DNA of 64,000 nt. Source: Streptomyces sp. NBC_01669. GTDB lineage: Bacteria > Actinomycetota > Actinomycetes > Streptomycetales > Streptomycetaceae. The stretch spans positions 1,488,001-1,552,000 of the forward strand of contig NZ_JAPEQG010000001.1 of assembly GCF_026339735.1 (NCBI RefSeq). Direction: 5' to 3'. Position 1 is the first letter of the stretch. Every line of letters begins with the position of its first letter. Both the position numbers and the translations under genes were made by a program. Of the stretch, positions 1 through 64,000 are shown one piece after another. The notes beneath the pieces were generated by a model. It was not told the origin of the DNA. It ran no database searches and saw only the letters and a list, made by a program, of their open reading frames with translations.

Positions 1-70
1 ACGACAGGGCCCTGGTCGCTCTCGGGGCTGTGGGTGTCGCAACGGTGTGGTTCCTGGGAGGGGAGGCCAT
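1..70. other. Left-edge segment, possible 3' end of a plus-strand gene
   Basis: Only 70 bases precede the stop of the permease gene. One plus-strand frame here reads as a hydrophobic stretch and stays open into the permease until about position 281, so a membrane-protein gene could end here convergently. No family is recognisable and the overlap with a real gene makes this weak. Confidence 0.2.
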
Positions 71-1390
71 CTATCGCGCGGCCGCCGGCCTCGTGAGGAC
101 CCGCTCCAGAACCACGTACGCGACCACGGCCACGACGAGGCCGCTCACTGCGTCCGAGAACTGCGGCGCATACCAGTGCACGAGCCCGCCCACCATGGCG
201 CCGGCGGCCCACGCGGCGAAGGCCGTGGGCCGTACGGCAGTGGTGGGGCGCCGGTCGACGCGGCTGCGCAGAATCACCTGATCGGCGATGAGCACGCCGC
301 CGAGGGGCGGGACGAAGACGCTGAGGACGACCAGCCAGTCGAGGAAGTGGTCCCATACGCCGGCGAGGGCGGCGGCAGTGCCGATGATGCCCAGGACGAG
401 GGTCGTGATCCGCATCTTGGTACGGGTCAGGTGCGACCAGCTGAGCGCCCCGTTGTAGAGGCAGTGGCTGCACACCGAGCCGAGGTTGACGAAGACGAAC
501 ACGGCAGCGAGGGCGTCGAGGAGGAGGCCGTGGTCACCGGTGAGGATCGGCAGGAAGTTGCCGCCGACCGTGGCTGCGGAGGCGATGGCACCGGCCGCGA
601 CGACAATGCCGCCGGTGATCTGGGCGACCATGCTGGCCAGCGGGAACGCGGTCGCGGTGGCGAGGACGGCCTGCTTGCCGTTCTTGGACCATCGGGTGAA
701 GTCGGCGGTCATCGTGCCCGAGTCGGCGAACGTCGCCATGATGAGCGACACGGCCGCGCCGAACGTCATGGCGCTGTCCGGTGCGACGCCCTGGTAGTCG
801 AGCACCGCACCCAGGCTGTGGTCCCGGGACACGATGACGATGGCTATCAGGCCGACGATGACGAACAGCGGCGCGGCGACGGCACCGAGCCACGACAGGG
901 CACGGATACCGAGATAGGTGATCGCGACGAAGGCCGCGCCCGCGAGTACGGCGACGAGTTGTTCGTGCCAACCGAAGGCCTGGTTGAGGGTCGCTCCGGT
1001 GGCACCGGTGTTGAAGGCGAACCAACCCACGACGATCGTGGCCAGGAAGCCGGAGGCGACGACATGACCGACGCGGCCGAAGGTCTTCGTTGCCTGGAGG
1101 GCGAAGTTCTCGCCGGTGCTGCCCGCTCGATAGCTGAGCAGACCGACGTACACGAACATGACGAGGTTGGCGACGAGGACGGCGGCCAGCCCGCGCCAGA
1201 AGCCCAGGACGGCGACGACGACCCCGCCGGGTACGGCGTTGGTGAGGATCATCGGGAATCCGAACCACACGGCCGACACGGTCAGGAGGGACTTACGCCG
1301 TTCCTGGGGAACGGGGCTGTGCTCGTACTCCGAGTCGAGCTCTGTGCTCGGGTGCGCGGCATCGGCCGCGACGGGTATACGACTGTCCAT
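71..1390 (-). CDS. CodB-like NCS1 nucleobase/allantoin-type permease
   Basis: The 439-residue protein is almost entirely hydrophobic, with about twelve membrane segments, as expected for the nucleobase:cation symporter-1 family. The cytosolic N-terminus carries SPVPQ (residues 25-29) and the middle carries SGTMTADFTRW, both close to E. coli CodB. The family imports cytosine, uracil, allantoin, hydantoins or related rings; the substrate cannot be read from sequence. ATG at 1388-1390 is preceded by GGAGA. It is the last gene of the minus-strand DUF2877-FdrA-DUF1116 operon, separated from it by a long stem-loop. By context it most likely imports the compound that the carbamoyl-transfer enzymes and amidohydrolases consume. 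Confidence 0.85.
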   Translation of the reverse strand: MDSRIPVAADAAHPSTELDSEYEHSPVPQERRKSLLTVSAVWFGFPMILTNAVPGGVVVAVLGFWRGLAAVLVANLVMFVYVGLLSYRAGSTGENFALQATKTFGRVGHVVASGFLATIVVGWFAFNTGATGATLNQAFGWHEQLVAVLAGAAFVAITYLGIRALSWLGAVAAPLFVIVGLIAIVIVSRDHSLGAVLDYQGVAPDSAMTFGAAVSLIMATFADSGTMTADFTRWSKNGKQAVLATATAFPLASMVAQITGGIVVAAGAIASAATVGGNFLPILTGDHGLLLDALAAVFVFVNLGSVCSHCLYNGALSWSHLTRTKMRITTLVLGIIGTAAALAGVWDHFLDWLVVLSVFVPPLGGVLIADQVILRSRVDRRPTTAVRPTAFAAWAAGAMVGGLVHWYAPQFSDAVSGLVVAVVAYVVLERVLTRPAAAR

Positions 1391-1411
1391 GGGCGAGTCT
1401 CCGAGGTGGGG

Positions 1412-1477
1412 CAGGTCCTGTCGTCCCACTCCCGTGGTCGCCGGGAGGGCGGACGGGAGTGGGACGACAAGGACCTG
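1412..1477. terminator. Long intercistronic stem-loop
   Basis: Positions 1412-1435 pair with 1453-1477 over 24 base pairs with a single bulged base and a 17-nt loop. It sits between the DUF1116 stop (1486) and the permease start (1390). There is no T-run, so it could be an attenuating terminator, an RNA-processing or stability element that lowers permease expression relative to the enzymes, or an operator. Confidence 0.6.
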
Positions 1478-1485
1478 GCGCGTGG

Positions 1486-2913
1486 TCAGATGAGGGAGTC
1501 GGCGAGGGCCTTGGCGGCCTTCTCGAAGGCCTCGACGGGCGGGTGTGTGATGCCGGCGCCGATCATGCCGATGCCCGCTTCCTTGTGGGCGATCGCGGTG
1601 TTGATGACCGGCAGGATCCCGGTGGCCAGGACCTTGCGTACGTCGATCCCGGTGGGGATGCCCTGGAAGTCGAGCATGGGGATGGTGACGTTGGGGTTCT
1701 GTGCCGTGGTGATCTCGCCCATCTGGCGTGTGAAGCCGATGGCCTCCTGCACGGTGCCGCCGACGAGGGCCACGATGGCGGGCGCGGTGGCCATGGCGAA
1801 GCCGCCGAAGCCGTAGGTCTCGCTGATCGCGCTGTCGCCGATGTCGAGGCCGGAGTCCTCCGGCTTGTATCCGGCGAACATCGGGCCGACGACCTTTTGG
1901 GCGGGCCCGGTGAACCATTGGTTTCCGCCCAGGCCACTGACCCGTACGCCGAACTCGACGCCGTTTCGGGCCATCGTGGTGACGATGGTCGAGCCCTCGA
2001 TGCCATGGGCCGCGTCCATGGCGGCCTTGGCCATGGCCAGCCACGTCGGGCCGGAGAAGTAGTCCGAGCTGGCGATGAAGTCGAAGACTTCCTTCTTCTG
2101 CTCGGTGGTGAAGCCGGTCTGCAGCAGGGACGGGGCGAGCGCCTGCAGGAGCAGCAGGGTGCCCGCGATATTGCGGTTGTGGCACTCGTCGCCCATGTGC
2201 AGCGCCTGCGAGAGCAGCAGCCGCAGATCGACGGGGCCGCCGATCTCCATGGCTTCCTTGAGCATGGGGCCGAGCACGTCGCGCATCCAGACGAGCCGCT
2301 CGATCACCGACTCGTCGTTCGCCCCCATGCGGAGGATCTTCGCCATCTGCTCGGACAGGTTGGTGTACGCCGTGTTGCCGTACGTCTCGTTGTGGACGAT
2401 GTGCATGTACATCGACGCGGAGGTGACTCCGGCCATCGAGCCGACGCAGTCGTGCTCGTGGCACGGCGAGAAGGTGATCTCACCGGAGGCGGCGAGTGCG
2501 GCGGCCCCTTCCAGGTCGGCGGCGAGGCCCTCGAAGACGAGCGCACCGGTGACGGCGCCCTTCATCGCTCCGGCCATGCGGTCCCAGGTGATGGGCGGTC
2601 CCGCGTGCAGGATCGTCGTCGGGGTCATGCCGGGTACGACGTCGATGGCGCGGCCGAAACCGGTCAGCATGGGCTGCGAGTCGGCGATCCGTTCGACGGC
2701 GAGGGCGTTGGCCTCCCCGATCCGCGCGGCAACCTCCGGGACCTCCAGGGCGTCGAGGGCGGCGAGGATCTCGGGCTTGCCTCCACCCGGCGGCGTCCAG
2801 TCGAGCGTGGTGACCTTGGCGCCCTGGGCGGCGATGTCCTCGTCGAACATGGCCAGACCGACGTTGACGACGTCGAGGTCGCTCTCGAAGAGGCTGGTGA
2901 TGCGGTTGCTCAT
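1486..2913 (-). CDS. DUF1116 protein (YahG/YlbE family), carbamoyltransferase component
   Basis: The 475-residue protein matches the DUF1116 family of E. coli YahG and YlbE (AllG) in length and sequence character. In E. coli the AllF (FdrA), AllG (YlbE) and AllH (YlbF) proteins together form oxamate transcarbamylase, which phosphorolyses a carbamoyl compound to carbamoyl phosphate. The same three families are encoded side by side here, so this is probably a subunit of such a complex. The start overlaps the stop of the FdrA gene as ATGA (2910-2913), indicating translational coupling and equal stoichiometry. Whether the substrate is oxamate or another carbamoylated compound is not known; no oxalurate-forming gene is visible. 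Confidence 0.82.
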   Translation of the reverse strand: MSNRITSLFESDLDVVNVGLAMFDEDIAAQGAKVTTLDWTPPGGGKPEILAALDALEVPEVAARIGEANALAVERIADSQPMLTGFGRAIDVVPGMTPTTILHAGPPITWDRMAGAMKGAVTGALVFEGLAADLEGAAALAASGEITFSPCHEHDCVGSMAGVTSASMYMHIVHNETYGNTAYTNLSEQMAKILRMGANDESVIERLVWMRDVLGPMLKEAMEIGGPVDLRLLLSQALHMGDECHNRNIAGTLLLLQALAPSLLQTGFTTEQKKEVFDFIASSDYFSGPTWLAMAKAAMDAAHGIEGSTIVTTMARNGVEFGVRVSGLGGNQWFTGPAQKVVGPMFAGYKPEDSGLDIGDSAISETYGFGGFAMATAPAIVALVGGTVQEAIGFTRQMGEITTAQNPNVTIPMLDFQGIPTGIDVRKVLATGILPVINTAIAHKEAGIGMIGAGITHPPVEAFEKAAKALADSLI

Positions 2914-4454
2914 GCGTGCTTGACCTTCCGGGCTAGGGCACGGGCGAACTGGCCCGTCTCGGTGCTGCTGCGGGTGACGGTGACGCCGGCTGCCTGCAGG
3001 GCGGCGATCTGGTCGGCCGGCGCCGGGGTGTCGAGGTCCGTGCCCAGGACGTAGCCGACGATCTCCAGGTGGCGGCCCGCTTCGGCGGCGATCCCCTTGG
3101 CCTGCTCGATGGCCGGCAGGGTGACGCCGACCGGGTCCTCGTGGGCGCCGAAGCCGAGGACGAAGTCCATGACGACGGCGGCGACCTCCGGGTCCTTGGC
3201 CTCCTCTACCAGGCGGGCCAGCCGCAGGGAGGGGTCGATCATGGGGTGCGGGCGGCCGTTGGTGAAGTCGTCGTCACCGAAGTCGAGGAAGGTGTGCCCC
3301 GTGCTGGGGCTGTCGGCTGTCAGCCGGCGCCCGGGGTCCTTCTGGATGTTGCTCCATACGTCGTCGCCGCTCTCGAGCATCGCGTACATCGACTCGTCGC
3401 ACAGGGTGCCGCCGCAGAACAGGCCGCGTACGAACCGCTGTTCCGGCTTGAAGAGAGCGGCGACCTCGTCGATCCGGCGCGTGTCGAGCGGCTCGACTGC
3501 CGCGTCCGGGTTCACGCCGAGACGTACCGCCTGCAGGGCGGCGTCCTGGCTGCCGGACGCGAAGTGTCCGCCGGCCGCGACGACCGCTTCTTCGGAGCCT
3601 CCGACGAAGTAGACGACGACGGGCTTGCCCGCGGTGGCGATCTCGGCAAGCACCTTCTTCTCGACCGAGGGGGCCGGCGGCTTGGAGACGAGCACGATCA
3701 CGCTGGTGGCCGGGTCGGCAGCGAACGCCCGGATGCCGTCGATCATCATGATGCCGCCGACCTGCTCGCTCAGGTCGCGACCGCCGGTGCCGATGAGCTG
3801 CGAGACACCCGCGCCCAGGGCGTGGATGCGGACGCTGACCTCCTGCGCGCCTGTGCCCGATGCGGCGACCACGCCGACCGAGCCGGGGCGGACGGCGTTG
3901 CCGAAGCACAGGGCGACATTGTTGATGATCGCGGTGCCGCAGTCCGGGCCCATCATCAACAGGCCCTTTTCGTGGGCCAGTTCCTTGAGGGCGACCTCCT
4001 CCTCGACCGGGACGTTGTCGCTGAAGAGCAGTACGTGCAGGTCATTCTCAAGGGCCTTGCGGACCTCACGGCCGGCGTAGGCGCCGTTGACCGCGATCAC
4101 GGCGAGGTTGGCGGCCGGGTTGTCCTGCGCGGCGGCCGCGATGGTCCGGTGGGTGATGGTCGCCTCGCCCGTGGCGGACGCCTTGCGCTGGAGGAGCTCC
4201 TCGACACGCGCGAGGACCTCGTCGGCGCCGGCTCCCTCGCGGGCTTCGACCACGACCATGAGGTCGCCGTTGCCCGCGGCCTCGAGTTCGGGTGTGAGCA
4301 GGCCGAGGTTGCCCAGCACCCCCTTGTTCATCTCCGTGCCCATGGCCACGAAGGCCTGCTTAACCTCGTCGAGGCTGTTCGCCTTCGTCGAGATGGCCAT
4401 CAGGGATACAGAGTCGAAGTAGGTGTTCTTCTTGACGACTGCTGTGATGCTCAC
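2910..4454 (-). CDS. fdrA: FdrA/YahF-family protein (succinyl-CoA-synthetase-like fold)
   Basis: This 514-residue protein belongs to the FdrA family, which resembles acyl-CoA synthetase (ADP/GDP-forming) alpha-type CoA-binding and ligase domains. Recognisable family segments are MGPDCGTAI, VVAASGTGAQEV, IGTGGRDLSEQVGG and the C-terminal FLDFGDDDFTNGRPHPMID. E. coli YahF is nearly the same length. FdrA (AllF) is a component of E. coli oxamate transcarbamylase. I chose GTG at 4452-4454 because it overlaps the DUF2877 stop as GTGA and begins the conserved N-terminus; the frame is open further upstream only inside the neighbouring gene. It is central to the inferred carbamoyl-phosphate-forming complex. 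Confidence 0.85.
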   Translation of the reverse strand: MSITAVVKKNTYFDSVSLMAISTKANSLDEVKQAFVAMGTEMNKGVLGNLGLLTPELEAAGNGDLMVVVEAREGAGADEVLARVEELLQRKASATGEATITHRTIAAAAQDNPAANLAVIAVNGAYAGREVRKALENDLHVLLFSDNVPVEEEVALKELAHEKGLLMMGPDCGTAIINNVALCFGNAVRPGSVGVVAASGTGAQEVSVRIHALGAGVSQLIGTGGRDLSEQVGGIMMIDGIRAFAADPATSVIVLVSKPPAPSVEKKVLAEIATAGKPVVVYFVGGSEEAVVAAGGHFASGSQDAALQAVRLGVNPDAAVEPLDTRRIDEVAALFKPEQRFVRGLFCGGTLCDESMYAMLESGDDVWSNIQKDPGRRLTADSPSTGHTFLDFGDDDFTNGRPHPMIDPSLRLARLVEEAKDPEVAAVVMDFVLGFGAHEDPVGVTLPAIEQAKGIAAEAGRHLEIVGYVLGTDLDTPAPADQIAALQAAGVTVTRSSTETGQFARALARKVKHA

Positions 4455-5389
4455 AGCGAACCTCGCAGTTCTCTCTCCAGGTGAAGCCCGGCCACCAGAC
4501 CGGACAAGGTGTCGGTGCCGGAGGTGTGGCCGTGGGCCAACGCGCGGCGGACCGGGGCTCGGACGGTTTCGATCGCCTGCACTTCGCTCTGCCCGGGGGT
4601 TGCGGCCAGGGAGCACAACACATCAACCAGTTCGGCGCGGAAGCGTCCTGACAGTGCCTCACGCAGGGTGGTCGTACTCAACAGCGTCGTACGGCCGGGC
4701 TGCTCGTCGAGTACGTCGTGGAGTACCCGGGCGAACAAACCGAGCCCGCTGCCGTCGAGCGACGACAGCAGGGCGATGGCGGTGAGGAAGTCGTCGCCGG
4801 CCGGGGTGAGTCCGGGGCCGAGGCCCAGGAGGGCGAGGACAGCGTCGCGCATGCCGACGGTGTCAGAGGAGCGTACGGCCCGCACCAGCGCATCGCGTCC
4901 GTGCTCCAGCGCCGTGCAGACAGCCACCTCCATCGGCGCAGCACCCGGCGAAGCGCCGAGCATCCCACCGGGCTCGCCGTCGACGGACACCAGGTGGTGC
5001 AGGGCCCGGGCCGAAACTGCCAGCTCTGACGGCGTCAGGGAGTCAAGACGCGGCAGAATGGGATGCCATTTTATGGCCCCCCGCACGGAGACCCGAAGGC
5101 CACCGAAAGCGCCCTGCAGGGCGATGCCGTCCGGGCCGAACTCGACGGCCCGACCCGCTTCCACCCCACGGTCGAGCCAGTGCGCGATGTCCACGACAAG
5201 GGTCCGGGGAGCGTCCCCACTCCCCCGCACAGCCAGCGCCATCAGCCCGCCATCCGGCAACAACAGGTTGATCACGCCCCGAAAGACGCTCTCCACACTC
5301 CCGCACCCCCTGAGCGTGCGCAGGTGCGCCAGGAGCACGGCATCACCGGAACACGGGCGCAGAAGCGTAGTCGCGCTCACCGATACCAC
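4451..5389 (-). CDS. DUF2877 protein (YahE/YlbF family), carbamoyltransferase component
   Basis: The protein carries the family signature GLGPGLTPAGDDFLTA in its second half and matches DUF2877 proteins such as E. coli YlbF (AllH) and YahE. AllH is the third component of oxamate transcarbamylase. The frame is open to an ATG at 5464, but that start overlaps the GntR-type palindrome; GTG codons at 5392, 5389 and 5380 just downstream of AGGAGG (5394-5399) are better starts, and I give 5389 (about 312 residues) with 5380 as the main alternative. First gene of the operon, divergent from carbamate kinase across a 112-bp region with the operator, so both transcripts are probably co-regulated. Confidence 0.8.
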   Translation of the reverse strand: MVSVSATTLLRPCSGDAVLLAHLRTLRGCGSVESVFRGVINLLLPDGGLMALAVRGSGDAPRTLVVDIAHWLDRGVEAGRAVEFGPDGIALQGAFGGLRVSVRGAIKWHPILPRLDSLTPSELAVSARALHHLVSVDGEPGGMLGASPGAAPMEVAVCTALEHGRDALVRAVRSSDTVGMRDAVLALLGLGPGLTPAGDDFLTAIALLSSLDGSGLGLFARVLHDVLDEQPGRTTLLSTTTLREALSGRFRAELVDVLCSLAATPGQSEVQAIETVRAPVRRALAHGHTSGTDTLSGLVAGLHLERELRGSL

Positions 5390-5453
5390 CACCCCTCCTG
5401 TCCGACCGGACCGCCAGGGCGCGCTGCGCCCCTTAACCTCAACCACTGGAGAC

Positions 5454-5463
5454 TGGTATACCA
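5454..5463. promoter_or_regulatory. GntR-type palindromic operator, site 1
   Basis: TGGTATACCA is a perfect 10-bp palindrome in the divergent region between the DUF2877 operon and carbamate kinase, 38 bp before the carbamate kinase ATG. Near-identical sites occur at 7261-7270, 14091-14103 and 14178-14189. The likely ligand is the GntR/FCD protein encoded at 6573-7232. Confidence 0.72.
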
Positions 5464-5501
5464 TTTTGCAGCCGGAAGCGAACTAGTCGGAGGAGGAGTC
5501 C

Positions 5502-6431
5502 ATGCGCATCGTCGTGGCTCTCGGAGGCAACGCGTTGGCACGGCGAGGCGAGCCGATGACGGCGGACCATCTGCGTGCGAACGTCAGGGCATCCTGTGAG
5601 GCACTCGCCGGACTCGCCGGCGAGCACGAGGTGGTCATCACCCATGGCAACGGCCCGCAGGTGGGCCTGCTCGCCCTGCAGAACCTGGCCTACCAGGACG
5701 TCGCTGCGTACCCGCTCGACATATTGGGCGCGGAGACACAGGGCATGATCGGGTACGTCATCCAGCAGGAGCTCTCCAACGCACTGGGTGGCCGGCGCGA
5801 GGTCGCGGCGGTCCTCACGACCACCGAGGTCGACGAGTCCGATCCCGCGTTCAGCCACCCCACCAAGCTGATCGGCCCCATGTACTCCGCCCACGACGCC
5901 GCCGACGCGGCGGCCGAGTACCGGTGGACCATCGCGCGTGACGGCGCAGGCTTCCGCCGCGTCGTCCCCTCGCCCCACCCGTTGCGCATCGTGCAGGCCC
6001 CCCTCGTCCGCACCCTCCTGGAGAACGACCGGCTCGTCGTGTGCGTCGGCGGTGGCGGTGTGCCCGTGAAGACCGACAGCAAGGGCCGCCAGACCGGTCT
6101 GCAGGCGGTCGTCGACAAGGACCTCGCCAGCGCCGCCCTCGCCGCCGAACTCAAGGCGGACATGCTGGTCATGCTCACGGACGGCGACTACGTCAGCGAG
6201 AACTGGGGGACGCCCGAGCAGCGGGACATCCTCACGGCCTCACCGGAAGCCATCTCCGAGCTGGCTTTCGCCGAAGGGTCGATGAAGCCGAAGGTGGATG
6301 CCGCGGTGCGGGTCGCGAAGGCCGGCGGACGCGCGCTCATCGGCCCGCTGGACCGCCTGGACGACCTCCTGGCGCGACGGGTCGGCACGGAGATCCGCTC
6401 CGATGTCGCCGATGGGATCGTCTTCGTCTGA
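5502..6431 (+). CDS. arcC: Carbamate kinase
   Basis: This 309-residue amino-acid-kinase-fold enzyme transfers phosphate between carbamoyl phosphate and ADP, giving ATP plus carbamate (which falls apart to ammonia and CO2) in the catabolic direction. Visible family motifs are the N-terminal ALGGNAL, HGNGPQVG, the nucleotide-site VDKDLASAALA and the metal-site LTDGDYVSENWG. A strong GGAGGAGGAG precedes the ATG. It is divergent from the DUF2877-FdrA-DUF1116 operon and shares its operator. E. coli encodes carbamate kinase paralogues (YahI, AllK) beside the same three families, so this enzyme most likely harvests ATP from the carbamoyl phosphate they make. No arginine deiminase genes are nearby. 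Confidence 0.93.
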   Translation: MRIVVALGGNALARRGEPMTADHLRANVRASCEALAGLAGEHEVVITHGNGPQVGLLALQNLAYQDVAAYPLDILGAETQGMIGYVIQQELSNALGGRREVAAVLTTTEVDESDPAFSHPTKLIGPMYSAHDAADAAAEYRWTIARDGAGFRRVVPSPHPLRIVQAPLVRTLLENDRLVVCVGGGGVPVKTDSKGRQTGLQAVVDKDLASAALAAELKADMLVMLTDGDYVSENWGTPEQRDILTASPEAISELAFAEGSMKPKVDAAVRVAKAGGRALIGPLDRLDDLLARRVGTEIRSDVADGIVFV

Positions 6432-6434
6432 GCC

Positions 6435-6530
6435 GAGGGGATCACCTTGGCGTGTGGCTGAGGGATCTCCTTCGCGTGCGCCGAGGGAATCACCTTGATG
6501 CACGCGAAGGGGTTCACCTTCGTACAAGCC
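6435..6530 (+). repeat. Degenerate tandem repeat after carbamate kinase
   Basis: Four imperfect units of about 21-27 bp follow the carbamate kinase stop (6435-6459, 6460-6482, 6483-6509, 6510-6530). Each carries a GAGGGGATCACCTTCGCGTG-like core. The last coding bases of the kinase resemble the unit, so the array may have grown from the gene's 3' end. It makes no obvious terminator hairpin. Confidence 0.6.
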
Positions 6531-6572
6531 GCCTCACGAGCGCCCGCGTGTCGCTCAACCGACCGGCTCCGC

Positions 6573-7232
6573 CTACTCCTTGGAGGACCGCAGATGGGCC
6601 GCAGCCGCGCTGCGGCCCATCTCCAGGTGCTTCAGCACGAGCTCCTCGACGCGCGGCACGTCCCGCGCCACGATCGCGTCGTAGAGATTCTCGTGCTCCC
6701 TCGCCACACCCAGCAGGTCGTCGTGCCGGCTGAGCAGCCAGCGCATGCGGCTGCGAAGGGTGCGCTCCAGCTCGCTCAGCAGCTCGTTCGCGGCCAGTGA
6801 CGTCACTGTCTCGTGGAAGTCGGCCGCGGCGCGCCTCGCCTGTACGGCGTCTCCGCGCTGCGCCGCCTCCAGCTCGGCATCGAGGTCGGCGCGCAGCTTC
6901 TCCAGCCCCGCGCGGGTACGCCGCTGAGCCGCCAGCCGGAACGTCAGCGTCTCCAGCGCGGAACGCACCTCGCCCAGGTCCGAGACGTCGGTGGGGCTGA
7001 ACTCCCGCACCACCGCCCAGGTCCGCGGCCGGGGCGTCACAAGGCCCTCCGTCACCAGTGCCTTCAGGGCATCGCGGATGGGCAGCCGGCTCACTCCGAG
7101 CTCGGCGGCCAGCTCACGCTCGACGAGCTTGCTGCCGGGCCGACGCACACCATCGAGAATGTCGTCGCGCAACTGACGAGTGACCCGATCCGACTCGGGC
7201 TCGAAGCCTTCAGAACCTGCCATGCCGCTCAT
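6573..7232 (-). CDS. GntR-family regulator with FCD domain
   Basis: The 219-residue protein has an N-terminal winged helix-turn-helix (about residues 15-75, with GVSRLPIRDALKAL as the recognition region) and an alpha-helical FCD effector domain, typical of FadR/VanR-subfamily repressors that sense organic acids. ATG at 7230-7232 is used; an in-frame ATG at 7221-7223 is possible. A TTGGTATACC site lies about 30 bp upstream of the start, suggesting autoregulation, and the same palindrome controls the flanking carbamoyl operon and the amidohydrolase at 12778-14049. It is therefore the probable local repressor of the island, released by a pathway intermediate. Confidence 0.88.
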   Translation of the reverse strand: MSGMAGSEGFEPESDRVTRQLRDDILDGVRRPGSKLVERELAAELGVSRLPIRDALKALVTEGLVTPRPRTWAVVREFSPTDVSDLGEVRSALETLTFRLAAQRRTRAGLEKLRADLDAELEAAQRGDAVQARRAAADFHETVTSLAANELLSELERTLRSRMRWLLSRHDDLLGVAREHENLYDAIVARDVPRVEELVLKHLEMGRSAAAAHLRSSKE

Positions 7233-7260
7233 TCTCTCATCACGTCGAGGAACGTCGGGT

Positions 7261-7270
7261 TTGGTATACC
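7261..7270. promoter_or_regulatory. GntR-type operator, site 2
   Basis: TTGGTATACC keeps the full GGTATACC palindromic core (7263-7270) and lies 30 bp upstream of the GntR gene start, where an autorepressor would bind. Confidence 0.65.
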
Positions 7271-7301
7271 GCTAATACGCCGCCGACCGCACCCGTCACG
7301 G

Positions 7302-8210
7302 TCAGGAGGGTGTGTAGCCCCGCTCCCGCACCAGGCGGCTCGCGAGCCGGGTGAAGGCCCGAGCCGCCGCACTCTGGTACGCGCTGTCGCGGCGCAGGAG
7401 AGTCACTCGACGCGCGGGCAGGGGCGGATCGAGGGCGATCGTTGTGAGGTGCGGATGGTCGTGCGTGATGGCGTCCGGCAGCACCGTGGCCAGCAAGGGG
7501 GTGCGCTGCACGATCTCGATGAGGGCCTGAATGGAGTTGGCCTCCACGGCGATGGGCGGGTTGATGCGGTGCTCGGTGAAGTAGCTGTCGATGTGTCCGC
7601 GCGTGACGAAGTCATTGCTGAGCAGCGCGAGACGCTGCTCGGCCAACCTGCTGGGCGGCATCGGCTCCCGCGCCGCGGAATCCGCGTCATGGGCCGCGAC
7701 GACCAGGCTCAGGGTCTCGGTGAACAAGGCGTGTGCGCTGATGCCGGCGGGATGTGGCGCCTCGAACGCGATCCCCAGGTCGATCTCGTCCGCCAACAGG
7801 CTTGCCTCGATGCGATCCTGTGTCATCTCCCGCACTTCCAGGGTGATCCCGGGATGGCGGGTGTGCAGCTCCTGCACCAGCGGGCCGATGAGGTAGGCCG
7901 TAAACGTCGGTGTCATCGCCAGCCGCAGCCGGCCCCGGGACAGGTCTGCCACGTCGAGTACGGCACGGTCGGCCGCCGCGAGGTCCCGCAGAGCCCGCCT
8001 GGCGTAGTGCACATAGGCGTCGCCGGCGTCCGTGAGCCGGACACTGCGGCCGCTGCGGTCGAGCAGTTGGACGCCGACCACTCGCTCCAGCTGCTTGACC
8101 TGCTGGGACAGCGTGGGCTGAGAGATGCGCAGCTCCTCGGCGGCGCGGGTGAAGTTGCCGTGCTCGGCTACCGCGATCAGGTAGCGGAGGTGGCGTAGCT
8201 CGGGACCCAT
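7302..8210 (-). CDS. cynR: LysR-family regulator, probable CynR
   Basis: The 302-residue protein has the LysR N-terminal helix-turn-helix (residues about 4-62, including RISQPTLSQQVKQLE) and a C-terminal substrate-binding fold. ATG at 8208-8210 begins the conserved 'ELRHLRYLIAVAEHGNFT' segment. It is divergent from cynT-cynS, the same arrangement and similar length as E. coli CynR (about 299 residues), which activates the cyn operon in response to cyanate. The 288-bp intergenic region holds an ATAGAT-GTC-ATCTAT palindrome and two ACTATAGGTG copies as candidate binding sites. The assignment as CynR rests mainly on context. Confidence 0.8.
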   Translation of the reverse strand: MGPELRHLRYLIAVAEHGNFTRAAEELRISQPTLSQQVKQLERVVGVQLLDRSGRSVRLTDAGDAYVHYARRALRDLAAADRAVLDVADLSRGRLRLAMTPTFTAYLIGPLVQELHTRHPGITLEVREMTQDRIEASLLADEIDLGIAFEAPHPAGISAHALFTETLSLVVAAHDADSAAREPMPPSRLAEQRLALLSNDFVTRGHIDSYFTEHRINPPIAVEANSIQALIEIVQRTPLLATVLPDAITHDHPHLTTIALDPPLPARRVTLLRRDSAYQSAAARAFTRLASRLVRERGYTPS

Positions 8211-8381
8211 GGCCCGAACTATAGGTGTGGGGGCACGGTCCCTCCTGGTCAGGACTTCCCGTCGGCTGCGGCCTTCCCCGGGCGTTCGGTGGCGTCCCCC
8301 CGCGCCTACGCGATCCCCGTCATGCCACGCACCGTACGAACGACCGCTGGCACTCGGCCCTGCACACCCGCCGGCACGCAC

Positions 8382-8396
8382 ATAGATGTCATCTAT
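8382..8396. promoter_or_regulatory. Candidate CynR-binding palindrome
   Basis: ATAGAT and ATCTAT arms with a 3-base spacer form a 15-bp inverted repeat, 102 bp before the cynT ATG, in the size and symmetry typical of LysR boxes. The sequence ACTATAGGTG also occurs twice in the same intergenic region, at 8218-8227 beside cynR and 8424-8433 nearer cynT. Confidence 0.45.
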
Positions 8397-8498
8397 AGCA
8401 GGCATGGATATCAAGTCTTGGACACTATAGGTGCGGTTCATGCATGGTGAATGACGTCGGCCCGCAAGGGCGGCCGGCCACCCGAGGGGAGTGAACGA

Positions 8499-9113
8499 AT
8501 GCACCATCTGTCAGCCGGCATCGCGCATTTCCGCCGTGCCGTGTTTCCCGCCAAGCAGCAGCTTTTCGCCCACCTGGCCACGCATCACCGGCCTGAGACG
8601 CTGTTCATCGGCTGCTCCGACGCCCGGGTGACTCCCGAGCTCATCACGCAGAGCGAACCGGGCGAGCTGTTCGTCATCCGGACCGCGGGCAATCTGGTTC
8701 CCGCCTACGCGCCTGGCGCGGACGGTGTCGCAGCGAGCATCGAGTACGCCGTTGCCGTACTCGGTGTGACCGACATCGTCGTGTGCGGTCACTCGGCCTG
8801 CGGTGCGATGACCGCCCTGGCCGAGGGGCACGACCTGAGCGCGGCCCCGGTGATCGCGGACTGGCTGCGGCATGCGGACGCGGCCCGCGCCAGGGCTCGG
8901 GCGACCGCGGCTCCCGCCGCATCGGCCGAGTCCAGGGTGACCACCCTCGTACGCGCGAATGTGGTCGCCCAGCTGCAGAACCTGCGCACCCACCCCTCGG
9001 TGGCCCGCGCGCTCGCCGAGCAGCAACTCTCGCTGCATGGCTGGATGTTCGACATCGCGTCCGGGTCGGTCGAGACGCTCGACGACGTCGATCGCGCCTC
9101 CGCGGCGGCCTGA
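8499..9113 (+). CDS. cynT: Beta-class carbonic anhydrase, CynT type
   Basis: The 204-residue enzyme interconverts CO2 and bicarbonate. Zinc and active-site residues are visible at C39, D41, R43 (GCSDARVTPE), H98 and C101 (CGHSACGAM), the same numbers as recalled for E. coli CynT. I chose ATG at 8499 with an upstream GAGGGGAG; a longer frame from 8451 lacks conservation. Located 78 bp before cyanase, it should retain bicarbonate, which cyanase consumes with cyanate, and so prevent CO2 loss during cyanate breakdown. The C-terminal residues are alanine-rich and slightly shorter than the E. coli protein. Confidence 0.92.
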   Translation: MHHLSAGIAHFRRAVFPAKQQLFAHLATHHRPETLFIGCSDARVTPELITQSEPGELFVIRTAGNLVPAYAPGADGVAASIEYAVAVLGVTDIVVCGHSACGAMTALAEGHDLSAAPVIADWLRHADAARARARATAAPAASAESRVTTLVRANVVAQLQNLRTHPSVARALAEQQLSLHGWMFDIASGSVETLDDVDRASAAA

Positions 9114-9191
9114 CGCCCGGCCGGTCCGTTCCCGCTCTCCCCCTCACCTGCCGCGCCTCCCCCGGGCCGGCGCCTAGGAAAGGAAACCCTC

Positions 9192-9662
9192 ATGATTCAC
9201 GCCCAGTTCTCCCCCACCGCCCGTGAGGCCGTGTCCGTGGCCGCTGTTGCGGCCAAGACCAGCAAGGACCTGACGTGGCAGGAGATCGCCGACGCGGCCG
9301 GTCTGTCCGTGGCCTTCGTGACGGCCGCCGTACTGGGCCAGCACGCGCTGCCCGAGGACTCCGCCAAGGCGGTCGGCAAGCTCCTCGACCTCGACGAGGA
9401 CGCGGTGCTGCTCCTGCAGACCATCCCGACCCGTGGCTCCATCCCCGGCGGCATCCCGACCGACCCGACGATCTACCGCTTCTACGAGATGCTCCAGGTC
9501 TACGGCACCACCCTCAAGGCCCTGGTCCACGAGCAGTTCGGCGACGGCATCATCAGCGCGATCAACTTCAAGCTCGACGTGAAGAAGGTCGCCGACCCCG
9601 AGGGCGGCGAGCGGGCCGTCATCACCCTGGACGGTAAGTACCTGCCGACCAAGCCTTTCTGA
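9192..9662 (+). CDS. cynS: Cyanate hydratase (cyanase)
   Basis: Cyanase converts cyanate plus bicarbonate to carbamate and CO2, carbamate then giving ammonia and CO2. The protein is 156 residues, the family length, with a helix-turn-helix-like N-terminal half and the C-terminal catalytic domain. The catalytic triad is present as R96, E99 (YRFYEM) and S122 (GDGIISAIN), matching E. coli numbering. An AGGAAAGGAAA ribosome site precedes the ATG. It follows cynT in a probable two-gene operon. In this neighbourhood a relevant internal cyanate source is spontaneous decomposition of carbamoyl phosphate made by the FdrA/DUF1116/DUF2877 system. Confidence 0.96.
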
Positions 9663-9727
9663 CCATAGGTCGGTGACGGCGTACGTCAGGGTTCGACCAC
9701 CGGCGCACGCCGAAGGCCCCATGACGG

Positions 9728-9759
9728 CGGTGGGCCGCAGCACCCCTCCCGGCCCACCG
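9728..9759. terminator. Terminator-like hairpin after cynS
   Basis: CGGTGGGCCG (9728-9737) pairs perfectly with CGGCCCACCG (9750-9759) around a 12-nt loop, 65 bp past the cyanase stop. No T-run follows. Confidence 0.55.
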
Positions 9760-9836
9760 TCTCCCCCTTGCTTCCGTGAAGCACCACCCCGAAGCACCAC
9801 CCGCCCCACAGCCGAGAGGCAGTCCCGGAGGACCCC

Positions 9837-10334
9837 ATGGACTTCGCGCAGCGCACCATCGAGCTCGCCCGCCAGAACGTCGAAGAGGGCGGACGCCCCT
9901 TCGCCACCGTCATCGTCAAGGACGGAAAGATCCTCGCCGAGAGCGGAAACAAGGTCGCGCAGACCTCCGACCCAACCGCACACGCGGAGATCCTCGCCAT
10001 CCGCGAGGCCTGCACCAGGCTCGGCACCGAGCACCTGACCGGCAGCACGATCTACGTGCTCGCCCACCCATGCCCCATGTGCCTGGGCTCGCTGTACTAC
10101 TGCTCGCCGGACGAGGTCGTCTTCCTGACCACCCGCGACGCCTACGAGCCGCACTACGTGGACGACCGGAAGTACTTCGAGCTCGACACCTTCTACGGCG
10201 AGTTCGCCCGCGACTACACCGAGCGCCGACTGCCGATGCGGTACGACCCGCAGGACTCCGCCGTCGACGTCTACCGGCTGTGGCAGAAGCACAACGGCGG
10301 CAGTCGACGGATCGAGGGCGCACCCACCGCCTGA
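9837..10334 (+). CDS. guaD: GuaD-like nucleobase deaminase (CDA fold)
   Basis: The 165-residue protein has the zinc-deaminase signature TAHAEI (His ligand and catalytic Glu) and PCPMCLG (two Cys ligands), and its overall length and C-terminal part resemble small bacterial guanine deaminases such as Bacillus GuaD. The family deaminates guanine to xanthine, and relatives act on other amino-substituted rings. ATG at 9837 follows GGAGGACCCC. It stands after the cyn operon, before a lipoprotein gene, in an island with a nucleobase-type permease and two amidohydrolases, so a ring-deamination step feeding this pathway is plausible. The exact substrate cannot be deduced, and the guaD symbol is by homology only. 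Confidence 0.78.
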   Translation: MDFAQRTIELARQNVEEGGRPFATVIVKDGKILAESGNKVAQTSDPTAHAEILAIREACTRLGTEHLTGSTIYVLAHPCPMCLGSLYYCSPDEVVFLTTRDAYEPHYVDDRKYFELDTFYGEFARDYTERRLPMRYDPQDSAVDVYRLWQKHNGGSRRIEGAPTA

Positions 10335-10362
10335 ACGATTTGGTCAACCACCACAGCGCCGT

Positions 10363-10412
10363 CCGCCCCGCCGGCGGGGCGGTCCCGCCCTGACTGCCCG
10401 GAGGGACCGCCC
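10363..10412. terminator. Palindromic hairpins in the 323-bp gap after the deaminase
   Basis: CCGCCCCGCC and its complement form a perfect 20-bp palindrome at 10363-10382, and GGGCGGTCCC (10377-10386) can alternatively pair with GGGACCGCCC (10403-10412). Either would terminate the deaminase transcript. The rest of 10335-10657 shows no gene or repeat that I recognise and presumably carries the promoter of the lipoprotein. Confidence 0.55.
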
Positions 10413-10657
10413 CCTGCGAGCGAGTCGCGGAACGATGAGCGCCCACGTCCCCCGCATCAACCGATCGGCTGACCCGCGGGTCGTCCCCACGTCCCCTCAT
10501 CTCCAACCGGTTCAGCGACGACGGAGGCCTATGCGCGGACCGAGCATGGACCGTACTGCCCCTCGCACCCACGCCCCGGTCACCGAAGCACTCCGCCACC
10601 CCAGCTCCAAGGACGTCACCCACCACAGCTCCCCCACCGCACCGAAAGAGGAACCCC

Positions 10658-11449
10658 ATGGCCTCTCTGGGCCGCACCACCCGCCTGTTCGTCTCCCTCG
10701 CCGGCCTGGCCGTACTCGCGACCGCGTGCAGCACGCAGTCCGACGGTGACGCCTCCGCCCGGCAGAAACCGTCGGCGGGCAGGACCGACTCCGCATCCCC
10801 CAAGGACAAGGTCGAACGCTCGGCCTCCCCCAAGCGTTCGGCCGCCGACCCGGCCGCGAGCCGGGACCTGCTCGAAGGCGCACGTTCCGGTGACGCCGAC
10901 GCCATACGCAGCGCGATCAAGCGGGGCGCGGACCTGGAGACGCGCGACAGCGACCGTCGCACCCCGCTGCTCCTCGCGGCCACCGGCGACCATGTGGAGG
11001 CGGCCGAGGTACTCGTCGAGGCGGGCGCGGACCCCGATGCCCTGGACCGGCAGCACGACACCCCCTGGCTGGTGACCGGAGTGAGCGGCAGCGCCGCCAT
11101 GGCCCGCACCCTGGCGAAGGCCGACCCCGACTACACCATCGTCAACCGGTACGGCGGCACGTCCCTCATCCCGGCCGGCGAGCACGGTCACGTCGACTAC
11201 ATCCGGGAGGTCACCACCAACCCGGACATCGACGTCGACGTCGACGTCAACCATGTCAACAACCTCGGCTGGACCGCCCTCCTGGAGGCCGTCATCCTCG
11301 GCGACGGCGGAGAGGACCACCAGGAGTCCGTGAAGCTCCTCCTGGACGGAGGCGCGGACAGGTCCATCGCGGACAAGTCCGGCACGACGGCGCTCGAGCA
11401 CGCCGAGGAGCGCGGCTACGACGAGATCGCCCGACTGCTGCGCAAGTGA
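10658..11449 (+). CDS. Ankyrin-repeat lipoprotein
   Basis: The 263-residue protein begins with a signal peptide ending in a lipobox-like LATAC (Cys about 24), so it should be lipid-anchored outside the membrane. A charged, Ser/Lys/Asp-rich linker (to about residue 65) leads to four or five ankyrin repeats, seen as repeated 'DxxxRTPLLLAATGDHVEAAEVLVEAGAD'-like periodicity. Ankyrin repeats mediate protein contacts; such proteins in streptomycetes are often linked to catalase or stress functions, but no partner is obvious here. A GACGTC hexamer is repeated at 11231-11248 inside the coding sequence. ATG follows GAGGAA. It is convergent with the broken amidohydrolase. Confidence 0.8.
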   Translation: MASLGRTTRLFVSLAGLAVLATACSTQSDGDASARQKPSAGRTDSASPKDKVERSASPKRSAADPAASRDLLEGARSGDADAIRSAIKRGADLETRDSDRRTPLLLAATGDHVEAAEVLVEAGADPDALDRQHDTPWLVTGVSGSAAMARTLAKADPDYTIVNRYGGTSLIPAGEHGHVDYIREVTTNPDIDVDVDVNHVNNLGWTALLEAVILGDGGEDHQESVKLLLDGGADRSIADKSGTTALEHAEERGYDEIARLLRK

Positions 11450-11473
11450 CGCACCGCCTGCCGCAGCATGCGA

Positions 11474-12739
11474 CTACAGACGGTCTTGGACCAGCTTTCC
11501 GTCGCGGGCGACGACCCGGCCGCCATGGACGACCAGGTCACGGGTGGGCATGTCCACCACGACCTGCGGCAGCCCTTCTCCGCGTACGAGGATGAAGTCG
11601 GCCGGCGAGCCGGGCCGCAGGTCGGCCCGGTCCAGACCCATCACCTCGGCGCCGCCGTACGCGCCCGCCTCGAAGCAGTCCGTCAGCTCCTGGTCCAGGC
11701 GCACGCCGGTCACCCAGCCCAGGATGTGCGCACGGTGCAGCATGTCGGCGTTCCCGAACGGGCTCCACGAGTCGCGCACCCCGTCCGAGCCCAGACCGAC
11801 CCGTACACCGTGCTCACGGAGCTTGGCGACCGGCAGCACCAGCGACGCACTCGGCGCGACAGTCGTCAGCGAGATGTCGAGGTCGGCCAAGTCCTTTGCA
11901 ATACCTGTCAGTTCACTGTCGGACAGGGACGGCAGGCAGAAAACATGGCTGACGGTGACCCTGCCGCGCAGGGACAGCGCCCGGGTGCGGTCGATGATGC
12001 CGCGCAGGACCGGCATGCCCTTGTCGCCGCGGTCATGGAGGTGGATGTCCACCCCGACGCCGTAGCGGTCGGCGAGACCGAAGACCAGGTCCAGCTGCTC
12101 GTCCATGGCGTTGTCGAAGCTGATCGGGTCGATGCCGCCGATGAAGTCCACGACCCCGCTGCGGACCGCCTCCTTGAGCAGGTCCGCGGTACCCGGTGTG
12201 CGGATGACACCGTGCTGCGGGAACGCCACCGTCTACACATCCAGGGCATGCTTCAGGCGCTCACGAGCCTCGGCGAGCCCTTCCACGCACGCCAGCCCGT
12301 AGGCCGGGGCGACATCCGCGTGCGCACGCATCGCACGGGTGCCTCGAGTCACCGCGTGGGCCATCAGGCCGTACGCCCGCTCCCCCACCGGACGCCGCTG
12401 GCTGCGGAACAACTCCGCGTCCTGCTCGGCAAGTTCGGCGATCGAACCGGCCGGTTTGCGCGACACCCACTCACCACCCCATGTCGTCTTGTCCGGGTGA
12501 ATGTGCGCATCCACCAAGGACGGCAGGGCGATCCGGCCGTCACCGTCGATCACATCGGCCCCCGCAGGAGCCGCACCCTCGCCGATCCGGCCGTCGACCA
12601 CGACCAGATCCACCGGCTCGCGCGCCCCGAAGGGCCGCACATTGCGGAAGACCACGTCCCTCAGCGGTCTTGTCCCGGCGTCGGCGCGAGCCGATGTGGA
12701 TGCCGTGGACGGGTCGGCCGCTGAGGTACGGGACGTCAT
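11474..12739 (-). pseudogene. YahJ-like metal-dependent amidohydrolase, broken by in-frame TAG
   Basis: The N-terminal part (12739 to 12236) carries the metal-site LVDAHIHPDKT and the C-terminal part (12232 to 11477) begins at VAFPQHG and carries DIHLHD, SHVF and GLGSDGVRD. Both resemble E. coli YahJ, a cytosine-deaminase-like amidohydrolase of the yah operon. The two halves are in the same frame, separated only by TAG at 12233-12235, most simply explained as a CAG to TAG change. Full length would be about 421 residues. A GTG at 12227-12229 could restart the second half, but neither half has a complete metal centre. It lies 38 bp after the Tat amidohydrolase. Sequencing error or readthrough are alternatives. 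Confidence 0.8.
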
Positions 12740-12777
12740 GTGCGAGGACTCCTTGGGGTCGAGTGAGTGCAGCGGGG

Positions 12778-14049
12778 TCAGAGCGGGAGGCCCTGTCGGA
12801 CGACGCGGACCGGCGTCTTGAGAAGGGACACATCCTTGTGCGGGTCACCGGACAGGAGGACGGCATCACCGCTGAATCCGGGGGCCAGCCGGCCCAGGGT
12901 CCGCTCCTGGCCGAGGAGTCGGGCAGCGGACGTGGTCGCCGTACGGATGGCGTCCAGCGCGGACAGGCCGGACTCCTTCATCAGCTCCACCTCCCGGCCG
13001 ATGGGGCGGACCCGGCCGCCGGAGGAGTCGGTGCCTGCCGCCAGCGGTACGCCCATCTCGTGCGCGTCAAGCACGGCACGCTTGAGTACGGGCAGGTAGG
13101 TGCGCCCGCGCTCGGCCAGGATCGGGTTGTCGGAGTCGGCGAGCCCGGCGATGGCCGTGAGGGTGGGGGTGAAGTACGTGCCCCGGCGGCGCATTTCGTG
13201 GAGCGTGTGCTCCCCGACGAAGACGCCGTGCTCCAGGGAGCGGATGCCCGCGGTCACGGCGTCGTGGCAGCCCTGGCGGCTATAGCTGTGGCAGAGGACA
13301 CCCTTGCCGCCACGCCGTGCGGCGGACACGATCTCGGACAGCTGCTCGTACGAGTACACCTGTGCGAGCGGGTCCTGCTCGGGCAGGCCGGCGCGTTCGT
13401 TGACGCGGGTCTTGATCACGTCGGCGCCACGGGAGAGGTTCACCTCGACCACGCGGCGCAGCGCCTCGGCCGACCGCACGCCGTCCTTCAGGCGGGCCAG
13501 GGGGGTGAGGTCCGGGTCGGCGAGAATCGTGTCGCCGAGGTCGGGCGTGACGAAGACGCCCGCGGCGCTGAGCCTGGGCGCCGATTCAGGCAGCCGACGG
13601 GCCAACTCCCGTACGGCGATGTCCTGGTAGAAGTTGGTGGAGCCACTGCGTGCGCTGGTCGCGCCCTGGCGGACTGCGTCCCGTGCCTCGGCGACGGTGT
13701 TGATGTGGATGTGCGCGTCCACCAGACCGGGCAGCACCCAGCGACCCTGTGCGTCGAGGCGCGGCAGGCCGTCCGGCGTGTCCACACGACCGCGGGCCCC
13801 GGCTGCACGTACCACTCCGCCGCGGATCACGACGACCGCGTCCTCGGTGACCTCACCGGTCTTCGGGTCGAGCAGCGTGCCGCCCTCGATGATCAGGTCC
13901 CCGGTGCGCTGGGCGCCCTTCGGGGTGGCACCCAAGGCCTGGGGCGCGGCACTGAGCGCGGCGGCGGTGCCGGCCAGGGCGGCGGCACCGGCCAGCACTC
14001 CGCGACGGGTGACCCGGCTCGAGGGGGGTGGGACTGACTCGACACACAT
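12778..14049 (-). CDS. Tat-exported amidohydrolase (imidazolonepropionase/prolidase-like)
   Basis: This 423-residue protein starts with a twin-arginine signal (SSRVTRRGVLAG, then an Ala-rich hydrophobic stretch), so it is probably folded and exported or lipidless in the periplasmic space. The amidohydrolase barrel shows DAHIH (first metal pair), GVLCHSYSRQG, SLEHGVF and AGTDSSGG (last Asp ligand). Relatives cleave imidazolone, dipeptide or cyclic amide bonds; the substrate is unknown. I chose ATG 14047-14049 because an AGGAG precedes it and the Tat signal begins there. Two GntR-type palindromes lie 42 and about 130 bp upstream, placing it and the YahJ-like gene behind it in the GntR regulon. 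Confidence 0.83.
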   Translation of the reverse strand: MCVESVPPPSSRVTRRGVLAGAAALAGTAAALSAAPQALGATPKGAQRTGDLIIEGGTLLDPKTGEVTEDAVVVIRGGVVRAAGARGRVDTPDGLPRLDAQGRWVLPGLVDAHIHINTVAEARDAVRQGATSARSGSTNFYQDIAVRELARRLPESAPRLSAAGVFVTPDLGDTILADPDLTPLARLKDGVRSAEALRRVVEVNLSRGADVIKTRVNERAGLPEQDPLAQVYSYEQLSEIVSAARRGGKGVLCHSYSRQGCHDAVTAGIRSLEHGVFVGEHTLHEMRRRGTYFTPTLTAIAGLADSDNPILAERGRTYLPVLKRAVLDAHEMGVPLAAGTDSSGGRVRPIGREVELMKESGLSALDAIRTATTSAARLLGQERTLGRLAPGFSGDAVLLSGDPHKDVSLLKTPVRVVRQGLPL

Positions 14050-14090
14050 GGCGGACTCCTGGGCGTTTGATACCTGCCTCCGGCCCACTT

Positions 14091-14103
14091 TTTGTATACC
14101 AAA
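14091..14103. promoter_or_regulatory. GntR-type operator, site 3
   Basis: TTTGTATACCAAA differs at one position from the TTGGTATACCAA consensus of sites 1, 2 and 4 and lies 42 bp upstream of the Tat amidohydrolase start. Confidence 0.65.
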
Positions 14104-14177
14104 TGAGTGAGACAGACAAGATCCCGTCCCACCAATCCCGAATAATCCACGCATTGACACCTTCGATGGGGCCGGTC

Positions 14178-14189
14178 TTGGTATACCCA
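14178..14189. promoter_or_regulatory. GntR-type operator, site 4
   Basis: TTGGTATACCCA keeps the GGTATACC core and lies 75 bp beyond site 3, upstream of the same amidohydrolase. It is enclosed by a CTTCGA / TCGAAG inverted pair (14161-14166, 14192-14197). Two sites at one promoter suggest cooperative binding or looping. Confidence 0.6.
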
Positions 14190-14213
14190 ACTCGAAGGTG
14201 AGCGAACGCGAGC

Positions 14214-14584
14214 TCACCGCGCCTCGTGGATGACGTTCTTGCTCAGCACGAAGCGCGCGCCCTTCACGCCGTTCACCATCTTTGTGGCCCTCAGGTCCCC
14301 GGCGACGCTCAGCAGGGAGCAGGACTCCCGCCGGGACAGTCCCCAGCAGCGCAATTCAGACGCGCATCGCATGGTCGAACACTCGCCCGCGGCAGGCCGC
14401 ACGATTCGATCACCGTCACGCGGGTGGGTGCATTCGGGCGTTCCGACAACGCAGCGAGGTGCCGCAGCTGTCGTCGTGCGCCCGCCGGGGATCACGGGGC
14501 AGCCCTTGCTGATCGCTTCAGAATGAGGGCGCGGGCGGCGGAGGCAGATGAGGCTGCAGGCCAGTTCGAGCAGGACCGTGGATG
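14214..14584 (-). other. Unassigned remnant-like stretch
   Basis: A minus-strand frame ends here with a short protein-like tail (GDLRATKMVNGVKGARF, then a stop at 14214), which reads like the C-terminus of a lost gene, but I cannot name the family. Upstream of it the frame is low-complexity. The stretch belongs to the 14.2-15.3 kb zone of gene fragments. Confidence 0.3.
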
Positions 14585-14700
14585 TCCGGGTCCTCACGTA
14601 GGGCAGCGGCGACCAGGCCTCCGAGGGCCTCGCGCGGTACGTCGCCGCCGCTCACCAACCGGTCGAAGACCAGTCCGTCGACGCAGGTCAGCAGGGTGTG
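14585..14700 (-). pseudogene. TetR-family regulator, C-terminal remnant
   Basis: Read on the minus strand, about 40 residues (TLLTCVDGLVFDRL, then SGGDVPREALGGLVAAAL) match the C-terminal helix of TetR-family regulators. The DNA-binding domain and most of the ligand domain are missing. The fragment abuts the FAD-monooxygenase remnant at 14702 head to head, an arrangement normal for intact TetR/monooxygenase pairs, so one deletion probably removed both 5' parts. Confidence 0.5.
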
Positions 14701-14701
14701 A

Positions 14702-14920
14702 GTGCGATTCGAAGCCGCGCTCGCCCGCTACGACGCCGAGCGCCGACCGCGCAGCCAGGCAGTCGCGCGGGCCGCCCGGCAGGCCGGGCGGATGGGCCAG
14801 CAGCTCTCCCACCCACTGGCCGTCGCCCTGCGGAACACGGCAATGAGGCTGACACCCTCCCACCTCGCAACCCGCATGATCCTTCGTCACCACGCCTGGG
14901 CCCCACCACAGCTGAACTGA
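14702..14920 (+). pseudogene. FAD-dependent monooxygenase, C-terminal remnant
   Basis: About 72 residues (ALARYDAERRPRSQAVARAA, then a HPLAVALRNTAMRL segment) match the C-terminal end of PHBH-type FAD monooxygenases, in which YDAERRPR follows the FAD site. The Rossmann and substrate domains are gone. It ends at TGA 14918-14920. Not expected to be functional. Confidence 0.55.
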
Positions 14921-15017
14921 TCCGATTCGCCCCCTCCAATTCACCACCAGACACCTTGCGGGACAAAGTCGAGCTGCGGGTCCTGCCCCTGGAGGACTCG
15001 GTGGGCGGGGTGTCCGC

Positions 15018-15180
15018 GTGCGTGCTGATCTTGTTCCGGACGACCTGGGGGAGCGGGTGGCGCCACTGTTGCCACCCTCGCCTGAACGGCGCCACCGCTA
15101 CCCCGGGCGACTGCGCGTTCCCGACCGAGCAGCCCTCGCCGGCGTCATGTACGTGCTGCGGACCGATGTCGCCCGACGCG
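15018..15180 (+). mobile_element. IS5-type transposase N-terminal fragment
   Basis: About 54 residues match the N-terminal domain of IS5/IS1182-like transposases of streptomycetes (LVPDDLGERVAPLLPP, RHRYPGR, DRAALAGVMYVLRT). The catalytic DDE domain is absent and the frame runs straight into an unrelated dehydrogenase tail at about 15180, so this is a truncated insertion-sequence scar. No terminal inverted repeats were identified. Confidence 0.6.
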
Positions 15181-15323
15181 ACGGCCAGCGGGCCGCGGAG
15201 TTCATTGAGGGCGTGTCCGGGACTCCGTCGGCGCATCTGCCGTACGCGGATCTCGCGGTGACGCTTCTGGACGAGGCCGAGAAGCCGACGCTCCACCGCA
15301 GGCGGGTGTCCGTCTTCAACTGA
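15181..15323 (+). pseudogene. NAD(P)-binding oxidoreductase, C-terminal remnant
   Basis: The last 45 or so residues of the same frame (SAHLPYADLAVTLLDEAEKP and a short tail) resemble the C-terminus of NmrA/SDR-type NAD(P)H-binding proteins. It is fused in frame to the transposase fragment, showing an IS-associated deletion that removed the 5' part of the gene. Confidence 0.4.
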
Positions 15324-15341
15324 GCCGGGCACGGGCAGCCG

Positions 15342-15800
15342 TCAGTCGACGAAGACCGCTGTCTCGTAGACCCAGGCACCCTCGTGCCGGACGAACCGGC
15401 TCTTCTCATGGAGCGAGTCCGGTCGGCCGTGGTCCATGTAGTGGGCGCGGAAGGTGACCGTGCCCGTGGTGTGGAACGCGCTGCCGTCCGTCGTCTCCAG
15501 GATCTCCAGGCGCACCCAGCGCATGCCGGGATCGAAGTCGAGGACGGGCGGCCGGGTGTCCGGGTGCCAGGTGCGGAGGAGATACGCCGCGTCCTGGACG
15601 ACGAAGGCGGCGTACCGCGAACGCATCAGCGCCTCGCAGGTCGGCGCGGCGGCGGTCCCTGCGTGAAACCGTCCGCAGCAGTCCGCGTACGTGGCGGGCA
15701 GGCCGCACGGGCACGGCGAAGCCGGAGTGATCGAGCTCTCCGGGGCGGTCCGGGTGCTTGCGGCGGAGGGCTGCCGGGGGCGTGTGCTGCGTCGGGACAT
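15342..15800 (-). CDS. YchJ family protein (SEC-C type zinc motif)
   Basis: This 152-residue protein belongs to the UPF0225/YchJ family. After a Ser/Thr/Arg-rich N-terminus it has the cysteine motif PCPCGLPATYADCCGRFH (about residues 29-46), a zinc-binding SEC-C-like knuckle, then an NTF2-like fold seen as ALMRSRYAAF, YLLRTWHP and HYMDHGRPDSLHEKSRF. The function of the family is unknown. It is convergent with the graveyard fragments and lies 30 bp downstream of the AraC-type regulator, so the two may be co-transcribed. Confidence 0.9.
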   Translation of the reverse strand: MSRRSTRPRQPSAASTRTAPESSITPASPCPCGLPATYADCCGRFHAGTAAAPTCEALMRSRYAAFVVQDAAYLLRTWHPDTRPPVLDFDPGMRWVRLEILETTDGSAFHTTGTVTFRAHYMDHGRPDSLHEKSRFVRHEGAWVYETAVFVD

Positions 15801-15830
15801 GCGTCCATTGTGACCTGCGGCGGGACCGGG

Positions 15831-16796
15831 TCAGTGCGTCAGGGTGAACCTGCGTCGGTACTCGGTGGGGGTGAGCCCGGTACGGCGGCGCAGCTGGGCG
15901 CGCAGGTTCGTCGCCGTTCCGAGCCCGCTGGCTCGGGCGACCACCTCGAGGCGTTCCTCGCCGCGCTCCAGCAGCCGGCAGGCCAGGGTGATCCGCCGCT
16001 CGGTCAGCCAGCCGAGCGGTGTCGTGGCCAGCTGGGCGCGGAAGCGGCGGTGCAAGGTGGCGGGGCTGACGGCGGCGCGGGCGGCGAGGCCGGTCACCGT
16101 GAGCTCCGTCCCGAGGCGCTCCTCCGCCCAGGCGAGCAGCGGACCCAGCGAGGTGTCGGGGACCTCGGGCAGCGGGTGCTCGACGAACTGGCGCTGGCCG
16201 CCGTCGCGGTGGACCGCGAAGACCAGCCGGCGGCTGACGGCGGCCGCGATCTCCGCGCCGTGATCGCTCCGGACGATGTGGAGGCCCGTGTCGAGGGCGG
16301 CGGCGCTGCCCGCCGCAGTGATCACCTGCCCGTCGTCGACGAACAGCACATCGGGGTCGAGTCGGACCTGCGGGAAGCGGGCGGTGAAGGCGCCGGCCCA
16401 GCTCCAGTGGGTGGTGGCCCGGCGTCCGTCCAGCACACCGGCGGCGGCGAGCGTGAACGTGCCCGTACAGAAGCTGACCAGTCGGGCGCCCCGGTCGGCG
16501 GCGCGTCGGATCGCGTCGAGGACGGCCGGGGCGGGGTCGGTTTCCGGGTCGGGGCGGTTCGGAACGATGACGGTGTCGGCCCGGTCGACGGCTTCGAGTC
16601 CGGCGACCCCGCCGAGCTGGAAGAAACCCTGGTGCATCCGCACGGTCGGGGTCTCGGCGCAGAGCGCGAAGTCGTACCAGGGCACGGGCAGCTCAGGGCG
16701 GCGCAGCCCGAAGAGTTCGGTGGCCACGCCCATCTCGAAGGGGTTGGAACCGGCCGAGACGATCATCACGACCCGATGCGAGGATTCTTGCGCCAT
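15831..16796 (-). CDS. GlxA-type AraC regulator (DJ-1/PfpI plus HTH)
   Basis: The 321-residue protein has an N-terminal DJ-1/PfpI amidase-like domain (about residues 8-190, nucleophile-elbow region VSFCTGTFTLAAAGVLDGR) followed by an AraC/XylS double helix-turn-helix (about 225-315, with VSPATLHRRFRAQL and the terminal LTPTEYRRRF). GlxA-type proteins are transcriptional regulators in which the amidase domain usually senses a ligand without catalysis. It is divergent from the cupin gene at 16850 across a 53-bp gap, which makes that gene its likely target. Confidence 0.88.
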   Translation of the reverse strand: MAQESSHRVVMIVSAGSNPFEMGVATELFGLRRPELPVPWYDFALCAETPTVRMHQGFFQLGGVAGLEAVDRADTVIVPNRPDPETDPAPAVLDAIRRAADRGARLVSFCTGTFTLAAAGVLDGRRATTHWSWAGAFTARFPQVRLDPDVLFVDDGQVITAAGSAAALDTGLHIVRSDHGAEIAAAVSRRLVFAVHRDGGQRQFVEHPLPEVPDTSLGPLLAWAEERLGTELTVTGLAARAAVSPATLHRRFRAQLATTPLGWLTERRITLACRLLERGEERLEVVARASGLGTATNLRAQLRRRTGLTPTEYRRRFTLTH

Positions 16797-16849
16797 ATGC
16801 GATTCATAGCACTCACCCTTCGTGGGGCCCGGCGCCGAGGATGGGGATC

Positions 16850-17266
16850 ATGAGCGATGACACGACGAAGGCCGGTCCGGACCCCATCCTGCTGAGCGAG
16901 GCCCTCGCGACGTTCGAGACCCTGTGGAGCCCGCGGATCGTGACCCGCGTCAACGACTACGACGTACGGGTCGCGAAGGTCCGGGGCGAGCATGTCTGGC
17001 ACGTCCATGACGACACCGACGAGTTCTTCCTCGTCCTCGACGGCACACTCGACATCGTCCTGCGCGAGGACGGCGGCGAGCGCATGGTCACGCTCGACCG
17101 GGGCGCGGTGTTCGTCGTCCCGCGCTCCACCTGGCACAAGCCGTTCTCGGCGGACGGTGCCTCGCTGCTGCTGTTCGAGCCGTCCGGTACGTCGACGGTG
17201 GGCGACCGGCACGACGACGTACCCGGACATGTCGACGCGACGACCGGACACGCCTTGGGCGGCTGA
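16850..17266 (+). CDS. Small cupin-domain protein
   Basis: The roughly 138-residue protein is a single cupin barrel. Metal ligands are visible as HVWHVHDDTDEFF (two His and a Glu, first cupin motif) and the second motif around PRSTWHKPF. Such proteins act as small dioxygenases, isomerases or sensors; no function can be fixed. I chose ATG 16850, nine bases after GAGG, over the ATG at 16841 that leaves no room for a ribosome site. It is divergent from and probably controlled by the GlxA-type regulator. Confidence 0.85.
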   Translation: MSDDTTKAGPDPILLSEALATFETLWSPRIVTRVNDYDVRVAKVRGEHVWHVHDDTDEFFLVLDGTLDIVLREDGGERMVTLDRGAVFVVPRSTWHKPFSADGASLLLFEPSGTSTVGDRHDDVPGHVDATTGHALGG

Positions 17267-17326
17267 ACACGGGGCGGAGCAGCGGGGGGTTGACACTCCG
17301 TCGGGCTGCGGGCCAGAGTCCCGCCG

Positions 17327-18814
17327 ATGGAGATCACCGAGCTGACTGCCGCCGAGCGCCGTGTCCGGGACGCCTTCCCGCGCGGCACAGCCGTCGATTT
17401 CCGTACGGGGGTGGCGGCCGAGGACGATCCGGAGACCGGGGACAGCTGGGGTCCTGAGCGCACGGTACGTGCCGAGGTGCTCAGGGCGCTGCTGGTCGGC
17501 GGCCCGCAGGAGGACGGGCAGGTGCCCGCTCTGCGGGTGCTGGGCGCACGGATCACCGGCGCTCTGAACATCCGGTACGTGACCACGGAGTGCGCGGTCG
17601 CGCTGTCCGGATGCCGGTTCGACCAGGCGCCGAACCTGTACGGCGCGCGGCTGCGGCAGCTGGCGCTGAGCGGTTCGGTGCTGCCGGGACTGACCGCGGC
17701 GACCGTCCACGTCGACGGCGTACTGCGGCTCACCGACTGCCGGATCTCCGGCCCGGTCCGGCTCGGCGGTTCGAAGATCGCCCAGGCCCTGTTCTTCGAC
17801 CGAACCCGCATCGGAGTGAACGCGGACGGTACGACCGCGCCCAACGGCGAGGCGGTGCTGCAGCTCAATCACGCGGTCGTCGAGGACGACTTGTGGTGGC
17901 CCGGTCTCGTCGTGCACGGCGAGACCCGGCTCGGCGGCGCCGCCGTGACCGGGCAGATCCTGCTCGACGACGCCCACCTGTGCAACCCCGGGGCGACCGC
18001 ACTGCATGCCGAGAATCTCGGTGTCGGCTCCGATCTGCACGGGATGCGGATCCGGGTCCAGGGGCGGGTCGATCTGCGCGGCGCCCGGATACCGGGGCAG
18101 CTCAACCTCGCGTACGCCTGGCTGTCCAACCCCGGCGGCGTGGCGCTCCGTGCCAGCAGTAGCACGATCGGCGAACTCTGGCTCCGGGAGGCCGCCCCGA
18201 TCGACGGCAGAGTGAATCTGCGCCGGGCGAAGGCCGACCTCATCCATGCCACCCCATCGGTCTGGCCGGAGCAGGTCCGGCTCGACGGGCTGACGTACGC
18301 CACGCTCCTCCCCCATCTGCCGGCCGAGCGGCGGCTGCCGCTGCTCGAACGGGAGGAGGAGGGCTATGTGCCGTACGCGTACGAGCAGTTGACGGAGGCG
18401 TACCGGCGGATCGGCGACGACGACGCGGCGCGCACGGTGCTCCTCGCAAAGCAGCGCAGACACCGTGCCACCCTGCCCGCGTACGCACGGCTGTGGGGGC
18501 ATCTCCAGGATGTCACCGTCGGGTACGGCTTCCGGCCGGTGCGGGCCGCGGCCTGGCTCTTCTCGCTGCTGCTGGCCGGGGCGCTGGTGTACGCGCTGCA
18601 TCATCCGAGCCCGCTGAAGGCGGACGAGGCTCCGCCGTTCAGTCCGTTCGTCTACACACTGGACCTGCTTCTGCCGATCGTCGACTTCGGGCAGGAGCGG
18701 GCGTTCAATCCGCAGGGCTGGTACCAGTGGCTGTCGTACCTCCTCATCGCGACCGGGTGGCTGCTCGCGACGACGATCGCCGCGGGCATCACCCGGTCGG
18801 TCAGCAGGCAGTGA
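17327..18814 (+). CDS. Repeat-rich membrane-anchored protein ('membrane-associated oxidoreductase' in databases)
   Basis: The 495-residue protein has an N-terminal helical part, a central region (about residues 65-320) of degenerate right-handed beta-helix repeats resembling pentapeptide-type repeats (ITGALNI, GARLRQLALSGS, GRVDLRGARIPGQLNLAYA), and two C-terminal hydrophobic segments (about residues 405-425 and 470-490). Streptomyces homologues are often labelled oxidoreductases, but I see no Rossmann, FAD or metal motif. A scaffold or adhesion role on the membrane is more consistent with the sequence. It is a stand-alone gene starting 60 bp after the cupin. Confidence 0.7.
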   Translation: MEITELTAAERRVRDAFPRGTAVDFRTGVAAEDDPETGDSWGPERTVRAEVLRALLVGGPQEDGQVPALRVLGARITGALNIRYVTTECAVALSGCRFDQAPNLYGARLRQLALSGSVLPGLTAATVHVDGVLRLTDCRISGPVRLGGSKIAQALFFDRTRIGVNADGTTAPNGEAVLQLNHAVVEDDLWWPGLVVHGETRLGGAAVTGQILLDDAHLCNPGATALHAENLGVGSDLHGMRIRVQGRVDLRGARIPGQLNLAYAWLSNPGGVALRASSSTIGELWLREAAPIDGRVNLRRAKADLIHATPSVWPEQVRLDGLTYATLLPHLPAERRLPLLEREEEGYVPYAYEQLTEAYRRIGDDDAARTVLLAKQRRHRATLPAYARLWGHLQDVTVGYGFRPVRAAAWLFSLLLAGALVYALHHPSPLKADEAPPFSPFVYTLDLLLPIVDFGQERAFNPQGWYQWLSYLLIATGWLLATTIAAGITRSVSRQ

Positions 18815-18835
18815 GCGTGCCGGTGACGGCCCGGG

Positions 18836-19645
18836 TCAGGGCTTGCGGGCCACACCCGCGTAGCCGGGGATCGGCTCGTCGCCGGGTACGTCGATGACCT
18901 CACCGAGCTCCGGGCGCCAGTCGGCGGAGAGCGAGACGCCCGGCTCCACGAGTTCGAGTCCGTCGAAGAACGCGGTGAGTTCGGCGCGCGAGCGCGGACG
19001 CAGCGTCATCCCGCGGGCCTTGTACATGGCCGACGCCTGCGCCGCACCCTCGGGGTTGAAGTCCCCGGTGGTGTGCGAGAGCACCAGGTAGCTGCCCGAG
19101 GGAAGCTTCTCCACCAGCCGGTCGACGAGCTCGGCGGCACCGTCCTCGTCGTCGAGGAAGTGCAGCAGGGCCAGCAGGGACAGCGCGATCGGCTTGCTGA
19201 AGTCGAGTACCTTGCCCGCCTGTTCGAGTATGGTCTCCGGCTCGCGGGCGTCGACCTGGAGGTACTCGGTGGCGCCCTCGGGAGTGGAGCGCAGCAGAGC
19301 CGCCGCGTGCGCGAGGACGATCGGGTCGTTGTCGCAGTAGACGATGCGCGCGTCCGGGGCCGTCTGCTGGGCGATCTGGTGGAGGTTCGGCTCGGTGGGG
19401 ATGCCGGTGCCGATGTCGAGGAACTGCCGTACGCCCTGGTCGGCGAGCCAGCGGGTGGCGCGGTGCATGAACGCCCGGTTGACCCGGGCCATGTCACGGC
19501 CGCGGGCGTCGAGGGCCAGGAGCTGCTGCGCCATCTGTTCGTCGACCGGATAGTTGTCCTTGCCACCGAGGAACCAGTCGTACATCCGGGCGGGATGCGG
19601 CTTGCTGGTGTCGATCTCGATGGGCTGGGCCTCGTGCCCGGTCAT
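18836..19645 (-). CDS. DUF574-family SAM-dependent methyltransferase
   Basis: The 269-residue protein matches the actinobacterial S-adenosylmethionine methyltransferase family DUF574 (also called SAM-MT family 04672). N-terminal PHPARMYDWFLGGKDNYPVD is the family signature, followed by the SAM-binding FLDIGTGIPT and a VYCDNDP acidic loop. Substrates are unknown; many paralogues exist in each Streptomyces genome, often near XRE-DUF397 regulators, as here. ATG 19643-19645. The last bases abut the convergent repeat-protein gene. Confidence 0.92.
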   Translation of the reverse strand: MTGHEAQPIEIDTSKPHPARMYDWFLGGKDNYPVDEQMAQQLLALDARGRDMARVNRAFMHRATRWLADQGVRQFLDIGTGIPTEPNLHQIAQQTAPDARIVYCDNDPIVLAHAAALLRSTPEGATEYLQVDAREPETILEQAGKVLDFSKPIALSLLALLHFLDDEDGAAELVDRLVEKLPSGSYLVLSHTTGDFNPEGAAQASAMYKARGMTLRPRSRAELTAFFDGLELVEPGVSLSADWRPELGEVIDVPGDEPIPGYAGVARKP

Positions 19646-19713
19646 AGCGCGCTCCTGGGGTCCGTGGATCGGCGAACTGAGACTGAGTGTGGAAAGGACA
19701 GACGCCGGAGGCG

Positions 19714-19956
19714 TCAGATTCCGGTCAGGAGGAAGTCCGCCTGGCCGGCCTTGGCTCCCTGGATGAAGGCGGCGATCTCACGGTGGGTGTAGATCAGGGC
19801 GGGGCCGTCGGGATCCGCGGACTGACGTACAGCGACTCTGCCGTCGGCCAGCTTCATGGCCTCGACGCAGTTGCCGCCGTTCCCACCGCTCCACGGCTTG
19901 TACCAGCCTTCGGAGCCGAGTTCGCGGGCGGGCATGCCGTTGTATATGGGGTCCAT
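19714..19956 (-). CDS. DUF397 protein
   Basis: This 80-residue acidic protein belongs to DUF397, small partners encoded next to WhiJ-like XRE regulators in streptomycetes. Typical features are GWYKPWSGGNGGNCVEAM near the centre and a C-terminal FIQGAKAGQADFL. The start is 3 bases after the XRE stop, so the two are co-translated. In characterised examples the DUF397 protein modulates its cognate XRE regulator in development or antibiotic control. Confidence 0.92.
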   Translation of the reverse strand: MDPIYNGMPARELGSEGWYKPWSGGNGGNCVEAMKLADGRVAVRQSADPDGPALIYTHREIAAFIQGAKAGQADFLLTGI

Positions 19957-19959
19957 CGA

Positions 19960-20820
19960 TCACAGCTCCTTGCGGAATTCCCGGAGGATTTCCTTCGTGC
20001 GTTGTGCAGTTGCGGCCTGAGCCGCCATGCGGTCCATGACTTCGAGGTAGGAGGCCACCTCGGGGCGCGCGTCGAAGTAGACGGCGCCGGTCAGGTACTC
20101 GCTGTACACCATGTCGGGCAGTTCGGGGACGCCGAAGCGGAAGAGGACGAACGGGCCGTAGGTACCCGGGTGGTGACCGGTCGCGAACTCCGCGATCTGC
20201 AGTGTCACATGGGACATCTCGGTGGCGTCCAGCAGCCGGTCGATCTGTGCGCGCATGGCGTCGGCGCTGCCGACGGGACGGCGCAGGACCGTCTCGTCCA
20301 TCACCACCCACAGCTTCGGGGCATCCGGCCGCGTCAGCAGGGACTGCCGCTCCATCCGCAGCGCCACATGACGCTCGATGTCCTCGGGCCGGGTCTGGCC
20401 CACGGCGCCGGTACCCATCACCGATCGGGCGTAGTCCTCGGTCTGCAGGAGTCCGGGGACGAAGTGCGGTTCGTACATGCGCAGGAGGCTCGCTGCGCCC
20501 TCCAGGCTGACGTACATGCTGAACCAGTCGGGCAGGACGTCGTGGAACCGCTGCCACCAGCCGGGCTTGTTGGCCTCCTCGGCCAGCTCGACGAAGGACT
20601 CGGCCTCCTCGTCGGCGATCCCGTAGGCCTTCAGGAGCAGTTGCACATAGGGGATCTTGAGCGCGACCTCGGCGGTCTCCATCCTGCGTATCGTCGCGGG
20701 AGCGACCCGGAGCACCTTGGCAGCCTGGTCACGGCTCAGGCCGACGCGCTCCCGCAGATCCTGCAGGCGCTTGCCGAGAACGACCTGACCCACGGTCGGG
20801 GCGGACCGCGGTTCGCTCAC
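19960..20820 (-). CDS. WhiJ-like XRE regulator with DUF5753 domain
   Basis: The 286-residue protein has an N-terminal Cro/CI helix-turn-helix (about residues 15-70, RVGLSRDQAAKVLRVAPATI) and a C-terminal DUF5753 ligand-type domain with FVPGLLQTEDYARS and LQIAEFATGHHPGTYGPF. GTG 20818-20820 is used because GGGAGG precedes it; an ATG at 20884-20886 in the same frame lacks conservation. Together with the DUF397 gene and the divergent HATPase at 21026 it forms the classic abaA/whiJ-type regulatory cluster. Confidence 0.88.
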   Translation of the reverse strand: MSEPRSAPTVGQVVLGKRLQDLRERVGLSRDQAAKVLRVAPATIRRMETAEVALKIPYVQLLLKAYGIADEEAESFVELAEEANKPGWWQRFHDVLPDWFSMYVSLEGAASLLRMYEPHFVPGLLQTEDYARSVMGTGAVGQTRPEDIERHVALRMERQSLLTRPDAPKLWVVMDETVLRRPVGSADAMRAQIDRLLDATEMSHVTLQIAEFATGHHPGTYGPFVLFRFGVPELPDMVYSEYLTGAVYFDARPEVASYLEVMDRMAAQAATAQRTKEILREFRKEL

Positions 20821-20943
20821 TTCAGACCTCCCGATGCGCTGTTTGCGAGCAGTGTGCCATGCGTATGCCGTCAAAGACACGACCACTCTGAAAATTTCAG
20901 AGTGCCCCTTGCCAAGTGTTCACGACAGGGGGAGAGTTGGTGA

Positions 20944-20957
20944 GTGAACCAGTTCAC
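20944..20957. promoter_or_regulatory. GTGAAC-CA-GTTCAC inverted repeat
   Basis: Perfect 6-bp arms with a 2-base spacer lie in the 205-bp divergent region between the XRE gene and the HATPase gene, and are a natural operator candidate for the XRE protein. Confidence 0.45.
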
Positions 20958-21025
20958 GCAGTCATGCCCGCCCTCATGCCCTGAGATGCGCGGCGTGACG
21001 AAGCCCCCACTGTGAGGAATCGGTC

Positions 21026-21484
21026 GTGGCACCTGGCAGTGCGCTCATCCCCCGGCTCATCGACCTCAGCCCCGGGACGGAAGCGCTCCGATACTGCTTC
21101 GCGCTCCCTGCGCACCCGGAGTCGGTGGCCGGTGCACGGCGACTGACAAGGACCCGGCTGGACGAGTGGCAGCTGGACACGGAGGCGCACGACGCGGCGA
21201 TCCTGATCGTGTCGGAACTGGTCACCAACGCGGTGGTGCACACCGTGAGCACGCGCGTCGTGTGCGAGCTGCGCTGTCTCGAGAGACGGCTGCGCATAGC
21301 CGTACAGGACCAGGGGCACCAGCCGGGTGGCCCGGAGCTGCGCCGCACCGCCGACGACGAGCACGGACGCGGCCTGCTGCTGGTCGACGCGTTGAGCAGC
21401 GCCTGGGGATCCCGTGACACGGGCGACGGATCGGGCCGCATCGTCTGGGCAGAACTGCCGCACGGCACGGAGCGGACATGTTGA
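21026..21484 (+). CDS. RsbW-like HATPase (anti-sigma-factor-type kinase)
   Basis: The 152-residue protein is a stand-alone GHKL ATPase domain: SELVTNAVVH is the N box, VQDQGHQPGGP the G1 region and EHGRGLLLVDALSS the G2 region. Such proteins bind sigma factors or anti-anti-sigma factors in streptomycetes. GTG 21026-21028 follows GAGGAAT. It is divergent from the XRE-DUF397 pair and its last bases overlap the next ORF (ATG 21478), so the two are coupled. Confidence 0.85.
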   Translation: MAPGSALIPRLIDLSPGTEALRYCFALPAHPESVAGARRLTRTRLDEWQLDTEAHDAAILIVSELVTNAVVHTVSTRVVCELRCLERRLRIAVQDQGHQPGGPELRRTADDEHGRGLLLVDALSSAWGSRDTGDGSGRIVWAELPHGTERTC

Positions 21485-21921
21485 GGAACGCGATGTCCCA
21501 TCTGCTCGGATCGCGCCTGACCCGCGAGTCCCGGCTGCCCGGTTCCGGGGGTAACCTCGTGCAACTGGCGCTGCCTCCCGCACTGTCGGCGAGCCTGGGC
21601 TGCGACGCGGTGGGCGTGCCTGCCGGGTACGGCTTCCGGCTCATGTCCCATCTGCCGCGCACCGGCTGCGTCTTCGCGGACGCCGACCGCTGGTGGTGGA
21701 TCGTACCGGCGGGCTCGGACCTCGATCTGGACTGGCCGTCGCAGGTCGCATACGCCAGGGGCGCGCACGTCCCCGCCGTGCGGCCCCGACTGATCCACGC
21801 ACCCGACAGCCGCACGCCGTACACCCCGCCCATCCCGCTCTTCCTGATGGTGTGCCAGGTCACGGGTGTGACGCCGTCCTGGGCGGCGGCCGGTGGTCCG
21901 CACGCGGTACCCGCCGGCTGA
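21478..21921 (+). CDS. Conserved hypothetical protein coupled to the HATPase
   Basis: The 147-residue protein overlaps the HATPase stop (start 21478, stop of the previous gene 21482-21484). It has no membrane segment and no motif I know; it contains DRWWWIVPAGSDLDL and a Pro-rich C-terminal half (SRTPYTPPIPLF), typical of small Streptomyces proteins that accompany HATPase genes. A 12-bp stem hairpin follows. A partner or target of the anti-sigma-type kinase is possible by context only. Confidence 0.65.
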   Translation: MLRNAMSHLLGSRLTRESRLPGSGGNLVQLALPPALSASLGCDAVGVPAGYGFRLMSHLPRTGCVFADADRWWWIVPAGSDLDLDWPSQVAYARGAHVPAVRPRLIHAPDSRTPYTPPIPLFLMVCQVTGVTPSWAAAGGPHAVPAG

Positions 21922-21982
21922 TCGGCCCGTACGGCCGAGGGGGCCGGGGCGTCGTCACCGTCGCCGCGGCCCCTCCGGCCTC

Positions 21983-22029
21983 TCTTTCGGATCACGCCGG
22001 GCTCACGGGGTCCGGCCTGATCCGAAAGA
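21983..22029. terminator. Inverted repeat after the HATPase operon
   Basis: TCTTTCGGATCA (21983-21994) pairs perfectly with TGATCCGAAAGA (22018-22029) over 12 bp with a 23-nt GC-rich loop, 60 bp past the stop of the upstream ORF. Confidence 0.55.
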
Positions 22030-22053
22030 AGGGCCCTCGCCGTGATCGGAGCG

Positions 22054-22292
22054 GCTTGCTCTGCTGCCGGACGGAGCGGTGCTCATCAATACGGCACGGG
22101 GCTCGCTGGCCGACACGGCGGCGCTGACGCATGAGGGGGCGAGTGGCCGGATCGGGGCCGTGCTCGACGTGACCGATCCGGAGCCCCTGCCGCTCGGGGA
22201 TCCGCTGCTCGACCTTCGAGGTGGAACAGCTGGTCGCGGGGCTGCCGTTCGCCCGCCCCGTCCGCCGCGAGGAGCTGGCACATAGCGCCTGA
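22054..22292 (+). pseudogene. D-2-hydroxyacid dehydrogenase remnant
   Basis: One frame gives LPDGAVLINTARGSLAD and AVLDVTDPEPLPLGDPLL, the catalytic/NAD-domain end of D-2-hydroxyacid dehydrogenases. A different frame then gives FEVEQLVAGLPFARPVRREE to a stop at 22290-22292, the family C-terminus. About 30 residues between them, including the catalytic His region, and the whole N-terminus are missing, so an internal deletion and 5' truncation left this scar. The remaining sequence of the 21922-22414 interval shows only the hairpin above. Confidence 0.6.
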
Positions 22293-22414
22293 CCTGCGAA
22301 TTTTCACGTTCTGTAGACCGTCACGCTGCGTTGTCAGTGGCGGGATCTAGTGTGGCAGCACTGATCGAGAAGCCCGCCGCAAGCGGGCTGTCCGGATGTG
22401 AAGGGGGCGGGCCG

Positions 22415-25400
22415 GTGCGGCGCTGGGAGTACGTCGAGGGGACTGCGTCTAAGTTCTGGGAGACCGGGGCCGACGGCGGCGTGGTGACGGTGCGGTACGG
22501 GCGGGTCGGCAGCGACGGACGGACGCAGAGCAAGGAGTTCGCGTCGGCGGACGCCGCGCAGGAACAGCTGCGCAGGACGATCGCGGAGAAGGAACGCAAG
22601 GGGTACCGCGAGGTGGGCGGGGCGGCATCAGCGGTGAGCCCGGCCCCGGTGGTCGCCGAAGGCGCTGTGCCGGAGGGGACTCCGGGCGCCCTTCCCGACG
22701 AGGACACCTTCGAGCTGCCGGCCGTCTGGCGGCGCCACCTCCACCCGAGGCGCGGGGGTGTGCGGCGCGCGACGGCCAGGATCGCGCAGGACACGCTGGA
22801 CTCGGTGGAGCTCAGGCTCTCCGAGGACCGCGAGTGGATCGCCGAATTCCTGGCAGCTCCGCGCAGCGACGACCGGCTTGTCGAGGCCACCCGGGCGCAT
22901 CTGGCGGGCAGCCCCGATCCGGTCGGTGCGGCGGTCCTCGCCTCGGTGATCGGCCTTCACCCGCTGACGTACGCGGCATGGGCGGACCACTGGGTCCATG
23001 CGTACGGGCTGCCCTTCGCCGCCCGGGCGGTGGTGGAGCTCTTCATGGTCGAGGCGCACTGGATCCAGGAGGGAAGGCGCCGGTACGACCCGTGGCTGGA
23101 GCCGCTGACGGTCCGTCGCGGCGCGTTCTGGTCGGGGGCGCGACGACCGGCCGCCGACCGGGTCCGCGCGCTCCTCGCCACCACCGACGAGGAGACCTAC
23201 CGGGTGGCGGTCGCCGCGCTCGGCGGCTGCCGTGACGAGGTGGTGCGCCGGATCATCGTGTCGTACCTGGTGCCGAGCGAGACGGAGTGGGTGGCCGAGC
23301 TCTGCGCCGACCCGCAGGTGGCCGGCGAGAGCGACAGCACCCTGCGCTCCATGGTGTTCTGTTCGCTCCACGCTCCCGAGCAGGTCGGCCAACTGGGCGG
23401 GCGGGTCGGATACGCCTGGTCGGCCGCGACGGTCGGCACGGTCGCCGAGGGCATCGGAACGGCGGTCGCGCCGTTGCTGGCCGACCGCCTGAGCGACAAC
23501 TACTCCACGGACTATGTGAAGTTCCTCGCGAACGCGCTGGTGGAGCTGCCGTCGGACGAGGCGTTCGGCTTTCTCCTTGCCCACTCGGACGCGAAGCACG
23601 TCCGGGCCGCGCTGTTCGAGGCGGCGCACCGCTATCCGGTCCGCGCTCTGCGGCTGCTCGCCGCTGCTGTGCGGGACGGTTCGGCTCCGGGGTCCGCCGA
23701 GTCGACCAGGCTGCTGCTCGCCGGGCACATCGCCGCCCACCGCGACGTGGTGACGACGGTGCTTGCGACGCTCGACCCCGACCTTGTCGCGGTGATCGAT
23801 CCGCTGCTCAACCCGGTCGGCCGGGTCGCCGACGTCGCTTCGGACACGCTGCCGGAGCTGCTGGTCTCCCCGCCGTGGTCCCGGCCGCGCAAGCGCACCA
23901 CCGCCACGGTGATCAGCGGGCTGACGGCCGAGGCGGAGCCGACCGTGTCCTGGCTTCCGGGAGAAAAGGAGGAGTGGGCCACCTGCCGCTCCTGGTACAA
24001 CCGCGAGCGCGGGCAGGGGGACGCTCCGTACTGGGAGAAGCAGGTCGCTGTGTACGAGGCGACGGACGCGCTGACCAGCCTCCAGCCCGCCTGGATGTTC
24101 CTGCACGGCCCGGAGGAGCAGGTCAGGCCCTGGCTCGACAAGTGGGCACCGGACGATCTGTGGGACGTCGAGGAGACGCTGAAGCCGGTCGCCGCCCGCT
24201 TCGGACTCGACATGCTTCCGGTGCTGCTCCGCGCGGCGCCCCATCAGCCGAGCTCCATCGCCCCGCTGCTCCTGCCGTATGTGGATGTCGCGGTCGCCCG
24301 GCACATGGCGGACTGGTCGGCACGGCTCAAGTCGACTGCGGCGACAGCCCGTTCATGGTTCGCCCGGCACGGCGCCACGGCTGCCGCCCACCTGGTGCCG
24401 GACGTGGTCGGCAAGGCGGGGCCCGCCCGTCGCGCCGCCGAGCAGGCACTGGTGCAGATCGCCGCGGTCCACGGGGACGCGGTGGTGCACGACGCCGCCG
24501 CCGGGTACGGCGCGGCAGCCGCGGCCGTGGTCGACGAGCTGCTGACGGCCGATCCGCTGGAGCGGGCGCTCCCCGCCAGGTTGCCGGTCGTCCCCGAATG
24601 GGCGGAGGCCGCTCTGCTGCCGCAGATCCTGGTCAGGGGCGGCGGCGCTCTGCCGGAGGAGTCGGTCCGGCATGCCCTGATGGTGCTGGCACTGTCCAAG
24701 CCGGGGGAGACGTATCCGGGCGTTGCCGTCCTCATGGAGACGGCGGATCCGGAGTCGCTCGCCGCCTTCGCCTGGGCGCTGTTCGAGCAGTGGCGGCTGG
24801 CCGGAATGCCGGCCAAGGAGTCCTGGACGCTGCAGTCGCTCGGGCAGCTCGGTGACGACGGGACGGTGCGTCGGCTCACGCCGGTCATCCGCGCCTGGCC
24901 CGGCGAGGGCGCCCACCACCGGGCGGTCGAGGGTCTCGATGTTCTCGCCGCCATCGGCACGGATGTGGCACTGCTGCATCTGCACGGCATCTCGCAGCGG
25001 GTGAAGTTCAAGGCGTTGAAGGTCCGGGCCCAGGAGAAGATCGCCGAGGTCGCCTCGGGGCTCGGGCTGACCGGCGAGCAGCTCTCCGACCGGCTGGTGC
25101 CGGACCTCGGACTGGACGCCGAGGGCTCCACGGTCGTGGACTACGGCACCCGCCGATTCACCGTCGGGTTCGACGAACAGCTGCGGCCCTACGTGCTGGA
25201 CGGCGACGGCAAGCGCCGCAAGGATCTTCCGATGCCGGGTGCGCGGGACGACGCGGAGCTGGCCCCGGCCGAGCGCAAGCGGTTCATGGCGCTGAAGAAG
25301 GATGTGCGGACGATCGCTTCCGACCAGGTGCGGCGCCTGGAGGCGGCGATGGTCGCACGGCGCTCCTGGACGATGGCCGAGTTCCGGGAGCTTTTCCTGC

Positions 25401-26029
25401 AGCATCCGCTGCTCTGGCACCTGGTGCGCCGGCTGGTGTGGCTGAGCGAGACCGACGGGGTGACGACCGCGTTCCGGGTGGCGGAGGACCGTACCTTCGC
25501 GGATGTCGAGGACGACGCCTTCGAGCCGGCCGACGGGGCGACGGTACGGATCGCGCACCCACTGGCGCTGGGCGAACGGCTGGACGACTGGTCCGAGGTG
25601 TTCGCGGACTACGAGATCCTGCAGCCGTTCCCACAGTTGGGACGCGCCGTGTTCCGGCTGACGGACGAAGAGGCCGACGGCTACCGGCTGACCCGGTTCG
25701 AGGGACTCAAGGTGCCGACCGGCAAGGTGCTCGGGCTGGAGCGGCGCGGCTGGGAGCGGGGGACGCCGCAGGACGCCGGGGTCGAGCGGTGGATCTCCAA
25801 GCGGCTCGCGGACAACGTGTACCTGGTCATCGCCCTGGACGACGGGATCGCGGTCGGAGTCGTCGACATGTTCCCGGACCAGACCCTCGAAACGGTATGG
25901 CTCGACGATCACCCCAGCGACCACTTCCCCCGCCACTCCTATCCGCTGCGGTTCGCCGGGCTCGACGCGGTGACCGTCTCCGAACTCCTCGCCGACCTGG
26001 CGGAGCTGACCGAGGGTGTCGCGTCGTGA
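22415..26029 (+). CDS. WGR-DUF4132 protein (MolR/YehI family)
   Basis: This 1204-residue protein starts with a WGR domain (about residues 1-65, RRWEYVEGTASKFWE and VTVRYGRVGSDGR), a module known from PARP-type proteins, continues with a long alpha-helical HEAT-like middle, and ends with DUF4132 (about 900-1200, with VRIAHPLALGERLDDW and FPDQTLETVWLDDH). E. coli YehI (MolR) has the same order and length (about 1210). No enzymatic motif is evident. GTG 22415 starts the WGR domain; an upstream GTG at 22331 is less likely. It is the first gene of a five-gene operon and overlaps the MoxR gene as GTGA. Confidence 0.88.
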   Translation: MRRWEYVEGTASKFWETGADGGVVTVRYGRVGSDGRTQSKEFASADAAQEQLRRTIAEKERKGYREVGGAASAVSPAPVVAEGAVPEGTPGALPDEDTFELPAVWRRHLHPRRGGVRRATARIAQDTLDSVELRLSEDREWIAEFLAAPRSDDRLVEATRAHLAGSPDPVGAAVLASVIGLHPLTYAAWADHWVHAYGLPFAARAVVELFMVEAHWIQEGRRRYDPWLEPLTVRRGAFWSGARRPAADRVRALLATTDEETYRVAVAALGGCRDEVVRRIIVSYLVPSETEWVAELCADPQVAGESDSTLRSMVFCSLHAPEQVGQLGGRVGYAWSAATVGTVAEGIGTAVAPLLADRLSDNYSTDYVKFLANALVELPSDEAFGFLLAHSDAKHVRAALFEAAHRYPVRALRLLAAAVRDGSAPGSAESTRLLLAGHIAAHRDVVTTVLATLDPDLVAVIDPLLNPVGRVADVASDTLPELLVSPPWSRPRKRTTATVISGLTAEAEPTVSWLPGEKEEWATCRSWYNRERGQGDAPYWEKQVAVYEATDALTSLQPAWMFLHGPEEQVRPWLDKWAPDDLWDVEETLKPVAARFGLDMLPVLLRAAPHQPSSIAPLLLPYVDVAVARHMADWSARLKSTAATARSWFARHGATAAAHLVPDVVGKAGPARRAAEQALVQIAAVHGDAVVHDAAAGYGAAAAAVVDELLTADPLERALPARLPVVPEWAEAALLPQILVRGGGALPEESVRHALMVLALSKPGETYPGVAVLMETADPESLAAFAWALFEQWRLAGMPAKESWTLQSLGQLGDDGTVRRLTPVIRAWPGEGAHHRAVEGLDVLAAIGTDVALLHLHGISQRVKFKALKVRAQEKIAEVASGLGLTGEQLSDRLVPDLGLDAEGSTVVDYGTRRFTVGFDEQLRPYVLDGDGKRRKDLPMPGARDDAELAPAERKRFMALKKDVRTIASDQVRRLEAAMVARRSWTMAEFRELFLQHPLLWHLVRRLVWLSETDGVTTAFRVAEDRTFADVEDDAFEPADGATVRIAHPLALGERLDDWSEVFADYEILQPFPQLGRAVFRLTDEEADGYRLTRFEGLKVPTGKVLGLERRGWERGTPQDAGVERWISKRLADNVYLVIALDDGIAVGVVDMFPDQTLETVWLDDHPSDHFPRHSYPLRFAGLDAVTVSELLADLAELTEGVAS

Positions 26030-27162
26030 CCGCGCAGACGCCGGACGGGGTGTCGGGGCCCTCCGTGCAGCGGCCCCCGGCCGAGGTCAGGTACGCGGCG
26101 GAGCTGGACACGCTGCGCGCCGGCGACGGCGATCCACGGCCGCCGGGCTGGCAGCTGAGCCTGCGGGCGGCGCGCCGGTTCATCATCGGTGACACGGACG
26201 CCGGCATCAGCCGGAAGTTCGTCGGCAATCCGTCGCTCGTCGACCGGGCGCTGGTGACCCTGGCGACAAACCGCGGCCTGATGCTGGTGGGCGAACCGGG
26301 TACCGCCAAGTCGCTTCTCTCCGAGCTGATCGCCGCCGCGGTCAGCGGGGACTCGACGCTGACGGTGCAGGGTGGCGCGGCCACCACCGAGGACCAGATC
26401 AAGTACGGCTGGAACTACGCGCTGCTGGTCGCCGAGGGCCCTTCGGCGCGGTCGCTCGTCCCGGCGCCGATGCTGCGCGGAATGGCGGAGGGCCGACTCG
26501 TACGGTTCGAGGAGATCACCCGTTGCCCGCTGGAGGTGCAGGACTCGCTGCTCTCGCTGCTCTCCGAACGGGTGGTGGCGATCCCGGAGCTGACCGGGCC
26601 GGACGGCATGGTCTTCGCCCGGCAGGGGTTCAACGTGATCGCGACGGCCAACACCCGGGACCGGGGCGTCAACGAGATGAGCGCGGCGCTCAAGCGGCGG
26701 TTCAACTTCGAGACGGTGTTCCCGATCCCCGACCTGGACACCGAGCTGGCACTCGTCGAGGCCGAGGTGAGCACGCTGCTGCGGCGCTCGGGCGTGGAGC
26801 CGCCGCCGGACCGGGATGTCCTGGAGGTGCTGGTCGGTACGTTCCGCGAGCTGCGCGCGGGCGCCGGGGCAGGCGGTTCCGACGGCTCCGGGGGCTCGGG
26901 GACGGGCTCGGACCGGCCCTCGGCGGTGATGAGCACGGCGGAGGCGGTCTCGGTCGCCCATGCCGTCGGCGTACGCGGCTGGTTCCTGCGCGGCGAACCG
27001 GGCAGCGCGGCCGATGTCGTGGCCTGCCTGGCCGGTACGGCGGCCAAGGACAGCCCGGAGGACCTGGCACGGCTGCGCCGCTACCTGGAACAGCACGTGC
27101 CGCGCCGCCGCGGCCCGCAGTGGCAGGCCCTCTACGACGCGCGCCACCTGCTGGCCGACTGA
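26026..27162 (+). CDS. MoxR-type AAA+ ATPase (YehL family)
   Basis: The 378-residue protein is a MoxR-clade AAA+ ATPase: Walker A GEPGTAKS (about residues 89-96), Walker B LVRFEEITRC with a Phe-Glu-Glu variant, sensor ATANTRDRG and the arginine-finger ALKRRF. A Gly/Ser linker (about 285-303) separates the C-terminal helical lid. MoxR ATPases act with VWA proteins as chaperones that insert metals or remodel complexes; a VWA gene lies two genes downstream. GTG 26026-26028 overlaps the upstream stop (GTGA) and the stop overlaps the next ATG (TGATG). Confidence 0.92.
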   Translation: MTAQTPDGVSGPSVQRPPAEVRYAAELDTLRAGDGDPRPPGWQLSLRAARRFIIGDTDAGISRKFVGNPSLVDRALVTLATNRGLMLVGEPGTAKSLLSELIAAAVSGDSTLTVQGGAATTEDQIKYGWNYALLVAEGPSARSLVPAPMLRGMAEGRLVRFEEITRCPLEVQDSLLSLLSERVVAIPELTGPDGMVFARQGFNVIATANTRDRGVNEMSAALKRRFNFETVFPIPDLDTELALVEAEVSTLLRRSGVEPPPDRDVLEVLVGTFRELRAGAGAGGSDGSGGSGTGSDRPSAVMSTAEAVSVAHAVGVRGWFLRGEPGSAADVVACLAGTAAKDSPEDLARLRRYLEQHVPRRRGPQWQALYDARHLLAD

Positions 27163-29513
27163 TGTCCGCCGTCTTCCTGGGGGTGCGCCACCACTCCCCC
27201 GCCTGCGCCCGGCTCGTCGAGCGGACCATCGAGGAGCTGCGCCCCGCCCACGTCCTGGTGGAGGGCCCGGCCGATATGAACGCCCGGCTGGACGAACTGC
27301 TGCTCGGACACGAGCTGCCGGTCGCGGTGTTCAGCCACTACCGCGACGGGCAGCGGGCCGCGACGTCCTGGGCCCCGCTGTGCGACTACTCGCCCGAGTG
27401 GATCGCACTGCGGGCGGGCCGGGCCGCCGGGGCGGAGGTCCGTTTCATCGACCTGCCGGCCTGGCATCCGGCGTTCGCGGAGCGCACCAACCGGTACGCC
27501 GACGCGGAGGTCCGGTACGCGGAGGCGACCGAGCGGCTCTGCCGTCATTTCGCGGTGGACTCCTCGGACGCGCTCTGGGACCGGCTGTTCGAGGTGGAGC
27601 CGGACAACGGTCTCGCCGCGCGTCTCGATGCGTACTTCGCGCTGGTACGCGGGGACGCGGAGGCGGATTCGGGCGACCGGGCGCGCGAGGCGTACATGGC
27701 GGCGTGGGTGCGGGCTGCGGTCGCTGCCGCCGGGGAAGGGCCGGTGCTGGTGGTGACCGGTGGCTTCCACCAGCCGGCACTGCGGGTCCTGGCGTCATCC
27801 GGCGGGGACCGCGGGAGCGACGCGCACGGTTGGGCGCTCGGGGCCGACGGGTGGCCGGAGGTGCCCGCTCCGCCGGAGGAGGCGCAGGCCGGGAGCTTCC
27901 TCGTGCCGTACTCGTTCCGGCAGTTGGACGCGTTCGCCGGGTATCAGTCGGGCATGCCGTCGCCCGCCTACTACCAGCAGGTGTGGGAGGCAGGTCCCCG
28001 GGCGGCCGCCGACGCCTTGCTGCGGGTGGTCGTCGAGCGGCTGCGGGCCCGGAAGTTCCCGGTTTCCACCGCCGATCTGATCGCGGCCCGCAGTCTGGCC
28101 GAGGGCCTCACGGCGCTGCGCGGCCATCCGCGGCCCGCCAGGATCGATGTGCTGGACGGCCTCGCGGGCGCCCTGATCACGGACGACCTGGACCGTCCGC
28201 TGCCATGGACGACTCGGGGCACGCTGACGACGGGCACCCACCCCGCCGTCGTCGAGATGGTCGCGGCCTGCAGCGGAGACCGCGTGGGGCGGCTGCATCC
28301 CGCCACCCCGGCACCGCCGTTGGTGCACGATGTGGCGGCGCAGCTCGGCCGGCTGGGCCTCGACGGCGGCGGAGGCTCCTCGTACCGCCTCGACCTCACC
28401 GACGCCGCCGATCTGGAGCGGAGCCGGGTACTGCACCGGCTGCGGGTGCTGGGAATCCCGGGCCACGGTCGGACCGCCGGTCCCGAGCACGGCATCGACC
28501 CGGTGTTCACCGAGCGGTGGGAGCCTCGGCCGTCACAGGGGCGGGAGGCCGCGCTGGTCGAGGCGGGGGCCTACGGGGCGAGCCTGGCGGAGGCGGCGGC
28601 AGCCGCGCTCACCGAGCGGACCCAGGGCGTTGCCGCCGGGGCCGACGCACTGGCCGAGGTGCTGTTCGACGCCGTGCTGTGCGGGGTGGGCACGCTGTCG
28701 GAGCAGTTGCTCACCGAACTGGTGGCGCGAACCGGCGAGCTGAAGGCCGTCGGGCCGCTCGGCGACGTACTCGCCACGACTCTGGGGCTGTGGCGCCACG
28801 ACCGGGTGTTCGGGGTGGCGCGCGGTCCGCTGCTCGCCGCCGTGATCGACGGGGCGACGGAGCGGCTGCTGTGGCTCCTGGAGGGCGCACGCGGGGGGCC
28901 GGGGGTGGACCTCCCCCGGCTGCGGGCCGTGGTGGCTGTGCGGAATGCGGTGCTGCACGCGCAGGAGTTGCTTGCGGTGTCCCGGCCGACCGTGGCCGGG
29001 ATCGCGCTGCGGATCAGCCGTGACGCGGATGCGCCGATCGATCTGCGGGGCGCCGCTTTCGGGATGCACCGGGCGCTGGGGGGCTCGCCGGGGGCGTCCG
29101 GGGATCCCGCCGCGGCGGTGCGTTCGGTGGCGGCGGCCGGTGCGGATGCGCTCGGCGACTGGCTGGCCGGACTGTTCGCGCTCGCCCGCGACGAGGTGAC
29201 GGGGGAGGCGGAGGGCGGCGGGGACCGGTCGGGCGCGGAGTCTCTCGTCGATGTGCTGGACAGCGTGGTCTGTGCGTTGCCCGACCATGACTTCCTGTCG
29301 GGTCTGCCCGCTCTGCGTCAGGCGTTCGCGTTCTTCCCGCCGCGCGAACGCGAACGGATCGCCGGGCAGTTGCTGCGGCGGCGCGGGGTGCGCGGCTCGT
29401 CGCGCACGCTGCTGCGGACCACCGCGGACCCGCTGGTGATCGCCCGCGCCGGCGCCCTGGAGAGGAACGTGTCCCGACTGCTGTCCCGTTACGGCCTGGG
29501 AGCCGCACCATGA
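27162..29513 (+). CDS. DUF5682 protein (YehM family)
   Basis: The 783-residue protein matches DUF5682, represented in E. coli by YehM. The N-terminus FLGVRHHSPACARLV and HVLVEGPADMN are the most conserved parts and recall a TraB/ChaN-like or hydrolase-type fold with an HHS motif; VTGGFHQPAL and VPYSFRQLDAFAGYQSGMP follow. The C-terminal half is helical. Function unknown. It is encoded between the MoxR ATPase and the VWA protein with 1-bp and 4-bp overlaps, so it is likely made in fixed ratio with them and may be a third subunit of a MoxR-VWA machine. Confidence 0.88.
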   Translation: MSAVFLGVRHHSPACARLVERTIEELRPAHVLVEGPADMNARLDELLLGHELPVAVFSHYRDGQRAATSWAPLCDYSPEWIALRAGRAAGAEVRFIDLPAWHPAFAERTNRYADAEVRYAEATERLCRHFAVDSSDALWDRLFEVEPDNGLAARLDAYFALVRGDAEADSGDRAREAYMAAWVRAAVAAAGEGPVLVVTGGFHQPALRVLASSGGDRGSDAHGWALGADGWPEVPAPPEEAQAGSFLVPYSFRQLDAFAGYQSGMPSPAYYQQVWEAGPRAAADALLRVVVERLRARKFPVSTADLIAARSLAEGLTALRGHPRPARIDVLDGLAGALITDDLDRPLPWTTRGTLTTGTHPAVVEMVAACSGDRVGRLHPATPAPPLVHDVAAQLGRLGLDGGGGSSYRLDLTDAADLERSRVLHRLRVLGIPGHGRTAGPEHGIDPVFTERWEPRPSQGREAALVEAGAYGASLAEAAAAALTERTQGVAAGADALAEVLFDAVLCGVGTLSEQLLTELVARTGELKAVGPLGDVLATTLGLWRHDRVFGVARGPLLAAVIDGATERLLWLLEGARGGPGVDLPRLRAVVAVRNAVLHAQELLAVSRPTVAGIALRISRDADAPIDLRGAAFGMHRALGGSPGASGDPAAAVRSVAAAGADALGDWLAGLFALARDEVTGEAEGGGDRSGAESLVDVLDSVVCALPDHDFLSGLPALRQAFAFFPPRERERIAGQLLRRRGVRGSSRTLLRTTADPLVIARAGALERNVSRLLSRYGLGAAP

Positions 29514-30700
29514 CCACGACGCCCGACCCGATGACGCACACGACCCCCCAGGATCGCGGCGGGGTTCCCGACCCGGGGCTGGAGCGCTGGCGGCTGATCC
29601 TCGGCTCCGCAGCCGAACGGCACACCGGCCCGCTGGGGCCGGGTCATGCCGACCGGGATGCCGCGCTCGACTGGCTCTACGGCCGGGACCCCGACCTCGC
29701 CAGGCGCGGTGTACGCCGGTCGGGGACGGCCGCCCGCCGTACGGGCGGGGACGGCCCCTCGCCGGTGACCGCGATCGACTGGCTCGACGACATCCACCGG
29801 CTCTTCCCGAAGGAGACCATCGAGCGTCTGGAGCGGGACGCGGTCGAGAGGTACGGCATCCAGGAGATCGTCACCGACCCGACGGTCCTGGAACGCGTCG
29901 AGCCGAGCCCGACCCTGCTGCGGGCGGTGCTGCGCACCAAGCATCTGATGAACCCGCAGGTGCTGCGGCTGGCCCGGCGCATCGTCGAGTCGGTCGTCAA
30001 GCACCTGCTGGCCAAGCTGCAGCCGGAGATCCGCCGGGCGTTCCACGGCACCCGCTCCCGGCAGCCGAGCCGGGTGCCGCTTGCCAGGGACTTCGACTTC
30101 CGGCGGACCGTACGGGCCAACCTCGCCCACTACCAGCCGGCGGAACGGCGCCTCCTGATCGAGCGGGCGCACTTCCATTCCCGTACCCAACGCCATCTGA
30201 CGCAATGGCAGTTGATTCTGCTGGTCGACCAGTCGGGCTCGATGGCCGGATCGGTGATCCACTCGGCGGTGACCGCCGCCTGCCTGTGGGGGCTGCCCGG
30301 TCTCAAGACGCACCTGGTCGCGTTCGACAGCAATGTGGTGGATCTGACCTCCGATGTGACCGACCCGGTGGAGTTGCTGATGCGGGTCCAGCTCGGCGGC
30401 GGCACGGACATCGCACGGGCCGTGCAGTACGGCGCGGGCCTGGTGGAGAACCCGCGTCGCACGATCGTCGCCCTGATCACCGACTTCTACGAGGGCGGCG
30501 ACTCCTACCGGCTGGTGCGCACGGTGCGCGGGCTGGTGGAACAGGGCAGCACGGTACTCGGCCTGGCCGCGCTGGACGAGGACGCGAACCCCGACTACGA
30601 CCGCGAACTGGCCGGCCGACTCGCCGAGGCGGGGGCGCACATCGGCGCGATGACACCGGGCCGACTTGCCGAGTTCGTCGCCGAGAGGCTGGGCCGATGA
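29510..30700 (+). CDS. VWA-domain protein (YehP family)
   Basis: The 396-residue protein has a helical N-terminal half and a C-terminal von Willebrand A domain with an intact MIDAS metal site: LLVDQSGSMAGS (about residue 238), GGGTDIARA and ALITDFYEGG. It matches E. coli YehP in order and size. MoxR-VWA pairs typically form ATP-driven chaperone complexes. It overlaps its neighbours on both sides by ATGA, which couples its translation to DUF5682 and to the SWIM gene. No signal peptide, so it is cytosolic. Confidence 0.92.
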   Translation: MTTTPDPMTHTTPQDRGGVPDPGLERWRLILGSAAERHTGPLGPGHADRDAALDWLYGRDPDLARRGVRRSGTAARRTGGDGPSPVTAIDWLDDIHRLFPKETIERLERDAVERYGIQEIVTDPTVLERVEPSPTLLRAVLRTKHLMNPQVLRLARRIVESVVKHLLAKLQPEIRRAFHGTRSRQPSRVPLARDFDFRRTVRANLAHYQPAERRLLIERAHFHSRTQRHLTQWQLILLVDQSGSMAGSVIHSAVTAACLWGLPGLKTHLVAFDSNVVDLTSDVTDPVELLMRVQLGGGTDIARAVQYGAGLVENPRRTIVALITDFYEGGDSYRLVRTVRGLVEQGSTVLGLAALDEDANPDYDRELAGRLAEAGAHIGAMTPGRLAEFVAERLGR

Positions 30701-32739
30701 CCCGGACGAGCACCGGCGCGGGGCCCGGGATGAGCACCGGGACGACCGCGGAGGCAAGCACCGATACATCCGGCGCGTCCGCAACCCGTGCCGACCTGCT
30801 GGCCCTCACCCCGGAGACACTCGCCGCGCTCGCCAATCGTGGCCTGGTCAAGCGCGCCACGAAGGACTTGGACACGGGCACGGCGCCCGCTCTCACCACC
30901 GGGCCCGACACCACCGTGAGCGCTCGCTTCGACGACGGCACCACGACAGTCCTGCCGCCCGGCGCCGGTCTGGGCGACGGCAGCTGCAGCTGCGCCGCAC
31001 CGGGCGTGTGCCGCCACCTCATCGCCCTCGTCCTCGCCTATCAACGCCATGCCGAGGCCGACGCGGACGCCTCCCCCTCCCCCGTCAGTGACTGGTCGCC
31101 CGGCAGCGTCGACGACCGCGCCCTGACCGAGGCTCTCGGTGCCCGGGCGCTCACCGCGGCCCGTCGCACGTTCGACCGCGGCTACGGCGCCCTGGTGCAC
31201 CGGCCCACTGCTGACCGCCCTGGCCCCTGGGTGGAACTGCCCACCTGCACGGTGCGGTTCCCGGTGCCCGGCGAGATCGCGTACGCGCTGACGGACGCGT
31301 CCGCCGCGGTGCGGGACGAGATGGTGACGCTGGCGGTCTGGGCGTTCCGGGCCGCCGACGAAGCGGGGACCGAGGACCGTTCCACCACCGTGCAGGTCGG
31401 CGGCCGCTCCACCGGCACGCACCCCGCGGCACGGCCCGAACTGGACGCCGCCGCGGCACTCGCCGACGAACTGCTGCGGGAAGGCGTGGCCCATGCCGGT
31501 CCGCTGCTCCGCGCTGCACTGACCCGCGCCGGTGAGGCGATGACCGCGGCGTCCCTGCACTGGCCGGCCGGTGCGGTCGCCGACCTGGCCGGCCAGCTCA
31601 CCGCCTACGCCGACCGCAGTGCCCATTACCGCCCGGAGCTGGTTGCCGCTCTGCTCACCGAGGTTCACGCCCGTCGACGGGCCGCCGCGGTCCCCGGCGC
31701 CCTCGGCACCCGGGAGACCGGGGACACCCCGCTGCGCCGGGTCCGGCTCACCTCGCTCGGCTGCCGGGTCCGCGGCACGGCCGAAGCACCCGTCGCCGAG
31801 GTGTATTTCGCGCACCCCGGCGCAGGAACCGTCCTGGTGCTCCGCAAGGAGTGGACCGCCACCGACGGCCAGGAGCTCACGGGCCACCGGCTCGCCACAC
31901 GCCGGGTCCTGTCCACGCCCCTCGCCTCGCTGGCCACCGGAAGCCTGGTCAGCGAGAACATCCGGCGCACCGCGAGCCGCGCCCTCACCATCACCCGGAG
32001 CCGCCTCGGCACCACGAGCATCACCCCGGTCGGCGCGGCCTGGACGGAGCTCCCTGAGCCGTTGCTCGTGCGGGACCTCTCGGCGCTCGCCGCGGGCTGG
32101 GAGGGGCAGCCGCCGCGGCTGATCCGCCCCCGCGTCGAGGCGGAAACCGTCCGGGTGGTCGCCCTTTCTGCGATCGAAAGCGTCGGGTACGACCCCGCGG
32201 AACAGCGCCTCGAAGCAGCGGTACGGGACGTCTCGGGGACGTCCGCCCTGCTGACGTCCCCCTACCGGCCGGAGTGCCCCGGCGCCCTGGACGCCTTGGC
32301 CGATGCGCTGGAGAGCGGAGCCACGCACGTCAGCGGTTCGGTGCACCGCGCCGGCGGCGGGATCCGGATCGACCCGATCGCGGTGCTCACCCCGGCCGGG
32401 GTGACGGTGCCCGATCTGGCCCGTGGTGACGGGTCCACGGCCCTGGCAGCGGCCGTGCACCGGACACCCGATCCGCTGACCGAGGCGCTGGACGAGGCGA
32501 TATCCGCTCTTGCCGCCGCGGCCCACAACGGGCTGCTCCGTCCGACGGCACCGGCCAGGTCCCGTATCGACGCGGCGGCGACCGCCTTGTCACGGACCGG
32601 GCTGTCCCGAGCGGCGGCACTGCTGCGGGCGTTCCTGAACACCCTGGACCAGCAGCCGGAGAACGGGCGCACCGAAGCCTGGCTGGAGGCTCAGCTCCAC
32701 CTCCTGATCAGCAGCGAACTCCGGGCCGCCGAAGGCTGA
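30697..32739 (+). CDS. SWIM zinc-finger protein (YehQ-like)
   Basis: The 680-residue protein carries a SWIM zinc-binding motif CSCAAPGVCRHL (about residues 91-102; CxC...CxH), expected to bind zinc and possibly DNA or protein, followed by a long helical region without recognisable enzymatic motif. A low-complexity Thr/Ala/Ser-rich segment precedes the finger. It closes the operon and overlaps the VWA gene as ATGA. E. coli YehQ is the corresponding SWIM protein. A composite hairpin (CTCCGG 32745-32750 with CCGGAG 32779-32784, inner GCCCT/AGGGC) follows as probable terminator. Confidence 0.88.
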   Translation: MTRTSTGAGPGMSTGTTAEASTDTSGASATRADLLALTPETLAALANRGLVKRATKDLDTGTAPALTTGPDTTVSARFDDGTTTVLPPGAGLGDGSCSCAAPGVCRHLIALVLAYQRHAEADADASPSPVSDWSPGSVDDRALTEALGARALTAARRTFDRGYGALVHRPTADRPGPWVELPTCTVRFPVPGEIAYALTDASAAVRDEMVTLAVWAFRAADEAGTEDRSTTVQVGGRSTGTHPAARPELDAAAALADELLREGVAHAGPLLRAALTRAGEAMTAASLHWPAGAVADLAGQLTAYADRSAHYRPELVAALLTEVHARRRAAAVPGALGTRETGDTPLRRVRLTSLGCRVRGTAEAPVAEVYFAHPGAGTVLVLRKEWTATDGQELTGHRLATRRVLSTPLASLATGSLVSENIRRTASRALTITRSRLGTTSITPVGAAWTELPEPLLVRDLSALAAGWEGQPPRLIRPRVEAETVRVVALSAIESVGYDPAEQRLEAAVRDVSGTSALLTSPYRPECPGALDALADALESGATHVSGSVHRAGGGIRIDPIAVLTPAGVTVPDLARGDGSTALAAAVHRTPDPLTEALDEAISALAAAAHNGLLRPTAPARSRIDAAATALSRTGLSRAAALLRAFLNTLDQQPENGRTEAWLEAQLHLLISSELRAAEG

Positions 32740-33274
32740 CGACGCTCCGGACTCGGCCCTGTTCTCCCAGGGCGACGGCCGGAGATCCGTACGGCATGCG
32801 GGTGCGGGAGCCTGTCAACTCCACGCTCGCCCACGCCGCCGGAGCGGCCCGTGCCCACGTCGGCGGGCGGTTCACCTCGCCTCAGCCTCCAGGAGTTCGG
32901 CGACCGGCGCCCGTTCGACCGCGGCGGTACCGATGCCCACCGGGCCATGGGCCACCTGCATCACAGACACCTCCCGGTCCGGGCTGCACGCGCGCCTCGC
33001 GCAGGGCAAGCCCGTCGCGGTGACCGACCACGGAGCCTGTGCGAACCGGGCCCGGGTGAGCGCGGGTGAGCGCGGCGGCCCGGCGGTGCACGCCGGGCCC
33101 GGCCGAGCACGGCCCCGACCACCTGTGCCGCGACCGGAGGCCGGCGCCTCTGCTGAGTTCCGTCACGACAGCCGCTCTGCATGCCGGCCGCTCGGTCCAC
33201 GCAGGCATGCGCGGGATACGGGTCCGGTATGCCGCGGCACAGGGCGAACCGGGCCGGCAGGCACGACCGCCGGT
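32740..33274. other. Gene-poor 535-bp interval
   Basis: After the operon terminator hairpin (32745-32784) I see no complete gene. A plus-strand frame at about 32970-33060 includes SGLHARLAQGKPVAVTDHG, which faintly resembles a Phd/YefM-type antitoxin N-terminus but has no toxin and no matching downstream sequence. A minus-strand 29-codon ORF (32878-32967) has a GGGAGG ribosome site. Neither can be supported as a gene. Confidence 0.3.
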
Positions 33275-33303
33275 CCGGCCCCGCCCTGGTTCGGCGGGGC
33301 CGG
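33275..33303. terminator. Terminator hairpin of the EF-G gene
   Basis: CCGGCCCCGCC (33275-33285) and GGCGGGGCCGG (33293-33303) form a perfect 11-bp stem with a 7-nt loop directly after the minus-strand EF-G stop at 33312. Confidence 0.7.
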
Positions 33304-33311
33304 CCGTTGTG

Positions 33312-35417
33312 TCACCGGGACTCCATCCCGTCGGGCGCCTTGCTGAGCGCCGGGGCGAAGCCGGTGGGACGGGTGGTGAAAGTCCCCCGGCCCTGGGTCC
33401 GGCTGCGCAACCGGGTCGCGTAGCCGAACAGTTCGGCCAGCGGCACGGTCGCGGTGATCACCGCCGTGCCCGCCCGTGCGACCGAACCCGAGACCCGGCC
33501 GCGCCGTGCCGCCAGGTCGCCGAGCACCCCGCCCACGGCGTCGTCGGGCACGGTGACCGTGACCTCGACCACCGGTTCCAGCAGCACCATGACACCGGCG
33601 CGCAGGGCCTCCCGAAGTGCGAGCCGGCCGGCCGTCCGGAACGCCATCTCCGAGGAGTCCTTCGCATGGGTGGCTCCGTCGGTCAGCGTGACCCGCAGCC
33701 CGGTCACCGGGTGACCGCCGAGAGGCCCCTCGACAAGAGCATCCCGGCAGCCGGCCTCCACCGCCCGGACGAACTCCTGCGGCACCCTGCCACCGACGAC
33801 AGTCGACCGGAACACGAAGTCCACTGCACTGCCGGTGCCGTTGTCACCGGACGTGCCCGGGGCGGACTCCAACGGCTCCGTGTCGAGGACGACATGGGCG
33901 AACTGGCCGGCGCCTCCGTCCTGCTTGACATGCCGGTACACCAGCCCCGACACACCGCGCGCGACGGTCTCCCGGTAGGCCACCCTCGGCCGACCGATGC
34001 CGACATCCAGTCCATGGGCGCGCCGGATCTTCTCCACCGCCACCTCCAGATGCAATTCGCCCATCCCCGACAGGACCGTCTGGCCCGTCTCGCGGTCGGT
34101 CCTGACCGCAAGCGAGGGATCCTCCTCGACCAGCCGCGCCAGCGCCGACACCAACCGGTCCGTATCGGTGCGCCTGCGGGCCTCGACCGCGACGGAGACC
34201 ACCGGTTCGGCGACGGTCGGCGGTTCGAGGAGCAGAGGAGCTGCGGGTACGCACAGCGTGGCCCCGGCACGGGCCGACTTCAGTCCGACCACCGCGACGA
34301 TGTCCCCGGCCACCGCCCGGTCCGTCTCCGCATGGCGGTCGGCCTGGACCCGCAGAATCCGGCCGATCCGCTCGGTGCGCCGCGCGCCGACGTCCAGCAC
34401 CGCATCTCCCCTCTCGATCGTTCCGGAATACACACGCAGGTACGTCAGCCGCCCCGTGGCGGTCGAATTCACCTTGAACACCAGCGCCGCGAACGGCGCC
34501 GCCGGGTCGGCGGCCCGCTCCTGCGGCTCGCCGCCCCGGGTGCCACGTACCGCCGGCACGTCCAGCGGCGAGGGCAGATAGGCCACGGCGGCCTCCAGCA
34601 GCGGCTCGATCCCGCAGTTGCGGTACGCCGAGCCGCACAACACCACCACGCCCTCACCGGTACGGGTCAGGTCGCGCAGCGCGGATGCCAGAGTCTGCGC
34701 GGAGACCGTCGACTGAGCACAGAACTCCTCCAGAGCGACCGGGTGGAGTTCCGCCACCGCTTCCTCCAGCAGCCGGCGACGCCGGTGCGCCTCTTCGCGC
34801 AGCGCTTCCGGCACCGGGCCCTCCTCGAACGTGTCGCGGGCCCAGACCAGCGACCGCATGCGCAGCAGATCCACCACCCCTGTGAACCCGTCCTCCGCTC
34901 CGATCGGCAACTGGACCACCAGCGGGGCCGGATGCAACCGTGCCCGGATCGACTCGACCGCCGTGTCGAGGTCGGCACCGGCCCGGTCCAGCTTGTTGAC
35001 GAAGGCGATGCGCGGCACCCCGTGGCGATCGGCCTGCCGCCACACCGACTCGCTCTGCGGCTCGACCCCGGCAACAGCGTCGAACACCGCAATCGCGCCG
35101 TCCAGCACCCGCAGCGAGCGCTCCACCTCGTCGGAGAAGTCGACGTGGCCCGGGGTGTCGATCAGATTGATCCGGTGGCCGTCCCAGGCACAGCTCACCG
35201 CAGCGGCGAAGATGGTGATCCCACGGTCGCGTTCCTGGGAATCGAAGTCGGTGACGGTCGTCCCGTCATGGACCTCGCCACGCTTGTACGTGGACCCGGT
35301 GACGTACAGGATCCGTTCGGTGATGGTGGTCTTGCCGGCATCGACGTGAGCGAGGATGCCGAGGTTACGGACGCCGGTCAGCGGGCTTGTGGGATGACGG
35401 TTCAGGTTGGTGCGCAC
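33312..35417 (-). CDS. fusA: Second elongation factor G (EF-G-like GTPase)
   Basis: The 701-residue protein has the full EF-G layout. GTPase motifs are AHVDAGKTT (G1, about residue 23), ERDRGITI (switch I/G2), DTPGHVDF (G3) and NKLDRAGAD (G4), then domain II, and domains III-V with [14 protein letters not shown] and the C-terminal [10 protein letters not shown]. It is not in a str operon with rpsL/rpsG/tufA, so it is a paralogue of the housekeeping fusA, comparable to the second EF-G genes of streptomycetes. Such copies can help ribosome recycling, stress translation or tolerance of fusidic acid-like drugs. GTG 35415-35417 is the start. It is transcribed away from the 687-bp gap at 35418-36104. 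Confidence 0.9.
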
Positions 35418-36032
35418 GGCCCATGGCCTTTCGGGATGATCCGGAGCGGGCAGCGCAATTTCCGGGACGAATGGGCCCGCAGTCAGGCCACGTGGGAACC
35501 CCTGATCCGGCGCAACCTCATCGGGATGTTCCCGACCGGTTGACTCGACACCGGGCTGACAGGGGTCAGGTGTTCGTCACGGACATCCGGTTCCGGCCGC
35601 GCAGCCGGCACCGGGCGTACGAAGACACCAGGATCACCTCATACCGTGACCGGGGAACAACAACAGCGGTGCGGTAGCGCACGGCCGGGCTCCCCTCACT
35701 CGTCACGGCGCGCGCCGCGTTGGCGTGGTAGCGCGCGATTCCCGGTCAGTGTAGGGAACCGGGCTCAGGCGTGAAACCGACTTTTTCCGCAAGGAGTTCG
35801 ACGCCGTGTGCAGGCTCGTCGCCGTACGCACCAGGAGGAAGTGTGATCCCCGGGTGGGTCCGGCCCGAGCAGTCCGGGCGCGCCACCCGGGTGCGGCACG
35901 GCGCGTGTTCAGGGACGCGGCGGACACTCCGGCCGCCCACTGCGCAGTCGTCCGGGTCCGGGAAGTCATCCGATGACCCTGTACGCCATCCCTTCTCCCG
36001 GAAGGGATGCGCCGCTACCATCATCCTGCACA
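35418..36032. other. Gene-poor interval between EF-G and the GH74 remnant
   Basis: I see no gene in these 615 bases. Open frames run through on both strands but none has a ribosome site with protein-like composition. The segment must contain the promoter of the EF-G gene (near 35420-35560). Confidence 0.4.
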
Positions 36033-36046
36033 TGGGAGCGCTCCCA
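36033..36046. promoter_or_regulatory. CebR-type operator
   Basis: TGGGAGCGCTCCCA is a perfect 14-bp palindrome identical to the published CebR box, the LacI-family cellobiose/cello-oligosaccharide sensor site of streptomycetes. It lies 59 bp upstream of the GTG that begins the GH74 remnant. Confidence 0.85.
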
Positions 36047-36104
36047 CTTTTGTATCGGACCCGCACCGCCACTTCTGGCGGTCCCGCTCGGAGAGGACTC
36101 TCCC

Positions 36105-36847
36105 GTGCGCTCAAGCGCAAGACCCATCGCCGCCCTACTGGCGGCACGGGGACGTACGGTCTGTGGCACTCCACCGACTCGGGTGCGACGTTCAGCAGGG
36201 TCTCCGGTGTGGAGCAGGCGGACAGTGTCGGCTTCGGCAAGGCCGCCACAGGAGCCTCGTACCAGACGGTCTTCGTCAGCGCGAAGATCGGCGGGGTACG
36301 CGGAATCTTCCGGTCCACAGATGCCGGAGCGAGCTGGACGAGGATCAACGACGATGCACACCAGTGGGGTTGGACCGGTGCGGCGATCACCGGGGACCCA
36401 CGGGTCTTCGGCCGGGTGTACGTCTCCACCAACGGACGCGGAATCATGTACGGCAATTCCCCCGACGGCGACAGCGGGGGCACCGACCCCGGCCCGGACC
36501 CTGATCCGGAGGAGCCGCCGGCGAACGCCGAATGCTCGGTGACCTACAAGGTCACCCAGGAGTGGTCCGGGGGCTTCCAGGCGGATGTGACGGTCACCAA
36601 CACGAGTGATACATCGTGGAACGGTTGGCAGTTGGGCTGGTCGTTCCCCGACGGGCAGAAGGTCACCCAGATGTGGAACGCCACGCCGCAGCAGGAAGGG
36701 GCGAAGGTCACGGCCACCGACGTCGCCTGGAACGGCAACGTCGCGGCGGGTTCCTCGGTGGGGTTCGGCTTCACCGGCTCCTCGTCGGTCAGCAACGGCA
36801 AGCCGACCGCCTTCACCGTGGGAGGTGATGCCTATTCCCTCGGCTGA
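36105..36847 (+). pseudogene. GH74 xyloglucanase with CBM2, deletion remnant
   Basis: GTG 36105-36107 begins a signal-peptide start (VRSSARPIAALLAARG) in one frame. A different frame, from about 36150, continues with YGLWHSTDSGATFSRV and GRVYVSTNGRGIMYGNS, the last BNR/propeller repeats of GH74 xyloglucanases, a Pro/Asp/Glu linker, and a complete cellulose-binding CBM2 (about 100 residues, ending at TGA 36845-36847). Roughly 700 residues containing the catalytic propeller are missing and the join is out of frame. The CebR box upstream and a terminator downstream remain. The long open frame from 35771 in the CBM frame has no credible start. Confidence 0.8.
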
Positions 36848-36937
36848 TCGCCGACGGGCGGGGCAGGCGCCCGGGGCCCGGGAGGTTGGGTACACCGGCC
36901 GGGGCACCCGCCCTCCTTCCGCGGCCGACAGCCGGCT

Positions 36938-36968
36938 CCGCCTTCGGGCACGGAAAGCCCGAAGGCGG
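36938..36968. terminator. Bidirectional terminator hairpin
   Basis: CCGCCTTCGGGC (36938-36949) and GCCCGAAGGCGG (36957-36968) make a perfect 12-bp stem with a 7-nt loop between the convergent GH74 remnant and GH4 genes. Confidence 0.75.
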
Positions 36969-36991
36969 TACCAGGAGGCAGGGCCGGGCCC

Positions 36992-38338
36992 TCAAGGACG
37001 GTTCAGGTAGGCGAGCCCGGGATGGACCTTCGTGTATCCGTCGACCAGTCGGCGGGCGACCGAGACCGAGTCGACGAGGGGGTGCAGTGCGAAGGCCTGG
37101 ACGGCGGTCGCGCGTGAGCCGCTCGCGGCCGCGTCCAGGACGGCGCGTTCGACGGCCTTGACCGCGGTGACCAGTCCGACGGCGTGGTACGGGAGGGGGT
37201 CGACGCTGACGGGACGGGCACCGTTCGCGTCGACGAGGCACGGCACTTCGATGACGGCGTCGGCGTCGAGCACGGAGAGCGTGGAGCGGTTACGGACATT
37301 GAGGATGAGCGAGGTCCGTTCGTCACGCGCGACGGCCCGCATGAGTGCGAGGGCGACCTGCTCGTACCCGCCGGACTCCAGATCGCTCTCGTCGCGCTCG
37401 CCGACCCCGGCGACCTCCCTGTTCTCCGACATATAGGTGGCCTCGCGCTCGGCGCGGGTCCGGTCCCAGGCCGGAAAGGCGGGAGCGGCCGGGTCCTTCA
37501 TCCGGGCGTAGAAGCCCTCCTGTTGATCGCGGAGGAAGGCGCCGCGGGTCTGTTCCGCATCCTGGTAGGCGCGGACGGCTTCCCGGTTGAAGTAGTAGTA
37601 GTGCAGGTACTCGTTGGGGATCGCACCGAGTGACTGCAGCCAGTCGGTACCGAAGAGCTTTCCCTCCTCGAACGAGCCGAGCAGGCGCGGGTCGGCGAGC
37701 AGGCGCGGCAGTTCGTCGCGGCCGTCGACGTGCAGCCCGCGTACCCAGCCCAGGTGGTTGAGGCCCGCATAGTCGATCCGGGCCCGCTCGGGGTCGACGC
37801 CGAGGGTCCGGGCGATCCGGCGGCCCAGGCCCACCGGCGAGTCGCAGATGCCGATGACCCGGTCGCCGAGGTGACGGGACATCGCCTCCGTGACCAGACC
37901 CGCCGGGTTGGTGAAGTTGATGACCCAGGCGTGCGGGGCGAGCCGGGCGATGCGCCGGGCGAGTTCGACGGCGACGGGGACGGTGCGCAGTCCATAGGCG
38001 ATGCCGCCCGCACCGACCGTCTCCTGCCCGAGCACGCCTTCGCCGAGGGCCACCCTTTCGTCGGCGGCACGTCCTTCGAGACCACCGACCCGGATGGCGG
38101 AAAAGACGAAGTCGGCGCCGCGCAGTGCCTCGTCGAGCTCGGTCGTGGCAAGGACGGCGGGTGCGTCCGGCACCCCTTCGGCCTGATCGGCGAGGACGCG
38201 GGCCATGGCGGTGAGCCGGTCGGCGTCCGTGTCGTAGAGGGTGACGGCGGTGACACGGCCCTCGGCACGGTCGGCGAGCAGCGCCCCGTACACGAGTGGG
38301 ACCCGGAATCCGCCGCCGCCCAGAATTGTCAGCTTCAC
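36992..38338 (-). CDS. GH4 family 6-phospho-beta-glucosidase
   Basis: The 448-residue enzyme belongs to glycoside hydrolase family 4, which cleaves glycosides by an NAD- and metal-dependent redox-elimination mechanism. Visible features are the N-terminal Rossmann LTILGGGGFRVPL, the metal-site cysteine in GICDSPVGLGRR, FTNPAG and the AGLNHLGW segment typical of the family. Substrate type (6-phospho-beta-glucoside) is by family similarity. GTG 38336-38338 starts the Rossmann fold. No PTS or ABC sugar transporter is adjacent. It is convergent with the GH74 remnant and shares its terminator; the upstream P450 at 38472 is separate by 133 bp. Confidence 0.9.
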   Translation of the reverse strand: MKLTILGGGGFRVPLVYGALLADRAEGRVTAVTLYDTDADRLTAMARVLADQAEGVPDAPAVLATTELDEALRGADFVFSAIRVGGLEGRAADERVALGEGVLGQETVGAGGIAYGLRTVPVAVELARRIARLAPHAWVINFTNPAGLVTEAMSRHLGDRVIGICDSPVGLGRRIARTLGVDPERARIDYAGLNHLGWVRGLHVDGRDELPRLLADPRLLGSFEEGKLFGTDWLQSLGAIPNEYLHYYYFNREAVRAYQDAEQTRGAFLRDQQEGFYARMKDPAAPAFPAWDRTRAEREATYMSENREVAGVGERDESDLESGGYEQVALALMRAVARDERTSLILNVRNRSTLSVLDADAVIEVPCLVDANGARPVSVDPLPYHAVGLVTAVKAVERAVLDAAASGSRATAVQAFALHPLVDSVSVARRLVDGYTKVHPGLAYLNRP

Positions 38339-38471
38339 GCTTCCGCATGGTACGGGGGACCTTGTGCCTGCGCCGTGCCCGCCACCACGGCAACACCGCG
38401 CAGGCCGGTGGCCCGGAGCCAGGGGCCCCGGGCCACCGGCCCGTATGCATGTCGTCCCGCGGACGGTCCGG

Positions 38472-40016
38472 TCAGGAGCCGCTCCACCACCGTGTCACCG
38501 CATGCCACAGCCGAGCCGGTGCGGCGGGCCTGCGCTGCTGCGGGATCCGGTCGGCGGACGCACCATGGGGCGGTGCATCGGTCCGCACCCCGTCTGCGGG
38601 GCTCTGCCCGGCCTGCGCGGCCACCCCCGCCGGAACGGGCGCGGGAGTCGTGTGCGAGACCGGCGACTGCCCCTCCCAGTCCTCGCGCGGCGGTGTGCTC
38701 CGCGCCATCGACGGCAGCTCGTCGTCGTCCTGCGGCGAGCGTGCCGCGAAGCCGGCCGGCAACTCCAGCAGATGCCGGGACATGATGTTCCCGATCCAGT
38801 TCAATTTGCCTTCTTCGACGGCGAGTTCGAGGTCGGGAAGACGCATCAGCAGTGCGTCGACGCCGACATCTGCGATCGCCCGTCCGATGTCCTGCCCGGG
38901 GCACTCGTGCGGTCCGCCGCTGAACGCCAGGTGCGCGCGGTTGCCCTCCATGTCGGCGGCCAGATCGGGACGAACCACCGGGTCCGTATTGGCGGGTGCG
39001 ATGCCGACGATCAGCGCGTCGCCCTCCCTGATCCGCTGCCCGCCCAGCTCCGTGTCGCCGACCGCCCAGCGGCCGAAGACCGCGGTGAACGGCGGCTCGT
39101 CCCACAGGGTCTGTTCGACCGCCTCCGGCACCGTCATGTGGCCGCCGCTGAGCCTGGCCCGGAACCGAGGGTCGGTGAGGACCATCCGCAGCACGTTGGC
39201 GATCAGGTTGGCGGTCGCCTCGTACGCGGCGATGAGGATCAGCCGCAGATGCTCGGTGACCTCGGTGTCGGTCATGCCCGCGGGATGCTCGACGAGCCAG
39301 GTGGCGAAGTCGGCGGCGGGTTCGGTCCGGCGGCGTCGGACGAGCCGGTCCAGTGCGGCGACCACGTACGCGTTGCTCGCGACGGCGGTCGCCGTGCCCC
39401 GGGTCATGTCGCGGGCGGCCTGCACCATCCGGTCGTTGCACTCCTCGGGCATGCCGAGAATCTCGCACATCACCATCATCGGCAGCCGCTCGGCGAACTG
39501 ACCGACCAAGTCGACACGGCCGTCCTGGCAGAACTCGTTGACGAGCCGGTTGCTGTAGCGGTTGATGTGGCGGCGGACGCCGCGGTGGTCGATGCGCGCC
39601 ATGCTGTCGGTGACCGCGCCGCGCTGCCGCTCGTGGGTGGCGCCGTCGGCGAAGACGCACACCGGCTGCCAGGTGAAGATCGGGGCCAGCGGGTGGTCGG
39701 GGGCGACGCTGCCGTCCTGCAGGGCCCGCCAGCGCCGGGAGTCGCGGGAGAACTGCGAGGGGGTGCGGGTCATGTGCAGGTTCTCGCTGTGCCCGAGCAC
39801 CAGCCAGGCGGGTACGTCTCCGTGCAGCAGGATCGGCGCCACCGTGCCGTGTTCGGCGCGCAGCTTGTCGTACAGCCCGGCCGGGTCCCGCTCGGCCTCG
39901 GGGCCGTAGAACCGGCGCAGCCCGCCGGGTCCGACGCCGAGTCCGTGAGCCGGGCACTCGGGGGGCGGAACCGGCCCCATGGCCGCTCCGGGCTCGTGAT
40001 GGAAAGGGGTTGTCAC
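38472..40016 (-). CDS. cvnE: Conservon cytochrome P450 (CYP157-like, no EXXR)
   Basis: The 514-residue protein is a P450 with the heme-binding loop SGGPHECPGQD and an I-helix AAYEATAN. In the K-helix, where nearly all P450s have EXXR, it reads VEQTLW, the EQxLW variant known from the CYP157 family of streptomycete conservons. About 90 C-terminal residues form a low-complexity Pro/Ala-rich extension. It is last in the cvnA-B-C-D-E order on the minus strand. Conservons are GPCR-like signalling complexes; the role of the P450 is unclear. GTG 40014-40016. Confidence 0.92.
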   Translation of the reverse strand: MTTPFHHEPGAAMGPVPPPECPAHGLGVGPGGLRRFYGPEAERDPAGLYDKLRAEHGTVAPILLHGDVPAWLVLGHSENLHMTRTPSQFSRDSRRWRALQDGSVAPDHPLAPIFTWQPVCVFADGATHERQRGAVTDSMARIDHRGVRRHINRYSNRLVNEFCQDGRVDLVGQFAERLPMMVMCEILGMPEECNDRMVQAARDMTRGTATAVASNAYVVAALDRLVRRRRTEPAADFATWLVEHPAGMTDTEVTEHLRLILIAAYEATANLIANVLRMVLTDPRFRARLSGGHMTVPEAVEQTLWDEPPFTAVFGRWAVGDTELGGQRIREGDALIVGIAPANTDPVVRPDLAADMEGNRAHLAFSGGPHECPGQDIGRAIADVGVDALLMRLPDLELAVEEGKLNWIGNIMSRHLLELPAGFAARSPQDDDELPSMARSTPPREDWEGQSPVSHTTPAPVPAGVAAQAGQSPADGVRTDAPPHGASADRIPQQRRPAAPARLWHAVTRWWSGS

Positions 40017-40084
40017 GATCGCTCCAGGGATCAGGCTTCCAAGGATCAGTGCGAATGATCAGACGGCGTGCGAGCAGGGGGTGG

Positions 40085-40699
40085 TCAGGCGAGCGGGACG
40101 GCCAGGCTGTGCAGATAGCGCATCAGGGTCATCAGCACATCGCGGCTGGAGCCGCGCAGTCTGGCGTCGCAGTCGATCATCGGCACCTCGTCCGGCAGGT
40201 CCAGTGCGCTGCGCAACGCCTCGACGGGGTGCTTCGGGGCGTCCGGGAAGGTGTTGATGGCGACGACGAACGGCACACCGCGTTCTTCCAGGCGTCCGAT
40301 CACGTCGAAGCTGACCTCGAGACGCCGGGTGTCGATGAGGACGACGGCGCCGAGGGCGCCCTCGAAGAGACCGTTCCACAGGAACCAGAAGCGTTCCTGG
40401 CCCGGGGTGCCGAAGAGGTAGAGGATCAGTTCCTCGCTGATGCTGATCCGGCCGAAGTCCATGGCGACCGTGGTGGCGGTCTTGCTCTCCACCCCGAAGT
40501 TGTCGTCCACGCCGACCCCGGCCTGGGTCATGGTCTCTTCGGTGGTGAGGGGCCGGATCTCGCTGACGGAACCGACCATGGTCGTCTTGCCGACCCCGAA
40601 CCCGCCGACGATGACCACCTTCACGGCGGCCGTGGCCGTGGTCGGAAGGATGTCCTCGGTCCTGGGGCCGGTGATCGTGTCAGAGTTTCTGAAGTCCAT
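40085..40699 (-). CDS. cvnD: Conservon GTPase CvnD
   Basis: The 204-residue protein is the ATP/GTP-binding member of the conservon. The P-loop is GGFGVGKTT (about residues 32-40), G3 is FGTPGQERFWFLW and the NTFPDAP segment stands in place of a canonical NKxD motif. CvnD proteins bind GTP and dock onto the CvnA-B-C membrane complex. It overlaps the 3' end of cvnC by 20 bases. Confidence 0.93.
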   Translation of the reverse strand: MDFRNSDTITGPRTEDILPTTATAAVKVVIVGGFGVGKTTMVGSVSEIRPLTTEETMTQAGVGVDDNFGVESKTATTVAMDFGRISISEELILYLFGTPGQERFWFLWNGLFEGALGAVVLIDTRRLEVSFDVIGRLEERGVPFVVAINTFPDAPKHPVEALRSALDLPDEVPMIDCDARLRGSSRDVLMTLMRYLHSLAVPLA

Positions 40700-41051
40700 G
40701 CATCACCGCTTCGAGAAGGGATCTGTCCGGGAGAGTGGCGCGGACGATGGGCGCGCGTGATTCGATCAGTTCGCTCGCGAGGAGTTCGGTGAGGAGCGAG
40801 GTCACCACGCTGAACGGCAGGCTGAGGTAGGCCGAGATCTCGGCGACGGATAACGGTGCCTGGCAGAGCCGTAGGATCACGGCCTGCTCGGGCTGGACCG
40901 TCGGCGTCGGCTGCTCCTTCGCAACGACCATCGTGACCAGGTCGAGCGCCGCTCGCTCGCCGCCGTCGGGATCGCCGGTGATGACGTACAGCCGCTCCGG
41001 GTCGCTCAGCGCCGGATCAGCCTCCCGGCGCTCTCGTCGGGGAGAGCTCAT
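40680..41051 (-). CDS. cvnC: Conservon DUF742 protein CvnC
   Basis: The 123-residue protein belongs to DUF742, a winged-helix-like fold: PERLYVITGDPDGG, VQPEQAVILRLCQAPLSVAEISA and PFSVVTSLLTELL are typical. CvnC interacts with the sensor-like CvnA and the GTPase CvnD. ATG 41049-41051 overlaps the cvnB stop (ATGA). Confidence 0.93.
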   Translation of the reverse strand: MSSPRRERREADPALSDPERLYVITGDPDGGERAALDLVTMVVAKEQPTPTVQPEQAVILRLCQAPLSVAEISAYLSLPFSVVTSLLTELLASELIESRAPIVRATLPDRSLLEAVMHGLQKL

Positions 41052-41455
41052 CCGGCCTGCCCGTCATGGCGCGGCGGGCTCGTGAGATGGGCACCGATGC
41101 GGACGACCATGTCGCGCATCCGTGCTCCGACGAGTCCCGCGTCCACCGTCTCTCCGGCGAGGACGGCAAGGTACGCACCGGTCCCCGCGGCCATCAAGTA
41201 AAAGAATCCGCCGGTGACTTCGATGACGACGAGCCGCATCAGACCGTCGCTGTAAGGGATTTCGGAGGCGACGGCGGCCGCCAGACTCTGCAGTCCGGCA
41301 CAGGCGGCGGCCAGGCGGTCGGCGACATCGGGGTCGCCGCCGTGCCGGGCGATGCGCAGGCCGTCCGCGGAGAGCACGACGATCTGATGGATGTCCGGAA
41401 CGTCGTCGGCCAGTTCCTTGAGCATCCAGTCCATGTTTCCGCGCTGCTGGATCAC
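41048..41455 (-). CDS. cvnB: Conservon roadblock/LC7 protein CvnB
   Basis: The roughly 135-residue protein is a roadblock/LC7-domain regulator of the GTPase: IHQIVVLSADGLRIARHG, LAAACAGLQSLAAAV and the C-terminal LVGARMRDMVVRIGAHL. GTG 41453-41455 overlaps the cvnA stop as GTGA, which is why I prefer it; an ATG at 41432-41434 is the alternative, and the frame is open further into cvnA. Confidence 0.88.
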   Translation of the reverse strand: MIQQRGNMDWMLKELADDVPDIHQIVVLSADGLRIARHGGDPDVADRLAAACAGLQSLAAAVASEIPYSDGLMRLVVIEVTGGFFYLMAAGTGAYLAVLAGETVDAGLVGARMRDMVVRIGAHLTSPPRHDGQAG

Positions 41456-43056
41456 TTCAGGTCTCCCTTGTCCCACGCGTCATCGGTGTCTTCGCCGGTC
41501 CTCGGCTCCTGCGGCACGCCGTTGACGGCGTTGGTGAAGGCCTCGAGCCAGAGCCCGGGGGGCTGCTCCTTGCCGCTGTCGCTCCCGTTGGCGTGACCGT
41601 TGCGCTGTCCCGAGGGCGGAGCGGCGGGCTGCGCGGGGAGGTTGTGCGAGCCCAGCGGTGCGCGGCCACGGCTGCGGCGCTGCGGGAGTCCGCCCGCGGT
41701 CCACTCGGTCACGACGGGGGCGTCGTCGCCCATGGCCGCCGACGCGGCCACCGGCCGGGAGTCGGAGGCGACCGGTCCGGTGGCCGGGCGGGCTTCCACC
41801 GGGAGAGGCTTGCGGCGCTTGCTGCGCGGCGGGACGACGTGCTTCATGCCCGCCACGTCGATGTCGCTGGTGGGCCTCGACGTGGCGCCGATGCCGTGGG
41901 CGATACCCGGGGCGGGACCGGTGGTGATCATGGCACGGGGCACGACGAGTACGGCGCGGACACCGCCGTACGCGGACTGTCGCAGCGAGACCTGGAGGTC
42001 GTACATCCGGGAGAGCCGGCCGACGACGGCCATGCCGAGCCGGGGGGACTCGCCGAGGTCGTTCATGCTGGACCCGGCCTGGGCCCGGGCGAGCATGTTC
42101 TCGGCCCGCGCACGGGCCTCCTCGCTGAGGCTGACGCCGCCGTCCTCGATCTCGATGGCGATGCCGGTCTGGACCTCGACCGCGGTGACGTGCACACGGG
42201 TCTGCGGCGGCGAGTAGCGGGTGGCGTTGTCGAGGAGTTCGGCGCAAACGTGGATGAGCGGTTCGACGGCGGTGCCGATGATGGCGACCTTGGCGATCGA
42301 GTGCAGGTCGACGCGCGGGTATTCGAGGATCCGGGACATGGCACCGCGCAACACGCTGAACAGCGGTACGGGCTTGGGCCATTGACGGCTGGGGCGGGCG
42401 CCGCCGAGTACCGCGATGGAGTCGGCGAGCCGGCCGATCAGCGCGGTGCCGTGGTCGATGCGGAGCAGGTCGTCGAAGACATCGGGGTTTCGCCCGTGGT
42501 GCTCCTCCATCTCCCGCAGCTCGCTGGCCTGCCGGTGGACGATCGCCTGGACGCGCCGGGCGACGTTGACGAAGGCGCGCTGCGCGGAGTCGCGCATCGC
42601 CTCTTCGTTGTCGATGATGTTCAGCACCGTGCGGACGAGGGCGCGTTGGGCTTCGGGAAGGTCGCGGTACACCTCGTCGGCGTCGACGATGTCGCGCAGC
42701 ACCTCATCGGGCGAATTGCCCACGCGGAGCCGGTGGATCGCGGCCGGCAGGAGCTCCTTGTTGATCCGGATGGCCTCTTCGTCATGGGTGGCGAGGCGGT
42801 GTTCCAGGACGGCGAGGCGGTGCTCGTACTCCGCGCGCTGTCTGCGCATCGCGCGGGCGCGACGGGCCAGCGCGACGGTGAGCGCGGCGACCACGACGGT
42901 AGTGACCGCACCGCACGAGACGACTGGCACCCGGGTGGCCCCGGAAACCAGCGCCGCGGCGGCGGCGGTCGCTCCGGCCGTCAGGAGCACGGGGAGCAAC
43001 GCGGCTCGGGCAAGGGGGATTTCTCGGTGGGTCGGCGGTGATTCAGCACGAGCCAT
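41452..43056 (-). CDS. cvnA: Conservon sensor-kinase-like protein CvnA
   Basis: The 534-residue protein has two N-terminal hydrophobic segments (about residues 16-36 and 46-65), a coiled-coil/helical region, and a GHKL ATPase domain with ELLDNATRYSPP (N box), EDGGVSLSEE and LGMAVVGRLS (G boxes). No obvious phosphorylatable His in a classical DHp motif is present, as in other CvnA proteins. A long Pro/Arg-rich C-terminal tail follows the ATPase domain. It is the first gene of the conservon; the 213 bp upstream should contain the promoter. Confidence 0.92.
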   Translation of the reverse strand: MARAESPPTHREIPLARAALLPVLLTAGATAAAAALVSGATRVPVVSCGAVTTVVVAALTVALARRARAMRRQRAEYEHRLAVLEHRLATHDEEAIRINKELLPAAIHRLRVGNSPDEVLRDIVDADEVYRDLPEAQRALVRTVLNIIDNEEAMRDSAQRAFVNVARRVQAIVHRQASELREMEEHHGRNPDVFDDLLRIDHGTALIGRLADSIAVLGGARPSRQWPKPVPLFSVLRGAMSRILEYPRVDLHSIAKVAIIGTAVEPLIHVCAELLDNATRYSPPQTRVHVTAVEVQTGIAIEIEDGGVSLSEEARARAENMLARAQAGSSMNDLGESPRLGMAVVGRLSRMYDLQVSLRQSAYGGVRAVLVVPRAMITTGPAPGIAHGIGATSRPTSDIDVAGMKHVVPPRSKRRKPLPVEARPATGPVASDSRPVAASAAMGDDAPVVTEWTAGGLPQRRSRGRAPLGSHNLPAQPAAPPSGQRNGHANGSDSGKEQPPGLWLEAFTNAVNGVPQEPRTGEDTDDAWDKGDLK

Positions 43057-43293
43057 CTAAGACCTCTGGCGGTTGATTCGGGAGGTATACGCACTTGTAG
43101 GGCACGAGGGAACAAGCACTCGAATTCATATCAACTCGACTTCACTGCGCGTGAGCTTAGTCAGATCGAGACAGTGCTTCGGCACATTCACCCAACCCCC
43201 TGCGCGAGCGTTCCCGCGGTAATACACTCACGAGTTTTCGCACGCAGCGCCTCCGGCCGCGTGCAAGGAGTGACGATCGTCGAAAGTGTCGCA

Positions 43294-43958
43294 GTGATAC
43301 CGGGTGCTCAGCACTCTGGAAGGGCGCGGGTTCGCGATCCGTGACTCCTCCGGCCGCGGTTACTCGGCCGGCCCCGAGCTGGTACGGCTCGGCCGCCCGG
43401 CGGGTTTCGGCACCGCCGTCCGCGAACAACTGGGAGCCGTCCTGGACGACGCCGTACGGCGCACCGGCGAGACCGTGCAGAGCGCTGCGCTGATCGGCGA
43501 CCAGATCATCATCACCGACGGGCGCGAGTCGTCCCACCCCGTACGGGTGATGCTGGAGACGGGGCGCACGCAGCCGGCGCACGCCACCTCCGGCGGCAAG
43601 CTGCTGCTCTCCCGGATGACGACGGAACAGGTCTGCTCGCTCTACCCGGAGGAGCAACTGCCGGAGGTCACCCCGCACACCCTCACCACCCGTTCCGCGC
43701 TGCTTGCGGAACTCGACGGGATCCGCGAGCGCGGGTATGCGCTCAGCCGCGGGGAGTCGGTGTGGGGCATGCACTCCGTAGCCGTGCCACTGGCCGGCTC
43801 CAGCCGGCCAGTGGCTCGCCCTGATGGCGTCGGCGCCCGCCGACCACAGCGACGAAGCCGCACTCGTCCGCCGGGCCGAAGAACTGCGGCAGTCCGCGTC
43901 GCTGCTCGGGCCGGCGCCCGGCGGAGCCCGTGCCGACCGGCCCCCGCGCCACCCCTGA
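43294..43958 (+). pseudogene. IclR-family regulator, truncated and frameshifted
   Basis: From 43298 the frame reads YRVLSTLEGRGFAI and GYSAGPELVRLG, the last part of an IclR helix-turn-helix and the linker, with an in-frame TGA at 43295-43297 directly before it; the first helices are missing. The effector domain follows (ATSGGKLLLS, ERGYALSRGESVWGMHSV) until about 43800, then the frame changes: ASAPADHSDEAALVRRAEEL continues the family C-terminus to TGA 43956-43958. The shift coincides with a perfect inverted repeat (43788-43799 / 43802-43813). Confidence 0.75.
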
Positions 43959-44007
43959 CAACCGGTGGCCGTCACCCACTCGCGCGGAGCGGGGTCCGGT
44001 GCGTGGT

Positions 44008-44514
44008 TCAGCGCCGGGCCCCGCCGAGGCGTCCCTCCAGTTGGACCAGCAACTCACTGAGCTGGGAGCTGAGTTCGCCACGGGTCCGTTCGTCGAGACC
44101 GGACAGCACCGTGCGTTCGTACGCCAGTTGCCGGGGCAGCAGCTCGTCGACCAGGGCACGCCCCTCGTCGGTGAGACGGACATGCGCGACGCGGCGGTCC
44201 CGGGCATCACTGCGGCGGTCGACCAGGCCGCGCTCCTGGAGGCCCCGGAGGCGTTTGGTGACGGCGGCGCCGGAGGAAAACGTTTCCCTGGCCAGTTCAC
44301 CGGGGGTGAGTTCACGGTTGGTACGGCGCACCGCGCCGAGCAGGTCGAACTCGGCGCGGCTCAGTCCGGCGGAGCGCAGCGGGGCGTCCTCCGCCTGCTG
44401 GAGCAGGGCGGCGCAGCGGTTGATGCGCCCGATGAGTTCCATCGGTCCGGTGTCCAGCTCCGGGTTGACGGCCTGCCACTGCCGTACCACCGAGGCGACG
44501 ATGTCGTCGGTCAC
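44008..44514 (-). CDS. MarR-family regulator
   Basis: The 168-residue protein has the MarR winged-helix: EDAPLRSAGLSRAEFDLL, PGELARETFSSGAAVTKRL (recognition) and DRRSDARDRRVAHVRLTDEG (wing). GTG 44512-44514 overlaps the stop of the upstream exporter gene (GTGA), so it is translated with it. It likely represses the FUSC exporter operon in response to a phenolic compound. Confidence 0.88.
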   Translation of the reverse strand: MTDDIVASVVRQWQAVNPELDTGPMELIGRINRCAALLQQAEDAPLRSAGLSRAEFDLLGAVRRTNRELTPGELARETFSSGAAVTKRLRGLQERGLVDRRSDARDRRVAHVRLTDEGRALVDELLPRQLAYERTVLSGLDERTRGELSSQLSELLVQLEGRLGGARR

Positions 44515-46205
44515 ACCGCTCCGTTCTCCTGGGCGGGGACGATCAGTCCCTGCCGTGTTGCTGTCGCCGCGAGCGTACGGTGTCCGGCCTGCTCCGCCGC
44601 GAGGACCCGCTCCTCGGGCAGGGCGCGCTGCCACCATTCGCCCGCCGCGGTGTCGCCCGCCTCGCGCAGCTCGACGAGCGATCCCGTCAGCCTGCGGCGA
44701 GCGGCGTCGAGCGCGGCAGGTGGGGGTGCCGGGGCGGCCAGGGTCTTTGCGGCGTGGGCGCGGGCCCGGTCGGTGGCGGCAAGGGCCCGCTCCAGGCGCC
44801 CGGCGGCCCGGCGATTGGTGACGGCCATGGCGGCGAGCAGTCCGACGGCGGCGCCGATGACGGTGTCCAGGACCCGGTCGCCGATGAGTTCACCGGCGGG
44901 GTGGGTGCCGCCGAACTCGATGACGAGGAGGGCCATCGGGGTCACGGCGATGGAGCCGAGCCAGTAGTTGCGGGTGATCAGTGCCTCGGCGGCGAAGTTG
45001 AAGACGAGGCAGCAGCCGATGAGCGCCAACGGCCCCGTCCGGGTGACAGGGAGGACGGCGGCGAAGACGAGCACGCCGAGGAGGTTGCCGAGGGTGCGCT
45101 GCAGGGCTCGGTTCCAGGAGAGCGTGACGTTGGCCTGGTAGAGGGAGGCGGCGGTGACGATCGCCCAGTAGGGGCGGCCGACGCCGAGGGCCATGGAGAC
45201 GTATCCGGCGAGGGCGCAGCCGATGAGGGTACGGGCGGCGATGGGCAACAGCGGGGAGCCGGGGCCGAGCGCGCGCAACAGTGCCCGGCGGGCGTCGCGG
45301 CGGCTTCCGGTCCGCCGTGCGGCGCGCTCGGCGTCGATCCCGAAGAGCTCCTCGGCGGTGCCGGGGGCGGGCGGCGGGGTGGGGACGGGTCCGCGGGCCC
45401 GGGTCTGCTCCGCCCAGGCACGCAGTCGGTCGGGGTCGGCGGTGCGGGACCCGAGGGCGGCCTCGGCGAGGGCGGCTTCGGCGTGCACGAGGAGCCGTTC
45501 CAGCGCCCGGCGTACGGGGGTGGGGCGCCCGGCGGCGAGCAGCGTCTGCCAGCCGGCGTGCACGGCGGCGGCCGCGGCGTGCCGGGTGCGGTGTCCCGGG
45601 TCGGTGGCGTATGCGGCGGCGGCGTTCAGCGCGCGGGCCGTGGCGCGGCGCTCGGGGCCCTCCCGGCGGATCAGGGCGGGACCGACGGTGACCAGCCAGG
45701 CGACCGCGCCCGCCGCCACGGTGAGCGCCAGGTGCCCGGGCACCTGGCCCAGGTGCTGCGGGGCGAAGAGGGCGGCCGAGGTGACGAACGTGAAGATCAC
45801 ATGCCCGGGAGGCCCGATGCGGGTGGCGTCGCAGAGCGCCTTCTGCCCGGCCGCGAGGAGTGCGCCGACGGCGATCAGTACGGCTGTCGAGTCGGTGAGC
45901 GAGGCCGCGACCAGGGAGATCGCAAAGCCGACGAGCATGCCGAGGACGACTGCGGCGACGGTGCGGGCGCGGCGGGCGTACGGGAGGCTGTGGCCGTACA
46001 GCGCACAGAGCGAACCGGCCATCGTGTACATGACGAGGTCGAGCCGGCCGAAGGCGAAGAGCACCAGGTTCGGCACGGCGGAAGCGACCACCACGCTCAG
46101 CGCCGGCTTGAACCACATGTCCGAGGGGCGGGCCAGGCGCAGGGCGGGGGCCAGCGGAAGTCTACGGACGGAGGGCTGCCGGGTTCGCATGGTCGTATCA
46201 CTCAC
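44511..46205 (-). CDS. FUSC-family aromatic acid exporter-like membrane protein
   Basis: The 564-residue protein has two blocks of hydrophobic helices (about residues 30-170 and 330-460) separated by a soluble Ala/Arg-rich region, the layout of the FUSC/aromatic acid exporter (AaeB-like) family. Conserved pieces are GYVSMALGVGRPYWAIVTAA and SLYQANVTLSWNRALQRTLGN in the second block. Such proteins export aromatic acids and other xenobiotics. GTG 46203-46205; ATG at 46188-46190 is an alternative. It leads an operon with the MarR gene and sits beside a decayed protocatechuate cluster. Confidence 0.88.
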   Translation of the reverse strand: MSDTTMRTRQPSVRRLPLAPALRLARPSDMWFKPALSVVVASAVPNLVLFAFGRLDLVMYTMAGSLCALYGHSLPYARRARTVAAVVLGMLVGFAISLVAASLTDSTAVLIAVGALLAAGQKALCDATRIGPPGHVIFTFVTSAALFAPQHLGQVPGHLALTVAAGAVAWLVTVGPALIRREGPERRATARALNAAAAYATDPGHRTRHAAAAAVHAGWQTLLAAGRPTPVRRALERLLVHAEAALAEAALGSRTADPDRLRAWAEQTRARGPVPTPPPAPGTAEELFGIDAERAARRTGSRRDARRALLRALGPGSPLLPIAARTLIGCALAGYVSMALGVGRPYWAIVTAASLYQANVTLSWNRALQRTLGNLLGVLVFAAVLPVTRTGPLALIGCCLVFNFAAEALITRNYWLGSIAVTPMALLVIEFGGTHPAGELIGDRVLDTVIGAAVGLLAAMAVTNRRAAGRLERALAATDRARAHAAKTLAAPAPPPAALDAARRRLTGSLVELREAGDTAAGEWWQRALPEERVLAAEQAGHRTLAATATRQGLIVPAQENGAV

Positions 46206-46352
46206 GCAAACATCTTAGCAGGTATTACACCCGTAAAACACTTCTCCCCGACCACGGGCCGTCGCCCGGATGGCCCGGCTCCCCGGCCGGTCGTAGGTTG
46301 CGGGAAGACCCGCACACGCGCGCGTCCCCGGAAGAGAAACACAGGGAACGGA

Positions 46353-46529
46353 ATGAAGCTCTCCGAAGCGGTGCCCGGCGGTCCCTGCTGGATCGAGCCG
46401 AGCACCCCGGACATCCCGGCGGCCACATCGTTCTGCACGGCGCTCTTCGGCCGGCGGTCCGAGGCCGATCCGCGCGAGGAGGCCGGCGGCTGCACGATGG
46501 CGCACCTCGGCGCCGCGCGGGTCCGCCGC
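46353..46529 (+). pseudogene. VOC/glyoxalase-type protein, N-terminal fragment
   Basis: Starting from ATG 46353, about 57 residues match the first beta-alpha-beta unit of vicinal-oxygen-chelate proteins (PCWIEPSTPDIPAATSFCTA and ADPREEAGGCTMAHLG). The family similarity stops at about 46525, next to an 18-bp repeat (46530-46547) that recurs at 49251-49268. The rest of the gene is gone. Confidence 0.6.
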
Positions 46530-46547
46530 CCTCAGAGCCTGTCGGGT
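46530..46547 (+). repeat. 18-bp direct repeat, left copy
   Basis: CCTCAGAGCCTGTCGGGT is identical to 49251-49268 in the same orientation. It lies exactly where the VOC gene is cut off, as expected for the end of a lost insertion sequence or a recombination point. Confidence 0.7.
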
Positions 46548-46560
46548 ACGCCCGAAGACG

Positions 46561-46911
46561 TCAGAGGCCGGATGTTCCGGCGCCGAGGGGCTCCTCAGGA
46601 TTACGCAGCCCTTCGGCCGCGCCCGAGACCCGGCGCAGCAGATCGAAGAAGACAGCCTGCTCCTCGGCCGAGAGCGGGCCCAGGAAGACCTGGTTCATCC
46701 CGGCCGCCCGCAGGGAGATCCTGCGGTGGGTGCGCGCCCCGTCCTCGGTGAGCTGCAGCAGGGAGCGGCGGCCGTCCTGCGGGTCGCGGACCTTGTCCAG
46801 CAGCCCGCGCCGCGAAAGTCTGCTGATGACCTCGGCGATGGTGGAGCGGTCGAGTCCGACCCGCTCCCCCACCGTGCGCTGATCGAGGCCGGGCTCGGCG
46901 ATCAGGCAGGT
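46561..46911 (-). pseudogene. MarR-family regulator, C-terminal two thirds
   Basis: The minus-strand frame matches MarR proteins from EPGLDQRTVGERVGLDRSTI (recognition helix) through SRRGLLDKVRDPQDGRRSLL (wing) to the dimerisation helices and a TGA at 46561-46563. Upstream of about 46911 the frame is just antisense of plus-strand remnants; the N-terminal helices are missing. In S. coelicolor a MarR protein (PcaV) controls the pca genes, and this may be its relic. Confidence 0.6.
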
Positions 46912-47016
46912 CCGGGCGCCACCGACTGGGATCTGCGCACCGCCGACACGATCGGCACCACCGCGCCGCCCGCGCCCCAGGGGCTCACCGCGCTGCGCGC
47001 CCTCGAGGCCGCATGA
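46912..47016 (+). other. Unassigned C-terminal coding remnant
   Basis: A plus-strand frame ending at TGA 47014-47016 gives GATDWDLRTADTIGTTAPPA and an Ala-rich end. It reads like the C-terminus of a real protein cut at 46911, but I cannot name it. Its stop overlaps the ATG used for the PcaG fragment. Confidence 0.3.
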
Positions 47017-47237
47017 CCCGAGCGTCCGACGCCCCCCGCGGGCTGCTCCACCACCTGTACACCCGGATCTGTCTGCGGGCTGCGGACGGCACCGTGCCCG
47101 CCGGTGACCCGTTGCTGGAGTCGCTGGACGCGGAGCGCCGGGCCACACTGATCGCGACGCCCACCGACCGGCGCACCCACCGGTGCGACATCCATCTGCA
47201 GGGCGTCGGCGAAACGGTCTTCCTGGAGTTCACGTGA
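47013..47237 (+). pseudogene. pcaG: Protocatechuate 3,4-dioxygenase alpha subunit, C-terminal fragment
   Basis: About 74 residues match the end of PcaG: PRGLLHHLYTRICL, SLDAERRATLIATP and DIHLQGVGETVFLEF. The N-terminal two thirds, including the beta-sandwich start, are absent, and no pcaH is present. The stop at 47235-47237 overlaps the pcaB start (GTGA), preserving the operon junction. Cannot make an active dioxygenase. Confidence 0.7.
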
Positions 47238-48585
47238 CGTACGAGAACGATGCCGGTCTGCTCGCCCCCGGGCGGGCCGGCTCCCCCGCCGAGACCAGCA
47301 CCGACGATCGCGCCGTCCTGCAGGCGATGCTCGACGCCGAGGCGGCGCTGACCCGCGCCCAGTCCGTATGCGGGCTCGCCCCGGCGGAGGCCGGGCGGGC
47401 GGTCACGCAGGCGGCGGACGCCGACCGCTTCGACGTAAGGGATCTGGCGCTCCGGGCGCGCTCCGGCGGCAACCCGGTCATCCCCTGGTCACCGACCTCG
47501 CGGCGGCGGTGCCCGAGGAGGTGCGGCCGTATGTGCACCGGGGTGCGACCAGCCAGGACATCCTGGACACTGCGGCAATGCTCGTCGCCTCGCGCACACT
47601 GGCCGGGGTGCTCGACGATCTGATGCGGATGGCGGACGAGCTGGCGCGGCACTCCGCCGCGCACCGCAACACACCGATGGCGGGCCGTACGCTCACGCAA
47701 CACGCCGTGCCGACCACATTCGGGCTCAAGGTCGCCGGGTGGCGTGCGCTGATCCTCGACGCACGGGACCGGCTGGCTTCCGTACGGGATTCCCTCCCCG
47801 CCCAACTCGGGGGTGCGGCGGGAACCCTGGCCGCCTTCTCCGCCTTCTCCTTCGAGGAGAAGAGCGTGGACGGACTCGCCCTCGTCGCCGCGTACGCACG
47901 CGAACTCGGACTGGTGGAGCCGGTGTTGCCCTGGCACACCCTGCGCACCCCGGTCGCCGATCTCGCCGGCGCGCTCGCCTTCACCGCGGGCGCGCTCGGC
48001 AAGACAGCGGCCGATGTGCTCACGCTGTCCCGTACCGAGATCGGCGAGGTCGAGGAGGGCCGGCTCGGGGGTTCGTCCGCCATGCCGCACAAGGCGAATC
48101 CCGTGCGCGCCACGCTGATCGCGGCCGCCGCCCGCCGGGCGCCCGGCCTGGCGGCCACGCTGTACGGCTCGCTGGCCGCCGAGGACGAGCGGCCCGCCGG
48201 GGCGTGGCACGCCGAGTGGGAGCCGCTGCGCGATCTTCTGCGGCTCGTCGGCGGCGCCGCGCGGGACGGCGCCGAACTCTCGGCGGGGCTGCGGATCGTC
48301 CCGTACGCCATGCTGGAGAACCTCCACCTCACCGACGGTCTGATCGTCTCGGAGCGGCTGGCCGCCGCCTTTGCCGAACGCATCGGCCGGGCCCGCGCCA
48401 GGGACGTCCTGGCGGGCGCGGCGGACCGGGCCCGGTCCGAGACGACCGACCTCTCCGATGTGCTCTTCGACGTCCTGGACGAGGAGCCGGAGCTCGCCGG
48501 TCTCGATCTGGCCGAACTGACCGACCCCGCCCGGTACACCGGATCCGCGGGCCCCCTCACCGACCGCGCACTGGACCGCCGATGA
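47234..48585 (+). pseudogene. pcaB: 3-carboxy-cis,cis-muconate cycloisomerase, frameshifted
   Basis: PcaB lactonises carboxymuconate in the protocatechuate branch. The first frame from GTG 47234 gives DDRAVLQAMLDAEAALTRAQ and GGNPVIP; then a one-base loss in the CCCC run at 47482-47485 shifts the frame, and the rest (LVTDLAAAVPEEVRPY, GATSQDILDTAAML, fumarase-superfamily signature GGSSAMPHKANPVRATL) runs in the second frame to 48585. Apart from this single lesion the gene looks complete (about 450 codons). It is either recently broken or a sequencing error; surrounding lesions favour decay. Confidence 0.82.
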
Positions 48586-49247
48586 CTTCCCCGCCCGACC
48601 GCCTTCTGCACCACCGCACGGAGGGTCCGGCCGCTGCTCCCCCGCTGCTGCTCGGCCCCTCGCTGGGTACGTCGACCGGGCTCTGGGACGCCGTCGCGCC
48701 CGACCTCTCCACCGCCCACCGGGTCGTACGGTGGGATCTGCCCGGACACGGCGGATCGGCCGCGGACCTGATCGGGCCGGGTGCGACGGTCGCCGATCTT
48801 GCCGCGCTGGTGATCGGTTGGCCGACTCGCTGTCCCTGGACCGGTTCTCGTACGCGGGGTGTCGCTGGGCGGCGCGGTCGGCCTCTGGCTCGCCGTGCAC
48901 CACCGGGAGCGCATCGACCGGCTCGCCGTCGTCTGCTCCTCCGCGCGCTTCGGCGAGCCCGGGCCGTGGCAGGAGCGGGCGGCGCTGGTCCGGCGGGACG
49001 GACTCGCCCCGGTCGCGACCGGGGCCGCGGCGCGCTGGTTCACACTCGGCTTCACCGCCCCGGAACTGCGATGCATGTCCGGGCGGCACTGCGCAACGGT
49101 CTGACACCGGAAGAGATCGGCGCGGCACTGCTGCAGACCGGGGTCTACTGCGGTGTGCCCGCCGCGAATTCGGCGTTCGCGGTGGCCCGCCGGGTCCTGG
49201 AGGAGATACAGGAGACCGACCGGCCGGACGCCTCTCTGCCGAACTGA
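48582..49247 (+). pseudogene. pcaL: PcaD-PcaC (PcaL) fusion, frameshifted and internally deleted
   Basis: The gene begins as a beta-ketoadipate enol-lactone hydrolase (LLLGPSLGTSTGLWDAV, WDLPGHGGS). Two frame changes follow, near 48820 (LADSLSLDRFSYAG appears in another frame) and near 48855 (VSLGGAVGLWLAV, the nucleophile elbow, in the third). At about 49070 the hydrolase is joined to the C-terminus of 4-carboxymuconolactone decarboxylase (HVRAALRNGLTPEEIG, GVPAANSAFAVARRV) with the lid of PcaD and the N-terminus of PcaC deleted. It overlaps pcaB as ATGA. Confidence 0.8.
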
Positions 49248-49250
49248 CCG

Positions 49251-49268
49251 CCTCAGAGCCTGTCGGGT
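49251..49268 (+). repeat. 18-bp direct repeat, right copy
   Basis: CCTCAGAGCCTGTCGGGT matches 46530-46547 exactly. It lies 4 bp after the pcaL remnant stop, so the two copies bracket the MarR/pca remnants. The sequences beyond each copy are only partly similar. Confidence 0.7.
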
Positions 49269-49335
49269 GACCTCTGATCGCCGGGCCGGAGAACATCCGA
49301 CGTGGGGCAGCGCCGTCCGACGGCATGCGTACACG

Positions 49336-49371
49336 CCTGCGCCCCCGTACGTGAACGTACGGGGGCGCAGG
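49336..49371. terminator. Strong hairpin terminator
   Basis: CCTGCGCCCCCGTACG (49336-49351) and its complement (49356-49371) form a perfect 16-bp stem capped by TGAA. It lies 24 bp past the minus-strand scramblase-like gene. Confidence 0.75.
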
Positions 49372-49394
49372 CTGCTGCGTACGACAGGATTCCG

Positions 49395-50243
49395 TCAGCC
49401 GAGGCCGCGGGCGTCCTGCTTCAGGGCCGTGTCCACGGTCAGGGCCGTCGCCACGACGAGGCTGAGCAGCGGTTCGGGCAGCTGATAGTGGATCTGCAGC
49501 ACGTAGTTGTCCGCCGTCGTGAACATCGTCTTCGCGAGGCCTTCCCAGGTCTTGGTGATCCGGGCGATCTCGGCGTCGTTGTGGTCGACGATCGCGAAGT
49601 TCCAGGCGCGCCAGTTCTCCGCCTTGATGGCACCGATCTGCTGACCGTCCACCATGATGGCGAAGTTGATCTTGCCTATGGCGTTCTGCTGCACGATCTC
49701 GCCGACCGGCTGCCCGTCCGGGCGCTGCACGATGACCCGGGACTTGATGAACTTCGCCGGCCGGGTCAGCAGCAGCTGCGGCTGCCCGTACGCGTCACGG
49801 ATCTCCAGCTTGTGGGTCAGATACTGATCGATGCTGGAGACGAACCGCAACACCTTGCGCAGCGCGCTCTGGCCGACCTGGATGACCGAGCCGATCGTGT
49901 TGCCCTGCTGGTCGAAGACGCGGTACTCGTTCGTCACCTCGATCAGCTTGGCCTTCTGGTTCACGACCAGGACCTGCTGATTGAAGAGCGTGGCGCCGCC
50001 GGGAGCGATGCCCTGCTGCTGAGGGGCGGCCTGCTGGTGCTGGGGGGCCGCCTGCTGGTGGGGCATCTGGAACTGAGCGGGAGCCTGCGCGGGCGCCTGG
50101 GGCTGAGCGGTAGCCTGGGGCTGCTGTCCGCCGGCCGGGTTCGTGTGCTCGGTCCACTGGGAACCGTCCCAGTAGCGCAGCAACTGGGGCGCGCCGTGCG
50201 GATCCGGATACCAGCCCGCAGATACGTTCGAGTGCGTTGTCAC
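49395..50243 (-). CDS. Phospholipid scramblase/LURP-like protein with DUF2510
   Basis: The 282-residue protein starts with a DUF2510 WYPDP module (AGWYPDPHGAPQLLRYWDG, about residues 9-27), continues with a Gln/Pro/Ala-rich linker of about 55 residues, and ends with a scramblase-type (LOR) beta-barrel: FNQQVLVVNQKAKLIEVTNE, IEVTNEYRVFD and a terminal hydrophobic helix. Streptomyces has several DUF2510 proteins of unknown function, often membrane-associated. GTG 50241-50243. Divergent from the small membrane protein at 50347. Confidence 0.88.
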   Translation of the reverse strand: MTTHSNVSAGWYPDPHGAPQLLRYWDGSQWTEHTNPAGGQQPQATAQPQAPAQAPAQFQMPHQQAAPQHQQAAPQQQGIAPGGATLFNQQVLVVNQKAKLIEVTNEYRVFDQQGNTIGSVIQVGQSALRKVLRFVSSIDQYLTHKLEIRDAYGQPQLLLTRPAKFIKSRVIVQRPDGQPVGEIVQQNAIGKINFAIMVDGQQIGAIKAENWRAWNFAIVDHNDAEIARITKTWEGLAKTMFTTADNYVLQIHYQLPEPLLSLVVATALTVDTALKQDARGLG

Positions 50244-50346
50244 CGGGGCACACTATCCCGCCGATCCGACAGGGCAAGCCCCATCCGTCACATTAATAGC
50301 ATCCCCACACTCGTTGAAACTTCACACACCGCGTACGATGTCGGGG

Positions 50347-50781
50347 ATGACCAGACTCAGTGAACGGACCGACCGACGACGGGACGGCGCCCGCGCGTCG
50401 GCCGTTCTCGGCTGGCTGCTCATCCTGCTGGCCATGGTCTCGTGCTGTTCGCTCGCCGAGACGGGCGCGGCCGCCCACCACACCACGGTCCGAACCGCGA
50501 CCGCGGCCGCGACTCCTGCCCTGACTCCGCCCCCGGCCTCCGCCGCGCGGATCGTCGTGGTCGTCGCACCGGACGACCGGGGCGTCAGCAGTTCCTGCCA
50601 CGGTCTCTCGGAGCACGCGACACCCGTCGTGCTGCCCGCCCAGGCCGCACCTGTCGCACTCCCCGGCTCTGCGGTCACCGCTCCGGCCGGCCGGCTCGCC
50701 GGCGCCGCCGGTATCCGCGGCCCCTCCAACGACGCCGTGGGCGCCGTCGACCATCTCCGCCTTCAGGTTCAACGGATCTAG
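50347..50781 (+). CDS. Small membrane or secreted protein, unknown
   Basis: The roughly 144-residue protein has one hydrophobic N-terminal segment (AVLGWLLILLAMVSCC, about residues 18-33) followed by an Ala/Thr/Pro-rich region and two Cys. No domain is known. ATG 50347 or the in-frame ATG at 50338 could be used; neither has a strong ribosome site. It lies 65 bp before the DUF3105-DUF305 pair and may share its promoter. Confidence 0.6.
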   Translation: MTRLSERTDRRRDGARASAVLGWLLILLAMVSCCSLAETGAAAHHTTVRTATAAATPALTPPPASAARIVVVVAPDDRGVSSSCHGLSEHATPVVLPAQAAPVALPGSAVTAPAGRLAGAAGIRGPSNDAVGAVDHLRLQVQRI

Positions 50782-50845
50782 AAGCAGGGCCCCTTCTCCC
50801 GCCCTGCCCTCTTTCCGTACATCGTCTTGAACCCGAGGACTCTCC

Positions 50846-51496
50846 ATGGCTTCCGCCAAGAAGCAGAACACCCCTGCCGCCGCGCGCCGCGCCAAGCTCG
50901 AGGAGGCCCGCCGCAAGGAGCGGGCCCGCGAGCGCAGGAACCGCATCATCACCATCTCCGCCTCCGTCGCCGTCGTCGCCGCACTCGTCGCGGGCGGCGG
51001 CTATCTGATGTCAGCAGCCGACAAGCAGGACCAGGCCGAGGAGAAGGCCAAGTCCTCCCCCGTCCAGGGCGAGCGGAGCTGGGACAAGCTCACCCAGAAC
51101 CATGTCGAGAAGCCGGTCGACTACCCGATGAACCCGCCTGTCGGCGGCGACCACAACCCGGTCTGGATGAACTGCGACGCCGACGTCTACACCGAAGCGA
51201 TCCCGAACGAGAACGCCGTCCACTCGCTGGAGCACGGCGCGGTCTGGGTCACGTACAACGACAAGGCGCAGCCCGCCGACATCAAGAAGCTCGCGGACCG
51301 CGTCGCCAAGACCCCGTACTCCCTCATGAGTCCCGTGAAGGACCAGGACGCCCCGCTGATCCTCAGTGCCTGGGGCAAGCAGGTCACGGTGAAGAGCGCG
51401 ACCGACGCACGCGTGGCGCAGTTCTTCACCAAGTACGTCCAGGGTCCGCAGACACCGGAGCCGGGCGCCGCCTGCACCGGCGGGATCGCCAAGTGA
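50846..51496 (+). CDS. DUF3105 membrane-anchored protein
   Basis: The 216-residue protein has a charged coiled N-terminus (AKLEEARRKERARERRNR), one transmembrane segment (about residues 34-55) and an extracellular DUF3105 domain with PVGGDHNPVWMNCDADVY, NAVHSLEHGAVWVTY and a C-terminal Cys. The His/Cys-rich pattern suggests metal binding. In actinobacteria it is commonly paired with a DUF305 protein, here overlapped by GTGA, and linked to copper or metal handling by context only. Confidence 0.9.
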   Translation: MASAKKQNTPAAARRAKLEEARRKERARERRNRIITISASVAVVAALVAGGGYLMSAADKQDQAEEKAKSSPVQGERSWDKLTQNHVEKPVDYPMNPPVGGDHNPVWMNCDADVYTEAIPNENAVHSLEHGAVWVTYNDKAQPADIKKLADRVAKTPYSLMSPVKDQDAPLILSAWGKQVTVKSATDARVAQFFTKYVQGPQTPEPGAACTGGIAK

Positions 51497-52143
51497 CGTC
51501 CTCGGTCCGCGCGCTGCGGCCGATGGTGCTGGCGGGTGCTGCGGTACTGCTGCTGGCGCTGGGGCTGGTGGCACTCATGCTCGTACGGCCGTCCGCGTCG
51601 TCCGCCCCCCAGGGGGCGGCCCGGTCGGCCGTGCCCGCGGAGACGTCGGTCGATGTGGGGTTCGCGCGCGACATGTCGATCCACCATCAGCAGGCGGTCG
51701 AGATGTCGTTCATCGTCCGTGACCGGACGTCCGACGAGAACGTGCGGCGGCTCGCGTACGACATCATCAACACCCAGGCCAATCAGCGCGGCATGATGCT
51801 CGGCTGGCTGGAGATGTGGGGCCGTGCCAAGAGCTCCGGCCGCCCCCCGATGGAGTGGATGGGCCACACCGTCGCCCCCAGGGGCGATGGTTCGCTGATG
51901 CCGGGCATGGCGACCGACACCGAGCTGGACGCGCTGCGGGCGGCGAAGGGCAAGGACGCCGAGGTCCGGTTCCTCCGGCTGATGACCATGCACCACCGGG
52001 CCGGCGCGGAGATGGCGCAGGCGGCGGCCGACGCGGCAGGCACGGACGAGATCAGGAACCTGGCGGCGGGCATGGTCCTGGGCCAGCAGCCGGAGATCAG
52101 GCTGATGGCCGACATGCTGAAGGAGCGGGGCGCCACGGCATGA
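51493..52143 (+). CDS. DUF305 exported protein
   Basis: The 216-residue protein has an N-terminal signal/anchor (VLLLALGLVALMLV) and two DUF305 ferritin-like four-helix repeats: FARDMSIHHQQAVEMSF and LMTMHHRAGAEMAQAAAD, each with the HHxxAxEM metal motif. Such proteins bind metals outside the membrane. GTG 51493-51495 overlaps the DUF3105 stop, so the two are made together. Confidence 0.92.
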   Translation: MTSSVRALRPMVLAGAAVLLLALGLVALMLVRPSASSAPQGAARSAVPAETSVDVGFARDMSIHHQQAVEMSFIVRDRTSDENVRRLAYDIINTQANQRGMMLGWLEMWGRAKSSGRPPMEWMGHTVAPRGDGSLMPGMATDTELDALRAAKGKDAEVRFLRLMTMHHRAGAEMAQAAADAAGTDEIRNLAAGMVLGQQPEIRLMADMLKERGATA

Positions 52144-52152
52144 GCCGGCGGT

Positions 52153-52200
52153 CCGGGGCGTGGTGGTCCCGTACCTGCGTACGCGGCCACCACGCCCCGG
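52153..52200. terminator. Terminator hairpin after DUF305
   Basis: CCGGGGCGTGGTGG (52153-52166) pairs perfectly with CCACCACGCCCCGG (52187-52200), 14 bp, 20-nt loop. The following 240 bases to the ROK gene show no gene. Confidence 0.7.
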
Positions 52201-52441
52201 TTGCTGCGGTCCGTCGGACGACGACCAGCTGTGGACGCGCCGGGGCAACGTTTCCGTCTGCAAGGTTGAAGTCGAGCGTGCATGCGTCGCTGCGGCGAAC
52301 GGCACGCGGCGACCGCGCCCGGTCACCACGGTGTCGCGGCCCGCACCTCGAACGCGGCGGTTTCCGCCGCATGCTGCGAGGGGAACCGGTGCCCGCTCCG
52401 GACCGTACTGACGTGCGGAATCGCATAGGCTCAGCAGCGAT

Positions 52442-53686
52442 ATGAAGAGCAACCTCACGACGCTGGGGCCCAAGGCCGACAAGGACACCGTGCGACGGAG
52501 CAACCTCAGCCTGGTGCTGCGGGCCGTCCGTGACGAGGGCGAGCGCGAGGCGACCAGGGCCGGGGTGGCCGCACGCGTGGGGCTGACCCGTGCCGCCGTG
52601 TCCTCACTGGTCGAGCAGCTGCTCGACAGCGGGTTCCTCACCGAGTCCGGCAAGACGTTCAGCGGGCAGGCCGGGCGCCCCGGCACCGCACTCAAGGTGG
52701 CGCGCACCGGCCCCGCCGGGCTCGGCGTCGAGGTCAACATCGACTACGTGTCGGTCTGTGTCGTGGACCTGGCGGGCACTGGTCGGGTCCGGCTGACGGA
52801 ACACCTCGACAACCGGGGCGCTCCGCCCGCCGAGGTGCTGGCGCGGGCGGCCCGGATCGCGGCCCGCACCCTGGATTCGGCGGCCGAACAGGAACTGTTC
52901 CCGGTCGGGGTGGCCCTGGCGCTGCCCGGACTGGTGTCGGGCGGCGCGGTGCGCCAGGCGCCCAACCTGGGCTGGAATCAGGTCGCGGCGGAGGAACTCT
53001 TCGCCGCGTCGCTCGCCGCGCTGCGTCCCGGCAGCCCGGAACTGCCGGTGAGTTCGGAGAACGAGGCCAATCTGGCGGCGCTGGCCGAGCTCTGGTTCGG
53101 CGGGCTCGACGAGATCCGCAGCTTTCTGTATCTGACGGGCGAGATCGGCGTCGGCGGCGCCCTGGTCATCGACGGTGAACTGCTGCGCGGTGCGCACGGG
53201 TTCGCCGGTGAGATCGGGCATGTGGTGGTGGACGCGGAGGGGCCGGAGTGCCGGTGCGGTTCGCGCGGCTGTCTGGAGCAGTACGCGGGACAGGCGGCGC
53301 TGCTGCGGGCGGCCGGGATCGAGGAGACCGGCAGCGGCATCGGGGTGGCCGAGCTGGAGCGGCGCACCCGGTCCGGGGACGAGCGGGCCGTGGCCGCCGT
53401 GGTGGAGGCGGGCCGGATGCTGGGGCGAGTGCTGTCCGGGGCGGTGAATCTGCTCGACCCGGACGCGGTGGTGCTCGGCGGGATATACCGGGGCCTGATG
53501 CCGTGGCTGTCGCCGCCCGTCGACGAGGAGCTGACGGGCCGGGTGGTGTCCGGGCTGTGGTCCCCGCGCGGCGGCCGGCTGCGCGCCTCGTCGGTCGCGG
53601 GCGACGCGGCACGGGGTGCGGCAGCGCTGGTGATGCAGGACGTACTGACCGACCCGGTGGCGTACGCGGCGCGGGTGGCGGGCTGA
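52442..53686 (+). CDS. xylR: ROK-family regulator, probable xylose repressor
   Basis: The 414-residue protein has an N-terminal winged helix-turn-helix (about residues 15-75, with RVGLTRAAVSSLVEQLLDSG) and a ROK sugar-kinase-like domain with the zinc motif CRCGSRGCLEQYAG (about 275) and ALALPGLVSGG. It precedes the convergent xylA and the divergent xylB, so it is most likely the XylR-type repressor of the xylose genes, a common arrangement in streptomycetes. ATG 52442. No classical sugar-kinase catalytic site is intact enough to suggest enzymatic activity. Confidence 0.86.
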   Translation: MKSNLTTLGPKADKDTVRRSNLSLVLRAVRDEGEREATRAGVAARVGLTRAAVSSLVEQLLDSGFLTESGKTFSGQAGRPGTALKVARTGPAGLGVEVNIDYVSVCVVDLAGTGRVRLTEHLDNRGAPPAEVLARAARIAARTLDSAAEQELFPVGVALALPGLVSGGAVRQAPNLGWNQVAAEELFAASLAALRPGSPELPVSSENEANLAALAELWFGGLDEIRSFLYLTGEIGVGGALVIDGELLRGAHGFAGEIGHVVVDAEGPECRCGSRGCLEQYAGQAALLRAAGIEETGSGIGVAELERRTRSGDERAVAAVVEAGRMLGRVLSGAVNLLDPDAVVLGGIYRGLMPWLSPPVDEELTGRVVSGLWSPRGGRLRASSVAGDAARGAAALVMQDVLTDPVAYAARVAG

Positions 53687-53689
53687 AAC

Positions 53690-53821
53690 GGAAGCCGGGC
53701 CGGACCTGCCTTGCACAGGTACGACCCGGACTCGAACCGGAGCCGGGCCGCACCCGCCTGACACAGGTACGACCCGGACTCGCATGCGGAGGCGGGGGCG
53801 GACCTGCCCGACACAGGTAAC
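53690..53821 (+). repeat. Tandem 49-bp repeat array after the ROK gene
   Basis: Two full units (53690-53738, 53739-53787) and a partial third (53788-53821) directly follow the stop codon. The units share a GCCGGGCCG-ACC-GCC-CACAGGTACGACCCGGACTCG pattern and each contains ACCTG/CAGGT inverted arms able to form a small hairpin. The array runs straight into the terminator stem. Confidence 0.75.
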
Positions 53822-53866
53822 GGCCTGGTGACGACAGAGAGCCCGCTCGCTGTCGTCACCAGGCCG
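53821..53866. terminator. Bidirectional terminator between xylR and xylA
   Basis: CGGCCTGGTGACGACAG (53821-53837) and its exact complement (53850-53866) form a 17-bp stem with a 12-nt loop between the convergent ROK and xylA genes. Confidence 0.8.
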
Positions 53867-53894
53867 TAAGGCCCCGGATCATCCGCCCGTGCTG

Positions 53895-55064
53895 TCAGCG
53901 GACCCCGAGCAGGTGGTCCATCGCCAGCTGGTCCAGCACCTCGAACGCCATGCCGCGCTCGGCCGCCGCGTTCACGTCGAAGTCCTCGAACGCCGAGCGG
54001 TCGGCCAGCAGCCCCGCCAAGCCGTCCTCGGCCGTCGGCCGGGCCAGCTCGTCGAGCCGGGAGGCGCGCAGCGCCTCCTGGACCGCCGGGTCGGCGCGGA
54101 AGGCGGCGGCGCGCTCCTTGAGGATGAGGTAGTTGCGCATGCAGCCCGCGGCCGACGCCCAGACACCGTCGTAGTCCTCGGTCCGCGGCGGCTTGAAGTC
54201 GAAGTGACGCGGGCCCTCGTAACCGGCGGTCTCCAGCAGGTCGACCAGCCAGAACGCCTGGCGCAGGTCACCGGCACCGAAGCGCAGGTCCTGGTCGTAC
54301 TTGATGCCGGACTGGCCGTTGAGGTCGATGTGGAAGAGCTTGCCCGCCCAGATGGCCTGCGCGATGCCGTGCGGGAAGTTCAGCCCGGCCATCTGCTCGT
54401 GGCCGGTCTCCGGGTTGACGCCGACGAGTTCCGGGCGCTCCAGGCGCTCGATGAAGGCGAGGGCGTGGCCGATGGTCGGCAGCAGGATGTCGCCGCGCGG
54501 CTCGTTCGGCTTGGGCTCGATGGCGAACTTCAGGTCGTAGCCCTGCTCGACGACGTAGTCACCGAGCAGGTCGAAGGCCTCCTTCATCCGGTCGAGGGCG
54601 ACCCGGATATCCTTCGCTCCGCCCGACTCGGCGCCCTCGCGGCCGCCCCACGCCACATAGGTGGTGGCGCCGAGTTCGACGGCGAGGTCGATGTTGCGGA
54701 GGGTCTTGCGCAGCGCGTACCGGCGCACGTCCCGGTCGTTGGCGGTGAACCCGCCGTCCTTGAAGACGGGGTGGGTGAAGAGGTTCGTCGTCGCCATGGG
54801 CACGACGAGCCCGGCCGCGTCCAGCGTCTGCCGGAACCGCTTCACGATGCTCTCGCGCTCGGTGTCCGACGAGCCGAACGGGATCAGGTCGTCGTCGTGG
54901 AAGGTCACCCCGTACGCACCCAGCTCGGCGAGGCGCTGCACGGTCTCGACGGGGTCGATCGCCGCGCGGGTCGCGTCGCCGAACGGGTCGCGCCCCTGCC
55001 AGCCCACGGTCCACAGGCCGAAGGTGAACTTGTCCCCCGGGGTGGGCTTGAAGCGTTCCGTCAT
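53895..55064 (-). CDS. xylA: Xylose isomerase
   Basis: The 389-residue TIM-barrel enzyme converts D-xylose to D-xylulose (and glucose to fructose). All metal and catalytic residues of Streptomyces glucose isomerases are visible: His in [12 protein letters not shown] (H54 equivalent), [11 protein letters not shown] (E181, K183), [11 protein letters not shown] (E217, H220), HIDLNGQ and YDQDLRFG (D245, D255, D257), and [10 protein letters not shown] (D287); Met1 numbering here is two higher. It is divergent from xylB over a 247-bp promoter region. Confidence 0.97.
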
Positions 55065-55311
55065 TGTCTGACCACCTTCGGTGCCGTCCGGTCCGCGGCC
55101 GGTGGAGGCCGCCGAACCTCTATTTGTTCAGTGTCATGACTAATCATGCACGGTGCCCCGCGGAGACGTAAACCCCCCACCACCGGGAATCAAGGACGAC
55201 CCCTGTTCCGAACGGGCCCGATCGCGTAATTTGTTTTCCGTACGATCAAATAGGTCGCACCAGCCCTCCGGCCCTCCGTGGCCCCCTGCACCGCGAGAAT
55301 GAGGTAACCCC

Positions 55312-56808
55312 ATGCCGCCGCGTACCGTCGTCATCGGCGTGGACAGCTCCACTCAGTCCACCAAGGCGGCCTTCGTCGACGCCGCAACCGGCCGGCTGCT
55401 CGCCGTCGGACGTGCCCCGCATGTCGTCACGGGCGAGGCGGGGGCCCGCGAGACCGACCCCGAGGTGTGGTGGCAGGCGCTGCGCACCGCCGTCGCCGCC
55501 GGCCTGAAGGAATCCGGCGTGCCCGCCGCGGCCGTCACCGGCATCGCGGTCGCCGGTCAGCAGCACGGCCTGGTCGTCCTCGACCGTGCGGGCCGCCCGC
55601 TGCGCCCGGCCCTGCTGTGGAACGACACCCGCTCCGCCCCGCAGGCCGCTGCCCTCACCGCCACGCTGGGCGGCGCGGACGCCTGGACCGCCCGCACCGG
55701 ATCGGTCCCGGTGGCTGCGATGACCGCGTCGAAATGGCAGTGGCTGCGTGAGAACGAGCCGGAGACCGCCGCCGCGACCGCCGCGATCCGCCTCCCCCAC
55801 GACTTCCTCACCGAACGGCTGACGGGCGCGGCCGTCACCGACCCCGGCGACGCGTCGGGCACCTGCTGGTACTCCACCGCCACCGGCACGTACGACCCCG
55901 AGCTGCTCGAACTGCTCGGTCTGGATGCCGCGTTGCTGCCCGAGGTGGCCGAGACGGGTGCGTCCCGCGCCGGTTCGCTGACCGAGGAGGCGGCGCAGGC
56001 GCTCGGTCTGCCGGCCGGGATCGCCGTGGCGGCGGGCACGGGCGACAACATGAGTGCCGCCGTCGGCCTCGGTCTCGGCGGCGCCGGACTGCTGGACCAC
56101 CCCGTTCTCAGCCTCGGCACCTCGGGTACGGTCTTCGCCGCCTCCCGGGCCCGGCCCGCATCGGCGGCGCTCTCCGGATTCGCCGCGGCCGACGGCACGT
56201 ACCTCCCGCTGGCATGCACGCTCAACTGCACGCTCGCCGTGGACAAGGTCGCCGCCCTGCTCGGCCTGGACCGCAACGATGCGGCGCCCGGCGGCGAGGC
56301 GGTGCTCCTCCCCTATCTCGACGGCGAGCGGACCCCCGATCTGCCCACCGCCTCCGGTCTGCTCACCGGCCTCCGGCACGACACCACCCCGCAGCAACTG
56401 CTCGGCGCCGCCTACGAAGGCGCGGTCGTCACCGTGCTGCGTGCCCTGGACGAGCTGCTGCGGGCCTGCGGGCTCGACCCGGCGGACCCCGAGGTCGCCG
56501 CCCGCCCGCTGCGCCTGATCGGCGGCGGCGCGCAGGGGCGCACCTGGGTGGAGACGGTACGACGGCTGTCGGGGCGGCCCGTGATCGTGCCCGGCAGCGG
56601 CGAACTGGTGGCCCTGGGGGCGGCCGCTCTCGCCGCGGCGGCGGCCGGCGGCGAGGACCCCGTCGCGATCGCCACCGGCTGGAACGCCGGCGAGGGATCC
56701 GAGGTGGACACCGAACTGCCACCCATGGCACGGGACATGGACACCTGGAACCGGGTCAACTCGGTATTGGAGCGGGCCGCAGGACCGCTGCTCGGCGGGG
56801 ACCGGTAG
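55312..56808 (+). CDS. xylB: Xylulokinase
   Basis: The 498-residue FGGY-family kinase phosphorylates D-xylulose, delivering it to the pentose phosphate pathway. N-terminal IGVDSSTQSTKAAF (phosphate loop), AVAGQQHGLVVLD, LLWNDTRS and the C-terminal GGGAQGRTWVETV (adenosine site) identify it. ATG follows an AATGAGGTAA segment. It is divergent from xylA; no xylose ABC transporter is present in the window. Both start regions contain TTTGTT motifs (55120-55126 and 55211-55217 area) that could be half-sites for the ROK regulator. Confidence 0.95.
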   Translation: MPPRTVVIGVDSSTQSTKAAFVDAATGRLLAVGRAPHVVTGEAGARETDPEVWWQALRTAVAAGLKESGVPAAAVTGIAVAGQQHGLVVLDRAGRPLRPALLWNDTRSAPQAAALTATLGGADAWTARTGSVPVAAMTASKWQWLRENEPETAAATAAIRLPHDFLTERLTGAAVTDPGDASGTCWYSTATGTYDPELLELLGLDAALLPEVAETGASRAGSLTEEAAQALGLPAGIAVAAGTGDNMSAAVGLGLGGAGLLDHPVLSLGTSGTVFAASRARPASAALSGFAAADGTYLPLACTLNCTLAVDKVAALLGLDRNDAAPGGEAVLLPYLDGERTPDLPTASGLLTGLRHDTTPQQLLGAAYEGAVVTVLRALDELLRACGLDPADPEVAARPLRLIGGGAQGRTWVETVRRLSGRPVIVPGSGELVALGAAALAAAAAGGEDPVAIATGWNAGEGSEVDTELPPMARDMDTWNRVNSVLERAAGPLLGGDR

Positions 56809-56939
56809 CCACCCAGTCACCACATCCTGCAACGACCACTGACTGGCTGTCACTCGCCCCCGCCGGCCCGGGACAACGGCAACCCGGCAACCCCCGGACC
56901 GGTTTGGGGGTGGCATGTGATCTTCACTAGTATCCGGCG

Positions 56940-58217
56940 ATGATCATAAGAAGAAGGCTGACGGTCGGGGTGGGCATCCTGCTCGCCACCCTGACCGCCG
57001 GGCTCGGCACGGCCCTCCCCGCCGCCGCCGATGAAACCCCCACCAAAGCCTCCCCCAAGGTCGAGCTGGTGCTCGACGTCAGCGGCTCCATGCGGACCCG
57101 TGACATCGACGGCCAGTCCCGGATGACCGCGGCGAAGCAGGCGTTCAACGAGGTCCTGGACGCGGTGCCGGAGCAGGTGCAGCTCGGCATCCGGACCCTC
57201 GGCGCCGACTACCCGGGCGACGACCGGAAGGTCGGCTGCAAGGACACCAAGCAGCTCTACCCGGTCGGCCCGCTCGACCGGGTGGAGGCGAAGACCGCGG
57301 TCGCGACGCTGGCCCCCACCGGATGGACCCCGATCGGGCCCGCCCTGCTGGGCGCCGCCGACGATCTCGAAGGCGGCGACTCCACCCGCCGGATCGTGCT
57401 GATCAGCGACGGCGAGGACACCTGCGGCCCGCTCGACCCGTGCGAGGTCGCGCGCGACATCGCCGCCCGCGGCATCCACCTCGTCATCGACACGCTGGGC
57501 CTGGTGCCGAACGCCAAGATCCGCGAGCAGCTGACCTGCATCGCCGAGGCGACCGGCGGCACCTACACCGCCGTGCAGCACACCGATGAACTCTCCGGCC
57601 GCGTGAAGCAGCTGGTGGGCCGGGCGGCCGAGCCCGTCGTCACCCCCGTGGCCACCGAAGGCGCGGACAGCTGCTCCGCCGCGCCTCAGCTCAAGGCCGG
57701 TCTCTACACCGACCGCGAGAAGATCGGCGAGCACCGCTGGTACCGGGTGGACGTGCTGCCCGGCCAGGAGCTGCGCGCCTCGGTGACCGTGTCCGCGGAC
57801 CGCGCCGTCAACAACGACTACGGCGTGCTGCTGCGCGCGGTGACCGTGCACGGCCGCGAGATCGTCAGGGGTTCGGAGTCCGGCACCGGTCGCACCGACG
57901 CGATCTCGTCCGGGCTGCGCTACCCCAAGCCCGAGCAGGACGGCACGGACAGCGAGGACAAGCCGGCCGCGGAGACCGTCTGTCTGCAGCTCAGCAACTC
58001 CTTCTCGGCCCCGGCATCGGTGAAGACCTCACCGGGCATGCCGGTCGAGCTGACCGTCGACGTGGTGGACGCGCCGGACGATGCGGCCGATGCCGCCGCG
58101 TTCGGTCTCGGCCGCGGCTGGTGGCTCCTGGGCGTACTCGTCCTGACCGGACTGATCGCGGGTCTGCTCTTCGGCTGGATCTCGCGCTGGCGCATCGCCG
58201 TATGGAGGACCAACTGA
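56940..58217 (+). CDS. Exported VWA-domain protein with C-terminal membrane anchor
   Basis: The 425-residue protein has a signal peptide (to about residue 30), a VWA domain with a full MIDAS site (VLDVSGSMRT, GWTPIGPAL, LISDGEDTCGP), a C-terminal beta-rich domain with cysteines, and one terminal transmembrane helix (about residues 395-417). It is anchored with most of the protein outside. VWA domains bind protein partners through metal. The stop overlaps the ATG of the next gene (TGATG), so the two products are likely partners. Confidence 0.85.
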   Translation: MIIRRRLTVGVGILLATLTAGLGTALPAAADETPTKASPKVELVLDVSGSMRTRDIDGQSRMTAAKQAFNEVLDAVPEQVQLGIRTLGADYPGDDRKVGCKDTKQLYPVGPLDRVEAKTAVATLAPTGWTPIGPALLGAADDLEGGDSTRRIVLISDGEDTCGPLDPCEVARDIAARGIHLVIDTLGLVPNAKIREQLTCIAEATGGTYTAVQHTDELSGRVKQLVGRAAEPVVTPVATEGADSCSAAPQLKAGLYTDREKIGEHRWYRVDVLPGQELRASVTVSADRAVNNDYGVLLRAVTVHGREIVRGSESGTGRTDAISSGLRYPKPEQDGTDSEDKPAAETVCLQLSNSFSAPASVKTSPGMPVELTVDVVDAPDDAADAAAFGLGRGWWLLGVLVLTGLIAGLLFGWISRWRIAVWRTN

Positions 58218-59059
58218 TGGTGCGTACACGACGGGTACTCGCGGGTGCCCTGCTGGCCGGGATGGCCCTGCTGACATCGGCCGGGTCGGCCGCGGCCGAC
58301 GACCCGTCGGCGAGCCCGAGCCCGAGCGCCTCCGACGGCGGTACGGGACCCACCGAGGCGGGCACCACCTTCCGTACCGCGACGACGATCCAGCCGAGCC
58401 AGCGCGCCACCGCCGGGGCATCCACGGGTGACTACCTGTACTGGGTGTTCCCGGCCGACGCGGGACAGCGCGCCACCGTCAAGGCCACGGTCACCCTGCC
58501 CGGCACCGCCACCCGGCACGGCGCCTCGACCTGGCAGGTCGATGTGTACGACGGGCTGCGGCGCCGACAGGCCTGCATGTACGGCCACCAGACCAGGAAG
58601 GCGGCCGCCGACGCGTCGACCGTCGAACTCTCCTGCGTCCTGCGGACCGTTCGTGCCTGGTCCGAGCCGTGGGCGAACGACCCGCTGCCGGGCAACTACT
58701 ACGTGCGCCTGACGGTTGTCGACCTGCCGTCGGCCGACCTCGGGCAACCGGTGCAGACCGCCGTCGAGGTGACGGCGGCCGACCAGGGCGGCGCCCATGA
58801 CGTCGACGGCATGCTGAGCGAACCGCTGGCGCCCGGCGCGGCCTCGTTGCAGCAGACGGTCGACGCCTCGTCCGACGGCGACTCCATGTCGCCGGCCCCG
58901 CTCGGCACCGAGCCGGACGACGGCTGGGCCTCCGGCTGGTGGACGGACCGCTGGATCTGGACCGTGGGCGGCGGCGTACTCGGGGCGCTCGCGGCCGTGT
59001 TCGGCTACTCCCTCACCCGCGGCAACGGCCGCCCGTCCCGGGTCCCGCCGGGCGCCTGA
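58217..59059 (+). CDS. Exported membrane partner of the VWA protein
   Basis: The 280-residue protein has a signal peptide (ALLAGMALLTSAGSAAA), a Pro/Ser-rich linker, a beta-sandwich-like ectodomain (YLYWVFPADAGQRATVKATV, two Cys around residues 118 and 140) resembling pre-peptidase C-terminal-type domains, an acidic stalk, and a C-terminal transmembrane helix (about residues 245-265). No enzyme motif. Translational coupling to the VWA gene suggests a two-component surface complex of unknown function. ATG 58217 is the start; the frame is open upstream only inside the VWA gene. Confidence 0.8.
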   Translation: MVRTRRVLAGALLAGMALLTSAGSAAADDPSASPSPSASDGGTGPTEAGTTFRTATTIQPSQRATAGASTGDYLYWVFPADAGQRATVKATVTLPGTATRHGASTWQVDVYDGLRRRQACMYGHQTRKAAADASTVELSCVLRTVRAWSEPWANDPLPGNYYVRLTVVDLPSADLGQPVQTAVEVTAADQGGAHDVDGMLSEPLAPGAASLQQTVDASSDGDSMSPAPLGTEPDDGWASGWWTDRWIWTVGGGVLGALAAVFGYSLTRGNGRPSRVPPGA

Positions 59060-59173
59060 CCCGCCCCGGCCGCGAACCGGCCCTCATGCGCGGCGCCTTC
59101 GCCCCACACCGGTGGGGCGGGGGCGCCGCGGTGTTTCCCGTGGCGGAGCCGTCTGCTGAACGGGCCCGGACCA

Positions 59174-59219
59174 AGAGGGGGCCGGGAGGATCAGCGATCA
59201 CGAACGGATCGCCCCCTCT
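59174..59219. terminator. Hairpin after the VWA pair; 370-bp gap before the P450
   Basis: AGAGGGGGC (59174-59182) pairs with GCCCCCTCT (59211-59219). It probably ends the VWA operon. The rest of 59060-59429 shows no gene and should contain the P450 promoter. Confidence 0.5.
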
Positions 59220-59429
59220 CCCGTTCACGTGGGTACGGGACAGCACACACGATCCTTCGTCGGCAGTACCGCCCGGCCGACCACACTCCCGTAACGAGAC
59301 CCGGATACCCTCGACAACTCACGTACTCCACAAGGCCGATGGGGTTCACCGACCCTGCCGGCACTCCGGAGTCCAGCCATGTCGCCGCGTACCGGATGCC
59401 GGTGCGCCACCAGGGAGCGGAGACCTTTC

Positions 59430-60797
59430 ATGTCCACGGAGACCGGTCCGGCCGCCGATGCCGAGCCGCGCGGCCACGTGCCCGTTCCAGGCCCGAAGGG
59501 GCTGCCGTTCCTCGGGAATCTGCCGCAGTTCGGGAAGAACCCGCTGGAGTTCTTCGAGCGGCTGCGCGGGTACGGGGACATGGTGCGGTGGCGCTTCGGC
59601 CCCAACCCCTGTGTGTTCATAGCCGATCCGGAGTGCATAGGTGAGTTGCTCACCAGGACGGAACGCACCTTCGACCAGCCGGCGCTGGGCATCGCGTTCC
59701 GTACCGTGATGGGCAACGGCGTGGTGGTCGCGCGTGGGCCGGACTGGCGGCGGAAGCGGTCGCTGGTGCAGCCCTCGGTACGGCCGAAGCAGGTGCGGTC
59801 GTACGCGGCGACGATGGCGGGCAGCACGGTGGAGCTCGCGGACACCTGGTCCGGCGGTGAACGCATCGACATCAAGCGGGAGATGGCCGCGCTGACGCAG
59901 AAGATCGCGGTCCGCACCATCTTCGGGGTGGACACCCCGGCGGACGCCGAGGCGATGGGACGGGCGATGGATGTCGCCCAGCAGGAGATCGGCAAGGAGT
60001 TCAGCGGCATCGGCGCCCTGCTCCCCGACTGGGTGCCGACGCCCGGCCGGGCCCGGATCAAGAAGGCTGCCGCGGTCATCGACGCCGAGGTGGGCCGGGT
60101 CGTGGCCCGGCACCGGGACGGCGACGGCGAGCGTCCCGACCTGCTGAGCCGGCTGCTGACCGCGGTGGACGAGACCGGCGCGCACCTCACGGACGAGGAG
60201 ATCCGCGACGAGACCGTCACTCTGTACATCGGCGGGCACGAGACGACCAGTTCCACGCTGGTGTGGGCGTGGTACCTGCTGTCGCGCAATCCGCAGACGC
60301 GCACGGCGCTCACCGAGGAGCTGGACCGTGTCCTCGGCAACCGGGAGCCGGAGTTCGACGACTACGCGCGGCTGACGTACACCCAGGCGGTGGTGAAGGA
60401 GACGCTGCGGCTGTACCCGACCATCTGGCTGGTGACCGGAGTCGCGAAGGACGGGGCGCGGATCGGCGGCGTGAACATGCCGAAGGGAACGAGGGTGTGG
60501 AGCAGCCAGTGGGCGACGCACCGCGACGAGCGGTGGTTCCCGGAGCCCGAGGCGTTCCGCCCGGAGCGCTGGGACGCCGACAACGGCGACGACGTGGCGG
60601 AGTACGCCTGGTTCCCGTTCGGCGGCGGACCCCGGGTCTGCCTCGGTACGCGGTTCGCGATGGTCGAGGCGGTGCTGATCCTGGCGGTGCTCGCGCGCCG
60701 GTTCGAACTGGACGTGGACCCGGGTGACGTCAACCCCGTGCCGACGCTGACCCTGCAGCCCGACCGGGACGTGCTGGCCACCGTGCGGGCGCGGTAA
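59430..60797 (+). CDS. Cytochrome P450
   Basis: The 455-residue monooxygenase is complete: proline-rich N-terminus (VPVPGPKGLPFLGNLP), I-helix oxygen-activation motif GGHETTSST, K-helix VVKETLRLYP (intact EXXR) and heme loop FPFGGGPRVCLGTRFA. The N-terminus and FPFGGGPRVC resemble class II/fatty-acid- or terpene-oxidising actinobacterial P450s (CYP102/CYP170-like) rather than CYP105/107 types. No terpene cyclase or redox partner is adjacent, so the substrate is unknown. ATG 59430 is preferred to 59379 because the conserved protein begins there. Confidence 0.92.
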   Translation: MSTETGPAADAEPRGHVPVPGPKGLPFLGNLPQFGKNPLEFFERLRGYGDMVRWRFGPNPCVFIADPECIGELLTRTERTFDQPALGIAFRTVMGNGVVVARGPDWRRKRSLVQPSVRPKQVRSYAATMAGSTVELADTWSGGERIDIKREMAALTQKIAVRTIFGVDTPADAEAMGRAMDVAQQEIGKEFSGIGALLPDWVPTPGRARIKKAAAVIDAEVGRVVARHRDGDGERPDLLSRLLTAVDETGAHLTDEEIRDETVTLYIGGHETTSSTLVWAWYLLSRNPQTRTALTEELDRVLGNREPEFDDYARLTYTQAVVKETLRLYPTIWLVTGVAKDGARIGGVNMPKGTRVWSSQWATHRDERWFPEPEAFRPERWDADNGDDVAEYAWFPFGGGPRVCLGTRFAMVEAVLILAVLARRFELDVDPGDVNPVPTLTLQPDRDVLATVRAR

Positions 60798-60808
60798 CTC
60801 GGCGGGGA

Positions 60809-60832
60809 GCGTGTCCGTAAGGCGGAACACGC
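60809..60832. terminator. Hairpin after the P450
   Basis: GCGTGTCCG (60809-60817) pairs with CGGAACACGC (60823-60832) with one bulged A and a 5-nt loop, 11 bp past the stop. Confidence 0.5.
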
Positions 60833-60959
60833 GCGGGCGCGATGTGACCTCGGCTTCCGCCGTACGGCATCCTCGTGCTGAACGAGCAGCGCGGCCCCGG
60901 AGCGGCGAGTGATCTTGCCGGTTCGGGGCCGTACCCGACTGTGGAGGATGCGGAACCCG

Positions 60960-61358
60960 ATGACTGACAACTCCGACATGGTGGCCTTTGTCCGGGCCCG
61001 CCTGGCCGAGGAGGAACAAGTCGCGCGAGCGGCCGGCGGCGAGAGCTGGCGGTGCCCGGCCGAGGCACCGGGCGAGATCCACGACCGGACCGGCGCCATC
61101 GCGTTCAGCCTGCGGACGCATGGCTACGACGACCACATCGCCCTGCAGGATCCCGCGCGCACACTCCGCCGTATCGAGACGAGCAGGGTGCTCCTGGACG
61201 AGTACGAGGAGGTCGCCGCCCTGGACGCCGACCGCCCCCACCACGACTTCCCGTCGGGCCGCGCGGTCGGGCTCGGGTTCGTCGTCCGGCAGATGGCGGC
61301 GGAGGATGCCGGCCACCCCGACTATCAGGCCAAGTGGCTGCCGCGGTTCACCCGGTGA
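60960..61358 (+). CDS. DUF6221 family protein
   Basis: The 132-residue soluble protein has the layout of the actinobacterial DUF6221 family: an N-terminal VAFVRARLAEEEQVARAA helix, a central HIALQDPARTLRRIETSRVLL segment and a C-terminal helix. These small proteins, often phage- or plasmid-linked, have no known function. ATG 60960 with GGAGG upstream (60942-60946 area); a longer frame from 60909 is less likely. Confidence 0.75.
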   Translation: MTDNSDMVAFVRARLAEEEQVARAAGGESWRCPAEAPGEIHDRTGAIAFSLRTHGYDDHIALQDPARTLRRIETSRVLLDEYEEVAALDADRPHHDFPSGRAVGLGFVVRQMAAEDAGHPDYQAKWLPRFTR

Positions 61359-61452
61359 CGAGCCCCTCGCAGGGGACAGTGACCGAGTTTCGAGACCGCG
61401 AGCTGTACGCGACCGGCGTCGGCGTCCTGCCGGGTTGAGGAGGGCCGACACC

Positions 61453-61740
61453 ATGAGCGGATCGGTCAGGCCGCGCCGCCGCAGGGCCGCGGCCGGTTCG
61501 CTGACCTACCCGGCTCGCACGCCGCGTACGGCCACGGCTCCGTCCGGGCGCCGCCGGGACACCGCCTACGGCTGCGGCTGCATGACGGCTGTCGTCCTCG
61601 GCATCGTCGTCCCGGCGGTCGGGGCCACCTTCGGCGGCGCGGCGCTCTGGCGATGGGCGCGTGACACCTTCCCCGGCGGGGGCTACGGCTTCGCGGTGAC
61701 GGTCGGCGCGCTGATACCGACGACGGATCACGAGGTGCAC
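61453..61740 (+). pseudogene. Membrane-protein ORF truncated into the GH84 terminator
   Basis: A good ribosome site (GAGGAGGG) precedes ATG 61453. About 90 residues look genuine: a basic N-terminus, then two hydrophobic helices (MTAVVLGIVVPAVGATFGG and YGFAVTVGALIP). After about 61725 the frame enters the terminator and the antisense strand of the GH84 gene with no stop until 63405, so the natural 3' end has been lost. Real gene fragment or a very unusual overlapping ORF; I favour the former. Confidence 0.45.
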
Positions 61741-61743
61741 AAA

Positions 61744-61772
61744 AGGGCGGTCCGCCTCGGGCGGACCGCCCT
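61744..61772 (-). terminator. Intrinsic terminator of the GH84 gene
   Basis: AGGGCGGTCCGC (61744-61755) and GCGGACCGCCCT (61761-61772) form a perfect 12-bp stem with a 5-nt loop. Read on the minus strand it is followed by TTTTG, a short U-run, 38 bp after the gene's stop. Confidence 0.8.
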
Positions 61773-61809
61773 CCTGTCTCTTGACTACGCCTTGGCGGCT
61801 ACTGCTGGA

Positions 61810-64000
61810 TCACGCCGCGGGCGAGCCATAGATGCCCATCTCGTAGACCGAGTAGCCCCAGGTCGTCTTCCGCTTGACGCCCTGCATTCGGACATACTGC
61901 ACCGCACTGCCGGAGTTGATCTTGATCACGTCATTGCCGCAGCTGTCGGGGTGCTGGGTAGCCGCCTCGCTCCAGTTCGTCCCGTCCAGGGAGGTCTGGA
62001 TCTGGTACTCCGTCGCGCAGGCGCCCTCCCAGGCGAGGGTTACCGCTGCGACCTCGGCGGGGGTGGCGAGCTTCACCTGGACCCACTCGTTGTCGCTGTA
62101 GCCGGATGCCCAACGGGTACCGAGCTGACCGTCGTTGACGTACCGGGCCGAGAGCCGGTCGAGGTTCTGCTCGACGCTGGATGCGCTCGCCGTGCCCTTC
62201 AGCGCGAGATTCTCCGAGCCGCCCGCGGCATCCCACAGCTGAAGCCGGATGTCCGCCTGGATGAGGAAGGAGTCGAGTACCCCGTCGCCGACCTTGGGCT
62301 GGGCCTTGCCCCAGGTGTTGCGCGCCGGATCGACCCGTACGGCCCGGGCCTGCTTCTGCAGATCCTCGGAGTCGGCGAGCAGCGCCTCGGCCTTCTCCTT
62401 GTCACCGGCCTGCCGGGCTGCGAGCGCGTCCAGTGTCTTCACCATCGACATGCCCCACAGCTGGGCGGCGTCCAGCCAGGGCTTGGCATCGGCGGCGAAG
62501 CCCTGCTCCACCGATCCGGCGCGGATGGCGGCCGGGGCGTCCTCGATTTCGTTCGCGTAGGTGCGCAGCGCCTTGACAGAATTGGTGCGGTCGCCCGCGT
62601 CCCATGCCTTCCAGAACTCGGCTACCCGGCCGGCGAGTTCGGGTGCCTGGGACTGCCAGGGGGTGGTGCCGAACGTCGGGGCCAGGTGTTCCAGGTCAGC
62701 GAAGACGAGCAGCGCGTCGGTGGCCCGGCGGTCACCGCCCGCGAGGTAGGCCATGGCGCGCGCCCAGTTCGCCTTCGCGTCGTACGCCTTGTCGTTCCAG
62801 GTGAAGTCCGCGGTGCCGAAGACCGCGATCTTGCTGGCGTACGGCTGGTTCATCGGGTTCGCGACGATGCCGGAGAGGTGGCTGGACAGGCCCGCCTCAC
62901 GCTTGTCGTAGGGAGCGAGCAGCAGCCGACCGCTGGTGTTGCCGTAGTCGTTGACCGGGTAGTTGTCCCAGACGAAGACCTTGCGGCCGAAGAGCTTCGA
63001 GGCGCCGTCGGCCTGCTCGTTGGTGATCGCGGGCGGTACGACGTCGGTACCGGTCCACATGACGACGACCGCCGGGTCCAGGGTGGCCCGCATCGTCTGC
63101 TTGTAGCTGGTGTCGGTGAGGTCGCCGTACTCGGTCGGCACCATCTGCAGCGGCCGGGCGCCCTCATGGGTGGCGATGAAGTTCCGCTGGAGGTCGTTGA
63201 GCAGGTCGACCTGGGCCTTCGCGGCCGCGGTGCGTCCCGGTTGGCCGTACGCCGCCTGGTCGGCCGCGCAGTTCCACCTGGTGTAGCTGATGTCGTCCAG
63301 CGGGATCGAGAAGGACCGGGTGCCCAGGTCGTAGAGGGCCTGGAGCTTGGCCTTGAGGGCCTTGCGGTCGTCGGGGTCGGAGTAACAGACCGAGCCGCCG
63401 GGTGAGACGGCGAACGTGAAGCGGACGTGGTTCGCGGTGGCCCGGTTCACCAGCTCGCCCAGTTCGGCGAGTTTGTCGGTGGGATAGGGGTCGCGCCACT
63501 TGTCACGGTGGTAGGGGTCGTCCTTGGGCGCGTAGATATAGGTGTTGGCCTTGACGTCGCCGTAGAAGTCCATCTGATCCAGCCGCTCGGCGTGCGTCCA
63601 GGGCTGACCGTAGAAGCCCTCGATCGTGCCTCGCAGCGGCATCGACGGGAAGTCGACGGCCTGCGCGCCGGCGATCTTCCAGCCGTCGTCGCCGCGGACG
63701 AAGAGCTGATGGAGCGTCTGCACGGCGTAGAACTGGCCGGTGGCGTCGTGACCGCCCAGGGCGATCTGCGTGCCCCGCTCACTGACGTTGACCCGCAGGG
63801 CGTATCCCTCGGCGCGGTCCGGGGCGGCCACGTCGCCGAGCACCTCGGCAACGTCCGGCCGGGCGGCCGGGCCGATCCGCACGGTGAGCAGGCCGGCGGC
63901 GGCCTTGGGGACGTTGCCGGGCGTGACGATGTCGACCCGGTCGGCGCCGTGCTTCCTGAGCTCGCGGACGAGGCGGTCACGCGCTGCGGCGTCCGTGGCG
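61810..64000 (-). CDS. GH84 beta-N-acetylglucosaminidase with F5/8-type C-terminal domain (5' end outside the window)
   Basis: About 730 residues are visible; the frame runs past position 64000, so the signal peptide and first residues are missing. An N-terminal GH20b-like beta/alpha domain (RVNVSERGTQIALGGHD) precedes the GH84 (NAGidase/hyaluronidase) barrel: RGTIEGFYGQPWTHAERLD, YIYAPKDDPYHRDKWRDPYP and the catalytic Asp pair in FSIPLDDISYTRW. A helical region follows, then a C-terminal F5/8-type (CBM32) carbohydrate-binding domain (ASASSVEQNLDRLSARYVND to the end). It should release N-acetylglucosamine from glycoproteins or chitin-like polymers outside the cell. Confidence 0.92.
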   Translation of the reverse strand, partial: ATDAAARDRLVRELRKHGADRVDIVTPGNVPKAAAGLLTVRIGPAARPDVAEVLGDVAAPDRAEGYALRVNVSERGTQIALGGHDATGQFYAVQTLHQLFVRGDDGWKIAGAQAVDFPSMPLRGTIEGFYGQPWTHAERLDQMDFYGDVKANTYIYAPKDDPYHRDKWRDPYPTDKLAELGELVNRATANHVRFTFAVSPGGSVCYSDPDDRKALKAKLQALYDLGTRSFSIPLDDISYTRWNCAADQAAYGQPGRTAAAKAQVDLLNDLQRNFIATHEGARPLQMVPTEYGDLTDTSYKQTMRATLDPAVVVMWTGTDVVPPAITNEQADGASKLFGRKVFVWDNYPVNDYGNTSGRLLLAPYDKREAGLSSHLSGIVANPMNQPYASKIAVFGTADFTWNDKAYDAKANWARAMAYLAGGDRRATDALLVFADLEHLAPTFGTTPWQSQAPELAGRVAEFWKAWDAGDRTNSVKALRTYANEIEDAPAAIRAGSVEQGFAADAKPWLDAAQLWGMSMVKTLDALAARQAGDKEKAEALLADSEDLQKQARAVRVDPARNTWGKAQPKVGDGVLDSFLIQADIRLQLWDAAGGSENLALKGTASASSVEQNLDRLSARYVNDGQLGTRWASGYSDNEWVQVKLATPAEVAAVTLAWEGACATEYQIQTSLDGTNWSEAATQHPDSCGNDVIKINSGSAVQYVRMQGVKRKTTWGYSVYEMGIYGSPAA

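Follow-up and report, generated by a model that had tools for sequence, protein, structure and literature searches.

A yah-type AllFGH locus of Streptomyces sp. NBC_01669 with a shared operator and a proposed role in acylurea breakdown

The window analysed here is a stretch of 64,000 nucleotides from the genome of Streptomyces sp. NBC_01669. Towards its left end lie genes for three subunits of the AllF, AllG and AllH families, accompanied by a permease, a divergent carbamate kinase, two regulators and a group of accessory genes. The features, in window coordinates, are as follows:

71..1390, minus strand: NCS1 permease, CodB-like (PF02133, 72 bits, cut-off 23.5; 29% identical to E. coli CodB)
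1486..2913, minus strand: AllG/YahG-type subunit (DUF1116), 475 aa (PF06545, 298 bits, cut-off 27)
2910..4454, minus strand: AllF/YahF-type subunit (FdrA), 514 aa (NF004760, 471 bits, cut-off 433)
4451..5392, open frame to 5464, minus strand: AllH/YahE-type subunit (DUF2877; PF11392, 76 bits, cut-off 25)
5454..5462, unstranded: operator TGGTATACC, within the divergent promoter region of AllH and carbamate kinase
5502..6431, plus strand: carbamate kinase (NF009008, 422 bits, cut-off 361)
6573..7232, minus strand: GntR/FCD regulator, the presumed operator-binding protein (PF00392, PF07729)
7262..7270, unstranded: operator copy immediately upstream of the GntR gene
7302..8210, minus strand: CynR-type LysR regulator (NF008416, 431 bits, cut-off 277)
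8499..9113, plus strand: CynT-like carbonic anhydrase (PF00484; 53% identical to CynT)
9192..9662, plus strand: cyanase CynS (PF02560, PF21291; 72% identical to CynS)
9837..10334, plus strand: guanine-deaminase-like deaminase of the TadA/GuaD superfamily (best solved relative guanine deaminase 1tiy, E 1.1e-25)
10658..11449, plus strand: YahD-like ankyrin-repeat protein with a lipobox-like N-terminus (PF12796; 38% identical to YahD)
11474..12655, minus strand: YahJ-type amidohydrolase (PRK05985), the reading frame broken by a TAG at 12233-12235
12778..14049, minus strand: second amidohydrolase, with a Tat-like N-terminus (RRGVLAG; PF01979, 88 bits)
14092..14102, unstranded: operator copy upstream of the second amidohydrolase
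14179..14187, unstranded: operator copy upstream of the second amidohydrolase

Genes were called with our own script, which was verified on the window and on one comparison locus (L002). An earlier sequence-only reading had placed the DUF2877, FdrA, DUF1116, CodB-like permease and carbamate kinase genes correctly and named their families rightly, and the profile search it proposed put all three subunits above their cut-offs. No NCBIfam model for AllH matched in the NCBIfam profile search, the permease scored 217 bits against the NCBIfam cytosine permease model (cut-off 326), and the carbamate kinase fell slightly below the TIGR00746 cut-off (353.2 against 358.25). The reported gene overlaps are present in the DNA as ATGA at 2910-2913 (AllG/AllF) and GTGA at 4451-4454 (AllF/AllH). 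AllH probably starts near 5380-5392, because the 5' part of its frame contains the operator and most of the 13 aligned Streptomycetaceae relatives start later. Aspartate and ornithine carbamoyltransferase domains (ATCase, OTCase, YgeW) were absent from the Pfam and NCBIfam matches of the three subunits. FdrA was also considered as an acyl-CoA synthetase, a reading drawn from domain ancestry only, and this was rejected because the activity of AllFGH has been published. A solved structure of an AllG-type protein exists (3clq).

The AllH gene and the divergent carbamate kinase have a common GGTATACC operator, as the sequence-only reading had said. The motif gives eight strand matches in the window, from four sites; over 100 shuffles the mean was 0.39, and no shuffle gave as many as eight. 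The site recurs in all 15 of the Streptomycetaceae loci that hold the AllH/carbamate kinase interval, and the GntR regulator is found in 13 of 17 Streptomycetaceae loci. The whole genome has 11 strand matches to TGGTATACC at 9 places, 5 of the 11 within the island; this total is not above the reversed-pattern control (14), and in the genome it is the clustering alone, not the total, that speaks for the operator. A pair of sites at C3:6547529-6547582 precedes an MFS/Amdase/deacetylase set and a different GntR gene, 37% identical, and was rejected as a regulon member. The isolated sites at 905324, 2729619 and 3362102 fall within or near unrelated genes and were set aside too.

The system is larger than the 71-6431 module first proposed. 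On the right it takes in 9837-14049, where the second amidohydrolase gene (162 bits against NF051886, under the cut-off of 500) precedes the YahJ-type gene in the same orientation. On the left the island runs about 18 kb beyond the window's edge, with the same operator there and genes for two Opp-type importers.

The closest known likeness is the E. coli yah operon (yahB, yahDEFGHIJ). Identities to its products are 73% for AllG, 60% for AllF, 27% for AllH, 38% for the ankyrin protein and 31% for the YahJ-type amidohydrolase, whereas AllG and AllF are only 46% and 37% identical to E. coli AllG and AllF. In the AllG tree the window protein falls in a yah clade (22 rows, support 100/100), and the AllD-linked clade (4 rows, 100/100) leaves it out; the tree does not give the sister of the yah clade, and its basal forks are open. 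Judged by identity and tree, the locus corresponds to the yah operon and not to allFGHK. The genes for the ankyrin protein, the deaminase and the amidohydrolases at 9837-14049 are part of the yah-type association. The earlier description as a streptomycete equivalent of AllFGH/AllK thus stands for the subunit families, which are indeed those of the E. coli oxamic transcarbamylase described in PMC11326118, but the closer match is yah. The literature searched assigned no function to the yah operon and reported no assayed activity for a yah-type member.

The two loci also differ. Streptomyces has a GntR protein with its operator where E. coli yah has the LysR protein YahB, and it has a CodB-like permease, whereas the K-12 yah operon has none. 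Its carbamate kinase is nearer AllK (49% identical) than YahI (40%), and it has extra importers and amidohydrolases. In E. coli cyn genes lie near yah too, about 20 kb away. A junction domain of about 45 residues sits on the AllG N-terminus in 81 of 81 yah-type AllG proteins, the window's included, and in none of 82 AllF proteins; in E. coli AllFGH it is on AllF, and in two further loci (L170, L173) it lies inside an AllF-AllG fusion. E. coli yahH was tried as a relic of the NCS2-like permease that relatives have in that slot, and was dropped: its best match reached only E 0.29, and the reading is repetitive.

How constant the neighbours are was surveyed in 82 yah-type loci from Streptomyces, Bacillota and Proteobacteria, with proteins grouped by single linkage. 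Eighty of these were taken as the best among 403 confirmed stretches, which biases the sample towards close relatives, and several contigs end within the locus. Of the 82 loci, 77 have a nucleobase-type permease (three kinds occur), 72 carbamate kinase, 62 the ankyrin protein, 29 the guanine-deaminase-like cluster and 28 the YahJ-type cluster; the window has the permease, ankyrin, guanine-deaminase-like and YahJ-type genes together. Ankyrin, deaminase and YahJ are all missing from 14 loci, in some owing to a contig end. Among the 17 Streptomycetaceae loci the CodB-like permease keeps its slot in every one, while the ankyrin protein occurs in 4, the deaminase cluster in 1 and the YahJ cluster in 5, so these accessory genes are not obligatory there. 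Cyanase is linked in only 3 of the 82 loci and the YahB-type LysR cluster in only 11, the window having GntR instead. Gene set, families, shared operator, clade and conserved neighbours can all be read from the sequences.

The locus had been proposed to be a catabolic module that yields carbamoyl phosphate, and the analysis supports this; we infer its catabolic direction, its acylurea class of substrate and the roles of its neighbours. With modest confidence, we consider it probable that yah-type AllFGH, kinase and permease phosphorolyse an imported acylurea, yielding carbamoyl phosphate and ATP. AllF, AllG and AllH would convert the acylurea (R-CO-NH-CO-NH2) to an amide and carbamoyl phosphate, from which carbamate kinase would make ATP, ammonia and CO2. 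The acylurea would come from a cyclic or amino-substituted precursor by way of the YahJ-type amidohydrolases and the guanine-deaminase-like protein. A Tat signal on YahJ, present in 13 of the 28 YahJ-cluster loci, suggests that some lineages may form the acylurea beyond the cytoplasmic membrane; PMC7549933 lists YahJ among Tat substrates, function unknown. The window's own YahJ-type gene is interrupted, which is a point against the acylurea model; a YahJ-type paralogue lies at C3:1470203. Import would be by the permease and, here, also by the two Opp-type importers. The GntR protein would act at TGGTATACC as repressor of the regulon. The adjacent cyanase may remove cyanate from the decay of carbamoyl phosphate, whose half-life is about 5 min (PMC6022934). 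The cyclic nitrogen precursor suggested earlier fits the YahJ-type amidohydrolases, the guanine-deaminase-like protein and the nucleobase-type permeases.

The choice of acylureas follows from other AllFGHK loci, which pair with acylurea-making enzymes (AllD, AtzD-type, biuret hydrolase). AllD stands beside AllFGHK in E. coli, in E. faecalis (L203) and in L170 and L173. E. coli allFGH were published in 2024 as the oxamic transcarbamylase genes (PMC11326118); they share with the window the three subunit families and a carbamate kinase, but the window belongs to a separate clade and has no AllD partner. Oxamate, named earlier as a candidate substrate, is in the catabolic direction the product of that enzyme, and oxalurate is the substrate. 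The yah enzymes might then simply be oxamate carbamoyltransferases that turn oxalurate into oxamate and carbamoyl phosphate as E. coli AllFGH does, the oxalurate being either taken up or formed from parabanic acid through an amidohydrolase. The subunit families are the same, and rows of the yah-type, AllD-linked, AtzD-linked and Streptomyces type-B groups have 27 polar residues in common in AllG and 28 in AllF (counting yah positions conserved to at least 97%, with the window protein present twice in the yah set), so the catalytic set looks intact. Oxamic transcarbamylase activity is reported for E. faecalis, and by its title one paper found that parabanic acid induces the enzyme in a streptococcus. 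In E. faecalis the AllD-linked locus further encodes a YahJ-like amidohydrolase (36% identical to YahJ) and an ankyrin protein, which ties the yah accessory genes to oxalurate-type chemistry.

Against identity with the known enzyme, the yah clade is separate from the AllD-linked one, and E. coli K-12 retains both allFGH and yahEFG, which argues against identical jobs. No AllD match came from the 82 yah-type loci, or from the source genome in a profile search that was positive on the E. coli control, and of 24 yah-type genomes only 4 had one above cut-off. A point against the acylurea model is that polar clade-fixed differences between the two clades number 18 in AllG and 2 in AllF, counted on an AllD-linked set of only 4 rows, so the leaving group may be another one. 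Earlier it was stated that allantoin and oxalurate genes are lacking: this is right for the window, and for AllD in the genome, but the genome does have an allantoinase (C3:2033783, 620 bits, cut-off 358). The suggestion that the substrate need not derive from allantoin fares better, with no AllD in the genome or in the 82 loci. Overall, a plain oxamate carbamoyltransferase is possible but falls clearly short of an even chance. Within the preferred acylurea reading, oxalurate or a close analogue is our tentative first choice, and biuret-type compounds are a fainter second.

Biuret comes in through nitrifiers, both ammonia-oxidising archaea and comammox bacteria, whose allFGHK clusters are described in PMC12625717 as adjoining biuret hydrolase; its authors propose oxalurate use. 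By that description the clusters also carry codB and gntR, as here. On enterobacterial plasmids (L204) an AtzD-NCS2-AllH-AllF-AllG-carbamate kinase operon has the same core and a nucleobase-type permease, but the ring-opening enzyme there is a cyanuric acid amidohydrolase (581 bits to the equivalog, cut-off 360) and the operon's AllG, 48% identical, lies on a separate branch. AtzD-type ring openers occur in 10 of 35 same-phylum AllG loci, 9 of the 10 on one strand up to AllG. Such operons in other clades, and the AtzC-type N-isopropylammelide hydrolases that are the best solved relatives of the YahJ-type protein, would suit a pathway of cyanuric-acid type, in which triazine breakdown finishes with the yah enzymes, YahJ and the deaminase supply the route and AllFGH takes carboxybiuret or biuret. 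The ring opener family PF09663 was, however, absent from the source genome in a search positive on L204, and was found in only 1 of the 24 yah-type genomes (the L204 record being the positive control), which makes this unlikely.

N-carbamoyl amino acids, or ring-opened pyrimidines or hydantoins, had also been suggested as substrates. M20 carbamoylase/allantoate-amidohydrolase-like neighbours in 12 of the 82 loci, hydantoinase-superfamily amidohydrolases close by and the three kinds of nucleobase-type permease are in keeping with them. N-carbamoyl amines are poorer carbamoyl donors, which counts against the amino acid derivatives. These derivatives are rated less likely than acylureas because other AllFGHK clades pair with enzymes of known acylurea products (AllD, AtzD-type; biuret hydrolase, as described in PMC12625717), and we regard this class of substrate as improbable.

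Because the E. coli enzyme works reversibly, its assay being run in the carbamoylating direction (PMC11326118), the locus might instead carbamoylate a metabolite with carbamoyl phosphate from the kinase. The importer genes, the regulator-operator pair common to the amidohydrolases, the catabolic-type kinase and the 0-16 kb part of the window, in which no biosynthetic gene was recognised beside AllFGH, make this very improbable.

As a more speculative extension, AllFGHK may be a general, interchangeable engine for ATP-yielding acylurea phosphorolysis, served by AllD for oxalurate, by AtzD for cyanurate or barbiturate, and in the yah type by YahJ with the guanine-deaminase-like enzyme. The yah type would then be an undescribed carbamoyltransferase that salvages oxidised-purine debris, for example parabanate- or iminohydantoin-like compounds; we offer this tentatively. 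If this modular view is true, ATP would be gained at the last step of oxalurate, cyanurate or biuret-type breakdown, where hydrolytic routes gain none, and the plasmid-borne cyanuric acid version would be relevant to disinfectant and fertiliser residues. The yah operon, present in E. coli K-12 and many other bacteria, now has its place, as one clade, among the recently described AllFGH transcarbamylases, and this placement, with the conserved permease and amidohydrolases, gives a short list of testable substrates for yah.

The sequence-only reading described a carbamoyl-phosphate-yielding module, and its parts are all present: DUF2877, FdrA and DUF1116 genes joined by GTGA (AllH/AllF) and ATGA (AllF/AllG) overlaps, a CodB-like permease and a divergent carbamate kinase. 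HMM searches assigned the three families as it had proposed. The shared operator was also found. The palindrome TGGTATACC lies at 5454, between AllH and the kinase, and the motif recurs at 7262, 14092 and 14179, with eight strand matches in the window against a shuffle mean of 0.39.

Within 71-6431: AllH (DUF2877, PF11392), heading the minus-strand AllH-AllF-AllG-permease chain
Within 71-6431: AllF (FdrA, NF004760), second
Within 71-6431: AllG (DUF1116, PF06545), third
Within 71-6431: CodB-like NCS1 permease, last
Within 71-6431: carbamate kinase, divergent from the chain
6573-7232: GntR/FCD gene, motif upstream at 7262
7302-9662: cynR-cynT-cynS, ordinary genes
12233-12235: in-frame TAG splitting a YahJ-type amidohydrolase gene
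12778-14049: amidohydrolase gene, motif upstream at 14092 and 14179
C3:1470203 and C3:1484850 (genome coordinates): two YahJ-type genes left of the window

Either a genuine mutation or an error in sequencing could account for the TAG. Elsewhere, WGR and DUF4132 domains occur in a large protein encoded at 22331-26029.

The locus had been read as a streptomycete equivalent of E. coli AllFGH/AllK. The families are indeed shared, but AllG and AllF are nearer K-12 YahG and YahF (73% and 60% identity) than AllG and AllF (46% and 37%), and AllG falls in a separate clade. By sequence, then, the locus is not of the allantoin type. AllH is 27% identical to YahE, and 34% to E. coli AllH across just 126 residues. 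Identity to YahD is 38% for the ankyrin protein, and identity to YahJ is 31% for the YahJ-type amidohydrolase. The carbamate kinase, unlike the other parts, is nearer AllK (49%) than YahI (40%). In a 51-row AllG tree, which supports clades but not the branching order between them, the window and 21 yah-type rows (those grouping with the E. coli yah operon; Actinomycetota, Bacillota, Pseudomonadota) form one clade (100/100), and four AllD-linked rows (E. coli AllG, E. faecalis and comparison loci L170 and L173) form another (100/100). A junction domain of about 45 residues forms the AllG N-terminus in 81/81 yah-type AllG, whereas in E. coli AllF it is at the C-terminus. AllF and AllG are fused in L170 and L173, with the domain mid-protein, and in E. 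faecalis (1,003 residues, L203:7426-10437). In other clades the gene split falls on either side of this domain.

A scan of genome contigs gave 403 confirmed stretches, and the best 80 were kept with the window and E. coli yah. In these 82 loci the core comprises AllF (82), AllG (81), carbamate kinase (72) and AllH (68). A permease belonging to one of three kinds is present in 77: NCS2-like in 37 (xanthine or AGZA-type according to several sources), CodB-like in 22 and PucI-like in 22, with two kinds in 4. Accessories are ankyrin (62), guanine-deaminase-like (29) and YahJ-type proteins (28); regulators are PucR (38), GntR (13) and YahB-type LysR (11); alpha/beta hydrolases (23) and M20 carbamoylase-like proteins (12) also occur. 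CynRTS adjoins the core in three, explicable because carbamoyl phosphate is reported to decay to cyanate within minutes (PMC6022934). Ankyrin had no match in 35 same-phylum AllG loci of other clades. Among the set's 17 Streptomycetaceae loci the accessories are patchy (ankyrin 4, deaminase 1, YahJ-type 5). The system is rare in the window's genus group: of 295 genomes, 14 have AllG. A small protein encoded beside one core (L036:3998-4477; L037 and L038 have similar genes) weakly matches the DarG ADP-ribosyl-glycohydrolase model (30 bits, cut-off 250).

The island extends past the window's left edge. One TGGTATACC place lies 9.2 kb to the left, flanked on one side by a PRK06151 amidohydrolase and on the other by an Opp-type importer, after which comes a YahJ-type gene; still further left, one more YahJ-type gene and a second importer of the Opp type reach C3:1470203. 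The 10.8 Mb genome holds 11 strand matches at 9 places, five of them (4 places) within 23 kb at the island; a reversed control pattern gave 14 matches. Related neighbours flank yah-type cores in other Streptomycetaceae: the first importer in L039 and L040 (76-82%; YahJ-type 74% in L040), second-importer parts (~50%), YahJ-type (67%) and PRK06151 (57%) in L060, and others in L080 and L042. The operator occupies the kinase/AllH interval in 15/15 Streptomycetaceae loci of the set that possess it, lying inside the kinase frame as called in L084; L044 and L090 lack the interval and hence fall outside the 15.

The claim that allantoin and oxalurate genes are absent stands for the window but not for its genome, which has an allantoinase. 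Across the 82 loci (best 80 of 403 plus two), AllA, AllB, AllD, AllE, Gcl and GlxK gave no match at E 1e-10. AllC-like proteins occur in 12 loci and AllW-like permeases in 25. Neither AllD nor PF09663 matched in the window's genome. Among 24 yah-type genomes, AllD exceeded the cut-off in 4 and matched more weakly in another 10, and PF09663 occurred in 1; the positive controls, L203 and the enterobacterial plasmid locus L204, both matched. Therefore neither known ring route feeds most of the genomes checked. Because YahJ carries a Tat signal in 13 of the set's 28 loci with the cluster (leaving out L088 and L102, where the pattern matches ahead of the called start), and PMC7549933 names it as a Tat substrate whose function is unknown, YahJ would act outside the cytoplasm, ahead of import, in those lineages. 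Among proteins of solved structure, YahJ is best matched by AtzC-type and cytosine deaminases, and the guanine-deaminase-like protein by guanine deaminase. An oxamic transcarbamylase has reportedly been found in E. faecalis, and parabanic acid is said to induce one in a streptococcus. We therefore tentatively rank oxalurate or an analogue first as yah-type substrate and a biuret-type compound second.

Ring-opener genes lie next to AllFGHK sets elsewhere. In L204:2738-10381 (plasmid NZ_ON833286.1) a cyanuric acid amidohydrolase (581 bits against a cut-off of 360) comes immediately before an NCS2 permease, AllH, AllF, AllG and carbamate kinase, a possible ATP-yielding cyanurate route. The operon matches 49/72,556 plasmid records, 47 with at least 80% of it; among the matches listed, all have at least 95% identity and several come from showers or hospital samples. 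AllG homologues in general occur in 192/72,556 PLSDB records, some of those listed being chromosome-like in size; 89 are 60-80% identical to window AllG and 96 are in Escherichia. Homologues of the L204 ring opener (46-48% identical; cyanurate- or barbiturate-type) occur in 10/35 same-phylum AllG loci; in 9/10 the genes run on one strand as far as AllG and no gap exceeds 406 bases. Some of these loci also have a CodA-like deaminase.

AtzD-type genes upstream of AllFGHK, actinobacterial genomes: L157, L158, L161, L162, L163, L165, L167, L171, L172; L155 partial

AllFGH as an enzyme, nitrifier allFGHK clusters and the yah genes are already published; no open-licence PMC paper was found to describe the yah-type clade, the neighbourhood that its members share or an AtzD-AllFGHK operon. 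A second Streptomyces AllFGH type (L026, L028, L030, L031) comes with carbamate kinase, an FmdA-like amidase, a CodA-like amidohydrolase, a DUF1097 membrane protein and a PucR regulator.

According to PMC11326118, E. coli AllFGH uses phosphate to split oxalurate, yielding carbamoyl phosphate and oxamate. In AllG 27 polar residues, and in AllF 28, are common to the yah-type, AllD-linked, AtzD-linked and Streptomyces type-B rows, while clade-fixed polar differences between yah-type and AllD-linked rows number 18 in AllG and 2 in AllF; we infer from this a single chemistry, with an altered leaving-group pocket in AllG. By chemistry, oxalurate, carboxybiuret, biuret and ureidomalonate, the barbiturase product, are all acylureas. 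At the E. faecalis locus, AllD is accompanied by an ankyrin protein as well as by a YahJ-like amidohydrolase. Biuret is described as the cyanuric acid hydrolase product (PMC5366886), and the nitrifier clusters adjoin biuret hydrolase according to PMC12625717, the only open-licence PMC paper found to link allFGH with biuret-type genes. These partners at other loci support a common substrate class across AllFGHK loci.
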